The notes under the pieces: model-generated | Databases searched by the model: none | Told to the model about the DNA's origin: nothing | The model's input: the letters and a program-made list of their open reading frames with translations, nothing else | Program-made: the position numbers and the translations under genes | Shown: piece by piece, positions 1 to 64,000 of the stretch | Position numbering within the stretch: the first letter of the stretch is position 1 | Layout of the letters: the number at the start of each line of letters is the position of its first letter | Assembly (NCBI GenBank): GCA_023105745.1 | Contig: JALGQZ010000002.1 | Span: 78,323,785-78,387,784, forward strand | From: Austropuccinia psidii | Taxonomy: Eukaryota; Basidiomycota; Pucciniomycetes; Pucciniales; Sphaerophragmiaceae | Reading direction: 5' to 3' | DNA length: 64,000 nt

Positions 1-2640
1 CAGGTATCCTGTTCCTCCTACAAAGCAGCTTCTTACCATATTCAACGGTTCCACTATCTTCTGCAAGATAGACTTGTGTGGTGCATATAACCTTCTGAGA
101 ATCAAAGACGGGGATGAGCACTTAACTGCCTTCAGAACCAAATATGGTAGTTATGAGTATTTGGTCATGCCATTTGGTTTGACCAATGCTCCTGCTACGT
201 TCCAGAATCTAGCAAATGATATATTTGCAAATTTAATGGATGTGTTTGTTGTGGTTTATCTAGATGATATTATGGTCTTTTCCAGTTCCGAGGAGTAACA
301 TGTCAAACATGTGGCCTCTGTCCTCCAAAGACTGAGGGACAATAATTTGTTTGCCAAAGCCTCCAAATGTGTATTCCATGCCTCAAATGTGGAATACTTG
401 GGCTATGTTGTCTCAAGTGATGGCCTCAAGATGGATTCTTCAAAAGTTCAGCAAATCCTCAATTGGCCTCACCCCAAAAACATCAAGGCCCTTAAATCTT
501 TTCTTGGCTTTGCCAATTTTTATCTTTGTTTCATAAAAAATTATTCTAAAAAAATCACTTCTCTCACTTCTCTTCTAAAAAAAGATTCTCCCTTCATCTT
601 CAATGAGGAAGCTCTTAGCCAGTTTCAATCACTCAAAGAAGCTTTCACTACTGCTCCTATCGTATCTCATTTCAATCCTTCTCTACCTACTATTGTAGCG
701 ACTGATGCTTCTGATTATGCTTTGGGTGCTTTACTGTGCCAGGTGAATGACTCAGTAAAGAATCCCATTGAATTTGATAGTTGCAAGCATCTCCCAGCTC
801 AGCTGAACTATGAAATTCATGACAAGGAACTCCTTGGCATAGTTTGGGCTCTCAAGCGCTGGAGAGCATTTCTTCCCTCTCTGTCCAATTCCTTTGTGGT
901 CTTGACAGACCAATCTTCCTTGAAGTATTTTATGTATTCCAAAGTTCTTACTCGTCATCAGGCCCGTTGGGCTGAGTTTCTTTCAGAATTTCACTTCACT
1001 ATCACTTACCGCCCAGGAAGGCTGGCCACTTTACCAGATGCCTTGTCACATTGGGGTGACATGTACGCAGAGAGGGGGATGGACTTCATCAGCAAGAATC
1101 CTCAAAAGTTTCATCCAGTAATCAAGCAAGATGGGATTCAAGAGTCAAGATTCTTTTCAGTTAAAGTGGAAGTATTTTCAGATTTAGTTGACAAGATTCA
1201 AAAAGAAGTATGGCAAGACAAAGACTTTAAAGAAATACTCAAGCAACTAGCAAGAGGTGAATCAATTCCAGATTATTCTCTTTAACCTCAAGCTTAGTTG
1301 TTATTTAAAGATAGAGTGGTAATTCCAAGCAATGAAGAACTTCAACTCAATGTTCTTCAAAAGCGTCATGACTGAACTTTGGCTGGCCATCCTGGCCAGG
1401 AGAAGACCCTCAAGCTCATCAAGAGGGTTTTTTATTGGGCTGGCATGAATCAATTAATTAAGGAATATGCGTCCTCATGTCAGCAATGTTCAAGAAACAA
1501 GAACATTCATCACAAGAAGTGTGGACTACTCAAGCCTCTTAAAATTCCATCTGGTCCTTGGAATTCCTTATCAACGGACTTTATCACTCAATTGCCCTTG
1601 TCAAACAACTTTGACTCAATTCTAGTAGTTGTGGACAGGTTCTCAAAAATGCAATCTTCATTCCAACTTATGGAAAAATCACTGCTATGGACTTAGCTCA
1701 AATCTTTATTAGTCATGTATTTTCCAAGCATGGCCTTCCAGTCATTATTGTCAGTGATAGAGGATCCTTATATGTTTCATCATTCTGGACTCAATTATGT
1801 CAGCAGCTCAATATATCAAGAGATCTTTCAACTGCTTTTCATCCTGAAACAGATGGACAGACAGAGAGGGTAAGTCAGATTCTAGGACAGTATCTTTGGA
1901 TGTATGTCAGTTACCATCAAGATAACTGGCACATCTGGCTCCCTCTGGCTGAATTTGCCTATAATAATGCAGAACATTCATCAACAAAGTAATCACCCTT
2001 TTTCACCATTTATGGAAGAAATCCCAGCTTTGACTCAATCCATATTTCTCAATATTCACCTACTGGAAAGTTATCAACAAAACTCCAATCAGTACAGCAA
2101 TTTGTCAAAGAAGAATTAGAGTCAGCAATAAGGAGATTCAAGAAGTATGCAGATAGAAATAGAGAAATTCCACCTGATTTCCAACCTGGGGACAAAGTAT
2201 GGCTACCTTCCAAGAACATCAAGACAACAAGACCAACCAAGAAATTATCAGAAAGATGGTTGTGACCCTTTGAAGTTCTGAAGAAGATTGGAAGCCATGC
2301 ATATCACCTCAAGTTGCCTCAGCAATGACAGTCAGTTCACCCTGTATTCCATGTGTCCTTATTAGAACCAGTGAAGCATTCAACTATCCCAAATCGACAT
2401 CAATTGCCACCACCACCAGTCTTAGTGGAGGAGCAAGAAGAATGGCAAGTGGCTCAGGTTCTGGACTCAAAACTCAAGAGAGGTAATTTATGGTATCTTG
2501 TAGAGTGGAAAGGATTCAGTGAAGACCCAGAAAGAACCACTTGGGAACCAGCTTCCAACCTTACCAACTCACCAGACCTTGTCAAGGATTTTCATTCATT
2601 GTATCCAGACAAGCCTGGCCAAAATACCTCAAAAGTTTGA
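1..2640 (+). pseudogene. R1 pol fragment: RT (partial), RNase H, integrase, chromodomain
   Basis: This is the 3' part of a chromovirus pol. The RT carries the YLDD catalytic motif at 257-268 and the [11 protein letters not shown] motif before it. RNase H begins near TDASDYALGALL (about 700). The integrase has an HHCC-type zinc finger (about 1365-1530, ending in CQQC) and the D, D and E residues in the contexts STDFITQLP, SDRGSLYVSSFW and TDGQTERV. A chromodomain (about 2435-2600, with WYLVEWKGFSEDPERTTWEP) ends the protein and in this family is thought to guide integration to heterochromatin. Lesions seen by comparison with R4 are stops at 296-298, 1283-1285, 1990-1992, 2263-2265 and 2326-2328, plus a 1-nt deletion near 1650. 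The same reading frame otherwise continues, so this is a decayed copy and not separate genes. Confidence 0.92.
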
Positions 2641-3370
2641 TTTTATGGTGCTTGGTGGGGGGAAGAAGTTATGAAAGTAAGTTGCTCTCTTGGCATGCAA
2701 CTTTAAGGGGGTATTCTATCCATATGTTGTTGTAAGCATCACCTTAGCCACTTTGTGAGCACTTGTCAATTCTTTTGACAGGTTCAGGAATCATGCAAGA
2801 TCAATACCCTCCATTTGGACCTTATCAAGATATGGTCAAATGTCTCTTCCTTTATTCTTTCTTTTCTTTTATTTATCATTTCATTTATGCCAATCACCAT
2901 AAGTCAAGAAATTCATTACTTCAAGTCATTGATGGCAATTCATTTCAGAAGTCAGTTATGGCGATTTATTTCAGTCTTATGGTGCTTGGTGGGGAGTGGG
3001 AGTTATGAAAGTAAGTTCTATCTCCTGGTATGCATCCCTGAGGGTTCTACTTCTTTTAAAACATTACCTTGGCCACTCTGTGAGCATAAAATGCTTGGTT
3101 TTCATCTTTTCAGAAATTTCTTGGCCAAAATCAAGCAACTCACCACAAGAAGGACAAACCGTCAGGAGTTTCTTTATTTCTGTTTCTTTACTCTCTTTTT
3201 CTCTCATTTTCTTTCTTTTTTTTACTTGTATAATTTTGTTTTCTTTTTATTTCTTTAAAGAAGCAGCATCCCCTCCCAAATCATGTATTGGGAGGATCCA
3301 TTATTTTTTCAGTTTTTAGTATTTATAAGAGTGGAGATAGAAGTCAAACCAAACACAAACAAGGATAAGG
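2641..3370 (+). repeat. R1 3' untranslated region with two intron-like repeat units
   Basis: After the pol stop, a unit beginning TATGGTGCTTGGTGGGG occurs twice (about 2644 and 2979). Each copy contains a canonical GTAAGT donor (2677 and 3011) and a pyrimidine-rich acceptor ending CAG about 103-105 nt later (2781 and 3113). A pyrimidine-rich tract follows (about 3160-3260). The same double unit occurs in R4 (25097-25197 and 25364-25467) and, reversed, in R6 (about 37380-37735), so it is a family feature. No protein is evident here. Splicing is inferred only from the consensus sequences. Confidence 0.65.
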
Positions 3371-3373
3371 AAA

Positions 3374-4697
3374 CTAGCTATCTCTACCTAATTCATCAAA
3401 AGTTCTTTGAAAATCATTTATCAACTCATCTTCATACCAGGCAAATTTTGCAGCCATCTCTTCAGAAGCAGTACCTGGAATATTCCTGTCATTGGCATAC
3501 ATAATCACCTCTCTGCTGTTTCTATCAACCCTCCTGAATAATCTGGCCACAGCTTCTTGGTTTTCACTAACCGCGTTGGGATCTTCTCTGGTAACCCGGA
3601 TAGGCCAACATTCTCTTCTTTGAAAAACTTGAGCGGCGGAAAATGGCAAAGGCAACAATCCATCTCTGTTTGGCTGGAGCTGGCCACAGGTTGGAGTTGG
3701 TGGGAGGTGGTTATGGGGGAGTTTCTGGATTGCTGAACTGGTGATGGTCTTACTGCTGGATTTGACGCAGGCCTGGAATGGGAAGTACTGGGTGAAGGAG
3801 GAGGAATGGTAGTAGGAATGGAAGCAAGAATTGGTTGTAAGGTTCTGGGAGTACTGGGAATTACTTGGCTTTGAAATCTGTTGGCAAGGGGTTGAGTAGA
3901 GGAATTGCTGGATGGATGGCCAACTGAATGAGGAACAACTTGAACTTCTTCACCATCCAACTCATCACCTCCTTCAGAATCTGGATCAGTGGGGGAATCA
4001 TCAATCCTTCTTACTCTCTTCACTCTCTTCACTACCCCTTCAGTATTGGTCCTTGAGATTGGGACCTCTGAGCTGGAATATATGGGCCTACCACCACCTG
4101 AAATTGGCCCTCCAACACTAGTCCACCTTGCCACATCCCTCTGCCTGGAACCAGTCACTGAATCAAAAGATCAGTACCAATTCAATCAAGATATGCAAAT
4201 CACTCACATTTAGAAAATCCTGAAGTTGCATCAGGAGTAGGTTCCTCAGAGATGGAGAATTCTTGCCCAAAAGGCCCATCCTTTCTACTCCATAAATGCC
4301 TCCTGACGTTAGAAGACATCACCCCGGTACAACGACATGGTTTCTTTCCAATGAAGCAAAAATGGCATTTTGAAGATCAGGGATTGTGGTGTTGAAAACA
4401 ATCCTTACCCTTGGCCAAAAATTCAGTACAGGCAGGATCAAAACCTTCAACTGCTCTGTATCCATCATAAGTTTGGGAGGGATCAAAATGACTAGAAGAA
4501 GTCATGGAGGGAGAAGATAATTGACTGAAGATGCCAGAACCACAAAGAACAGACCGTGGCGGTGCAGAAGGAGAAGATTCAGTGAGTTCAATCAGTTTGC
4601 AACTAATAACTGAAGAATATGCAAGCAGAAGATTCATGACATCAGAATCAGTCCACTTCATATCAAAAAAATTTGACCTCAAGGAAATGGGGGACAT
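3374..4697 (-). pseudogene. R1 antisense gene, Zn2Cys6-like protein, decayed copy
   Basis: This gene lies on the strand opposite to R1 pol, between pol and the 3' LTR. It is the counterpart of the R6 gene at 35711-37036. Exon 1 runs 4697 down to 4208. An intron of 50 bp (4207-4158, GTGAGT...CAG) interrupts it, and exon 2 begins with TGSRQRDVARW. The cysteine cluster region is present, but the second cysteine is Phe (CTEFLAKGKDC) and a TGA follows QHHNP (about 4374-4376). A frameshift lies near 3660, after which the C-terminal part (RRVDRNSREVIMYANDR, ending DELGRDS) continues to 3374. The internal start ATG that R6 has (MTELTES) is CTG-like here (LIELTES). The function is unknown. The cluster suggests a zinc-stabilised nucleic-acid binding protein. 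Confidence 0.72.
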
Positions 4698-5243
4698 AAC
4701 ACAATTATGCCTCCCTCGAAGCCTCTAGGGTGAGGATTCATACCCCTTTGGGGCTGAATTCATCACCCAGGACCTCCCCTGGAGCTTTGGGGAGGCCAGG
4801 ATCTTAACGGCCCTGGACCCCATCAATGGGTCCAGGTCATATATGGTGAGTTTTTGGTTTTGGGCCAATTCTTGGCCCCTTGGTACCCCTGGGTCCCCAG
4901 CAAAATTGGGCCCGGGGGGCCTCCAATAGCAACCACAGACCGCGGACTGTAGGAATCCAAAAGACAGAAATGGCATAAAAAGGCCATACATCATCAAATG
5001 ACCAAAAACCACCAAGGACCCCAAAAAGGCCCAAAATGCCATGGAATCAAATTTCATCAAGATTCTTCATAGAAGAGGCCACAGCCCTGGTTGAGGCAAT
5101 TTCCAAGGACAATGGGGACAAGACCCCGTGAAGGAATTATTCAAGATTTTATTTGATTAAGCCTTGCCAAATGAGTACACTTCATATAGTCATTGGGCAT
5201 CATTTTTTGAGCACAAGAGCTCAGTGGCCATCATTTTGGTATA
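4698..5243. other. R1 GC-richer stretch upstream of the antisense gene
   Basis: This stretch is clearly richer in G and C than its surroundings, with repeated GGGTCC/GGCC-type words and a CCGCGG-like site near 4940. It has a counterpart in R6 at about 35165-35710. Because it lies directly upstream of the antisense gene, it could hold that gene's promoter or first exon. An open frame on the - strand (4725-5060, containing PPGPNFAGDPGVPRGQ) is partly conserved in R6 (PPGPNFAGDPGIPWGQ). The target-site duplication GTATA at 5239-5243 marks the insertion point of R2. Confidence 0.5.
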
Positions 5244-6745
5244 TGTCAGGGTAAGTCTATGTAGTAGCTTAAAAATAGTAAATACAAGCTAGTACTATGA
5301 CTGTGACACGTCAAAATAAATAAAAAATGAAATCTTCAGGTCCTACTGCTACGTGGTAACAGTGGTGATGAGTCTATTGAGGACCTGGGTTGCAATGCTC
5401 TAATATCTTTGACTGTAAAGAAACACTACAATAATTATATTCTAATTATATCTTAAATAATTCTAAGGACACTACTGATGAATAACAGTCTTGTCACGTA
5501 AGAATAATGGTAAGGTAAGATACGATGATGGGTTTTCAAGGAAAAAACCCTCCTTTTTATATCTTCCAAGACTGTCAAGAGTCATTAAATCTTCACACGT
5601 CAGAGGAGTGAAAATTTTCACTCCAGTGGTCAGTCTGTGGTTCTAGATCCTCAATTCTGACGTCAATATAGACAGAATTGTGGTTTTGGAACCACAAATG
5701 ATCATTCTGGATCAATACAGGGTGAAAAAACTTTTCACCTGCCACGTCAGCACTTGGATGACGTTGTTCTGGTGTCTGTATGATCAATATTGGTCATTCT
5801 GGGCGGGTTTAAGCTTTAAATAACCATTATTTTAAGTATCAAGGCTGTACTGGTTGGTACAGGTTTGGTACAGACCAGTATTGGTCAAAATACTTCCAAC
5901 CAAGATATCTCAGTCAGTTGTTGAGATATCAAGAAACTAAGAGCACAGAATTGAAGGGCTTAATGAGCTCTTCAATTTGGTATGCTTCATGTTTACCATT
6001 CTTGCAAATAGCAAAAGTTATAAGGGCTTTAAGTTTTTGGATGTAATTTTGTACATCAGTATGAGGCTTCAAAAACTTCCATGCTAGATATCTTCTTCAA
6101 TTTGGAAGATATCTGTATTCTGGTGATACAGCTTTGTAGGGCTTGATTAGCCCTACAGTTTGGTATATGACACTGTACAGTTGTATGAGTGTATGCCAAA
6201 GATACAGGGGTTTGTTTATTTTCTTATTTTCAGAAGATCTGTATTTTGGTTATTAAGCCTTTGAACCAAGATCCCTCAGTCAATTTAAGAGATACAGAGG
6301 TCTAAGGTGTCTCAAATTAAAGCTCTTGTTGAGATCTTTAATTTGGGTATACTTTTGTACAGTTTTGTACAAGCCCTCTGTGACTTTCAGGGGGACTTGG
6401 TTTTGAAAATGAGGTTATATGGTATCTCCAGTTGTAGTGGTGTTACAACAACATGGATGATATGATTGTGAAGCACTCTATGTGAGCTTTAAGAAAAATA
6501 CCATTTTGGTATAGGATAACTTAAATATGCATAAGTTAGATGAGAGGTGAAAATAAGGGTTTTGACTTGTTTATTCTCCTCTAGGTTTCCTTATCCTGTT
6601 TGGATAAGGTTGGTATTTAATATAAGAGGATTGTTTTCTCTTAATTATTACCTGTATTGACTATGTTTGTTCAATACTTGTCATACCATTATTTATGGTA
6701 TGTTGGATGTCATGCTAGTGCTCTGTTTTGAGTCACAGGCTGACA
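5244..6745 (-). repeat. R2 3' LTR (family B, 1502 bp)
   Basis: The ends TGTCAGGG and GGCTGACA are the paired tips expected of an LTR. It is almost identical to 13880-15381. It contains a 20-bp perfect palindrome (5605-5624), a TGACGTCA site (5658-5665) and two further short hairpins (5678-5697, 5721-5739). There are many TACAG/CTGTA words between 5840 and 6320. Confidence 0.95.
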
Positions 6746-6761
6746 TACCCTCCCTCAAAAG
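6746..6761 (-). promoter_or_regulatory. R2 polypurine tract
   Basis: On the - strand the sequence directly before the 3' LTR reads CTTTTGAGGGAGGGTA. This G/A-rich stretch abuts the LTR start (TGTCAGCC) and fits the plus-strand primer used in reverse transcription of LTR elements. Confidence 0.75.
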
Positions 6762-6769
6762 AAGGCTCA

Positions 6770-9700
6770 TCATTGATGAGACTCTTCAGCCCTCCTGGAG
6801 GCTCTGAATCTTCTAAGGTGTATTTGTCCATCTGGGATTTCTTTCTCAGTTAACCATTTGTCTTTATCTGCTGGTTGATTCTTAAATCTAACCAGGTATT
6901 GCCTGTTGTCTTTCCCATTGATTCTTATTTTCCTGGCTTTAATGATCTTTTTCACTGGTCCAGGTGAGTCATCTTCCTCTACCAATCTTTCATGGGTGAC
7001 TGTCTTCTTCCTGTCAGGGAATTTCTCCTCATCTGTCTGGTGATAAGGTTTGACCAGGCTCACAGGGAAAACTGGGTGTTTCCTAGAGAACTCTTTGGTC
7101 AGGTTGACTTCTACTGCATTCTTTCCTATTAATTTAATAATGGTGAATGGTCCTATGAATGAGTCTCTCATCTTCTTGGGTCCTCTTAGGTTGTTGAAGT
7201 TGAGAGTTGAGATTAGAACTTGGTCTCCTTCTTTGAAATCAGGTTCTTGGTGACTTTTGTCATATCTCTGTTTGTTATATAATTTGGCTTCAGCCACACA
7301 TTGCTCTGCTTTTTCACAGGCAGTCTTCCACATTGTGTGGAAGTCCTTAGCTGTGGGGTGTACTGAGAGGAGGTTCTTCTTCAAGTAGTCTACTGGGAGT
7401 AGTGGGTTCCATCCTTTCTCTAATGTGGCAGGGGATTTTCCTGTCACTGAGTGTACACTTGTGTTGTATGCCAATTGTACAGCTGGTAGGAGGGTTACCC
7501 AGTCATGGGTATATCCCTCATTGTCTTTATATTCCATGCCATATGCACAAAACCTTCTAATGATGTCTTCCAATGTTTGGATCATTCTTTCTGCTAGACC
7601 ATCTGTTTGTGGATGGTAAGCTGTGGAGAATGCTAGTTTGGTTCCCAGCATCTCATATAGATTGGTCCAAAATTCTGATGTGAATTTAGGGTCTCTGTCA
7701 GTAATTATGATTCTTGGAACTCCACAGTTAGCTATCACATTGTTCCAGAACAATATGGCTGTGTCCATTGCTGTGTCCTCTTTGTGACAGGGGAGACATC
7801 TGACACTCTTGCTGTACCTGTCTACTACTACTAGGCATGCATTAAAGCTGTCCTTCCCTCCAGGGACCAGGCCTGTTACCCAATCCATGTTTATTATTTC
7901 CCAGGGGTGTTTGGGCTCTTCTATACTCTGGAGTAATCCATATCTTTTGCCATGACTTCTGTTGGCTTTCTGGCATCTGGTACAAGTGTTGATGTATTCA
8001 CTCAAGTCTTGTTCCCACTTTGGCCACCAAGCTGTGCTAAAGACTCTTTCCTTAGTTCTCTCTTCACTCATATGTCCCATGTATGGGCAGTCATGGCATT
8101 CCTGTAGTATCAGGGAAATATGTTCTCTATTTATTATTACCAGGGCACTTGTGTGTTTTTCCCTATGGTATAGTAGATCATCTATCAGAAAAAATCTATT
8201 CTCTCTGAAGTTTTTGAGCCATGACTCTTCCAATTGGCTTTCAAGTTCAGGACTCCTGTACTTTTGTTTTAATAGTTGTATCAATATACTACACTCTTTG
8301 TGTTTATTGTATGATGATTGTACTATGCTAAAGAACTCTGTGTTCAGATTAGAGGAGCTGATTCCCAGTATGGGTATCTCTTTGCTCTCTCCAAAGCTCT
8401 GTGCTGGGTTTGATGGATCATTCCCCAATGCCCAGTTTGATAGTTTGAAGTTCTTTCTCTTATCTATCTCCATGCATTGTATGGGTATTTTGGCCCCATT
8501 TTCTGGGTCATATGCTGGATTTTCTTGGTCATTTTTCAGTGGCCACCTGCTGAGGCCATCTGCATTAGTATGACTTTTCCCTTCTTTATAGATGATAGTC
8601 ATATTCCCTCTATATTCTTGTATGGCTATTTGCCACCTAAGCATGTGTCTGTTTGTTGTCTTCATGTTCAACAGTGATTTGAGGGCTGTGCAATCAGTAA
8701 AAACTTCAAATACTGCTCCTTCTAAGTAGTAGTGAAGTTTCTCTAATGCCCATACCAGACAGAGACATTCTGTCTGAGTAGCTCCATATCTGGCTTCTGA
8801 GTCTTTCAGTTGTCATGATATATAGCAAATTACCCCTTCTTTGGGTATTCAATCCACTACTTGACTCTGGTGTAGTGCTTCTCCTAGTCCTTGACTACAT
8901 GCTGCATCTATATATAGTTTGAATGGTAGTTCAAAATCAGGCATCATCAGGACAGGGGCATTGGTCAGTTCATGTTTGATCTTCTCAAATGCATCCCTTC
9001 TTTCTTTGGTGATTTCAAAGACTACATCCTTTGAGCACAGTTTGTATAGACTACTAGTGATGTGTGCAAAGTTTTTTATGTGGCTTCTGTAGTAACTAGC
9101 AAAGCCCAAAAAAGATTGCATTTCCTTAATGTTCTTTGGTACTGGTTTCTTCAGTACTGCAGCAACTTTATTTTGGTCTATAGCTAGACTCAAACCTGAA
9201 ACTTTGTGTCCTAGGGCTAGCAGTTCTTGCTGTCCAAAGTTACATTCTTTAAGAGATATCTTCATGTTGATTGGTGTACATTTTCCCAATATTTTATCAA
9301 TTTTCCTCACATGGTCTTCCCATGTTTCTGAGTATATTATGATATCATCAATGTACACTACCATCCACCCTTCCATAATTTCATCTTGAAATATGGTATC
9401 CATCATCCTCTGAAAATGGGCTGGTGCATTCTTAATGCCAAATGGCATTCTAGTATATTCATATATGCCCATATGGCATATAATTCCAAGCAGTTTGATG
9501 GAATCTGGTTTCACCCCATTCTGGTGGAAACCTTTCATGCAATCCATTTTTGTAATGAATTTGGCTTTTGCTAGCTTATCTAGTGCATGTGGTATCCTTG
9601 GGATGGGGTACCTGTCTGCTTTGGTGTAATTATTCAAAGCCCTGAAGTCACCACATAGTCTGGATTTACCATCATGCCAAGTTATAAGGACTGGTGTAGT

Positions 9701-11866
9701 GACCTCTACTATCTCATTATGTCCTATTTTTCTTATTACCCCCATTTCTAGGACTTCATTGATATGTTTCTCAATTTCTTTCCTAGTTTCCATGCTGGCT
9801 TGGTATGGTGGTCTCCTAAGCATAGGTGGATATGGTCTTTCTACATCTAGATATAATTCTATATCATGTCCTTTGATTTTTCCTAGTGGTTCATCTCCTA
9901 TTGAAAAAGCTTCTCTATGTTTTCTCAATACTTTCAGTAAGTTGAGTTTCATTTTACTGGTGAGTTGAGTGCCATATTGAGCTTCTTTGAATTCTTCCAC
10001 TAGTTCTTTCAAGGTGTTATCATTTGTTACATGATTTATGTCAAAGGAAAATTTTTTGTCTTTGTTTGTACCTATGGTAAGATATCTGTTTTTACTATTG
10101 CAAATATCCATGCCATACATTCTTTGGTACTCTGTACCTAGTAAGAATCCTTGTAAATGTGCATTTTCCAGAACTACAAATTCAGGTTCCAGTCTGATGT
10201 TTCCTTTTTGGTGTGGGATAATTATCTCTTTGATTATTGTCCCCAGTGAGTGCATTTTGCCTGATGCACTTTTAAAGTTTCTAGCTTTTGTTGGGATTAT
10301 CTCTTCTTCCCATTTGGGGAAGTGTTGTTCCAAGTATTCTTTTGCCACTATGGAGCAACTTGCTCCTGTGTCAATGATCATTGGGTGTTTACAGTTCTCA
10401 ATGTAAACTGTCAATTTTGTAGGTGTTCCATGAATGAATCCCATCCCTCTATTTGGGGCTACCAGGAATGTTTGTGCATTCTGTGTGTGCTTACAGAGCT
10501 CTTTGTCTGTTGTTATTTGTGGTATTCCTGAATCCAATTCAATGTCTTGTATGTCAAGTGAACTTTCTTCATTGCATTCCACTATGTATTCTTCCATGGT
10601 ATCAGGTTCACTTTGTGATTCTGCTCTCATACCATTTCCCATGCTGTCAGAATCAGATTTTTCACCTGTTTGTTCTTCTTCTGATTCTTCATCAATTGCA
10701 TATATTTTCTTTTTTGGTTTTGTGCAATTGTTGGCATAGTGGTCTGGTGATCCACAGTTGTGGCACACATATTTCTTTTTTGGGGTTTCTTTCCCTTTTT
10801 CTTTGTTTGTCTCTTTAACTTCAGACCTCTTGTCTTTGAAGTTTGGTTTATAGGATGTGTACCTTCCTATGGAGGTTTTCTTTCTCACATCTTGTATGAC
10901 ATTTGCTATGTCATCAATGCTGCTGATGTTGTTGCATCTGCATTTGACTGCATGTTCTAGATCTCCTGGCAATTTTGTTAGGAGTTTATGGTTTCTCATT
11001 TCTATTGTCATATTGGGATCAATAGCTTTTAGCCTCTTTGTTTGTTTGAGGCACCATTCATAAGGGTCTTTTTCTGTGGAGTATCTATCACTTTCAAAGG
11101 ACATGGTCTTTTGCCAGATCCAACTACCATTGCTATACTTTTGTATAATCTGGTTCCTCCACCATGGCCAGCTTTTCCTGCCATGTATTTCTTTCATCTC
11201 AGTATACCATATGTTTGCATGGCCTCTGAATGCTGTGTTAAGTCTTGTTGTGATCCAGTAGTCTGGTATCTTTGGGACATCAACAAAGAGTCCATCAATA
11301 TAGTCAATGATCTCCATATGGTCATATTCCCCAATTCCTGAGAACTTTGGCCAGTTTGTTACTTCTGGTAACTGTTTTAGTGCCTGTTTCTCTGAATAGT
11401 TGAGATTTTCCCCATCTTGGTACACTGACTCTGATCTTAACTTTGGAATCTGATATTCAGGTTCCTGGTCATAGTCTTTATCCTCTTCTTTCAATTTTGT
11501 AGAGGTAGTAGGCTGACCTTGTGTTGGAGGGTATTGATTGTCTTCCCTGTCATAGAGGTAATCAATTTCTTTGTCAAGGTTATCCTGCTGCTGCTGGATA
11601 TTCCTCAGATCCCTCCTCACAGTTTGTTGTTCTTCTAGAATTGAATTCAACTGTCTGTTAGGTTTTTCAAATTCTGTCCAAATTTTGGCCAGATTTGTAT
11701 TTAAGTCTTTAATGACTGTTGCTTGGAAAGCATTTTCTTCTTTCAATGTTTCCATTTCTGTCCTCATTTTTCCTGAGGTTTCATATGTCCAATCCATGAA
11801 TTGGGCCAATTTGGTCCATGTGAATTTGTTTTCAAACTCATGAGTGTGGATTGTAGTTTCAGTCAT
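6770..11866 (-). pseudogene. R2 gag-pol: Gag, protease, RT, RNase H, integrase, chromo-like domain (two in-frame stops)
   Basis: This single frame starts at ATG 11866. The first ~115 residues look like a coiled coil. Next come a Gag core and a CCHC zinc knuckle (CHNCGSPDHYANNC, about 10730-10770), then a retroviral-type aspartic protease (MIIDTGASCSIV, about 10365). The RT has YIDD at 9344-9355 and is followed by RNase H and an integrase with an HHCC finger (about 8090-7950) and the contexts [19 protein letters not shown] and LAERMIQ. The C-terminus ([19 protein letters not shown]) resembles a divergent chromodomain. TGA stops at 8849-8851 and 8813-8815 interrupt the RT to RNase H junction, but the frame is the same on both sides. 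No frameshift separates gag from pol, unlike many Ty3 elements. Apart from the two stops the frame looks intact. Confidence 0.93.
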
Positions 11867-11916
11867 TAATTCTGGGTCTATTGAGTCAGAACTATCAAAC
11901 CTATTTGTAGGTACAA

Positions 11917-13003
11917 CTATTTCTTGCTTTTGTGTACTTCTTGGACTAAGTCCATCAGCTTTTTCATCAATGGGTCTGCTTCTTCCTCTGGTTGAAAGAA
12001 GTTTTGTTTTTCCCTTGGGCTCCTTTTCTCCTGTTGGAAACTACCTGGAAGGGTTGGGGAGCCTTGGATGAAGTTTCCTTTGGCTTGTAGGGCCTGGAAC
12101 TGCTGGATTGTCGTGGGGAAGATGGGACTTCTCCTTCCATTTCTGGGGGTACCTGAATCTGACTGGGCTCTTCCTTGTGCCAAGATCTCTCTATGGCTTG
12201 TATGGCTGCCTGGTTCTCTTTGATTCTGGTTGCTCTTTCTTCTAAGAGTTTGAAATTCTTGTTGGGATTCCAACCTTGCATTTCTGTCATAAGTTCCATC
12301 CAAGCCATTTGCTTGAGACAGATCTTCTGGGTTGTTATCCCCACTTCTGCCCATGATGCTGCCATAGTGAACATTTTGTTGTCCATGCTCCATGTGAAGA
12401 GGTCTCTCAGGAGTTTGTGTATTTGGAGGACCTGTTCTGCATCTGTCCAATCTCCTGGTTGGACTTCTGGGTTGAACTTGATTTGGAACAAGACCTTGGG
12501 CAGGAGTTCCCTGATGGTAAGTCCTTTGCTGGTCATTTGCTCCAGTTCTTCTTCCTCTGTGTCTTCTTGGCCAGTGTTCTGGTTGATTTTTTGGGAATCC
12601 AAGATCTCTAAGAAGTGGAGGTGTCATGTTAACAATGTTAAAAAATGACAGACAATAAAAAATGTTGTATTCTTCAAGGTTTATTTACCTTTAGCAGGCC
12701 CTTGTACAAATTTATGGTCTATACTCTTTGGCAATTTGCCTTTAGAGTTTACAACTGGGTTGATAACAGTGATTTTCTGTTTCTCAATCTGTTTTGGTGA
12801 TCCAACTGGTTTTGTTGGAGCTTTTCTGGGTTTTTTGGCCCTTGGCACGGCTATTGGTGTCCAATCTTTTGAGTTGATTGTCACTTCACTGTGTCTTTTC
12901 TGTTTGCCCTTGGTTTTTGGCAGCACCTCTCTGTCTTCTGAGGCTGTCACAGATGGATTTCCTTGTGACTGGGTTTCTAGTGGAATATAGTCTTTTTCCA
13001 CTA
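11917..13003 (-). pseudogene. R2 upstream ORF, two exons (family B/C accessory protein)
   Basis: Exon 1 (13003-12689) encodes a basic, Lys/Pro-rich stretch that enters through an acceptor-like AG at about 13004. A GTAAAT donor at 12688 and a TTCTTAG acceptor ending at 12608 give an 81-bp intron whose removal joins the frames exactly (AKEILDSQK). Exon 2 has a conserved part (TIRELLPKVLFQIKFNPEV, then LRDLFTWSMDNKMF). Near 11975 the long frame ends in QTH-stop, while the -1/+1 frame continues with DPLMKKLMDLVQEVHKSKK to 11917, so I infer a small indel. R7 and R3 carry related, more decayed versions in the same place. The role is unknown. It could be a Gag-like or nucleic-acid binding accessory protein. 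It ends about 50 bp before the gag-pol ATG, so the message would be bicistronic or alternatively spliced. Confidence 0.6.
12608..12688 (-). other. Probable intron in the R2 upstream ORF
   Basis: The donor GTAAAT and acceptor CTTCTTAG bound 81 bp containing stop codons. A GTTAAC branch-like site precedes the acceptor. Removing the segment keeps the frame open from AKG-side sequence into ILDSQK. The call rests on consensus matches and frame restoration. Confidence 0.5.
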
Positions 13004-13092
13004 TTCAGAAAAGATATTTCAGATTGTATATCAGTATTTTATGATAAAACAAAATGATTATATTCAATTCTACTGTTATTTTTCGAAATTTT

Positions 13093-13138
<46 letters not shown>

Positions 13139-13859
13139 CTTTTTTATTGTTTTTATGTGTTTTTATTGAAAAATAACAGTTTTTGAGTTTTTCACTTATG
13201 TTTTATAAGTGAAAACTGTAATATCCAAGTGTTTTGTGAATGATTCACTTGGATATTATTGTGTTTTTATATAAACACGTCAAATTTATTAAATTATAAT
13301 AAATTTGATTTGTTATTATAGATATTATAAATAATATTTATTATAACCCTTGATATTGATTAAAAATATCAATTAATTACAAGTTTTCACGTCAATTTGA
13401 GTGATATCTTGTTTTAAAGGAAATATTTAATTAAAATATTCCTTATAAATAATAAAAAATTATTTTATTATTTGATATTTATTAATTATTTATTAATAAA
13501 TTGTTTCTATATTAATTTTCACGCACTTTGGTGAAAAATAATAGTAAAATGAATAATATACTGTTTGTATATTATTATTTCTGTTGAAATTTGAATAATA
13601 CTGTTGTATTATTATCAAATTACGTCGAAATTATTGCAATATAATAAAAAAGAGGATATGTACTCTTACTCTCAACAAAAAATATTTATAATATATATTT
13701 TTTGGAGGAAAAATTTGTATATATAGTATATGATTCTAAAAGAAACTAATGATAAAGATGAAAAAACTTCAAAATTTTACTTACTGTTAGTAAAATATCT
13801 TTTAAATGAATGAATTTTACGCCTAATTCAGTTCAAACACGTCCAATAAGGTTGAAAAA
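13004..13859 (-). other. R2 leader: A/T-rich, with hairpin series and homopolymer tract
   Basis: Between the primer-binding site and the first coding exon lies about 860 bp with no gene. It holds a run of 37 T on the + strand (13096-13132), which is poly-A in the element sense. Perfect inverted repeats occur at 13189-13215 (11-bp stem), 13220-13257 (12-bp stem), 13281-13307 (10-bp stem) and 13552-13576 (10-bp stem). Such structure suits RNA packaging or dimerisation signals, but that role is inferred. An acceptor-like TAG at about 13004 suggests that the leader is partly intronic. Confidence 0.6.
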
Positions 13860-13876
13860 CCACGGCCAGGCCCCCA
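13860..13876 (-). promoter_or_regulatory. R2 primer-binding site (tRNA type)
   Basis: On the - strand, three bases after the 5' LTR end, the sequence reads TGGGGGCCTGGCCGTGG. It begins with TGG, complementary to the CCA end of a tRNA. A similar site (TGGGGGCCCAGCCGTGAT) lies at the same place in R7, supporting a shared primer tRNA class. The tRNA was not identified. Confidence 0.65.
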
Positions 13877-13879
13877 AAA

Positions 13880-15381
13880 TGTCAGGGTGAGTCTATGTAG
13901 TAGCTTAAAAATAGTAAATACAAGCTAGTACTATGACTGTGACACGTCAAAATAAATAAAAAATGAAATCTTCAGGTCCTACTGCTACGTGGTAACAGTG
14001 GTGATGAGTCTATTGAGGACCTGGGTTGCAATGCTCTAATATCTTTGACTGTAAAGAAACACTACAATAATTATATTCTAATTATATCTTAAATAATTCT
14101 AAGGACACTACTGATGAATAACAGTCTTGTCACGTAAGAATAATGGTAAGGTAAGATAAGATGATGGGTTTTCAAGGAAAAAACCCTCCTTTTTATATCT
14201 TCCAAGACTGTCAAGAGTCATTAACTCTTCACACGTCAGAGGAGTGAAAATTTTCACTCCAGTGGTCAGTCTGTGGTTCTAGATCCTCAATTCTGACGTC
14301 AATATAGACAGAATTGTGGTTTTGGAACCACAAATGATCATTCTGGATCAATACAGGGTGAAAAAACTTTTCACCTGCCACGTCAGCACTTGGATGACGT
14401 TGTTCTGGTGTCTGTATGATCAATATTGGTCATTCTGGGAGGGTTTAAGCTTTAAATAACCATTATTTTAAGTATCAAGGCTGTACTGGTTGGTACAGGT
14501 TTGGTACAGACCAGTATTGGTCAAAATACTTCCAACCAAGATATCTCAGTCAGTTTTTGAGATATCAAGAAACTAAGAGCACAGAATTGAAGGGCTTAAT
14601 GAGCTCTTCAATTTGGTATGCTTCATGTTTACCCTTCTTGCAAATAGCAAAAGTTATAAGGGTTTTAAGTTTTTGGATGTAATTTTGTACATCAGTATGA
14701 GGCTTCAAAAACTTCCATGCTAGATATCTTCTTCAATTTGGAAGATATCTGTATTCTGGTGATACAGCTTTGTAGGGCTTGATTAGCCCTACAGTTTGGT
14801 ATATGACACTGTACAGTTGTATGAGTGTATGCCAAAGATACAGGGGTTTGTTTATTTTCTTATTTTCAGAATATCTGTATTTTGGTTATTAAACCTTTGA
14901 ACCAAGATCCCTCAGTCAATTTAAGAGATACAGAGGTCTAAGGTGTCTCAAATTAAAGCTCTTGTTGAGATCTTTAATTTGGTTATACTTTTGTACAGTT
15001 TTGTACAAGCCCTCTTTGACTTTCAGGGGGACTTGGTTTTGAAAATGAGGTTATATGGTATCTCCAGTTGTAGTGGTGTTACAACAGCATGGATGATATC
15101 ATTGTGTAGCACTCTATGTGAGCTTTAAGAAAAATACCATTTTGGTATAGGATAACTTAAATATGCATAAGTTAGATGAGAGGTGAAAATAAGGGTTTTG
15201 ACTTGTTTATTCTCCTCTAGGTTTCCTTATTCTGTTTGGATAAGGTTGGTGTTTAATATAAGAGGATTGTTTTCTCTTAATTATTACCTGTATTGACTAT
15301 GTTTGTTCAATACTTGTCATACCATTATTTATGGTATGTTGGATGTCATGCTAGTGCTCTGTTTTGAGTCACAGGCTGACA
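13880..15381 (-). repeat. R2 5' LTR (family B, 1502 bp)
   Basis: This is the same length as the 3' LTR at 5244-6745 and differs by about 16 substitutions counted by eye. The tips are TGTCAGGG and GGCTGACA. The right target-site duplication GTATA follows at 15382-15386. Confidence 0.95.
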
Positions 15382-15386
15382 GTATA

Positions 15387-15659
15387 CATCCCAAGGCCAT
15401 ACCCCAAGGACAAGATTTATTGAATCAGAAGAAAGAAAAAGCATATTTTGAAGTGGAATACTTACTCAAAACTTGAAAGAAGGGGGAATCAATTTAATTG
15501 ACAGGGAAGAATTGAAGAAGGATTTTCAGGATAATGGTCAAGAGGAAAAGAAAATTAAAAAGACAATTTTTGAAAAAAATGTGCGGATATTGAGATGCCA
15601 CTCAAAAGTGGAAGTGTATTATGGTTTTCAGGAGCCCACCAGTTTCAAGAGGGGGATAC
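15387..15659 (+). other. R1 continuation with polypurine tract
   Basis: The segment matches, in reverse complement, the R6 sequence at about 34870-35130, so it is R1 sequence displaced by the R2 insertion. It ends in CAAGAGGGGGATAC directly before the 3' LTR, a good polypurine tract. No coding region is convincing here. Confidence 0.75.
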
Positions 15660-16419
15660 TGTAACAACCACTCACCCGGGGTAAGGGTATTCATTAATAC
15701 ACCCACTCAAACACCTCAAATCCGCAGATCAACTATCTGCATCAGAATTCAGTTTCAGAAATCTTCCTTACTGGAACATGCATACAGCTTGGTACCTCAA
15801 TACAGCCTGTCAACATCTGTACAGGTTGGATTCACCCAATACAGTTTCAATACACCAGCATTAAACTGTATGATCACTCAAATACACCACACCTCTTGTA
15901 CAGGTTTTGTACAGCTGTACAGGACCTGTATTGGCCAGACTCAATTCAATCATTCAATCCTCTCATGAAAATTCTTCCTCTGGATCAGGGCTGGTGGTTC
16001 TCACATATACCAGCCCCTCTTTCTCCCCCTGGGGACTTTTCCCCAGTTAATTAATTTAGTTATTTATTATTGTATGAATATTCTTATCCTTATTTTGGGT
16101 ATTATATTTATTTAATACTAAGTTAGTATTTGCATTTCTCTCTTTGCCTGGACAGTATGAGTTGGGTGGCCATATCCTTATTAACCCTTCTCTTTTCATT
16201 CTGACAGGTTGAAACAGTGAACTTCGACTTGTTTGTGGTTGGCTCTTCTATTCTTCACTTTTATTTCTTTTGTTGCTGCTTTCTTATATTCTTTATTCTA
16301 GTAATTCATCTCTTGCACTCTTAAGTGTATTCCTTCTTACCATATCTTTGAGCCCTCCATAAGTGAGTCCCAGTTTGCTGAGTGCCAGGCCCTCTTCACT
16401 TCTAAGAGCCCCTGCAACA
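15660..16419 (+). repeat. R1 3' LTR (family A, short form, 760 bp)
   Basis: It starts TGTAACAACCACTCACC and ends GAGCCCCTGCAACA, where related LTRs end CCCCTGTGACA. It matches the R6 LTRs (34108-34869, 52123-52886). It contains a cluster of TACAG/CTGTA and CTGTACAG words (about 15780-15940), the hairpin CTGGGGACTTTTCCCCAG followed by TTAATTAATTTAG (from about 16029), and the conserved CAGGTTGAAACAGTG after a possible 53-bp intron (16155-16207). Confidence 0.9.
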
Positions 16420-17079
16420 CCTTAATTGATATATTTTTAACCTTTAAAATATATTGATTTAATTTTTTTTTCTTTCAATTCAAAGTCAAAATTATTTTTA
16501 TTGTTGAAATGGCTTTATAATCTTTTTTCATTGAGGAATTTGGTTCAATTTTATATCGTTTTTACACGTGGCTTTTTCACATCCAAAAACCTATAATATT
16601 ATTCTTTGAGTTACTCTGGATTAATTTTAATTTATTTTGTTTAAAAAGAATCATTTTTTTAATATTAAGAAATAATAACTTATAAAAAATCTTAAAAATA
16701 TCTTAAAAGTATAAAAAATAATTTTTCTTTTATCAATTTTTTCTCTAGTGTCTTTGATCAAATACTGTGCAGCTGGTAACAGACTCAGTAAATGATACAT
16801 TACCAGTCCAGAATCTGAAGACAGTATTGAAGTGCAAATTGCTAAAAGAGGAACTTTATTTAAGACAGAACAATCCAAACAACCACCAATAGGTGTGTGT
16901 TTTCTGTTTTCAATTCTTATTTTCTCTTGAATTTATGTGAAAGATGGTGCATACCACAAATTGAAGCAGCTGTTCAGTCAAAAGAGATGGACCTGGACAA
17001 GGAGGAGGAAAGAACAGAACAAGGTCTGCCAAGTCTTCCTCAGGAAAGACACATCCGGGGGATGCCAGAGCTGCCCCCC
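16420..17079 (+). pseudogene. R3 leader and first part of its upstream ORF
   Basis: The A/T-rich leader up to a CTCTAG acceptor-like site near 16755 parallels the R7 leader, which has TTTAG at the same relative place before a similar TGTCT sequence. The following 300 bp, containing KEMDLDKEEERTEQG in one frame, corresponds to the start of the upstream ORF found in R2 and R7. R4 is inserted after 17079. No frame stays open across the whole stretch. Confidence 0.45.
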
Positions 17080-18525
17080 TGTCACAACCATGGCAATTCA
17101 CCTCCCTGGATCCCCATATGGCATATCAAGCCACAGTCCTTTTATGGCCAATTGGCCATATCAATCACCGGTGGCCAATATGGCCACTTCATTATCTTAT
17201 GTACCATTTATGGCCATTTGTGTTTTGGGGCCTTCATGGCCCTTCACCTCAATCCAGAACCCATAGCGGCAATTTATGCCCAAATGGGTATTTCTGGTCA
17301 TTTCCCTCAAAATCAGGGGAAATGGCCCAAATGGCTGTTTTTGGCCATTTGGGCTCATAATGCGCATATTTGCGCACATTTGCACATTTGCGCATTTTTG
17401 CGCACTTTGAAGCAAAGTGTCCAAAAGACACTTTCCCGCCTTTTGGGCCAGTTTTTGGCTCAGAACCCAAAAGTGGCCAAAAACCCCAAAGGGCCCAGAA
17501 ACACATTTCCAAGCTCTGAAGCCATCACATCCATCCTTTTCCCCTCTGCCTTTCCACCTCAAGACCTTTGGACGTAATCTTCTTGCCAATCAATCAATAT
17601 GCCATAAATGATGTTATATATCATTGTGCATCATTTTTCAACAGCAATTCAATGGTGGAAATATCAAATGGTCTTTTCAACATTCCAACATCTCATCACG
17701 TCATCAAGGCACCCAATCATTCAGAGGAATCATCAAGGCTCAAGAGCAAGTGTTTCAGCGTCAAAGACCAATGACGCCATCAAGCAGTCATTGGTTATTC
17801 TCACTCCGAGTATTCCTTCCAAGGGAATACTGTCAATTCATTCTCAAGTGTATTCAAGAGGCAGTGCCAAAAAGAAGTTGACAAGTGTCAAAGCTCCACT
17901 CAATCCATCTTGGCAACCATATTCATTTCAATACAGTCTGATCCATCAAGAACTGTATTTCATTTTCAAGCATGGGAAGTTCATTCAACCCAATTCAATT
18001 TCAATATTAGCCAGCTGTATCAATTCCCAAAACAATCAATACAGCCTCCAGGATCAATACAGATCAGTTTTTAGCCTGAAGAACTCAAGCTCCCAACATT
18101 TCACATATACTGGCTACCCTTTCCACCCTGGGGGGTTTTCCCCAGTTAATTAATATAATTTGATTTTATTTTATCCTTATTTTCTTTTAATTTTAGTTAA
18201 GCAAATACTGATATTATTAAGTCAGTCATTTAGCACCTTTCTCTTTCTCTTTCTTTGCCTGTCAATGGATATTTGGTGGTCATATCCTTACTAATTCCAT
18301 TATTCATTTTTGGCAGGTTGAAACAGTGATTAAGGACTTACTTGGTTGGCTCTTTGGCCATTTGGCTTCCCTTTCCTCTTTGCATCTCATCTTGTACCTG
18401 CATATCTTATAGAGGAATTCATTCTTATTACTTTTATTCTTTATTCTTTGGAGTCTTCCAAGTGAGTTCCCTGATTGCTGAGTGCCAGGCCACTCTTGTA
18501 TTTCTGTCCAAGAGCCCCTGTGACA
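17080..18525 (+). repeat. R4 5' LTR (family A, long form, 1446 bp)
   Basis: The tips are TGTCACAACC and CCCCTGTGACA. The first part is rich in TGGCCA/GGCCAT words and contains a TTGCGCA-type tract (17355-17410). A hairpin CTGGGG...CCCCAG (18128-18145) is followed by TTAATTAATATAA. CAGGTTGAAACAGTG recurs near 18315 after a TACTAAT branch-like site. Confidence 0.94.
18144..18158 (+). promoter_or_regulatory. Predicted 5' end of the R4 transcript / self-primer
   Basis: The 15 bases AGTTAATTAATATAA are the exact reverse complement of 18526-18540, directly after the LTR. In the Tf1/sushi group the 5' end of the element RNA folds back and primes reverse transcription at a site adjacent to the LTR. 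By analogy the transcript would start here, immediately after the CTGGGG...CCCCAG hairpin. The start site itself is inferred. Confidence 0.6.
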
Positions 18526-18540
18526 TTATATTAATTAACT
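18526..18540 (+). promoter_or_regulatory. R4 primer-binding site, self-primed type
   Basis: TTATATTAATTAACT abuts the 5' LTR with no spacer. It lacks the TGG start of a tRNA-primed site but pairs perfectly over 15 nt with 18144-18158. In R6 the equivalent site (TTAAATTAATTAACT) matches its own short-form LTR sequence AGTTAATTAATTTAG, allowing one G-U pair, so the two sites vary together. Confidence 0.65.
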
Positions 18541-19278
18541 CATAATTTCTTTTTCATTCTGTTCATTTTTTCGTTATAATTTCATTCACTCATTTCATCG
18601 AAATTATGATTCTTTTACGCTTATGAACTTAATGATTCATCGTCACCTCTCAATTTTCTTTCACTCATTCTTCATTTTGAAAATTGAAAGCTGACCCATT
18701 TTTATTTTTGTTATTCTATTTAAAATCTTTTTCAAATCATCAATTTTCATTTCATTCATAATTCAGGCGTCATCTTGATTTTCTTTGATTTTCAAATTTT
18801 TCATCAAGATATTCAGACACGTTATTCACATCAAGATTCATAATTGATTCATTCTTCAAGAATTTTGGTTTTTAAAGAATAATTCACTTGATTTTGATTG
18901 ATTGATTTATTTGACATATTTGATATTGACCTGAAGATTTCATTGATTTTGCTGATTTTTCACATCAAGAATTTTGACATAAATTGATTTTTCTGCAAGA
19001 TTTCATTTGATTGATTGATTTTTTTTGCAAGACTTTGATTTTGATTGATTCGATTCATTGATTTATTGACTTGAAGACTTCATTTTGATTTGATTCATTG
19101 ATTTACTTCAAGACATTGATTTGATTTTGACTTCAAGACTTCATTTGATTTTGATATATTGACGTACTTGAAGATTTTCATTTTATTCATTGATTTTTCC
19201 TCAAGATTTGATTGTTGATTCTTTTCACTTCAAGCAAATTTTGGTTTAATTCATTTATTTCATCTTATTCCTGATATA
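18541..19278 (+). other. R4 leader, T-rich with ATTGATTT/TTCAAGA repeats
   Basis: About 740 bp without a gene. It is built from short recurring words such as TTGATTTGATT, CTTCAAGACTTCATT and CATTGATTTA. The same kind of leader, reversed, lies in R6 at about 51430-52107 (AATCAATCAATC). Low sequence complexity suggests an untranslated, possibly unstructured leader. Confidence 0.7.
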
Positions 19279-21358
19279 ATGCCTGTTCAACACTCACCTC
19301 CGGCAAGACAGACAAGATCTCAGGCCAGAGCTCAAGCTGTTCTCACTCCAACTCCAAGAGCTCCTCTAGATGGCACCCCAGCAGTTCCTCAACTGAGGGC
19401 CCAATTAGATAGAGGACCCTGCATGGAAGGAGCAGCACCATCCAGGAAGGAAGGAAGAGGGCCAAGAAGATCATGTTCATTTTCAGGAGTAGTTGGCGGA
19501 TTCCCAGGAACTACAAGGACTATTTTCAAAGGTCCAGGTGAAGATGGTGAAGAGGAGGAGGAGAATTCTGTGGAAGAGGAAGAGTCTGATGGTACTGAAG
19601 GTGTCCCTGCTCCGGTGGAGGCATCCCAAGGTACTGGAGGGCCAACTCTAGCCCAGTCTAATCAGCCTGTCTCTCATCAGTCTGAACCATCTTTATTGGC
19701 CATCATGCAGCAAATGACTCAGATTATGGCCAATCTTCAAGCAGCTTCATCCTCTGAAGCATCAAGACCACCAGCCTTCAAGACTCCATCTATGAAGGCA
19801 CCGGAATGCTTTGATGGGACTCAGCCCTTCAAAGTTAGAAGCTTTATTCAGTCTTGTGTCACAACCAAGGAGGCAGGGGCATTTCTAATCATCATCAGCA
19901 AATCATTATATCATGGATACCCTTCAAAACCCAATCAGCAAGGGGGTTTCATTCAACAATTCACCCAATACAGTTTCATACCTCAATACAGCTCCATACA
20001 GGCAAGACTCAAATACAGGATTCACCAAATACAGGCCTGTCATCAATACAGGCGCAAATACCTGTATTGACTGTATCACCTGTATTGGATTCACCAATAC
20101 AGGATTCAATCCCACATGCAACTTCTTCCAGCATACAGGCCAGTATCTCAACACTCAAACTCCAAGGCTGGTATTTCTCACATATACCAGCCCCTCTTCA
20201 CCCACCTGGGGGTTTTTCCCCCAGTTAATTAAAATAGTTTATTTATTATTTAATATTATTTTATTCTCACTTTGGAATATTATTTTATTACTTATTAAGT
20301 TAGTCTTAGCCTTCCCTCACCTGTTCAGTAGAGTCCTGGTGGCCATATCCTTATTAATCACTTTTCTCTTTTCTGAACAGGTTGAAACAGTGGTACAGGA
20401 TTATTTGTGGTTGGCTCTTTATTATTGCTTTTGCTTTGTCTCTCTTATCTTTTATACTTATTATTTTATGACTAGGAATTTATCCTCTTACTCCCTTACT
20501 CTCATCATTTGAGTATTTCCTTTTGAGCCCTCCATAAGTAAGTCTGTTCACTGAGTGCCAGGCCCTCTTCATTTTAGAAGAGCCCCTGTGACATCTTGTC
20601 AATTGATTTTTCATAATGATCCGGCAAACTTCGCTCAAGACAGAAAGAAGGTCCTTTATGCCACTTCATTTCTCATTGGCAGGGCTGCAAAATAGATTGA
20701 GCCTTATCTTTCCAATCTCACCAATCAAGACTCAAATTACCTTCTCAATTCTTGGCCTTTATTTGAATCCCAACTTTTCACTCTATTTGGTGACCCGAAT
20801 GAAGTCAGAAAAGCAGAAGCTGAGTTGGATTCTTTAAGAATGAAAGAAGGTGGGCATGTATCTTTATACATTGCTAATTTCAGAAGTTTAGTCTCAAGAA
20901 TCAGGGATTGGGGTGAAAGAGCTCTCATCCATCATTTCAGGAATGGATTGCCATCCAGGATTTTGGATCAATTGGCCTCCCATCCTTCAAGAATTGACTC
21001 TCTTCAAGACTTAATGGACGTTACCCTGGAACTTGATACCAGGTACCATGAGAGGCAAAATGAAAAGAGTCATCATCAAGAGAAGAAGCCAGAAGCCTCA
21101 AAGTCAAGTTCTTCTCATCCTCAAAATTCTTCAAGCTCAAGTCAAAAGAAGAAGAAGAATTTTCAGAAGAGGGACAAGCCCCATTCTTCTTTGTTGAATA
21201 AAGATTTCAAGCTCATGAACTCTGAAAAAGAAAGAAGAATCAAGGAGGGTCTTTGTACCTATTGTGGTGGGAAGCATAGTCTTGAGTCCTGTTTCAAAAG
21301 GCCTCAAAACAAGCTTACCCAACCGTCAGGCAAATTTTCCAGCCAGGGAAAAGCCTGA
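19279..21358 (+). pseudogene. R4 gag, interrupted by a solo LTR and a stop
   Basis: The ATG at 19279 opens MPVQHSPPARQTRSQARA. An acidic stretch (about 19545-19600) and a Gln/Met-rich segment precede the capsid-like region (AFKTPSMKAPECFDGTQPF). A solo LTR (19857-20593) lies inside FIQSC. After removing it and one copy of TCTTG the frame continues (QLIFHN). A TAG at 20693-20695 replaces a Trp codon (inferred from the R6 copy, MWIEPYLSN). The C-terminal region ends in a short zinc-knuckle-like motif, CTYCGGKHSLESC (CX2CX3HX4C, one residue shorter than usual), and SQGKA-stop at 21358. Gag would package the element RNA. Confidence 0.88.
19857..20593 (+). repeat. Solo LTR of family A inside R4 gag (737 bp)
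   Basis: The tips are TGTCACAACC and CCCCTGTGACA, with an exact 5-bp duplication TCTTG on both sides (19852-19856, 20594-20598). Removing it restores the gag reading frame. It carries 11 ATACAG or CTGTAT words within about 185 bp (19965-20140), the CTGGGGGTTTTTCCCCCAG hairpin, and CAGGTTGAAACAGTG. Confidence 0.95.
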
Positions 21359-24300
21359 GTGAAGACCATGTTGTGTTCAATGGTCTTCACAGTTTTCCAT
21401 CCAGAGCACAATTGTGCATTCTGAATACTGGTGTCAAAAATTCTCTTAAATTTTTTTGTTTTTTCTTCTCTCTCTGATATGTTTTACAGTATTCTCATTG
21501 ATTCTGGTGCTACCAACTCATTTATTGTGAAGCAGTTTGTTCACAAGTACTCTTTGACCATGTCAGAACTCCCAGAGAAGATTCCCCTCATTATTCTTGA
21601 CTCCTCAGAGTCTCCTTCCTTATTTGTGACTCACTATACTAAATATATGGTTGAGCTCCCTTCCTTCCCAAGCTTTGAATGGGACTTTTTAGTCATTGAT
21701 ACTCCCAAGGGAGAAGACCTCATATTGGGCTTTGACTTTCTTAATCATTTTAATCCGTTTATTGATTGGAGGCAAGGATTGATCACCTTTAATTCTGATC
21801 ATAAGGACTATAATGATCCTTCAATTTCTTTTAGTAATGATTCTTCTTCTGCCAAATCATGTGCAGCTCTGGTTGGTGATTCTAGAACACCATCATTTCC
21901 GTCTTCTGTCCATATTCCTTCCCTTTAATCCCATCAGTCATTACTATCATCTGGAGATGAAGTCTTCAAAGAGATTCAAGATGTTGGAGAAGATAATTCT
22001 GTATCTTCACTTCATCTCTTCTTTGGGAATATGGACCTTCCTCCTTCATCTTATCATGACTCCCTGGAGGAGTTGAGGGATGAAGAGGAAGAGACAGAAG
22101 AAATAGAAACCGTGATGAAGGTTGTCCCTTCTGTTTATCACCAATACTTGGATGTATTTTCCAAGGTGAAAGCAGAGAAACTTCCTCCTCACTGCGCCTG
22201 TGATCATCATATTGAGCTGGAGGGGTCTCTACCTCCAGTTGGGGTGATCTACTCTTTATCAAACCAAGAGTCAGATACACTCAGGGCCTACATTTCAGAG
22301 AATGTAGAGAAAGGTTTCATCCGGCCAAGCTCCTCTTCTACAGGAGCACCTGTTCTTTTTGTCAAAAAGAAAGATGGTGGCTCCATTTGTGTGTTGATTA
22401 CCGCAAACTCAATGCTGTTACTAGGAAGAACAAGTATCCTGTTCCTCCTATGAATCAGCTTCTCACTGTTTTCAATGGTTCTTCTATCTTCTCCAAGATT
22501 GATTTGCGTGGTGCATATAACCTGCTCAGAATCAAGGAAGGTGATCAACATTTGACTTGTTTTAGAACCAAATATGGTAGTTATGAGTACTTGGTTATGC
22601 CGTTTGGGCTTACCAATGCTCCTGCTTCTTTTCAAAATCTCGTCAATGATATTTTTTATGATCTTCTTGATATTTATGTTGTGGTTTATTTGGATGACAT
22701 TATGGTCTTTTCCAAATCTGAGGAAGAACATGTCACTCATGTGTCCACTGTTCTTTCCAGACTCAGAGCCAATAACCTCTTTGCTAAGGCGTCCAAATGC
22801 CTATTTCATGTTTCAAGTGTGGAATATCTTGTTTATGTAGTTTCTTCTGAAGGCCTCAAGATGGACCAAGCAAAAGTCCAGCAAATTCTCAATTGGCCAC
22901 CTCCAAGAAACATCAAGGCTCTTCAATCATTCCTTGGCTTTGCCAATTTTTACCGCCGTTTCATCAAGAATTATTCAAAGAAGATTAGTTCACTCACTAG
23001 TTTCCTCAAGAAAGATTCCCGTTTTACCCTCAATGAGGAAGCTCTTCGACAGTTTCATCAACTCAAAGAGGCATTCACAACTGCTCCAATCCTTCTCTAC
23101 CCACCATTGTAGAGACCGATGCATCAGATTATGCCTTGGGTGCTGTACTGAGTCAGGTCTCTGACTCAGAAAAACATCCCATTGCATTTGATAGCCGCAA
23201 GCTTCTCCCAGCTGAGCTCAATTATGAGATTCATGACAAGGAACTCCTTGGCATAGTCTGGGCTCTCAAGCGCTGGAGAGCTTTTCTTCTTTCTATTTCT
23301 TCCCCTTTTGAAGTTCTCACCAATCATTAATCTCTTCAATATTTTATGTCTTCCAAGATTCTCACTCGCCGTCAAGCCCGCTGGGCTGAATTTTTATCTG
23401 AATTCCATTTCTCAATCACTTACCGCCCTGGCCGCTTGGCCACCCTTCCAGATGTCTTGTCACGTCGGGATGACGTTTACCCAGAGAGGGGGGAGGATTT
23501 CATCAGCAAAAATCCAATGAGCTATCAGAAGGTAATTAAGCAAGATGAAATTCAAGCCTCAACGTTTTTTGCAGTCAAGGTGGTTTCATTTTCAAATCTG
23601 ATTGATTCAATTCAGAAGGCAGTGTGGCAAGATTCTCAATATAGAAGTGTCCTTGAAGATTTGGGTAAAGGTAAATCTGTCCAAGATTATTCTCTTGATT
23701 CCTCTTCCAAACTTCTCCTTTTCAAAGATCGGGTGGTGGTCCCAAATGACCCCACAATTCAGCTCAATATACTTCAAAAGCGGCATGACTCTCCTCTAGC
23801 TGGACACCCTGGCCAAGAGAAGACTCTCAAACTTGTCAAGCGGGATTTCCACTGGTCCGGCATGACTCAATTTATCAAGGATTATGTATCATCCTGTCAA
23901 CAGTGTTCAAGAAACAAAAATATTCATCACAAGAAGTTTGGACTCCTCAAGCCTCTTCCAATTCCAAGTGGTCCTTGGATTTGTCTGTCAATGGATTTCA
24001 TCACTCAATTGCCACTGTCCAATTCCTTTGAGTCAATCCTTGTCATAGTGGACAGATTCTCGAAAATGGCGGTTTTTATTCCAACAATAGCTTCAATCAC
24101 TTCGTAAGATTTGGCCCATTTATTCATCAAGAATATTTTCTCAAAGCATGGCCTTCCTTCAAGCATTGTTAGTGATCGAGGTTCTCTTTTTGTTTCTTCC
24201 TTTTGGACCAACCTTTGTCAGCAGCTCAAGATTTCAAGAGACTTGTCAACTGCTTATCATCCAGAAACTGATGGACAGACAGAGAGGGTAAATCAGATAC

Positions 24301-25058
24301 TAGAACAGTACCTTTGGATGTATGTCAGTTATCATCAAGATGATTGGAACACCTGGCTCCCTCTGGCTGAATTTGCCTACAATAACTCTGACCACTCTTC
24401 AACAAAACAATCACCGTTTTTCACTGTTTATGGAAGAGATCCTCATTTTGACTCAATTCACATCACTCAAGACACTCCGGCTGGAACATTATCAACAAAA
24501 ATCCAATCAGTACAGCAAGATGTCAAGAGAGAACTTGAAGTTGCCATAAACAGGTTTAAGAGGTATGCAGATAAAAGTAGAGCAAGTCCACCTGTTTTCA
24601 ATCCCGGTGACATGGTATGGCTCTCTTCCAAGAACATCAAATCAACCAGACCCACCAAAAAGCTGTCTGAAAGATGGCTGGGTCCTTTTCCAATCTTGAA
24701 GAAAGTCAGAACTCATGCCTACCACCTCAATCTTCCATCTCAATGGAAGTCCATCCACCCAGTTTTCCATATTTCCCTTTTGGAACCAGTCAAGACGTCA
24801 ACAATCCCAAATAGGCATCAAGAGCCTCCTCCTCCAATCACCATTGAAGAAGAAGAGGAATGGGAAACCTCTCAAATACTGGACTCAAAGCTCAAGAGAG
24901 GAAAATTATGGTATCTGGTGGAATGGAAAGGTTTCAGTCAAGACCCAGAAAGATCCACTTGGGAACCAACCGAAAACCTCAAGAATTGTCCTGAACTTGT
25001 CAAAGATTTTCATTCATTATATCCTGACAAGCCTGGGCCAAATTCTTCAAAAGCTTGA
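21359..25058 (+). pseudogene. R4 pol: protease, RT, RNase H, integrase, chromodomain
   Basis: The protease carries LIDSGATNSFI (about 21495). The RT has YLDD at 22687-22698. RNase H begins at TDASDYALGAVL (about 23115). The integrase has an HHCC finger (about 23780-23950) and the contexts SMDFITQLP, SDRGSLFVSSFW and TDGQTERVNQ. The chromodomain (about 24845-25015, WYLVEWKGFSQDPERSTWEP) is complete. Lesions: stop 21926-21928, a 1-nt deletion near 22383, a deletion near 23088 that drops the SHFNPSLP-type residues present in R1, and stops at 23328-23330 and 24105-24107. From 24111 the integrase core to the chromodomain is fully open. Gag and pol lie in separate frames or need readthrough; which applies is not resolved. 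Confidence 0.92.
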
Positions 25059-25854
25059 TTCATTATGGTGCTTGGTGGGGAGAGGAATTACCAAAAGTAA
25101 GTCCCACTCCTGGTATGCACCTTTAGGGGTATTCTACTCTTTTTGTTGTAAGCATCACCTTGTCTACTCTGTGAGCACTTTGCATTTTTGGACACAGATC
25201 TTTGGCATGGGTTTCAACTTCCTTTCCAATCTTATGGCCATTTTCACTTGGGACAATGGGCCATTCACCTTTCAATTCATTTCCAAGATTCCAAATTCAA
25301 ATTCATTCCTTTAACATTTTTGTTTTATTTTTATGGCACTGGCGGGAGTGGTAACTACCAAAAGTAAGTTCCTCTCCTGGTGTGCACTTCCCTGAGGGGT
25401 CTACAATCTTGTCAAAACATCACCTTGGCCACTTTGTGAGCACCTGGCATCAAATTTATCTTTCCAGGTCCTTGGCCAATTTCAAAATCAGTTATCAACC
25501 TCCGTGATGAAGATTGGAACCTCCTCAAGATTCAATTCATTTTTCTTTTTCTTTTTCCTTTTCTTTTCTTATTTTCATTTTCATTCTTTATTTCCATTTT
25601 ACTTTCATTTTAAATTTTCTTTTATCACGTCAAACAATTTTCATTCATTTCAAAATTAAATTCAAATCATGAAGCCAATTTCAAAAGAAGATCAAGCAAG
25701 TCCTGCGTCAAATGTCAAATTTTTAATATCAGTTGTCATATTTTTAATCTTAATCAATCCCCTGGAATCACTTCCTCAAAATCTTTCCAATAGCCTCAAC
25801 AGGCTTCACGTTGTATTGGTGCTCAGGAGCTCACCATTCCAAGGTGGGGGGTAC
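25059..25854 (+). other. R4 3' untranslated region: two intron-like units, pyrimidine tract, polypurine tract
   Basis: Two related units carry GTAAGT donors and CAG acceptors (25097-25197, 101 nt; 25364-25467, 104 nt). A pyrimidine-rich tract follows at about 25535-25615. CAAGGTGGGGGGTAC just before 25855 is the likely polypurine tract. No protein is supported. Confidence 0.65.
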
Positions 25855-27318
25855 TGTCACAACCATGGCAATTCACCTCCCTGGATCCCCAAATGGCATA
25901 TCAAGCCACTGTCCTTTTATGGCCAATTGGCCATATCAATCACCGGTGGCCAATATGACCACGTCATTATCTTATGGACCATTCATGGCCATTTGTGTTT
26001 TGGGGCCTTCATGGCCCTTCACCTCAATCCAGAACCCATGGCGGCAATTTATGCCCAAATGGGTATTTCTGGTCATTTCCCTCAAAATCAGGGGAAATGG
26101 CCCAAATGGCTGTTTTTGGCCATTTGCGCACTTTTTGCGCACATTGCGCATATTTGCTCATTTGCGCACTTTTGCGCATTTTCCGCATTTTTGCGCACTT
26201 TGACGCAAAGTGTCCAAAAGACACTTTCCCGCCTTTTGGGCCAGTTTTTGGCTCAGAACCCAAAAGTGGCCAAAAACCCCAAAGGGCCCAGAAACACCTT
26301 TCCAAGCTCTGAAGCCATCACATCCATCCTTTTCCCCTCTGCCTTTCCACCTCAAGACCTTTGGACGTAATCTTCTTGCCAATCAATCAATATACCACAA
26401 ATGATGTTATATATCATTGTGCATCATTTTTCAACAGCAATTCAATGGTGGCAATATCAAATGGTCTTTTCAACATTCCAACATCTCATCACGTCATCAA
26501 GGCACCCAATCATTCAGAGGAATCATCAAGGCTCAAGAGCAAGTGTTTCAGCGTCAAAGACCAATGACGCCATCAAGCAGTCATTGGTTATTCTCACTCC
26601 GAGTATTCCTTCCAAGGGAATACTGTCAATTCATTCTCAAGTGTATTCAAGAGGCAGTGCCAAAAAGAAGTTGACAAGTGTCAAAGCTCCACTCAATCCA
26701 TCTTGGCAACCATATTCATTTCAATACAGTCTGATCCATCAAGAACTGTATTTCATTTTCAAGCATGGGAAGCTCATTCAACCCAATTCAATTTCAATAT
26801 TAGCCAGCTGTATCAATTCCCAAAACAATCAATACAGCCTCCAGGATCAATACAGATCAGTTTTTAGCCGGAAGAACTCAAGCTCCCAACATTTCACATA
26901 TACTGGCTACCCTTTCCACCCTGGGGGGTTTTCCCCAGTTAATTAATATACTTTGATTTTATTTTATCCTTATTTTCTTTTCATTTTAGTTAAGCAAATA
27001 CTGATATTATTAAGTCAGTCATTTAGCACCTTTCTCTTTCTCTTTCTTTGCCTGTCAATGGATATTTGGTGGTCATATCCTTACTAATCTCATTATTCAT
27101 TTTTGGCAGGTTGAAACAGTGATTAAGGACTTACTTGGTTGGCTCTTTGGCCATTTGGCTTCCCTTTCCTCTTTGCATCTCATCTTGTACCTGCATATCT
27201 TATAGAGGAATTCATTCTTATTACTTTTATTCTTTATTCTTTGGAGTCTTCCAAGTGAGTTCCCTGATTGCTGAGTGCCAGGCCACTCTTGTATTTCTGT
27301 CCAAGAGCCCCTGTGACA
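25855..27318 (+). repeat. R4 3' LTR (family A, long form, 1464 bp)
   Basis: Near-identical to 17080-18525 apart from about 18 substitutions and a longer GCGCA tract (26125-26210). The tips are TGTCACAACC and CCCCTGTGACA. Confidence 0.94.
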
Positions 27319-27323
27319 CCCCC

Positions 27324-27927
27324 ATTCCCCAAGGTCTGTACCAAAAAACGTTTATGTGAAATCTGAGCCTGATCTAATTGAAGGTAATATTTTAAGGGCT
27401 GAACCACTTTCAAGTGGAAGCCATAGAAATATATCAGTCCCAATACAAAGGTTGGTTCAGAGCAGCAAAAGAAGAGGAGTGGTAAATATGCCCAAGCCTT
27501 TGGCAGGGTCCATGAACTCCTACTTACACATCAAGAGCTTTCTGGGTCAGGAGAAGACCATAGAGCTCTTAGCAGGGTGTAGCCCATTTTCTTGCAAAGA
27601 AAAGTTCAAAAAATAAGGAATTGGTTGAAGAACCAAATTCTTTTATCTGTAGAAAAGAAGAAGGAATTGCAAATGACCCCAGTTTTGGAAGAAGGCCCTG
27701 GGGCATCTACCAGCTCCAAACCAGCTCCAGAGGCATCCAAATGGAAGCCCAAAGGACCTCAGAAGATGATTAAAGGTCCCAAGAAACATCAGGGAAAGGG
27801 CAAAGGCAAAGAAAATTGTCACACACCTTACCCACAAGGGTACAGGATCCCCAAATTGAAGCCTTCAGCCATGGACAGTGTCTTCAATATGGCCAGGTCT
27901 CTTATGGAATTCACAGCCAAAGAGTAG
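27324..27927 (+). pseudogene. R3 upstream ORF, second part
   Basis: Resumes after R4. One frame (27356-27616) contains RNISVPIQRLVQ and MNSYLHIKSFLG, related to R7 sequences RHIQSQPQTIQQ and MNSYLTVRKLLG. A second frame (27592-27927) ends with a Lys/Pro-rich stretch, PQGYRIP and MDSVFNMARSLMEF, related to R7 SQGYRMP and MENVFQMARTMMEL. The frame change marks an indel. The function is unknown. Conservation between R3, R7 and more distantly R2 argues that the intact family encodes a protein here. Confidence 0.6.
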
Positions 27928-27929
27928 GA

Positions 27930-29220
27930 GAGAATAATCAGGAGTTTACCACGCAAATAATAGATTAAATAAAAACTGTTAAATCTAGTATTGATTTAGA
28001 ACTTGGAAAATTTGATGCAAAGTTAAATAAAAGAACATCAGACATAAATGAATTGAAAAGAAATGACAAAAAGTATACTGAGTAGTATAAGTTGACAAAT
28101 GTCAGACTTGATTCAATTAGCAATACATGTGAAAGAATCAAAAGTAAATTTCAAGGTCAATATGATTAAATGGAAGATCTTTCCATTTTGAACATTAAAG
28201 ATCAACTGAGAATTCTGAAAGCTCATTTCTTGGAAATAATTCAAAATACCAATCAGTTTGCCACACATTTGGCACAAAGTGACAGTGAAAGACAGAAGTT
28301 GAAAAATGAGATCATTGAAACTGTGGAGCAAATTCATAAAAATTAAGAACCACATATGCCAAGACATTCTAAACCTTTGACTGAAGAAAAAACTTCTGTA
28401 AAAGGAAGTTTAACCCCATTTTTAGGAGAAAGTCCTATCTGTGCAAAAGCCATTACCAAAATGGAAGAATGGACACCATTCTCTGGTGAAGGACAATAGA
28501 ATCATATTGATTTCATCAGAAAAATTGATATTTGGAAGAAGATTTCCACATACCTGATGAAATCAGAGTAGGCACGCTACACTCCTTGTTTACCAGGACT
28601 GCAAAGAAATGGTATTATAACATGAGAATAGATCATGGTAAACATGATTGGACTTGGTGGAAATGGAAAATGCTTTTGAAAGTGCCATTTTGAGCTCAGA
28701 AAAGGATAAACCACTTACTTGGTTCCTCAAACAGAAAGATAGATTATCTGCCTTAAACCCAGATATGTCTGACTCTATGATTAATATGAAAATATTAAGA
28801 AGATGTGGAGGAGAACTAGGACATGCTATCAAGTGTAGATGTGTAGAACCCTGTTGAACAGAGGACTACATCAATGCCATGGAAGATATCATTACTAAAA
28901 CAAGAATTGGTCAAACCTGGACTAGAGTTCCTTAGTAATCCAAAATGGTCTCTAAAACTTCCAGAGAAGATACGAGACTTGAAAGACCTGTTTTCAAGTG
29001 TCATAAATGTGGAAGCATGTCAAATTTGGCCAACACTTGCACCAAAAAGACAAATATTAATCAAGCTCAAGTCATTGAAGAAGTTGAGTGTACTGAAGAG
29101 AAAGAAGAATCTGACCTAGATTCTGCAGTCTCTAAGGATACACCAGTAGAGGACTATCCAATTGAAAACATTACAGCTCTCTTTGAGGTCACAGAAGTCC
29201 ATACTCACTTGCCACAGTAA
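27930..29220 (+). pseudogene. R3 gag remnant
   Basis: Matches the R7 Gag in pieces: a Lys/Glu-rich N-terminal part with stops and shifts (27930-28380), a capsid-like part (28640-28850, including LTWFLKQKDRLSALNPDMS) and a zinc-knuckle relic (CHKCGSMSNLANTC) in which the His of the CCHC motif is Asn. An acidic tail (EEVECTEEKEESDLDS) follows to the stop near 29218. Confidence 0.8.
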
Positions 29221-29224
29221 ATTG

Positions 29225-32200
29225 AGGATTGTAATAACCTGATGAATATCCAGGATGCCAGAATGTGTAAAACAAAACCTGCTAGAGGTAAAGGATACAC
29301 TTCCTGAGCATCTTGTATCACATCAATCATGATGAATGATATTGAAGCCAAAGTAAATTTGGATACATGGGCATTTTTTACTTGTGTAGGAAAATATTCT
29401 CTTCAAGCCATACTCAAATGGAAAAACCATCTATTACCAATAGAGGGTGTACAATTTAGTAGTGCCAGTAATAATATGTACCCTTTGGACATATTGGAAA
29501 CTAATCTTGTATTTCCACACCCAGCAGGAAGGGTAAGAATGAGAACTGAGATAGTAGTAATGGACAATTGCACATCTCAGCATATAATTATTGGAAATGA
29601 TTACTTGAATATTTATTGTATTGACATCAATAACCATACAGAAAGATATTTCCAATTGGAGAAAATAAAAGGCAAAAATATGCCTTTTCCAATATGCCAA
29701 AGCAAATATCTGTGATATCTTCTATTAAAGATACTTATAAAAAAGAATTTGTGGCTAGCCAACTTGTTGAAGCACAAATCAATCCATCATTATCACCAAA
29801 GATGAGGCATGACCTTATTGATGTGTGATGCACATATAAGAATGCCTTTGCTTCTGATAATGAACCATTAGGCACTATTAAAGTACATGAAGTTGATATT
29901 ACTCTTAATATTGACAAACCATATCCTCCAGTACTTGGAAGACCAGCTTATCCAGCCAGTCCCAGAGCTAGAGAAGCCTTGGAAATAAACATCCAAGAGT
30001 TGATCCAACTTTTTTTACTAAGGAAAATATGCCACATTGAAGAAGTTGAAGTTACAACACCTATTATTATTCATTGGCATAATGATAAATCAAGAATGGT
30101 TGGATATTTTGGAGCATTGAATACCTACACAGTTCCAGATAGGTATCCAGTTCCTAGAATTCAAGAAACCTTGACCCAATTGTCTAAAGCCAAGTATATA
30201 ACATCCATTGATGCATTGAAAGGCTTTCACCAAAATGTTTTGACACCTAAAGCTAAGAAATCACTTAGAAGTATCACTCACTGTGGTATTTATGAGTATC
30301 TTAGAATGCCATTTGGTATTAAAAATGCACCATCTCATTATCAAAGAATGATGAATACCATCTTCCCCAAAGAATTATCTGAAGCATGGCTTATCATTTT
30401 TATTGATGATATTATCATATGTTCTGATTCATGGCCTTTGAGCCTTGAAAGCGTTGTAAGAGTACTTCACAAAGTTGCAGAAGTGAATATGAAGATTTCA
30501 CTCAAGAAATGTAAGTTTGGCTGTGAAGAACTTAAATGTTTAGGATGTATTGTTTCTTGTTTAACCTTGGGTATTGACAAAAATATAGTAGCAGCAGTGT
30601 TACTTAAGCCAATACCTCAGAATAAGAAAGAAATGATGTATTTTCTTGGCCTTTGCAGTTATTACAGGAAACACTAAAATACTTTGAAATTCTAGCAAAG
30701 TCACTCTATAGAATCTGCGATCAACAGACCGTAATTGAGATGACACAGGAAAGAATTGAAGCTCATGTGAAGATAAGGAAAGCTGTTGCAGAAGCACCTT
30801 TACTCCTCATTCCTGACTGGGACATTCCTTTTAAATTGTACATTGATGCATGTGGAGATGGATTAGGGGAAGGCCTACATCAATTCCAAATTATTGATGA
30901 CAAACCTACAGAGGGACCATTTTGTTACATGTCAAGACAAATCAAACCAACAGAAGCCAGATATGATGCAAGCCAGATGTAGTGCTAATGTTTGGTATGG
31001 GCACTTGAGAAATTACACTATTATCTTGATGGCAGTGCTTTTGAAGTGATAACTTACTGTAATGCCATGAAATCACTTTTTAAAATGAAAGCTCCCAACA
31101 GACATATGTTGAGTTGGCAAATAGCCATTCAAAAATATAGAGGTAAAATGACTATATTTCACAAAGCAAGAAGCATTCACAAGAATGCTATTGGACTTAG
31201 CAGGTGGGCATCAGCCAATACTCCTGATAAGCCAGCTTATGTACCTTTGGAAGCAGAACCACAGATTCAAATTGCAGGAATTAACATAACTGATATTGAA
31301 ACTTAATTCTTTGAAGAAGTCAGAGAATCCTATGAGCAAGGCAAAAATTTCCATATCTTGACTTCCTGTTAGCTGGCGCCTCTTTCATGACTTCCAGACT
31401 AAAGTATTAGGAATTTTAATAAACTAATCAGAAGTGGAATACTATTTAAGTGAAGTTAATATACGCGTCACTTCGTTTATAATGATGTACTGTTGGTATT
31501 TAAGCTTCAACAGTATTATTAATGGTAAGAGTGAATTTAATCACTTTAAAGGTGAGAGCGCTAATATTTCTAAAAGAAAATGTGAGTAATTTTAATTGAA
31601 AAAATATATTTGGTTAAGAGCTCTGAGGATTAATTCAAAAAGGATTAATCCTCTTTAAGTATTGTAATTACAAATTCAAATTCAAAATAATATGAAATAA
31701 CGTTTGTTCAAATGAGGAAATATCTGTTATAGCAACATGAGCAGATATAACAACAAGATTGATGACATAGTGGGAACTTTATACTATGACATATTTGGGA
31801 ATCAGTCGTAGAAACAAGATTAAATTCATATTATAATATAATGAATTTAATTATTTGAAATTTATACAAAATAATAAAAGAAAATAAGACAAAATCTTTA
31901 AAGAAAGTGATTGGGGTCTGTATAGCAAGTAAAGGTTCACATGCTTGCAGGCTCACACTTCCTTATTAGATAAGTACTGAAAAGATACATCTTCAGTAAA
32001 TTCACTGGATGAAGTTTGGAAGGATTCCTATTCTGAAGGAGGATTTCACTTGTTTGATGGGATAATTTACCACAGAACAAAACATTCTTGTGTGATGAAG
32101 TTGTGTAGAAGATTGCTTATCAATACCATTCTTCATGAATGCCATGATAGCATCTACTCTGGAAAACTGTCAGAAGACAGAACACTTGAAAAAGTGAAGA

Positions 32201-33447
32201 ACTATGCATGGTGGCTATTTTGAAGAAAAGGAACCATTGAACATTGCCATACCTGTGATAGATGCCAAAGCACAAATAGGAGTTCAGGCAAGAAATTTGG
32301 ACTAATCATTAATATCCAAGAACCAAAATCCCCTTGGGAAGTCTTTCAAATGGATCAGGTCACAGAACTCCTTCCAAGTGGTGACAAAAGTTATAATTCT
32401 TGTTTAGTCATTGTAGACAGATATAGCAAAACTCCCATATAATTACCATGTCATAAAGATGACACTGCTATGGATACAACTCTTCTTCTATGGAGTAGAT
32501 TTATTTCTCATACAGGGTTATTTAAGAATATTATAAGTGATAGAGATCCCAAATTCACATCTGCACTTTGGAACAATCCTCACAGATTGTTTGGGACTAA
32601 GCTATCATCCTCAACAGCATATCACCCTCAAACAGATGGACTAGCAGAAAGAATGATTCAAACTTTAGAAGACATGATAAGGAGATTCTGTGCTTATGGT
32701 TTATAATTCAAAGACTCATATGGCTTTACCCATTACTGGTGCACTCTGATACCTGCATTGGAACTGGAATATAAGACATCAGTCCATTCTTCTACAGGCC
32801 AAACTCCTGCTGCATTACAAAGAGGATGGAATCCAATACTCCCAGCAGACACACTGAGGAAATAGTTGATTTAAATTCATCCTACAGCTTCCAGCTTCAA
32901 GACAATTCTTGATAAAGTGAAACATAATGCAAAACAGAGTATGAATGACACTTTTGACTATGCAAAACAGAAGTGGGCCAAGAGTCACAGAGAACCACAC
33001 TTCAAAGTAGGGGACTTAGTTCTAGTTTCAACCTTGAATTTTAATAATATCAAAGGCCCAAAGAAACTTAAAGATTCTTATGTAGAATTTTTTGTTATTG
33101 TTCCCTTACATGGAACCTATGCAGTTGAAGTGTAATTGAGTGGTGAATTGGAAGATGAACACCCCAATTTTTCAGTCAGCTTGATAAAACCTTATCAACA
33201 AGCTAAGAAAACAATTTTTTCCTTCAAGGAACCCAACTCCTTTGACTGTACAACCAGTGGAACAGAGTGAAGACAAAAATATAAAGAAAGTCATTAAAGA
33301 AAGGAGACTTAGGGGTAAAAATCAAAGAGAATATTTTGTCAGATATAGAAATCCAGTACATGAAGATGAATGGCTGGCAGAATCAGAAATACCTGACTCA
33401 GATAAACTCTGAAGAATATTTAGACATGAAAGAAGGCTACAAGTCTG
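29225..33447 (+). pseudogene. R3 pol remnant: protease, RT, RNase H, integrase, chromo-like end
   Basis: The protease site reads LDTWAFFTCVG where an active site would have DTG or DSG. RT (29979-30677) keeps FIDD. RNase H starts in a shifted frame (YIDACGDGLGEGLHQ, about 30835). A solo LTR (31367-31957) splits the region between RNase H and integrase. The integrase (31963 to about 32900) shows [12 protein letters not shown] and [11 protein letters not shown] with several stops. The last part (REYFVRYRN, DEWLAESEIPDS, to a stop about 33447) is the divergent chromodomain seen in R2 and R7. Protein order and similarity to R7 are clear, but the copy cannot be functional. Confidence 0.88.
31367..31957. 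repeat. Solo LTR, fourth family (591 bp)
   Basis: The tips are TGTTAGCTGGC and GGCTCACA, flanked by the exact duplication CTTCC (31362-31366, 31958-31962). Removing it plus one duplication rejoins R3 pol (HILTS-LLDKY), which aligns with R7. It resembles none of the other LTRs here except in its terminal GCTCACA-type end. Confidence 0.85.
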
Positions 33448-33579
33448 AATATGTCTATAAATTTGCTTTAAATTACTTAATTTGGGTAATGTAAAGAGGT
33501 TGGACAGTGGAAATTAACCCCCTTGGGGGCCTTTTTCTTCTTGATACCATTCATAAAATTGTAGTACAATTTTATTTTT

Positions 33580-33592
33580 TGGTGGGAGGGAA
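33580..33592 (+). promoter_or_regulatory. R3 polypurine tract
   Basis: GGTGGGAGGGAA directly precedes the LTR start TGTGAGCC. R7 has AGGGGGAGGGAA at the same place. Confidence 0.7.
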
Positions 33593-34107
33593 TGTGAGCC
33601 TTGAGGTATATTTTACATACCCAAATACGCAACAATTATCTTAAAAACAAATTCTGAAGTATGCATAACCCATAGGTCATGAATATATTCAAAATTCATC
33701 ATTTTTGATTTCAGAAAAGATGAATAACCTTTTATTGAGTAAGTAAAACCATGGATTTAAGGCCAGATTTGTGTTCTACACAAAACTTCACCTAGGGTAG
33801 CTCCATAAAGTGAATAAGCTAAAATCAACTTTTGAGGTGGTAACATGGAAAATACTTCAATACCACATAAAAGATCTGTGAAAATTTCTGTTTTTTTTTC
33901 AATTTCACGCCAAAATAATGGGATTGTGAGAAATACCACGTTACATATACAGTAAGAATAGTGTTATTCATGTTTTGGGCACTTAATATCATGGTATTCC
34001 TATATGCACTTTTGGTACACCCATAGTGGATATCAGTCTTTAAGGCTTAATCTCTATTTTTGAGGTGAAAGTAGTTAGAGCGGAAAAAATACATCAAAAG
34101 ATCCAGG
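33593..34107 (+). repeat. R3 3' LTR, first part (family C)
   Basis: Starts TGTGAGCCTTGAGGTAT followed by ATACCCAAA, matching the start of the R7 LTR read on its own strand. The remainder has diverged. R6 inserted after CCAGG (34103-34107). Confidence 0.7.
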
Positions 34108-34869
34108 TGTCACAGTGGTTCTTTGAAGTGAAGAGGACCTGGCACTCAGTAAACTGGGACTCACTTATGGAGGGCTCAGGATATGGTAAGAAAGAAATAC
34201 AATTAAGAGTGGTGAAATATGAATTATTAATAAAAGAAATATAGAAAAGCAGCAAAAAAAGAAATAATAGTAAATAATAAAAGAGTCAGCCATAAACAAG
34301 TCCAAGTCCACTGTTTCAACCTGTTGGAATGAAAATAGAAGGGTTAATAAGGATATGGCCACCCAACTCATACTGTACAGGCAAAGAAAGAAAATGCAAA
34401 GACTAACTTAATATTGAATAAATATAATACCCAAAATAAGGATAATAATATTCATTAAATAATAAATAAACTAAATTAATTAACTGGGGGAAAGTCCCCA
34501 GGGGGGAGAAAGAGGGGCTGGTATATGTGAGAATCACCAGCCCTGATCCAGTGAGAGAATTTTCATGAGAGGATTGAATGATTGAATTGAGTCTGGCCAA
34601 TACAGGTACTGTACAGCTGTACAGAGCCTGTAAAAGAGGTGTGGTGGACTTCAGTGATCATACAGTTTCATAATGGTGTATCCAAACTGTATTGGGTGAA
34701 TCCAACCTGTACAGATGTTGACAGGCTGTATTGAAGTACCAAGCTGTATCATTTTTAGCAAGGAAGATTCCTGAAACTGGATGCTGATGCAAATAGTGGA
34801 TCTGCTGATTTGAGGTGTTTGAGTGGGTGTGGTAGTGAATACCCTTACCCCTGGTGAGTGGTTGTTACA
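34108..34869 (-). repeat. R6 3' LTR (family A, short form, 762 bp)
   Basis: Read on the - strand it starts TGTAACAACCACTCACC and ends ACTGTGACA. It includes the CTGGGG/CCCCAG hairpin next to TTAATTAATTTAG, a CTGTACAG cluster, and CCAACAGGTTGAAACAGTG. Confidence 0.92.
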
Positions 34870-35710
34870 GTATCCCCCTCTTGAGACTGGTGGGCTCCTG
34901 AACACCATAATACCGTGCCACCTTTGAGTGGAATCTCAATATCCCCACATTTTTTTCAAAACATTTCTTTTTAATTTTTGTTTCCTCTTGACCATTATCC
35001 TGAAAATCCTTTCCAATTCTTCCCTGTCAAATGAACTTGATTCCCCCCTTCTTTCAATTTTTGAGTAAGTATTCCACTTCAAAATATGCTTCTTTTCTTC
35101 TGATTCAATAAATCTTTTGTCCTTGGGTTGTATCCCAAAATTATGGCCACTGAGCTCTTGTGCTCAAAAAATGATGCCAAATGATTATATGAATGTATAC
35201 TCATTTTTCAAGGCCCAATTGAAAATGCCTTGAAATAAAGTCTTCAAGGGGTCTTATCCTCATTGGCCTTGAAAATGCCTCCATTTGCCTTCCCATAGTA
35301 TTCTGGGCCTTGGCCCTTCCTATGGTTATTCTTGATGAATTTTGGTTTTATGGCCCTTTTGGCCTTTTTTGGGTTTTGGGTGATTTTATTGAGATTTTTG
35401 ATATATGGCCATTTCTGGCCATTTTGGTCTTTTGGGGTCCTATGGTCCATGGGCCGTGGACCATATGCCGCGGTCCGTGGGGGCTATTGGATGCCCCCTG
35501 GGCCCAATTTTGCTGGGGACCCAGGGATTCCATGGGGCCAAAAAATGGCCCATGGTCCAAACTCTCACCTACATGGCCTGGAACCCTTGAGGGGGTCCAG
35601 GACCATCAAGATCCTGGCCTTCCCAAGGCTGCAGAGAAGGCCCTGGGTGATGAATTAAGCCCCAAAGGGGTCTTGAATCCCGACCTTAAAGGCTTTGAGG
35701 GGGGTTATAA
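34870..35710. other. R6 polypurine tract and GC-richer region upstream of the antisense gene
   Basis: Next to the LTR the - strand reads CTCAAGAGGGGGATAC, the polypurine tract. From about 35165 to 35705 the sequence is G/C-rich with many GGCC and CCATGG words and a CCGCGG site near 35470. It corresponds to R1 4698-5243 plus 15387-15659. It lies upstream of the antisense gene and may contain its promoter. A + strand open frame with PPGPNFAGDPGIPWGQ parallels the R1 frame. Confidence 0.55.
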
Positions 35711-37036
35711 ATGAGTTATGGCCCCATTTCCTCAAGGTCAATCTTTTTTTTTGATTTGGAGTGGACTGATTCTGATGTCTTTAATCTTCTGCTTGCATAT
35801 TCTTTAGTTATGAGTTCCAAAATGACTGAACTCACTGAATCTTCTCCTTCTGCACCACCACCATCTGTTCTTTATGCTTCTGGCGTCTTCAGTCAATTGT
35901 CTTCACCCTCCATGGCTTCTTCTGGTCACTTTGATCCCTCCCAAATCTATGACGGATACAGAGCAGTTGAGATTCTTGATACTACCTGTACTGAATGTTT
36001 GGCCAAGGGTAAGTATTGTTTTCAACACTACAATCCCCAATATTCAAAGTGCCATTATTGCTTCAGTGGAAATAAGCCATGTTGTTGTACCTGGGTGCCA
36101 TCTTCTAACATCAGGAGGTATTTATGGAGTAGAAAAGATGTGCTTTTTGGGAAAGAGTCCCCAGTCCCTGAGGGACCTACTCCTGATGGAACTTTGGGAT
36201 TTTCTCAATGTGAGTGATTTTCATATCTTGATTGAAATTGGTACTAATATTTTGATGTAGTGACTGGTTCCAGGCAGAGGGATGTGCCAAGGTGGACTAA
36301 TGTTGGAGGCCCAATTCCAGTTGGTGGTTGGCCAATATATTCCAGATCAGAAGTCCGAATATCCAGGATCAATACTGAAGGGGCAGTGAAAAGAATAAGA
36401 AGGATTGCTGATTCCCCAACTGATCCAGATGCTGAAGGTAGTGATTAGTTGGATGGTGAAAAAATTGAAGTTGTTCCTCATTTGGTTTGCCATCAATCCA
36501 GGAATTTCTCTGCGCAGCCTCTTTTCAACAGATCTCAAAGCCAAGGGATTCCAAGTATTCCCAGAACCTTCCAACCAGTGCTTGCTTCCATTCCTACTAC
36601 AATTCCTCCTTCTTCACCAAGTACTTCCCATGCCACGCCTGCCTTGAATCCAGAAGTAAGACCATCACCAAGCCATCAACCAAGGATCTCACCCATAACC
36701 ACCTCCCAACAACTCCAACCTGTGGCAAGTTCTAGTAGAAGAAGGGATGGTTTGTCTCCTTTGCCTTTTCCTGCCGCTCTAGTTTTTCAAGGAAGAGATT
36801 GTTGGCCTATCCAAATTACCAGAGAAGATCCCAATGCGGCGAGTGAAAACCAAGAAGCTATGGCCAGAGTATTCAGGAGGGTTGATAGGAATAGCAGGGA
36901 GGTGATTATGTATGCAAATGACAGAACTATTCCAGGTACTGCTTCAGAAGAGATGGCTGCAGAATTTTCCTAGTATGAAGATGAATTGATAAATAATTTT
37001 CAGGGAACCTTTGATGATTTAGGTAGAGATAACTAG
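35711..37036 (+). pseudogene. R6 antisense gene: Zn2Cys6-like cluster protein, two exons, two stops
   Basis: Transcribed opposite to R6 gag-pol. Exon 1 is 35711-36209 (ATG at 35711; an internal ATG at 35822 opens MTELTESSPSAPPPS and may be the true start). The intron is 36210-36260 and exon 2 is 36261-37036. Spliced length is divisible by three (424 codons plus stop from the first ATG). Residues 93, 96, 103, 114, 117 and 124 are Cys with spacing CX2CX6CX10CX2CX6C, the pattern of fungal binuclear zinc clusters. A Pro/Ser-rich middle follows, then a conserved C-terminal part (FRRVDRNSREVIMYANDR). Stops at 36446-36448 and 36971-36973 (the latter in place of a Trp codon, inferred from R1) make this copy broken. 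The family is unnamed to me. DNA binding is inferred from the cysteine spacing alone. Confidence 0.75.
36210..36260 (+). other. Intron of the R6 antisense gene (51 bp)
   Basis: GTGAGT donor, GGTACTAAT branch-like site and a TAG acceptor. Removal joins TCTCAAT to TGACTGGT and keeps the frame (SQLTGSR). R1 has the same intron at 4158-4207 with GTGAGT and CAG. Confidence 0.75.
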
Positions 37037-37736
37037 TTTCCTTATTGTTGTTTGTGTTTAGTTTGACTTCTATCCCCATTCTTATAAATACTAAAAAAAT
37101 GAAGAAAAATAAATGGAACATCCCAATACATGACCTGGGAGGGGATGCTGCTGCTTACAAGAAATAAAAGAAAACAAAATTATACAAGTAAATAAAAGAA
37201 ATAAAATGAGAGAAAAAGAGATAAAAGAAATTCCTGATGGTTAGTCCTTCTTGTAGTGAGTTTCTTGATTTTTGGCCAAGAATTGTCTGAAAAATGAATG
37301 ACAAGCATTTGATTCTCACAGAGTGGACAAGGTAATGTTTTACAAGAAGTAGAAGCCTCAGGGATGCATACCAGGAGTTGGAACTTACTTTCATAACTCC
37401 CACTCCCCACCAAGCACCATACAACTGAAATAAATTGCCATAACTGCCTTGAAGTAATTAATATCTTGAATTATGATGATTGGCATAAATTGAAATAATG
37501 ATAAAGAAAAAAGAAAATGAAAAGAAAGAAAGAAACATTTGGCCATATCTTGATAAGGTCCAAATGGAGGGTATTGATGTTGCATGCTTCCTGAACCTGT
37601 CCAAAGAATTGACAAGTGCTCACAAAGTGGCTAAGGTGATGCTTACAACAACATATGGTTAGAATACCCCCTTAAAGGTGCATTCCAGGAGAGGAACTTA
37701 CTTTAATATCTTCTTCTCCCCACAAAGCACCATAAA
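37037..37736 (-). other. R6 3' untranslated region with intron-like units
   Basis: Reversed counterpart of 2641-3370. Donor-like ACTTAC (rc GTAAGT) sites occur near 37387 and 37700 next to rc copies of the GTGCTTGGTGGGG unit (about 37405-37425 and 37715-37735). No gene on the - strand. Confidence 0.6.
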
Positions 37737-38734
37737 TCAAACTCTTGAGGTATTTGGCCCAGGCCTTTCTGGATACAATGAATGGAAATCCTTGACAAGG
37801 TCTGGTGAGTTGGTAACGTTGGAAGTTTTTTCCCAAGTGGTTCTTTCTGCGTCTTTAATGAATCCTTTCCACTCTACAAGATACCATAATTTACCCCTCT
37901 TGAGTTTTGAGTCCAGAACCTGAGACACTTCCCATTCCTCTTGCTCCTCCACTAAGACTGATGGTGGTGGCAATTAATGTCAATTTGGGATAGTTGAATG
38001 CTTCACTGGTTCTAATAAGGACACATGGAATACAGGGTGAACTGACTTACATTGCTGAGGCAACTTGAGGTGATATGCATGGCTACCAATCTTCTTCAGA
38101 ACTTCAAAAGGTCCCAACCCTCTTTCTGATAATTTCTTGGTGGGTCTTGTTGTCTTGATGCTCTTGGAAGCCAGCCATACTTTGTCCCCAGGTTGTAAAT
38201 CAGCTGTAATTGCTCTATTTCTATCTGCATACTTCTTGAATCTACTTATTGCTGACTCTAATTCTTCTTTGAAAACTTTCTCTTGCCTGGGTGGTAAGTG
38301 ATAGTGAAGTGAAATTCAGAAAGAAACTCAGCCCAACGGGCCTGAAAACAAGTAAGAACTTTGGAAGACATAAAATACTGCAGGGAAGAGTGGTCTGTCA
38401 AGACCTCAAAAGAATTTGAAAGAGAGAGAAGAAATTCTCTCCAGTGCTTGAGAGCCCAAACCATGCCAAGGAGTTCCTTGTCATGTATCTCATAGTTTAG
38501 CTCAGCTGGGAGAGGCTTGCGACTATAAAATGCAATGTGATGCTTTCCTGAGTCATTCACCTGGCTCAGTACAGCAACCAAGGCATAATCAGAACCGTCA
38601 GTCTCTACAATAGTAGGTAGAGAAAGATTGAAATGAGATAAGATAGGAGCAGTGCTGAAAGCTTCTTTGAGTAATTGAAACTGGCTAAGAGCTTCCTCAA
38701 TGAAGATTAAGGGAGAATCTTTTTTGAGAAGGGA
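37737..38734 (-). pseudogene. R6 pol, 3' part: RT end, RNase H, integrase end, chromodomain
   Basis: The chromodomain (37973-37737, WYLVEWKGF) and integrase C-terminal part (to about 38285) are preceded directly by RNase H sequence (38581-38285, GAVLSQ-like start, SRKPLPAELNYEIHDKELLG). Compared with R1, about 1.09 kb is missing between the RNase H end (FTITYHPG) and the segment before EELESAI, which removes the integrase zinc finger and catalytic core. From 38581 to 38734 the RT end is broken. R7 begins at 38735 after AGGGA. Confidence 0.88.
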
Positions 38735-40571
38735 TGTATGGTGTGGATACGAAACTTTGATTAAAAATCAAGTACTTTTCCTGTCCTCAAAATTTGTATA
38801 AGGTAAAAATCAATTAAAAATACTAAGAAATATTATTTTTAAGAGAAGACACGCCTATTTTATTGTTTATGACTTTATTAGTATAAAACAATAATATTAT
38901 AAAGATTTATTGTTTTACCAACAATAAAAATATATCCAAAAATACTCTACAAGAGATATTTAAGGCTACAAAAGAAATTTCTTCAAGAGCAATTTCAATT
39001 GAAATTAATTGAGCAAAGAGCTGCAAGCAATTAATTCAAGAACAAAGTCTTTAAAAAGAATATTAAAGAGATAACAACCCAAAAGTGTCCAGAGTGAATT
39101 TTTAAACAAAGTGACAAAATTAACAGTATTGAAAGATGCTTTAGTTCACTTTTGGGGTGGTTCAGGGGTAAAAATGATTATAAGAGTTACAAAAAATTAT
39201 TGGAATGATTTTTTCACATGGTTAAAAGGTTTAAAGTGATTTAAAAAAATGTGATTTGAATCTTTTATTGATTGGTTCAACAGTGTTTAAAGTAATTATA
39301 AAAGGAAAAGATTCTAACATGAAGAGAAAAGTGGGGCAAAGAAGACATTCTTTTATAGCCATCACTTTTCTTACTCCAAAAGTAGAATTTAATCTTGTCA
39401 GTCGTGAAAAACAGTCTGACAACATAAAAGCCAATTATGGCATCAGTGAACCCTGGTTTAGACCAAAAAAGGGCTGGCTTAAGCCATTTTTTGATCTCTT
39501 TAGCCATTTTAGACCCTTAAATCAGCCATTACTATAGCAATACCTGGTCTAGAGTCTTCAAAGCACGTCATAATGTGTGTAAGATGCGTAGAAACCAGTT
39601 GAAACTGTTTTTACTAACAATGCTTTAACTTAAGTGTAGTTTTACCCTCTTGGCAGCAGTTAAAACCCCCCTGGTTGGTATCCAAACCTCATCATCAATT
39701 GAGTCACTGACGCTGTGACTCAATTCCACGCCAAAAGTAATGAACTTTTGCATGGATCTTGACATCCCACACCAGTCAGCAAGGATTTTGGGGGTCTGGC
39801 TCCCCCTTAGAGCTAGAGTTCCTTTTCCCCCCCAATTTTAATCTTTCCAATTTATTTTTTCCTTTAATTCCTCATCATGAATTATACTTATAATTCACAT
39901 ATGTAATTCAATTGAATTTTACAGTACAATACAGTAATAATTAATACCTCATATTTAAATCAGAGTTCACTAATGTAATACATGTGCACATTGTGACATT
40001 TCAATTGAATTCAATTGAAAATACTTCAATTGCTCATAACTTCTAAGCTAAACACAACACCTCAATTTTAAAACGAAAATTGATGGTTAACATCACATGT
40101 GGTGTGAATTAAATTAAAGTTTTGAGGATTTTCAATTTTTCTATTGAAAATACTAAAAACTTAATCTAAGCTTACTTAGAGTTGAGTTACAAAAATTTCA
40201 CTCAGAGGTGACCCCACCTAATTTTTTATGAGGAATCAAATGGTGAAATAAATTTTACATGTTTATTTATTGGATAAGAAGTTATAATATATTTTATATA
40301 AGTTTTTACCAAAAATATCTTGATTTCATAAATTTTATTAAAAATTCATTTTTACTTAACTTTTACAAGTAAAAATGAATTTTCATAACTTTAAATTTTA
40401 TTGTAATTTTATTTTTAAATTATAATTAAATTTTGATTTTTAGATATAAATTTGTATTTATGCTTCATTCTTTTATTTTTACAATATAAATAAACTTATT
40501 TTATTTATATTTGTATCTTAATTTATCATTTGTGGTCTTTTGGGTATATAAAAATACCTCTAAGGCTCACA
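38735..40571 (-). repeat. R7 3' LTR (family C, 1837 bp)
   Basis: On the - strand starts TGTGAGCC. On the + strand it begins TGTATGGTGTGGATACGAAAC. It holds a paired AATTGAGTCAC / GTGACTCAATT inverted repeat (39697-39725), a CAATTGAATTCAATTG palindrome near 40005 and CACATGTGGTG near 40096. It contains about 350-370 bp (about 39000-39355) missing from the 5' LTR. Confidence 0.88.
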
Positions 40572-40589
40572 TTCCCTCCCCCTAAAAAA

Positions 40590-43500
40590 ATATTATTACT
40601 TTGTAATATTATTATTTATAGTGTGCCTGAACCTTCTGAGAAGCTTAGTAGCTTCAGGTATGTCTTTTTCTGGCAACCATTCATCTTCACAAGCTGGGTC
40701 ACTGTACCTAACAAGGTATTCCCTTACTTTTTTAGTTCTTAATTCCCTTTCTTTAAGAACTTAGGTTATATTCTTAATATCAGATGTCTCAATAGGAGGT
40801 ATAACTTGGGGAACTTTATTCCTCAAGGGGAACTTTTTAGAATCACTAGATCTATATGGCTTTATCAAGATCACTGGAAATGTAGGATGCTTATTACTAA
40901 GTTCTTCAGATAGTTCTACTTCAACAGAATTTTCTCCATGGAGGGCCTTAATAACAAAAGGTCCTGCAAAGGAGTTCTCCAGATTTTTACATCCTTTGAT
41001 GTTATTGAAGTTAGTGGTGGATACAAGAACTAAGTCCCCCACTCTGAAATCTGACGTTGCATGTGATTTATCCCATTTGTCCTGAGCATATGCAAAAGAG
41101 TCCTCCATGTACCTTACTGCATGCTTTCTAGCTTTGTCTAGCATTCCTTTGAAGCTTGGAGCTGTGGGATGTATTTCAATCAAGTCTTTCCTCAAGGAAT
41201 CTTGTGGTGATTTGGGGTTCCATCCTTTTTCTAGGATAGCAGGAGTTTGATTGGTACTGGTATGGATTGATGTTTTATATGCTAATTCTAGTGCTGGTAA
41301 CAGAGTACACCAATCATGGGTGAATCAATCACAATCTTTGAATTCAAGGCCATATGCACAAAATCTTCTTACTATGTCCTCTAAAGTTTGGATGATCCTT
41401 TCAGCCAGACCATCAGTTTTTGGGTGGTAGGCTGTAGAGAAAGACAGCTTAGTGCCAAATAATTGGTGAAGATTTGCCCATCGTGCTGAAGTGAGTTTGG
41501 CATCCCTATCACTAATGATATTTGTAAATATGCCAGTCCATGACACTACTCTATTCCATATCAGAAGAGCTGTATCCATGGCTGTATCATCCTTGTGGCA
41601 TGGTAAAAAAATTGGAGTTTTACTGAATCTGTCCACAATCACTAGGCAAGCATTATGACTTCTGTCACCTCCTGGTGGTAGGCCAGTTACCCAATCCATA
41701 TGGACAATTTCCCAAGGTCTGCTTGGTTCTTGGATTTTTATCATATTTCCAAGTCTCTGGCCAGTGAATGTATTGGCGTTTTGACATCTGTCACAGGTTT
41801 TGCAATACTCTGCAACATCATTCTGCCACATTGGCCACCATATACAGTTTTTCACTTTTTCTCTAGTTCTGTCTTCAGATAAATGTCCTGAGAAGGGGCT
41901 GTCATGGCATTCTTTCAGTACAAGATTGATTAATGACCTGTCCACAACTGTCATGACATATGTGTGCTTAGTTCTGTGGTAAATTATACCATCCAGTAGG
42001 TGAAATCTTCCTTCATCATAAGATTTCTTCCATACTTCATTCAAGGCATGTATGAGAGAGCTGTCTTTAAAGTCCTTGTTAATTAATTTGCATAAGATGC
42101 TACAATTCTTATCTTCAGTGTAACTGTGTCTCACCTCTCCAAAGAATGTGGTGTTTAAGTCTGTAACACTTATTCCTTCTATTGGGATCTGTGGTGAAGC
42201 TTCTTCTGGAACATAAGAAGGATTATCAATATTTTTTGGTAATGGCCATCTGCTCAGTCCATCTGCATTCTTATGAATATTCCCATCCTTATTAACAATA
42301 GTCATATTTCCTCTGTATTCTTGTATGGCTATTTGCCATCTGAGCATATGTCTGTTGGGTGTTTTCATGTGTAAAAGTGATTTGACAGCTGTACCATCTG
42401 TTATCACCTCAAAAACACATCCCTCCCAGAAGTACTTCAATTTTTTCAAGGCCCAGACAAGGCATAGACATTCCATTCGACTTGCTCGATATCTGGCTTC
42501 AGTTGGTTTGATTTTCCTGGATATGAAACATATGGGTCCTTCCACAGGTTTATCATTTATGATCTGAACTTGGTGAAGTGCAGCACCCAGCCCATCCCCT
42601 GATGCATCAATATACAATTTGAATGGCAATTTAAAGTCTGACATCAGTAATAGTGGAGCAGTGGTCAAGGCTTCTCTTAGAGACTCAAAAGCTTTGACTC
42701 TGTCAATGGTAATTTCAAAAACTGTGTCTTTGTCACACAATTTATAAAGTGGTCTTTCTATGGATGCAAAATCATTAATGTGTTGCCTGTAATATCCTGC
42801 AAATCCTAAGAATTACTAAATTTTGTTTTTGTTCTGAGGCATGGGTTTTAGCAATACTGTTGCAACTTTGTTTTTGTCAATTCCAAGCGACAAACCAGAT
42901 ACAACATGTCCTAGTGCCTTAAGTTCTTTAAATCCAAAACTGAATTTCTTCAAGGATATTTTCATGTTTACTGATTGAAGTTTTGTCAAAGCTCTGGAAA
43001 ATCTGTACATGTGCTCTTCCCAAGTCTTGGAACAGACAATAATGCCATCAATGTAAATGATTAACCATCCCTCTGAAAGTTCTTCAGGGAAGATTTCATT
43101 CATCATTCTTTGGAAGTGTGAAGGTGCATTTTTGATACCAAAGGGCATCCTTAAGTATTCATACACTCCACAATGAATAATAGTTCTCAAGTATTTTCTT
43201 GCTCTTGGTGTAACCACATTTTGATGGAATCCTTTAATGGCATCCATAGTGGTTATATACACTGCTTGAGATATTGGAGTAAGGGCAATTTGGATTCTTG
43301 GTATTGGGTATCTGTCTGGAACAGTGTAAGTGTTCAGAGCTCTAAAGTACCCAGCCATTCTAGATTTTCCATTATGCCATGCCACTATGACTGGTGTAGT
43401 TATTTCTACTTCTTCATTGTGGCCTACTTTCATTATTACACCAAGGTCCAGAAGTTCTTTGATATGAATTTCTAGAGCTTCTCTTGATTTTCAACTTGCT

Positions 43501-43898
43501 GGATATGCAGGTCTTCTTAAGAGTGGTGGATAAGGTCTCTCCATGTTAAGAATGATGTCACCTTCATGACCAATAATTTCCCCTATGGGTTCTTTATCTG
43601 AAGCAAATGCTTCTTTATGGTTATATAAAAGACTAGAGAGTTCATTTTCTTGTGAATTAGTCGGATGAAGGCTTATTTCAGCTTCATTTAACTGTTCAGA
43701 CTTGAATTTCTCTAACTCTAATTTTACTGGTGATACTTTGTTCAATGTAATTTGTCTTTTAAATGGTAAAAAGGCAAATTTTTGGTGCTTATTGTCTCCA
43801 ATAGTAAAGTATCTGTCTTTTTTGTTATGTAAATCTATCCCATACATGATTAAATAGTCATTTCCCAATATAAAATGGGTACTAAAGCAGTTTTCCAT
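40590..43898 (-). pseudogene. R7 pol: RT, RNase H, integrase, divergent chromodomain
   Basis: The RT part (43898-42816) has FGIKNAPSHFQRMM and YIDG at 43044-43055, where the family motif is YIDD, so a catalytic Asp is lost. Stops lie at about 43491, 42816-42821, 41325 and 40761. RNase H starts at [15 protein letters not shown] (about 42605). The integrase shows [44 protein letters not shown] and [11 protein letters not shown]. The last part (REYLVRYSD, DEWLPEKDIPEA, 40760-40600) matches the chromo-like ends of R2 and R3. From 42740 to 40761 the frame is the same with one stop. Confidence 0.92.
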
Positions 43899-43907
43899 AA
43901 CAAAAGA

Positions 43908-44270
43908 TCAAACTGTGATTCTTAAATTCCCATTAATGTGTGGGAATATTACATTGGTCTCAAAAATTCCCAATGCTTTCTTTGGATTACTTGCACTATT
44001 GAATTTTATACCATAAATCGGTAACAATTGGTCTTCAAACTTTGGTACACAAGTCTTAAGAAAAGATTTTCCAACACAAGAGCAGACAGCTCCTGGGTCA
44101 AGCAAAAGCTTTGTGGGCTTGTTGTCAATCACCACTTCTGCTATACAGGAGTTACCAGCTGTATAACCTTTCCCTCTGTTTGGTTTGGTTTTCATGAGTT
44201 GTGCATCTTGAACTTTTGATAAATCAAGTTGACCATTGCTCAATTGTGGCAAGTGGGAATAAGATTCCAT
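43908..44270 (-). pseudogene. R7 protease region
   Basis: Shows KLLLDPGAVCSCVGKSFL aligned with R2 MIIDTGASCSIV, so the second active-site residue is Pro. A stop at 43908 separates it from the RT part (43898). Upstream it continues from gag in the same frame region. An aspartic protease with DPG is not expected to work. Confidence 0.8.
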
Positions 44271-44294
44271 GATGTCAAAAGTGGAATTGATATT

Positions 44295-45743
44295 TTATAT
44301 ATATTTTGAAGATTCAGAAAATATGGATGACTTATCATCTGAATTGTCTTCAATTATGTCATCTTTTTCAACATTGGGTTCCTTTTCAATATAAGTTTCA
44401 TTGATTTCCCCCCTTTTTGGACATGTATTGGCTAAATGGGTGGTGCTTTGGCAAATATGGCACTTTCTGACTGTATCTGCAGATTTATACTTATTATTAG
44501 AATTTGCTTTGGGGTTTTTGTCCACAGAATCTTTCCAAGGTGTGTTAAAACTTGTTTTGAGATTCATACTACTAGAACCAATTTTGGTTCTGGTGGTTGC
44601 TTCTTCTAATATATTGATAATATCCTCTGCTGAAGATTGTTCAGTAGTCCTGCTTTTGACAGCATGCCCTAAGTCACCTCCAAATTGTCTCAGAATCTTT
44701 CTATGGATCATAAATTCTGACATGTCAGGATATAATGCTGTTAATCTGTCTTTTTGTTGGCAAAACCATGGTAAAGCTTTGTCTTGATCAGCATTAAATT
44801 TGGCAGATTCAAAGGCTGTTTCCACTCCAAACCTCCAAGCATCATTGGCCCATTTGTTGATAATTTGGGTTTTCCACCAAGTCCAACTTTGGTGTCCATG
44901 TGCTTGTCTCAATTTGATATACCATCTGTTAGCTGATTTGGTAACTAAGGTGTTAAACCTGGCTTTTACCAATCTGTCTGGTAGTTCAAAGTCTTCTTTG
45001 ATCATTTCAATACCTCTGATGAATTCCATATGGTCATACTTTCCTTCACCACTGATGTGAGGCCATTCCTTAAGTTTTGGAACTTCTTTCAAGAGTGCTT
45101 GGCCCATTGTTGGTTCCAAGTTATGAAAAGAAGTAGAAAATTCATTTTTTAATTGAGAATTTTCAATATCCAATACTTGTGTATTGGGAATCCCTGTACC
45201 CTCATTTTGATTCAGAGGTGTGGACATTCTTGGTAAGGTGTTTAGTAGTTGTTCAATATCATTCATTTTACTATTGTTACACCTTTGTGAATTTCTTAAT
45301 TCATGTTTTAAGCTTTGTATAGAGGTTATTACATTCTTTTTAGAATCATCCTCTTTATATGTCAGCTCATTCCATAATTCTGTTGATTTAGTATTATCAG
45401 ATATAACTTCATTTAGCTTTATTGTTAATTTTGATATTTCCTCTTTTGAGGTATCAAAACACTTTTTCAAGGCAATTATATGTGTCTTTACTTCATTAAA
45501 TGATTTTGAAATATCATCAAGAGCTTTCTTATTATCTTCTTTGATATTATTTATTGCTTGTTGAATTCTTGTTTCAATTATATCATCAATATTGAATTTA
45601 GAATATTTGTCTGTCAATTCCTTAATAATGGCAGATTGTTCATTTATCTTATTGCCAAAAGAATTATCATTATTGGAAGTTTTAATTGTTCTTAAAACGT
45701 TTTCAAAACATTGAAGTGTTTCATTGATTTGGCTCAGACTCAA
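44295..45743 (-). pseudogene. R7 gag
   Basis: The N-terminal ~170 residues are Lys/Glu/Asn-rich with coiled-coil character. The capsid-like part (from WPHISGEGKYDHMEFIRG to LTALYPDMSEFM) matches R2 (WPKFSGIGEYDHMEIIDY). A CCHC knuckle, CHICQSTTHLANTC, lies at about 44425-44465. No ATG opens the long frame (it runs open from a TTG-like position at 45743), so the true start may lie upstream or be lost. A stop near 44295 separates it from the protease. Confidence 0.88.
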
Positions 45744-45808
45744 GTTATGTGTTTAAAGATTGTCACAAATTGATGCATTTTTATCAGAAAGATGACTTTT
45801 TACGTCAG

Positions 45809-46769
45809 TTATAGCTTCATACAACTCTGGAATAGAATCAAAAATATCAGAAGTAATTTCTGATATTTTAATCTGGCCTCCTCTTTCTTTTGTAGTTCCA
45901 TCATTGTTCTGGCCATCTGAAACACATTTTCCATGGCATCCTGTAGCCCTGGCTGTAAGGTTTGGTGGCTGGTGCCTTTCCTTTGATCTTGTTCAGAGCT
46001 TGTGGCTGCTTTTTCACGTTGGAATTGCTGCTGCTGGCCACTGGGGCTGTTTTTGGCACTTGCTTGGGTGGTGGAGGGTTGTTTTTCCTCCATTCTAGTG
46101 TCAAGAGCATCATGTTTTTCCTCTCCATCAATGGAGGCCATCCATTGAGAAATTTGCAAGTATTGGGATGACCCAACAATTTTCTCACAGTCAGGTAAGA
46201 ATTCATGCAGTTTTTCCACAGATCTGAAAGGATCTGGTACTCCTTGTACTGCAGGGCATTGTTGTATGGTTTGTGGCTGGCTTTGTATATGTCTACTGAG
46301 GCTTCTTGTGGCGGTTTCAGCTCTTTGTGAAGGTAAAATGGTATTATCAGCATCAGAATGACCTATTTTAGTTGTTTGGAAGTCATCAAATGACCCTTTT
46401 CCTTCTGTACCTGGTTTGCGTTGGCCATAATCATGTCTATTACCTTTCTGGGAGCTGCTTGAGGGGTTATAGCTGGCTCCCAATCTGGTTGAAGGCATAT
46501 TTTATGATTAAAAAGGCTGAAAGTAGTATTTTTACGTTAAAAAACTTACTATTGGCCAAATTCTTAGCTTTCTGAAGGGTATTACTTATATCCAAGTTAA
46601 TCAATTCAGAAGATATTGGTTCAGGTTGGTTATTTTGAGTCACAATAGCAGTACTATTATGGTCTGAATTAACAGTACTGGCAGGAATAATGCTGGTGAC
46701 TGTCAAGGCTGTTTCAATGATTTCTTGTTTTACCAAGTTGTCAGACACTAAAGTTAATGAAAAAGCCAA
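45809..46769 (-). pseudogene. R7 upstream ORF (two parts)
   Basis: The first part (46769-46548) contains ISSELINLDISNTLQKAKN and ends at a GTAAGT donor (+ strand ACTTAC near 46550). The second (46498-45809) opens with MPSTRLGASYNPSSSSQKG; a shifted frame (46353-45901) carries MNSYLTVRKLLG and PPPKQVPKTAP, and the first frame resumes with MENVFQMARTMMEL. It corresponds to the R2 two-exon upstream ORF and to R3 27324-27927. The acceptor of the intron is not clear. Function unknown. Confidence 0.55.
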
Positions 46770-46953
46770 TTAATTAAGTGAAAAAAGGTTATTTCAAAAA
46801 AAGAAATAAAAATATAAGCCTCACTTATGATATGAAAAAAATTATTTTTTATGGTTTTTTTTTAATCATAAGTTTTTTTATATGTTTTTTTAAAATTTTT
46901 CAATATAGGAAAAAAGGTTCAAAGAAGATTAAAAAATTTTTCACAGGTAAAAT
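46770..46953 (-). other. R7 leader
   Basis: A/T-rich, no gene. On the - strand a TTTAG acceptor-like site precedes TGTCTGACAACTTGG near 46750, parallel to the CTCTAG site in R3 and the GAATAG site in R2. Confidence 0.5.
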
Positions 46954-46971
46954 ATCACGGCTGGGCCCCCA
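46954..46971 (-). promoter_or_regulatory. R7 primer-binding site (tRNA type)
   Basis: On the - strand two bases after the 5' LTR the sequence reads TGGGGGCCCAGCCGTGAT, beginning with the TGG that pairs with a tRNA CCA end. It resembles the R2 site. Confidence 0.65.
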
Positions 46972-46973
46972 AG

Positions 46974-48439
46974 TGTAAGGTGTAGATATGAAACTTTGAT
47001 TAAAAATCAAGTACTTTTCCTGTCCGCAAGATTTGTATAAGGTAAGAATCAATTAAAAATACTAAGAAATATTATTTTCAAGAGAAAACACGCCTATTTT
47101 ACTGTTTATAGCTTTATTAGTATATAAAAAGAATATTATAAAGATTTATTGTTTTACCAACAATCAAAATATATCCAAAAATACTCTACAAGAGATATTT
47201 ATGGCTACAAAAGAAATTTCTTCAAGAGAAAGTTCAATTGGAAGCCATCAATTTTCTTACTCCAAAAGTAAAATTTACTCTTTTAAGTCGTGAAAAACAG
47301 TCTGACAACAGAAAAGCCAATTATGGCATCATTGAACCCTGTTTTAGACCAAAAAAGGGCTGGTTTAAGCCATTTTTTGATCTTTTTAGCCATTTTAGAC
47401 CCTTAAATCAGGCATTACTATAGCAATACCTGGTCTAGAGTCTTCAAAACACGTCAGAGTGTGTGTAAGATGCGTAGAAACCAGTTGAAAATGTTTTTAC
47501 TAACATTGTTTCAACTTAAGGGTAGTTTTCCCCTCTTGGCAGCAGTTAAACCCACCCTGGTTGGTATCAAAACCTCATCATCAATTGAGTCACAGACCCT
47601 GTGACTCAATTCCAGGCCAAAAGTAATGCACTTTTGCATGGATTTTGACATCCCATGCCAGTCAGCAAGGATTTTGGGGGTCTGGCTCCCCCTTAGAGCT
47701 AGAGTTCCTCCCCCCCCCAATTTTAATCTTTCCAATTTATTTTTTCCTTTAATTCCTCATCATGTATTATACTTATAATTCACATATGTAATTCAATTGA
47801 ATTGTGCAGTACAATACAGTAATAATTCATACCTCATATGTAAATCAAAGTTCACTTATGTAATACATGCGCACATTTTGACATTGCAATTGAATTCAAT
47901 TGAAAATACTTCAATTCCTCATAACTTCTAAACTAAACACAACACCTCAATTTTAAAGCAAAAATTGATGGTTAACACCACATGTGGTGTGAATTAAATT
48001 AAAGCTTTGAGGTTTTGCAATATTTGTATTGAAAATACTAAAAACTTAATTTAAGCTTATTTAGAGTTGAGTTACAAACATTTCCCTCAGAGATGACCCC
48101 ACCTAATTTTCTATCAGGAATCAAATGGTGAAATAAATTTTATATGTTTATTTATTGGATAAAAAGCTATAATATATTTTATATAAATTTTTACCAAAAA
48201 TATCTTGATTTCATAAATTTTATTAAAAATTCATTTTTGCTTAATTTTTACAAGTAAAAATGAATATTCATAATTTTAAATTTTATTGTAATTTTACATT
48301 TAAATTATAATTAAATTTTGATTTCCAAATATAAATTTGTATTTATGTTTAATTTTTTTATTTTTACAATATAAATAAATTTATTTTAATTTATCATTTG
48401 TGGTCTTTTGGGTATATAAAAAAACCTCTATGGCTCACG
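46974..48439 (-). repeat. R7 5' LTR (family C, 1466 bp)
   Basis: Matches 38735-40571 except for the missing internal segment. On the + strand it begins TGTAAGGTGTAGATATG and ends GGCTCACG, where the last base has changed from A. A perfect inverted repeat ATTGAGTCACAG-ACC-CTGTGACTCAAT spans 47584-47610. Confidence 0.92.
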
Positions 48440-48444
48440 AGGGA

Positions 48445-50049
48445 AGTGCAAGCAGTGATTTTTTTAGAATAATTTTTTATGAAATGACGATAAAAATTGG
48501 CAAAGCCGAAAAAAGATTGAAGAGCCTTGATGTTTTTGGGCTGAGGCCAATTGAGGATTTGCTGAACCTTTGAAGAATCCGTCTTGAGGCCATCACTTGA
48601 AACAACATAGCCCAAGTATTCCACACTTGAAGCATGGAATACACACTTGGAGGCTTTGGCAAAAAAATTATTGTCCCTCAGTCTTTGGAGGCCAGAGGCC
48701 ACATGTTTGACATGTTCCTCCTCAGAATTGGAAAAGACCATAATATCATCTAAATAAACTACAACAAACACATCCAAAAAAATTTGCAAATATATCATTC
48801 ACAAGATTCTGGAAAGAGGCTGGAGCATTGATAAGGCCAAATGGCATAACCAAATACTCATAACTACCAAATTTGGTTCTAAAGGCAGTTAAGTGCTCAT
48901 CCCCCTCTTTGATTCTCAGGAGATTATATGCACCACACAGATCTATCTTGGAGAAGATAGTAGAACCGTTGAATACGGTAAGGAGCTGGTTCATAGGAGG
49001 AACAGGATACCTGTTCTGCCTAGTGACAGCATTGAGTTTGTGGTAGTCAACACACAAACGAAGACCTTCATCCTTTTTATTAACAAAAAGGACAGGTGCT
49101 CCTGTTGAAGAGGAGCTTAGCCTTATGAAATCTTTCTCTACATTCTGTAAAATGTAGGCCCGTAGTGTTTCTGACTCTTGATTTGATAATGCATAGATAA
49201 CACCAACTGGAGGTAAAAGACCCTCCAATTCAATATGATGATCACAGACGCGGTGTGGAGGAAGTTTCTCTGCTTTTGCCTTGGAGAATAAATCCAAATA
49301 TTGGTGATAAACAGGAGGGACTACCTTAAACACAGTTTCAATTTCTTCTGGCTCTTCCTCCGAATCCCACTGCTCCTCCAGGGAGGCATGAAAAGACACG
49401 GGAGGAAGGTCCATATCCCATTGAAAGAGATGAAGTGAAGATATAGCAACATCTTCTCCAACATCGTTTATCTCTTTGAAGACTTCATCTCTTAATTGAA
49501 GTAATTACTGAGAGGGAATTATGGAAGGGAAGGTGTCTTAAGTTCACAAACCAGAGCAACACTGTTGACAGAAGTGGAAATGCCATTACTAGTAGAAGGA
49601 ATAATACCACTAGAATCCTTATGACTAGAATCATAGGTGATCAATCCATTTTTCCAATCAATAATGGGATTAAAATGGTAAAGGAAATAATAGCCCAATA
49701 TCAGGTCTTCTCCCTTGGGTGAATCTATGATAAAGAAGTCCCATTCAAAGCTTTTCAAGGAAGGCAAGTCAACTACCCACTTGGTATAATGGGTGATTAA
49801 CAAGGCAGGGGATTCATTAGAATCCAGAATGAAAAGAGGAGTCTTTCCAGGGAGCTTTGACATAGTCAATGAGTACTTGAGAACAAAATTCATTGCAATA
49901 GAAGAGTTTGTAGCACCAGAATCAATGAGAATACTATAAAAAGTATCAGAGAGAGAAGAGAAAATAACAAATTTTAAAGATTTCTTGACACTAGTATTCA
50001 GAGTGCACAATTGTGCTCTTGAAGGAAATAAGTGAGAACCATTGAACAC
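48445..50049 (-). pseudogene. R6 pol, 5' part: protease and RT
   Basis: Protease (50049 to about 49519) carries LIDSGATNSSIA. A stop and frame change separate it from the RT part (49414-48746, with LRLCVDYHKLNAVTRQNRYP). A frameshift in a T-run near 48780 precedes the YLDDIMVF part (48798-48445). The reading continues after R7 at 38729 with LLKKDSP. R7 is inserted between KKITACTSL and LLKKDS. Confidence 0.9.
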
Positions 50050-50063
50050 ATCATGATCCCCAC

Positions 50064-51425
50064 TCAGGATTTTCCCTGCATGCTAGGGAAGCCTCTTGAT
50101 GATGACCCAGGCTTGTTCTGAGTTCTCTTGAAGAATTTTTCAATTGGCTGCTTTCCACCACAATAAGTACACAACCCCTCTTTAATCCTCCTCTCCTTTT
50201 CAGAACCAATTAATTCATTGTCCTTATTGAGGAGATTAGCATGAGGTTTGTCCTTTGAAGATTGAAACTGCTTGCCCTTCTTATTCCTCTTTTTGTGAGA
50301 CCTCTTTGGAAATGAGTTTTGAGGAGGCCTTGATGGATTGGATCCATTAACAGGAGGCTTCTTCTGTTGATTGCCACCCTTTTTGTTTTGCCTCTCATGA
50401 TATCTTGTGTCTAATTCTAAAGTGACATCCATAAGCTCTTGAACAGTGTCAAAGGTTCCAGGGTGAGAAGCCAGATGATCAAATACTCTTGATGCCAATC
50501 CTCTTCTGTAAACATGGATATAAGCTCTTTCCCCCCAATCTCCAATTCTTGACATTAAGCTTCTCAAATCAGCAATGTACAAGGATACATGACCACTTTC
50601 CTTCATCCTCAAATTGTCCAACTCTTGTTCAGATTTCCTGACTTCATTGGGGTCAATAAACAGAGTGAATAGTTGGGATTCAAATAATGGCCAATTATTG
50701 AGGAGATCAGAAGGGTCTTCATTGGAGATATTTGAGAGATAGGGTTCAATCCACATTCCAGCTCTACCAGTGGGAAACACAGTTGAGTATAGAACTTTCT
50801 TCCTGTCAGAGAAGAAATTTGCTGGATTATTATGGAAGATTAATTGACAGGATTGGATAAATACTCTCAATTTATGAGCTTGAGTACCATCAAAAGGATC
50901 AGGTGCCTTCATGGATGGAGTTTTGAAAGCAGTGGATTTGGAATTGTCCCTGGGGGCAACTGCGTGAGTCAGCTTCCCCATGAATTGAGTCATTTTCTCT
51001 ATCATCTTGAGGAGACTTGGGTCAGTTTGAGAGACAAGAGGTTGACTAGAAATGGTTAGATTAGAGCCCTGAGGCACTTCAGGAGCATTTGCCAAGGCAT
51101 ATTCCACTTCAGTCTCCCCACAATCTTCCTCTTTGACAGACTCTTCCCCCTCTTCATCTTCAACTTCCCCTAATCTTGCTCTTGCACCTTCAGACATGCC
51201 AGAGTAGCCACCCAAAAGTCCAGATAAGGATCTTGATCTTCTAGATTTCATTCAATCTCTTCTTGAGGGTTCTTCCCCTTCCATTGGTGGTCCTCTGTCC
51301 AAGTTTGCACTCAGTTGATGAACTGATGGTGTGCGGTCAAGAGGAGCCCTTTCTGTAGGAGTGAGAACAGCTGGAATTCTTTGGGAACTAGTGTTCTTGA
51401 CTGGGGGACTATGCTGAACTGGCAT
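50064..51425 (-). pseudogene. R6 gag
   Basis: Starts MPVQHSPPVKNTSSQR at ATG 51425. One in-frame TGA at 51252-51254 interrupts it, after which the frame continues (MKSRRSRSLSGLLGGYSG) to 50064. It has the family pattern: acidic stretch, capsid-like region with AFKTPSMKAPDPFDGTQ and MWIEPYLSN, basic C-terminal part and a degraded knuckle (CTYCGGKQPIEKF, with His and last Cys lost). Otherwise it is the most complete family A Gag in the window. Confidence 0.9.
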
Positions 51426-52107
51426 TATGAACAGAAGTAGAATGAAAACTTGATGGTATTGAGAACAGAAATCAAATCTTGGCCAAATCAATCACAATAA
51501 GAAACTTGATGAGTCTTGAGGAATCAATTCAATTCTTTAGGTGAAAACAACTTCAATCAATAATCAATCAATTCAATCAATAATCAACAATAAATTCAAA
51601 TTCAAAGTCAATAATCTTGAAGAATGAAATAAACAATCAGTAAATGAATCAATCAACCAATGTTTTCAAAGTCAATTCAAGGTCTTGAGGAATCAATCAG
51701 TCAATCAATATCTTCAGGAATCTAAATCAATCAACAATCAATAATCAATTCTTGAGGATAAATAAGTTATCTTGAGGAATTCAAAAGTTGATCAAATCAA
51801 TCCAAAGAAAATCCTGAATTGCTGAATCAATAACCCAAATGAATGCCAATCAATCAACCAATCAATAACCAATCAATAACTCCTGATAAGACCTGAATAG
51901 AAAAACAGAGAGAAATTTGATTGAAATAAAATGAAGTGAAATGAGATGGTCAGCAATGATTAAGAAAAATAGAAAGAGTCATTTTTTATATGAATGAAAT
52001 GAATGAGATGAATATTGATGAGAGAAATATCATAAGATCATTAAAGAGTCATAATTGATGAATGAGAGAAATGAATATAAATTAATGAAAAGAAAGAATC
52101 AAATATG
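51426..52107 (-). other. R6 leader, low complexity
   Basis: Rich in AATCAATCAATC words on the + strand, corresponding to the R4 leader. No gene. Confidence 0.7.
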
Positions 52108-52122
52108 AGTTAATTAATTTAA
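52108..52122 (-). promoter_or_regulatory. R6 primer-binding site, self-primed type
   Basis: On the - strand TTAAATTAATTAACT follows the 5' LTR without a spacer. It pairs with AGTTAATTAATTTAG in the 3' LTR copy (14 Watson-Crick pairs and one possible G-U) and with the slightly mutated site in the 5' LTR. Confidence 0.6.
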
Positions 52123-52886
52123 TGTCACAGGGGCTCTTTGAAGTGAAAAGGGCCTGGCACTTAGTAAACTGGGACTCACTTATGGAGGGCTCAGGATATG
52201 GTAAGGAAGAAATACACTTAAGAGTGTTAAAATATGAATTACTAATATAAGAAATATAAGAAAGCAGCAACAAAAGAAATAAGAGTAAAGAATAAAAGAG
52301 CCAACCACAAACAAGTCCAAGTCCACTGTTTCAACCTGTCAGAATGAAAAGAGAAGGGTTGATAAGGATATGGCCACCCAGATCATACTGTACAGGCAAA
52401 GAAAGAAAATGCAAAGACTAACTTAATATTGAATAAATATAATACCAAAAATAAGAATAATGATATTCATTAAATAATAAATAAACTAAATCAATTAACT
52501 GGGGAAAAGTCCCCAGGGGGGAGAAAGAGGGGCTGGTGTATGTGAGAATTACCAGCCCTGATCCAGAGAGAGAATTTTCATGAGAGGATGGAATAATTGA
52601 ATCGATTCTGGCCAATACAGGTACTGTACAGCTGTACAGAACCTGTACAAGAGGTGTGGTGGAGTTGAGTGATCATACAGTTTCATAATGGTGTATCCAA
52701 GCTGTATTGGGTGAATCCAACCTGTACAGATGTTGACAGGCTGTATTGAAGTACCAAGCTGTATGCATGTTTCAGCAAGGAAGATTGCTGAAGCTGAATG
52801 CTGATGCAAATAGTGGATCTGCTGATTTGAGGTGTTTGAGTGGGTGTATCAATGAATACCCTTACCCCTGGTGAGTGGTTGTTACA
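52123..52886 (-). repeat. R6 5' LTR (family A, short form, 764 bp)
   Basis: Matches 34108-34869. Tips on the - strand are TGTAACAACC and CCCCTGTGACA. Duplication CCAGG follows at 52887-52891. Confidence 0.92.
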
Positions 52887-52891
52887 CCAGG

Positions 52892-54259
52892 GTACCCAAC
52901 TTCTGGGGCCTCTGAGGCGTGGATAGCTTCAATCTTGGATACATGGCTGATCCTGACCCAATTAGTCAACTAAGACCTTTTGGGAATTCAGTTACCAAGT
53001 CAAAATTTCATTATATCATAAGAAAATAGCAAATAAGCTGCTATTCTGACGTGCCAAGGAGGTAAAGAGCAACTTAGACTCCTGTAACCACGTCAATTCT
53101 TAATGAATTACCATGGATAAGCCCCAAAAGAGTAATCAAAACCCTTTTTGAACTATTATCCATTGATTTACCCCATAGCAACCAGCCATATACTGCTATT
53201 TGCAGTTCTAAGTAGAAATGAGGTATAAACTTCAAAAATTCATTAAAAGTACGATTCTTAATGCATCTTTCTGAAACATACAGGACCAATTGAGAGCTGT
53301 ATAATTCATATAAAAAACAAAAGAAATTATACTTCTATAAGTAAAATTAAAAGTTTTACTTACAGTCAATTTTTGATGATTCCACATGAAATACTGAATC
53401 TTTAAAAATTCACAGAAAATACGCTCTTTGATTAAATTTCCAATAACATTGATACCTTTGAGAAATCAATTATTATTTTGGAATCAAAGAATATTTACAG
53501 TTTTTACTCCTTTTATCCTTAACCATAAATGGGTTGGTAGTCAGATAAAAGCACCAAGTCAGTAATTATGATAATCTCATGTGACAACAGATGATGAAAT
53601 CAATAATCCAAAAAGTTTTATTGTTTTCTCACTCACTTTCTTTTCAGTTTTCTCTATAGAATGCCTCTGTAAGCTTCTATAGACTTAAAAGAGGCCTCCT
53701 CTTTCTTTTTTTTCCAAATCATCACATTATTCCATTATACCTTTATTACTGACAAGTATTAGTTGAAACTATTTTTTAAGTGTTTTATTCTTTCAGAATC
53801 AATCAGAAAGACGTGAAATCATAGAAATCAACTATATATTGTTGTAATCTTGTTATAAATCAATTTTGATCCTTTACATCCACAATTATCCATCAAATTT
53901 CTCTACTTTTATCTTACAAAAAGTTCTTTGGAGTATTAGTGAGTGTTTTGATTTCATTATTAAAGTTCTTCTCTAGTAATAGTTTTCTTCAAGGTTTATT
54001 TTTATAATTATTCTTCTAAAATATAATTATATATTGAAATAATTCTATTATTTTAATGAAGAATATTTATTATTAAATTCTTCTTGTAATTGATTCTTGT
54101 AGACAATTACTGCTCACTGTCATACTCACTAGTAGTGTATAACAAGTAAAAGAAATAATTAATTATTTATTTATTTAATTGTGGTTATAATAATTTTTAT
54201 AATATTATATTTCTTAAGAACAGTCATAGTACTTTTGATTAATAGTAATACTATCAACA
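52892..54259 (+). repeat. Probable remainder of the R3 3' LTR
   Basis: A/T-rich sequence that would be contiguous with 33593-34107 before R6 inserted. The combined length (about 1.88 kb) is close to the 1837-bp R7 LTR. I could not align its end with the R7 LTR end, so the right boundary is a guess based on where Mutator-like coding begins. No gene seen. Confidence 0.4.
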
Positions 54260-55760
54260 AGTTTCATAGACACCTCTTACATTTTCAAAGGCTATCTGGA
54301 GGGCATAATGAGGCACCATGCCATTAAGAGTGCAGATGTGTGGGGGAAAATTCTTTACATTGAAAATGATTTCTTTGGATATTCTGTTCATTATTTCAAA
54401 AAATTGTTCTTTGAAAACCATTTGAAGAGCACTAACTACCCCAAGAGGAGTACCAGTAGACCTTTGGACCCAACTTTTAACCATGGTCTGGGCCCCTTCA
54501 ACTCTTGAGGTGGAGCCCACACCCAGGTGGCAGAAGTCGTTTTCCTAGGCTGAAACCTAATACTCCTTTATAAGAAGACAGGTTTTTTTCTGAATAGCAC
54601 AAGACATCAGAATTTTTGACTTGCTTTTGAAGCTTCTTTCAGTTCTCTTTGAAAGACTTCTTGCTGGATAAAGACATAAACTTAAAAATGAATACCAAAG
54701 TCGTTAATACAAACAATCATAAGAATAAAAGTGAAGGATAAAAGTATATTACTTGATTACAAAGGCCCATAAGATTTTCAAAATCAGTGTCATGACCAAT
54801 TTTCTTCATCGAATGTGCAGATACATCTTTATTGATGTTCCAAATGCATAACATGACTTTTGAGTTTGGGAAGAGCTTCTTAAGAGAATTTTTCAAGGCC
54901 AAATCTGTGTCAATAACAATGAATGGAGGGGGAACAATATTTGTGTTGTTGAGAAATTTGTCTATGTATTGATTAAATGCCCAAGTATATGGTAGTTCAG
55001 TTTCATTCTTCATCCAACAAAAATCCCCAGGAAAGGTGTTATTTGTTGTCCTGAAGCCAACAATATGGAAAAGAGGCATTTTGTACTTATTGTGTTTATA
55101 CGTACAAGCCATAATAATCACATGAGGCAAGCCATGAAGCGGTTTTATGGCAAGGGGGTGAGTGAAAAAGAAGGAGTTAATGTGTCCCTCAGCATCCCTT
55201 GCAGAGAATCACACAAACATTTCTTTGAGGTTGTCAATTAGAGCATCAATGGGCCATCTGCCCTGAAGTTTGTCTTTGTTGATTTTCTTTAGTTGGTTTT
55301 CCATGTCTCACAGGTTTACAGGCCTGTCAGTCTCCCTGTGGATGGATAATTGGGCCTTAATTTTGTTTGGCATGACCAATGATTGAGAAATTAGAGCTAT
55401 TTGGGATGCTTCTTTCTCATTGAGTTTTCTCAGAGAAGGATGTGCCATGATTCTTTCAGTGTCATCATGCCTGTGGTCAGGAGTTTTGACCTTATGAGTC
55501 CACTTGGTACTCTTGGCATATTTCCTGGCACAAAGTCTAAATGGGAAGTCAAGCTTTCTTGAAGTGACTTTTTTGGAGGTTCTTTGTGGGGATTTGGGGT
55601 CCCAGACCTGTCACCACCTATTTTAATTTTTTTGTGGGTCATATTGGACCTCAAGGTTGACAAAGCATACCCCTGTTCCCTGGAAACATTACCCATATGC
55701 TGCCAAAAACGCTCAAGGGTCTGAGATTTACCTTCAGTGAGGGTTGAATCATTATATAGT
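54254..55760 (-). pseudogene. Mutator-like (MULE) transposase with FAR1-type N-terminus, decayed
   Basis: In gene order (high to low coordinates): a FAR1-like segment (REQGYALSTLRSN, KIKIGGDRSGTPNPHKEPPK), then in a shifted frame PFRLCARKYAKSTKWTHK and MAHPSLRKLNEKEASQIA, then the MULE domain (PHVIIMACTYKHNKYKMPLF, FCWMKNETELPYTWAFNQ, PFIVIDTDLALKNSLKKL, MLCIWNINKDV), and a C-terminal part (TSRVEGAQTMVKSWVQRSTG) ending near 54254. The first catalytic Asp, usual in a DCTYK-type context, is Ala (MACTYK). The second Asp is kept. Several stops interrupt the reading and the end after VRGVYETC is cut off, probably by R3. Terminal inverted repeats were not found. Confidence 0.75.
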
Positions 55761-57782
55761 GAAAAAGATGTATAAATTCAAAAAATAGGGAATTGGAGGA
55801 TTTGGAATGAGGAAAGAACCTTCTTAAATTTGAAAAAGAAGGGATAAAAGGTGTGAAAAGTCAAACAAAGTGGGAAAAGGTGAAATGAATAGGTTTAACT
55901 CCAAGAATGAAAGAAGAGGGAATTTTAGAGGCTTAGAAGCAGGTTGTTTTGGAGGAAAATGTAGTCCTTGGGGGGAAAAATAAAATAAAGTGGGAAAAGC
56001 TTTGCAATTTTTTGTAATGTTTTTTGTCAAAAAAAAAATATTTTGGGGGGGATAATGTGTATTATTTGGATTTTTGGCTTTTTTTGGGTAGGGAAAATGT
56101 GCAAAAAAATTGAAACAAATGGGTTAGGGGGGTTTGGACCAACACATGTTTTTTGTTTCATTTCAATTAAAAATTGGCCCAGGGAACCCTTTACATGCTT
56201 TTACCCATTTATGGCAAAATACATAAGGTTCTATTAAGAACATGGAAGGGATTACATGGGTTCACCAATACCCATAATTCAAATAAACCAAATTTGATTA
56301 AAGAGAACAGAAAAAAAACCACCTCAAAATCGAATAACTAGGGTAAATATAGGAAGCTTTTAAGATTTCAAAAGTGTATTGATAAAAATTGAAGTTTAGT
56401 ATTTTGGTTTTGGTTTTTAAAATTCTTTACAGAGCGACTTTGGTTTATGTAAGCTTTTTCTTCGGACTAACTTTGAGATCTCTTCTTGGAATCGCCTTGA
56501 AGAAGTGACCAATGCTGTTGTTTCAGATATGCCGAAGCATGGTAAAATAAAAAATCAAGTCATTGAAAGCCTGTAAGATATGTAAATGGATATTTTTATG
56601 CAGAATCTTGAATTATGTCTTTACCAAATTTGATGATAGATCTGTTGATAGTTTGGAAATTTTGATTGTCACAGTTTATTTAGACGGGAAGTAGAAAAAG
56701 TTATAGACTTTTTAAGTGAAAAGAATAAGTCTAATTGAAACCTTTTAAACACAATATATACAAATGATAAGATTATGTATATATATTCGATTTTTTCCTT
56801 TTGGATATAGAGAAGCTCAAAGATAATAATATCTGTAATACTTAGTCTAAGAACTCTTTGCAAAAATTACATTCTGCTTTTAAAAAATGCAGTTGAATAT
56901 GGAAATTTTATCCAAACATGGCACCAAAATGCTTCTAATTTGGTTGAAAAAGGGTTCCTATTAAACTCAAACTTTATTCAAACAATATTTGGGAGATTTA
57001 TCAGCTCCCTTTGAGAATTATTTTAATTGATACTTTGAGTACTTATAGAATATATAATTTAGAATGTGTCAATATTTTTTTATCCATTTAGGGTTAATTC
57101 TATAATCCAATTCATTGGATTTTAAGCTTGAAAGATGGATTGTGATTTAATATATGTGCTAAATGCTTCCAGAATCATATTTTAATTTTAATAATGGGAA
57201 AAAATTACTTTATCAATGCACGTATTCATATAACTCTTGATAATTATTCTATTATATCAATTTTTTATATGTAAAAGCTCAAAATTGAAGCTCAACATTG
57301 TTTTTTGATTATGACATACTCCTATCAAATTATGCGCTATGATTATATCTGAAGTAAGATTATCCACTTGAGTTTTTTTTCGTTTGGTTACTAATTTTGG
57401 GGTAAATAAGAATTCTTTTTGCTCTTTTTCTTTTTTTCATTTCCTAGTTCATTCAAGCTCTTGACGCTACATAGAGTTATATTTCTTATTTAAATTAGTC
57501 TTTTAATATTTCTTTCAAAAGAAATCATATCCGAAATCAAAATCCTTAGCACATCCTTGTACAGATATTCAATCAATAAATTAGTGTATTAAAGCTTTTT
57601 AGTTTTGAAACCTGTTGTGGGGAATGATTGAAGGGTAAATGATATATTCATTGAAAAATAATTTAAAATTAAGAAGGATAAGAACAAAAATTCTCTTAAT
57701 CTCTTATTTTCCACATAAAAGAGGAGTAATCTTAAAAAAGTGAAGTAGACGTCAATTATTGGAAAGAGAAGTTCAATAATTG
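55761..57782. other. A/T-rich DNA, no clear gene
   Basis: No recognisable element. One short stretch (56433-56576) stands out as coding-like; see the separate entry. The rest shows poly-A/T runs and short open frames of no recognisable type. AATTG at 57778-57782 is the left duplication of the next LTR. Confidence 0.5.
56433..56576 (+). other. Possible exon of an unknown gene
   Basis: After a TTCTTTACAG acceptor-like site an open frame of 47 codons (LFLRTNFEISSWNRLEEV, then VVSDMPKHGKIK) ends at TAA 56574-56576. Its base composition is less A/T-rich than its neighbours and the amino-acid mix looks protein-like. I do not recognise it. It could be the last exon or a relic of a host gene, or chance. 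Confidence 0.25.
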
Positions 57783-59282
57783 TGTCAGGGTGAGTCTATG
57801 TAGTAGCTTAAAAGTAGTAAATACAAGCTAGTACTATGACTGTGACACGTCAAATAAGTAATAAAATAATTCTTCAGGTCCTACTGCTACGTGGTAACAG
57901 TGGTGATGAGTCTATTGAGGACCTGGGTTGCAATGTTCTAATATCCTTGAATGTAAAGAAACACTACAATAATTATATTTAATTATATCTTTTAAGTATT
58001 CTAAGGACACTACTGATGGATAACAGTCTTGTCACATAAGAATATATAAAAATAAGATAAGATGAGGATTTTTGAAGGCAAAAACCCTTCTTTTTATATC
58101 TTTCAAGACTGTCAAGAGTTGTTTACTCTTCACACGTCAGAGGAGTGAAAATTTTCACTCCATTGGTCAGTCTGTGGTTCTGGATCCTCAATTCTGACGT
58201 CAGTAGAGGCAGAATTGTGGTTTTGGAACCACAAATGATCATTCTGGATCAATACAGGATGAAAAAACTTTTCACCTGCCACGTCAGCACTTGGATGACG
58301 TTGTTCTGGTGTTTGTATGACCAATAATAGTTATTCTGGGCGGGTTTAAGCTTTGAACAACCATTATTTTGAGTATTAAGACTGTACTGGTTGGTACAGG
58401 TTTGGTACAGGCCAGTATTGGCCAAAATACTTCCAACCAAGATATCTTGGTCAGTTTTTGAGATATCAAGAAACTAAGAGCACAGAATTGAAGGGCTTAA
58501 TGAGCTCTTCAATTTGGTATGCTTCATGTTTACCCTTCTTTAAAATAGCAAAAGTTATAAGGGTTCTAAGTTTTTGGATGTATTTTTGTACATCAGTATG
58601 AGGCTTCAAAAACTTCCATACCAGATATCTTCTTCAGTTTGGAAGATATCTGTATTCTGATGATACAGTTTTGTAGGGCTTGATTAGCCCTACAGTTTGG
58701 TATATGACACTGTACAGTTGTATGAGTGTATGCCAAAGATACAGGGGTTTGTTTATTTTCTTATTTTCAGAATATCTGTATTTTGGTTATTAAACCTTTG
58801 AACCAAGATCCCTCAGTCAATTTAAGAGATACAGAGGTCTAAGGTGTCTCAAATTAAAGCTCTTGTTGAGATCTTTAATTTGGTTATACTTTTGTACAGT
58901 TTTGTACAAGCCCTCTTTGACTTTCAGGGGGACTTGGTTTTGAAAATGAGGTTATATGGTATCTCCAGTTGTAGTGGTGTTACAACAACATGGATGATAT
59001 CATTGTGTAGCTCTCTATGTCAGCTTTAAGAAAAATACCATTTTGGTATAGGATAACTTAAATATGCATAAGTTAGATGAGAGGTGAAAATAAGGGTTTT
59101 GACTTGTTTATTCTCCTCTAGGTTTCCTTATTCTGTTTGGATAAGGTTGGTGTTTAATGTAAGAGGATTGTTTTCTCTTAATTATTACCTGTATTGACTA
59201 TGTTTGTTCAATACTTGTCATACCATTATTTATGGTATGTTGGATGTCATGCTAGTGCTCTGTTTTGAGTCACAGGCTGACA
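57783..59282 (-). repeat. Solo LTR of family B (1500 bp)
   Basis: Same tips and content as the R2 LTRs, somewhat more diverged, with exact duplication AATTG on both sides (57778-57782, 59283-59287). The 20-bp GGAGTGAAAATTTTCACTCC palindrome is retained. No internal element sequence is attached, so it is the product of LTR-LTR recombination. Confidence 0.95.
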
Positions 59283-59287
59283 AATTG

Positions 59288-61365
59288 AAAGACTGGGAAA
59301 GAAAATCATGTATAAGTATATTTATCTTAAATTTTTGAATTTCCCCCTTACTTTTTTTCTTTTTGTATTTTGTCTTTCTAAATTCTTTCTTACATCAATG
59401 AGATAGAATTCCATAAATCTCAGTTGAATCCTACAGTTATCATCCATAATAATAATATTTAGACATTATAATAAAGGATCCAAAAATAAATTTCCTTTTT
59501 TTTCAATATGCAAAAAGGTAAAATTTGGAAGAACAAGTTCTGGATGAGAAAATTGCAATTCATGGACCTCTGCAAGTCCACAAGGTCATATAATTAAAAA
59601 TCTATTTGAGTTTATTCACAAACAAGAATATTATAGCTGTTTTTTTATTATTTTTTTGTTAAAAGACCCTGGTATTCATTTTCAGACATATATTACAAAT
59701 TATACTTGGAAAAAACAAAAGACACAAAAACCAAAACTCTTAAAGAATTCAATTTAAAAACAAGGAAATAGAAAATTGAAAATACTAATATGTAAATGAA
59801 AGGATTGATTTTTGAATGTTAAAGACATATTTGGAATTAATTTAAATTGAAAATTTGAAGACAATTGAAAAAGTAATCTCAAAAGACTTTCCTGATTTAT
59901 GCAAGAATTTCCCTTTGCAGAGATGAATTTGTTTCAAATTCTCTAAGTTAGGTTTGTCAGTGCTTTATTCAAGTATTCTACTGAAGTTATTAATAGAACC
60001 TGAAAATAACTGAACAGATTTTCAATAATAAGGCATTTATTTCCCCTAGAAAATATGAAATTAGGGTTTATGTTCTTTTCAATTAAAGACTGCAAATCGA
60101 TAGTACCCAGAATGATGATGAAATTCTCACAATATCATATCAAAATACTTCGATTAATAAATCTTCATTATCTGTTTGGATATCTTAATATTGAGCTATT
60201 TTAAAGGTCACAAATATGTTCATATCTAATTTCTATATCTTTATGATAATCAAGACAAAATACACATCAAAAATGAAATAGTCGTGTTCAAATTGAATTT
60301 TGAATATTCATATTATTAGCTTCCTATTACTTAAGATCCAGAGGAGCTCAAGTAAATATATGTTTGGAAAATTCTATGACAAAATTATGTGGGAATCGCT
60401 TTATTATGGCCGTTGGAAAAGTGTTGGCAATATTATTTTGTCACAGGAATCCACTTATCAGATGCATTTGTAAATATAAAGAATTATAAATTGAAGACCT
60501 TTTAATATTCACATTTTTATATAGGTTTTACGAAATCTTCTATTTTAGCTTGAAAGAAAGAAGCCCATAAATTGGTAAACATAGAATGATTAAAGGAAAT
60601 TATGGCTTCTATTACCCTTTTAGGTAAAAAGAGATATATACATCTGAATTCCAGGAAAGGAACTTATCAAAATACAAAATTCTTATGTTTCATATGAGTA
60701 AAAATTAACTTATTTCTTTAGAACATATTAATTTCTGAATAAATATTTACGCCAAATAATTTCTTATCTTCCATAAAGCTTTTGTGATTAAGGGACTTTA
60801 TTAAAAATCATTTCTTTAACTAAGCTCCACAACACTGCAGAAGTATTTATTTACTTTTGATGATGGAGGATCCAGAATATTTTAAATTGAGTTACCAAAA
60901 ATCTCTTTTATAAATTAAAAGATTTTTTTTCCTACCTCCAAGAGACACATTGTTCAAACTTTATGATGCTCAACAACATTTAATTTAATAATTAATGATT
61001 GTAATCTGTTGGAATATTCCTTCAAATGCCATCTTTGTAGTTCTGATATATTTATAGAATGTGTCAGCTCAACAGCTCTATGTAGACTTATATTTAAAAC
61101 ATTAATCTCATGTCAACTATTTTGAGCTTCTATAATTATTAAAATATATTTTGAGTACAATATGGATAATAGGAGATGGATTTTTCCCTTAAAAATAATC
61201 ACTAATTGTGTACTCAGTTGCTTTTTAAGATACTATATATATATTCTCTGAATTAAATAACTATGGCAGATAATATTCCTTAAAAAAATCATTTCATATA
61301 GCTTTGAGAAGCTTATAGGAAAAAAATATGAAATATTGCTATCATGAGTAAAATTATTTGAGTTA
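59288..61365. other. A/T-rich DNA without recognisable genes
   Basis: Only short open frames and A/T runs. I see no retroelement domain, tRNA or LTR ends. Confidence 0.5.
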
Positions 61366-61827
61366 TTTGTTATATCTATGGATTTTTCCATAAAGCTTAT
61401 TTTGTAATTTTGTCTTTTGATACTCTCTATAATTATTAATGAGTCATTAGTAGATATTATTTCTTTAACTTTGAGATCCTCAGCATTGATGGTTTTAAAA
61501 AGGACTTCGAAAACTTTTTTCTTAATTAATAAGTAAAGACGTATTAAACGTGACTTAAATAAGCTTAAAGGGATTCTAATTGACACTTCAATGTGATTTG
61601 TTATATCTATGAATTTTTCCATGAATCTTACTTTGTAATTTTGTCTTTTGATACTCTCTATACTTATTAATGAATCATTAATAGAAATTTCTTCTTTCAC
61701 TTTGAGATCCTTAGCATTGATGGTTTGACAAAGGACTTCGAAAACTGTTTTCTGACTTATTAAGTAAAGACGTATCAAACGTGACTTAAATAAGCTTAAA
61801 GGGATTCTAATTGAAACTTCAATTTAA
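61366..61827 (-). repeat. 231-bp tandem duplication with an open frame through both copies
   Basis: Two adjacent units (61366-61596 and 61597-61827) share long matching stretches such as TTGAGATCCT-AGCATTGATGG and GACTTCGAAAAC. The period of 231 bp is 77 codons, and a - strand frame (61778-61233) stays open through both, giving repeated SIESIKRQNYK and IDITN segments. I do not recognise the protein. Confidence 0.6.
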
Positions 61828-62918
61828 TCCATGTTAATTATTTTTACCTCTTTGTCATTCCATGAAAAAATGCAAAAATACAACAAAACCTTAATTAAAA
61901 CCAATTTCCTCACATATTTTCAAAAATCATCGCATCAGAAAACATTCTTAAAAATAAATCCAGGATCTGAAATCAAAAGTCCTTTACAATCGGATTCTTA
62001 AAGAGATTCTTGAATAAGTGTAATGAATACTGTTCTAGTAAGAATATTTCCCAATATTAAAACATTATGTGACCCTAATTATTAAACCATTCATGGAGAT
62101 ATTGTTGATTATGGCCCTAGTCCACATATATGTCTGTAAAGCCTTGAGGCAAAATTTCAAATCTTACTTATCTATGTTAAAATTGGCAATAATTCATATA
62201 TTATTTCTCTGTACGTATGATGTTCAGTTATATTTTTCACAATGGTGAGATCAAAACTTTGTTACCTTTGTAAAAGAATATTTTTTTGGAATTAATCTTT
62301 CATAATGTCTTGAATTGTAAAAGTGAAAGTTACGCTTATATAATATATTTAAGAAGCTTATGTCAAGGATGTTTTGGTTAAAATTCAAATTATAAAATAT
62401 ATAGATATATATATATTAATAAAATACATCATTTAATTTCTGAGAAAATAGACTTAAGTGACTAAATGAGAATTTATCACATGGGGAGATGCTTTTTTCT
62501 CTTTTTAGTATGTCTTTAAGCTTTTACTGGGCCTAAAGTGAAAATTGAAGTAATTCTCCCAGAAAGAAATATCTCCTTTTGTTGATTTCCTAATTTCTTT
62601 CCAAAACCTTTGGGATTTCCAATTTTAAAAAAAGGTTATACTTGATATCTTGGTCATTCATTTTTATTGACAAATCTTTATTTTCTATTTACTCAATGAT
62701 AAAAGCCTCCTGTCAAGAATTTTAATTCATAAATTCCTTTGTCAAAGTTAAATAACTATTTTTAATATTTATCTTAAAGGATTTGTGCTCCTATATAGCT
62801 TGAAAAATATGTAAAATACTTATTTCTATTTCCCATTTCAGTCCTTATGCCTGTAAAACTCTTGTAGATTCCTAATAAAAGAAAATAAAAAAAGAAAAGC
62901 TTTCCTAAATAATCCAAA
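61828..62918. other. A/T-rich DNA without recognisable genes
   Basis: Nothing identifiable. CCAAA at 62914-62918 would be the left duplication of the next LTR if it is an independent insertion. Confidence 0.45.
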
Positions 62919-64000
62919 TGTGACCCTTAGAGGTATTTTTATATACCCAAAACACCAAAAATAATAAATAAATTTACCTCTATTATACAAACAAAAATTA
63001 GAATATAAATAGAAAATCTATATAGAAAATTAAGCTTTTAATTATAATTAGAATTAAGATTTCATGCAAATTTAAAATTGTTAAAATACACTTTTACTTC
63101 AAAAAGTAAAGTAAAAATAAATTTTCACCAAAAACATTAAAAGTCAAATATTCTTGGAAAAAAAATTAAGAAAAGTTTTTATAAATTCTTTCACAATTTG
63201 ATTCTTCATAAAAAAATCAGGTGGGGTCACCTTTGAGTGAAAATTCTGTACCTCAACTCTAACTAAGCTTAAATTAAGTTTTTAGTATTTTTTTATGAAA
63301 ATATGAAAATCCTCAAGGCCTTAATTTCATTGATACCACATGTGGTGCTAACCATCAAGTTTTGTGTTAAATTTGAGGTGTGGTTTGTAGCTTAGATTTT
63401 ATGAGGAATCAAAGTATTCCCAATTAAAATATTAAAATGTGCACATGTATTACATAAGTGAAGTTGAATTTACATACATGGAATCAATAAATAAAGTTAT
63501 GTTCGGTAAATTTTTAATTTAATTACATATGTAAATTTCTACCATAGTACATGATGAGTAATTAAAGGGAAAATAAGTTGGAAAGATCAATTTTTTTGGG
63601 GGAAAGGAATCTTGGGTCCAAGGGTGCCAGACTGGCCCGAATTAGTTTCTGACAGGCATGGGATGTAAAAATTAATGTAAAAGTTTATTACTTTTGGCCT
63701 GGAATTGAGTCACAGGGTCTGTGACTCAATTGATGATGGGGTTTTGATGCCAACCAGGGCAGTTTCAACTGTTGTTAACAAGTTAAAGCTACCCTTAAGC
63801 TGAGAAAATCTATGTAAAAACAGCTTTAACTGGTTTTGAGGTCTCTTACACACATTCTTACATGCTTCCAAGGTGTGAAATCAGGTATTACTACGTAAAT
63901 GGCTGATTCAAGGGATTGAAATGGCTAAAAGCAGCCCTTTTTATGTCTAAACCACGGTTTAATGATTCCATAACTGGCTTTTCTGTTGTTGGAGTGTTTG
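62919..64000 (+). repeat. Family C LTR, right end outside the window
   Basis: Starts TGTGACCCTTAGAGGTAT then ATACCCAAA, as in R7 and R3. It retains the AATTGAGTCACAG / CTGTGACTCAATT inverted repeat (63703-63731) and CCACATGTGGTG. No polypurine tract precedes it, so it is a 5' LTR of a + strand element or a solo LTR. 1082 bp are visible. Confidence 0.85.

What the first reader, a model, noticed from the sequence alone, without database searches (positions are those of the whole stretch)
35711..37036. Retrotransposon carries an antisense gene with a perfect Zn2Cys6-type cysteine pattern
Seen: opposite to R6 gag-pol, between pol and the 3' LTR, a two-exon frame has six Cys spaced CX2CX6CX10CX2CX6C (residues 93-124), a Pro/Ser-rich middle and a conserved C-terminus. 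Known: this spacing is the signature of fungal binuclear zinc cluster DNA-binding proteins. Inferred: the element may have captured a regulator acting on its own LTR or on host genes. Accessory antisense ORFs are known in some plant LTR elements. I know of no described fungal chromovirus with a Zn2Cys6 antisense gene.
Basis: partly seen in the sequence, partly recalled or inferred. Interest (0 to 1): 0.9.

Follow-up and report, generated by a model that had tools for sequence, protein, structure and literature searches.

The report
Antisense six-cysteine gene in rust retrotransposon
A jumping element in what looks like the myrtle rust fungus carries an extra, backwards-facing gene with a conserved intron that selection appears to have preserved, and its six-cysteine motif hints at a metal-binding regulator, although membership in the known fungal zinc-cluster family could not be shown.

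Summary
The observation largely holds. R6 is a complete chromovirus insertion (LTRs 34108-34869 and 52123-52886, CCAGG target duplications, chromodomain). Between pol and the 3' LTR it carries a two-exon frame on the opposite strand, with a 51-nt GT-AG intron and CX2CX6CX10CX2CX6C. This copy is dead: two premature stops. Its start is probably 35810, not 35711. A second, also broken, copy lies at 3374-4607.

The gene is real. Between the two copies dN/dS is 0.47 (bootstrap 0.34-0.68), against 0.97 and 1.04 in the shifted frames. Searches returned 285, 1023 and 625 database proteins; the 120 listed of each are all Austropuccinia psidii MF-1. Of 175 gene models covering the junction, 152 remove the same intron.

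The Zn2Cys6 reading is unproven. The spacing is beyond chance (5 of 200,000 shuffles), but Pfam Zn_clus matched none of 61 members, the recalled PROSITE signature none of 223, and structure models were low-confidence. The cysteines are no better conserved than neighbouring residues; the clearest constraint is C-terminal.

Antisense extra genes are known in plant elements and in Botrytis Boty, so this is a new variant. A regulator acting on LTRs, which carry CTGTACAG arrays, is plausible but inferred.

The parts
34108..52886 (-). R6, a complete chromovirus LTR retrotransposon with a nested LTR element (about 38735-48438) inside pol
   Evidence: LTR pair, TG..CA ends, identical 5-nt flanks CCAGG at 34103-34107 and 52887-52891; nested LTR matches
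34108..34869 (-). R6 3' LTR, with four CTGTACAG palindromes at 34373, 34609, 34617, 34707
   Evidence: 7.0% divergence from the 5' LTR over 762 aligned sites; palindromes
52123..52886 (-). R6 5' LTR, with four CTGTACAG palindromes at 52388, 52624, 52632, 52722
34870..34885 (-). polypurine tract next to the 3' LTR
   Evidence: read by eye
37737..38767 (-). 3' part of pol: RNase H, SH3_Tf2-1, chromodomain; stop codon 37737-37739; the stretch holds further in-frame stops
   Evidence: Pfam RT_RNaseH 1e-31, SH3_Tf2-1 5.2e-23, Chromo 1.1e-9, frames, stop
35810..36209 (+). antisense gene, exon 1 (probable start codon 35810)
   Evidence: start shared by 97 of the first 120 listed homologues; frame
35987..36082 (+). 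six-cysteine motif CX2CX6CX10CX2CX6C
36210..36260 (+). 51-nt intron of the antisense gene
   Evidence: GTGAGT donor, TACTAAT branch-like site, TAG acceptor; donor and AG kept in the second copy; 152 of 175 junction-covering gene models join the exons exactly here
36261..37036 (+). antisense gene, exon 2, with premature stops at 36446-36448 and 36971-36973
   Evidence: dN/dS 0.38, C-terminal part 0.24
34870..35809 (+). upstream region of the antisense gene (G+C-rich 35390-35700, TATAAA at 35706), rich in GGCC and GGWCC palindromes; candidate promoter
   Evidence: GGCC 17 against 6.3 expected, GGWCC 8 against 2.0, 0 of 200 shuffles each
3374..4607 (-). second, broken copy of the antisense gene, in another element of the window
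   Evidence: alignment and tblastn

Best explanation
The frame is a decayed copy of a real accessory gene belonging to a chromovirus family of a rust fungus, most likely Austropuccinia psidii. The gene lies antisense between pol and the 3' LTR. It is probably transcribed from its own promoter in the G+C-rich, TATA-containing stretch between the LTR and the gene, and spliced once. Its intron survives retrotransposition because it faces against the genomic RNA and cannot be spliced from it (inference from element biology). The protein (about 390 aa) has an N-terminal six-Cys, probably metal-binding module followed by basic residues, a Pro/Ser-rich linker, and a conserved C-terminal pair of predicted helices. 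Most likely it is a nuclear nucleic-acid-binding accessory factor that modulates the element's own expression, with the CTGTACAG array in the LTR as a candidate target. Shown: the gene, its position, the splice signals, the purifying selection and the LTR array. Inferred: transcription, metal binding, nuclear action, and any link between protein and array. My confidence by step: real gene 0.9; metal binding 0.6; regulator of its own LTR 0.35.
For: dN/dS 0.474 (bootstrap 0.34-0.68) between the two copies, 0.97 and 1.04 in shifted frames, true frame lower in 497 of 500 resamples against each. 285, 1023 and 625 database hits in three searches, the 120 listed of each all A. psidii MF-1. 152 of 175 junction-covering models share the intron. 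Cys spacing in 5 of 200,000 shuffles. C-terminal helices at block pLDDT 59-85. R6 LTRs: 14 CTGTA/TACAG half-sites against 1.7-1.8 expected and 4 palindromes against 0.01; no excess in the scanned gag-pol stretch 48440-52123, the antisense gene or its upstream region.
Against: Nothing ties the protein to DNA. The LTR array is also enriched in an LTR family (5243-6745) whose element has no antisense gene (16 half-sites against 4.1), so a host factor could be the binder. The Cys region shows no measurable constraint between the two copies (0.95 on 11 changes), and cysteines are lost independently: all six kept in 76 of 230 proteins against 0.328 expected. Both models are low-confidence over the motif. 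No transcript was seen; 21 of 223 gene models read into the intron and end there. The minus frames of the same stretch give 0.72, 0.63 and 1.02, so some of the low ratio may be compositional. pol pieces of the same copies scatter widely (0.62, 0.92, and 0.34 or 0.63), which shows how rough two-copy ratios are.
Confidence: 0.45

Rival explanations
1. The protein is an accessory factor that acts on RNA or particles (chaperone, nuclear export or assembly), not a transcription regulator; the six-Cys module is a zinc knuckle or ribbon-like fold.
For: The C-terminal helices are the clearest conserved part; the exon-1 model shows one helix and short strands rather than two helix-strand halves, at low confidence.
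Against: No convincing Pfam match to a nucleocapsid or RNA-binding family in 61 members; the 11 families listed have best E-values of 0.035 or worse.
Confidence: 0.25
2. The element captured a host Zn2Cys6 transcription factor.
For: Exact spacing; profile alignment of exon 1 with six solved zinc clusters lines up all six Cys in register; ordinary spliceosomal-type intron.
Against: Zn_clus 0 of 61, recalled PROSITE signature 0 of 223, profile probability 4.8-6.4%, in the first comparison over 15 columns only and out of register, no excess over Cys-fixed shuffles, no convincing solved-structure relative by sequence, best E 0.4.
Confidence: 0.12
3. The antisense transcript, not the protein, is what acts: it pairs with the 3' part of the genomic RNA and dampens the element.
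For: Position and orientation; the same proposal is made for plant elements in PMC7264820 (passages).
Against: Codon-level constraint is not expected for a non-coding role.
Confidence: 0.1
4. The frame is a recent passenger or a chance open frame without function.
For: Both window copies are broken.
Against: dN/dS; hundreds of annotated relatives, with the same intron in 152 of 175 junction-covering models.
Confidence: 0.05

Closest known systems
Boty / brtn, antisense gene of a Botrytis cinerea chromovirus (Zhao et al. 2011; seen only as cited in passages of PMC7264820, PMC8365987 and PMC4227169)
   Same: fungal chromovirus, additional antisense gene; PMC7264820 lists it among genes between pol and the 3' LTR
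Retand / TRP28 antisense ORFs of plants (PMC11963269, passages read)
   Same: antisense, between pol and 3' LTR, proposed DNA-binding regulator
   Different: non-chromovirus plant lineage; TRP28 domain, not matched by any of 61 members here
Grande gene23 and other plant aORF-3R (PMC7264820, passages read)
   Same: position and orientation; in Grande an upstream promoter and a nuclear product
   Different: no six-Cys motif mentioned in the passages read
Fungal Zn2Cys6 proteins such as Gal4, Ppr1, Put3, Hap1, Leu3
   Same: cysteine number and spacing
   Different: no profile match, conserved basic residues between Cys 2 and Cys 3 missing, fold not shown

Membership tests
Fungal Zn2Cys6 (Zn_clus, PF00172) | six Cys spaced CX2CX6CX5-12CX2CX6-8C | tested here: met
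   window copy; 76 of 223 proteins keep the loose pattern; 5 of 200,000 shuffles
Fungal Zn2Cys6 (Zn_clus, PF00172) | match to the Pfam profile | tested here: not met
   0 of 61 members of A1 at E up to 10, with HMMER filters on; 61 of the 223 proteins held then were scanned
Fungal Zn2Cys6 (Zn_clus, PF00172) | residue signature between the cysteines (PS00463, recalled) | tested here: not met
   0 of 223 proteins
Fungal Zn2Cys6 (Zn_clus, PF00172) | similarity to known clusters beyond the Cys positions | tested here: not met
   30% of Cys-fixed shuffles score as high, 71 intact proteins tested; hhalign probability 6.4%, out of register, and 4.8%, in register
Fungal Zn2Cys6 (Zn_clus, PF00172) | two helix-strand halves around two metal ions | tested here: inconclusive
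   motif at block pLDDT 34-44 in one model and 50-61 in the other, one helix only; no structural match
Fungal Zn2Cys6 (Zn_clus, PF00172) | zinc and DNA binding | not testable with these tools
   needs experiment
Antisense additional ORF between pol and 3' LTR (aORF-3R) | position and orientation | tested here: met
Antisense additional ORF between pol and 3' LTR (aORF-3R) | constraint similar to that on pol | tested here: met
   0.47 for the gene; pol pieces of the same copies 0.62 (RNase H, stop-free), 0.92 (SH3-chromodomain, 35 changes, three stops in each copy), 0.34 or 0.63 (RT, frame not fixed by stops); rough, the pieces scatter
Antisense additional ORF between pol and 3' LTR (aORF-3R) | present in most copies of the family | tested here: inconclusive
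   2 of 2 R6-type elements in the window; the genome search did not complete
Antisense additional ORF between pol and 3' LTR (aORF-3R) | own antisense transcript | not testable with these tools
   no RNA data
Chromovirus (Ty3/Gypsy) | chromodomain at the end of pol | tested here: met
   PF00385 E 1.1e-9 above its cut-off; SH3_Tf2-1 upstream
Retand TRP28 antisense protein | TRP28 domain PF04195 | tested here: not met
   not among the 11 families matched by 61 members

The most novel reading that the evidence does not exclude
A retrotransposon family that runs its own transcription control: a spliced antisense gene encodes a zinc-cluster-like, symmetric DNA-binding protein that recognises the CTGTACAG array in the LTR and switches the element on or off, a Tat- or HBZ-like loop in a fungal chromovirus that may have helped it spread to at least hundreds of annotated copies in a rust genome.
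Probability: 0.15. Interest if true: 0.85.

Novelty: new variant of a known kind. Interest (0 to 1): 0.5.

Why it matters
The A. psidii genome reaches a gigabase mainly through Gypsy elements (PMC8063080, passages). An element family with its own conserved regulator would give one concrete reason why some families burst. It would also extend antisense accessory genes, known mainly from plants and retroviruses, to a rust chromovirus with a new domain. Practically, at least 307 annotated 'hypothetical proteins' of A. psidii MF-1, and probably over a thousand (1023 hits), belong to this transposon gene and should not be counted as host genes.

Full report
What is there. R6 is a complete LTR retrotransposon on the minus strand. 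Its LTRs (34108-34869, 52123-52886) begin and end TG..CA, the identical 5-nt sequence CCAGG flanks both ends, and the LTRs differ by 7.0% over 762 sites. The end of pol carries RNase H, the Tf2-type SH3 domain and a chromodomain at E 1.1e-9, so it is a chromovirus. A second LTR element (about 38735-48438) sits inside pol.

The antisense gene. Between the pol stop (37737-37739) and the 3' LTR the + strand holds a two-exon frame. The start is probably 35810, where 97 of the first 120 listed database relatives start; 16 start upstream and 7 downstream. The intron 36210-36260 has a GTGAGT donor, a TACTAAT branch-like site and a TAG acceptor; the second copy keeps GTGAGT, TACTGAT and CAG. The Cys motif lies at 35987-36082. 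The frame is broken by stops at 36446-36448 and 36971-36973, and the second copy (3374-4607) is broken too.

Is it a gene? Between the two copies, dN/dS is 0.474 (bootstrap 95% 0.34-0.68). The two shifted frames give 0.97 and 1.04, and the true frame is lower in 497 of 500 resamples against each. The three minus frames give 0.72, 0.63 and 1.02, so composition lowers the ratio somewhat, but the true frame is the lowest of six. Exon 2 is the constrained part (0.38), its C-terminus most (0.24); exon 1 is at 0.76. Both copies decayed after insertion: taking the R6 LTR divergence as a guide (3.5% per copy, assumed equal for the other copy), the ratio before insertion would be about 0.27, a rough estimate. 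As a yardstick, three pol pieces of the same two copies give 0.62 (RNase H, stop-free in both), 0.92 (SH3-chromodomain, 8 synonymous and 27 other changes, three stops in each copy) and 0.34 or 0.63 (RT, where stops do not settle the frame). The gene falls inside that range, which is wide.

How widespread. Three protein searches returned 285, 1023 and 625 hits. Only the best 120 of each are listed, 307 different proteins, all named Austropuccinia psidii MF-1. The window fits that species: G+C 36.1%, CpG observed/expected 0.14, against 33.8% G+C and CpG depletion reported for A. psidii (PMC8063080, passages). The assignment is inferred. Of 307 proteins, 68 span both ends of the 388-aa reference; of 175 that cover the exon junction, 152 have exactly the junction expected if the same intron is removed. 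Against this, 21 of 223 models read into the intron and end there. These are gene predictions, not transcripts.

Zn2Cys6? For: the spacing is exact, and 5 of 200,000 composition shuffles of exon 1 contain it. Against: Pfam Zn_clus matched 0 of 61 members; a PROSITE-type signature, recalled from memory, matched 0 of 223; against a profile of six solved clusters, Cys-fixed shuffles reach the real score 30% of the time over 71 intact proteins; profile comparison gave 6.4% probability over 15 columns that pair the first half of the motif with the second half of the known clusters, and 4.8% with all six Cys in register. AlphaFold2 gave the motif block pLDDT 34-44 in the full-length model and 50-61 in the exon-1 model, with one helix and three short strands. 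Structure searches found nothing. The motif may be a metal site of another kind. I do not file it as Zn2Cys6.

Do the cysteines matter? Each is the majority residue (0.75-0.92), but 76 of 230 proteins keep all six, which is what independent loss predicts (0.328). Their mean conservation, about 0.82, equals that of the whole stretch 59-93 (0.819), and the Cys stretch shows no constraint between the two window copies (0.95 on 11 changes). Many of these proteins probably come from dead copies (inference), so this neither supports nor excludes a role in active ones. The residues after the sixth Cys vary between C, R and H, as expected if Arg codons with CpG were deaminated (inference), so the CCC of the window copy is probably decay.

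A possible target. The R6 LTRs each carry four CTGTACAG palindromes and 14 CTGTA/TACAG half-sites (1.7-1.8 expected, 0 of 500 shuffles); 12 of the 14 lie within the first 271 nt of the 5' LTR in element orientation. All 13 CTGTACAG in the window lie in LTRs or LTR-like copies (0.54 expected). The scanned gag-pol stretch, the antisense gene and its upstream region show no excess. An LTR family of an element without an antisense gene is also enriched (16 against 4.1), so the binder may be a host protein. The upstream region of the antisense gene has its own excess of GGCC and GGWCC.

Mechanism. The anatomy (N-terminal Cys module, basic residues, Pro/Ser linker, C-terminal helical pair) and the precedent of nuclear antisense products in plant elements and retroviruses (PMC7264820, PMC11963269, passages) make a nuclear regulator the best guess. 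RNA- or particle-directed accessory roles remain open.

Novelty. Antisense genes between pol and the 3' LTR are known in plants and, in fungi, in Boty of Botrytis. A six-Cys antisense gene in a rust chromovirus was not found in the literature searches listed under Tried and rejected. I rate it a new variant of a known kind.

Noticed in passing
34108-34869, 52123-52886, 15660-16438, 6173, 14809, 58710: CTGTACAG palindromes, 13 in the window against 0.54 expected, all inside LTRs or LTR-like copies of at least two LTR families.
   Followed up: partly
A. psidii MF-1 proteins P0001-P0307, Cys columns: 150 of 232 Cys losses are to Phe, which needs G to T, against 22 to Tyr (G to A). His to Asn and Ala to Glu are also common at some columns. 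A mutation bias or a sequencing artefact of that assembly.
   Followed up: partly
35101-35500 and its counterpart upstream of the second copy (about 4900-5243): The stretch upstream of the antisense gene is only 57-66% alike between the two copies, while the gene is about 86% and the RNase H part of pol 90% alike; modules may have been exchanged between lineages.
   Followed up: no
5243-15381: Young nested LTR element (LTRs 98.9% identical) with uninterrupted frames of 1063 and 680 aa; no antisense gene by tblastn.
   Followed up: no
17079-27318: Related chromovirus, about 76% alike in pol, without a trace of the antisense gene by tblastn; an internal LTR-like piece at 20163-20607 suggests a composite.
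   Followed up: no
61362-61823: Two tandem copies of a 231-nt unit, 91% identical.
   Followed up: no
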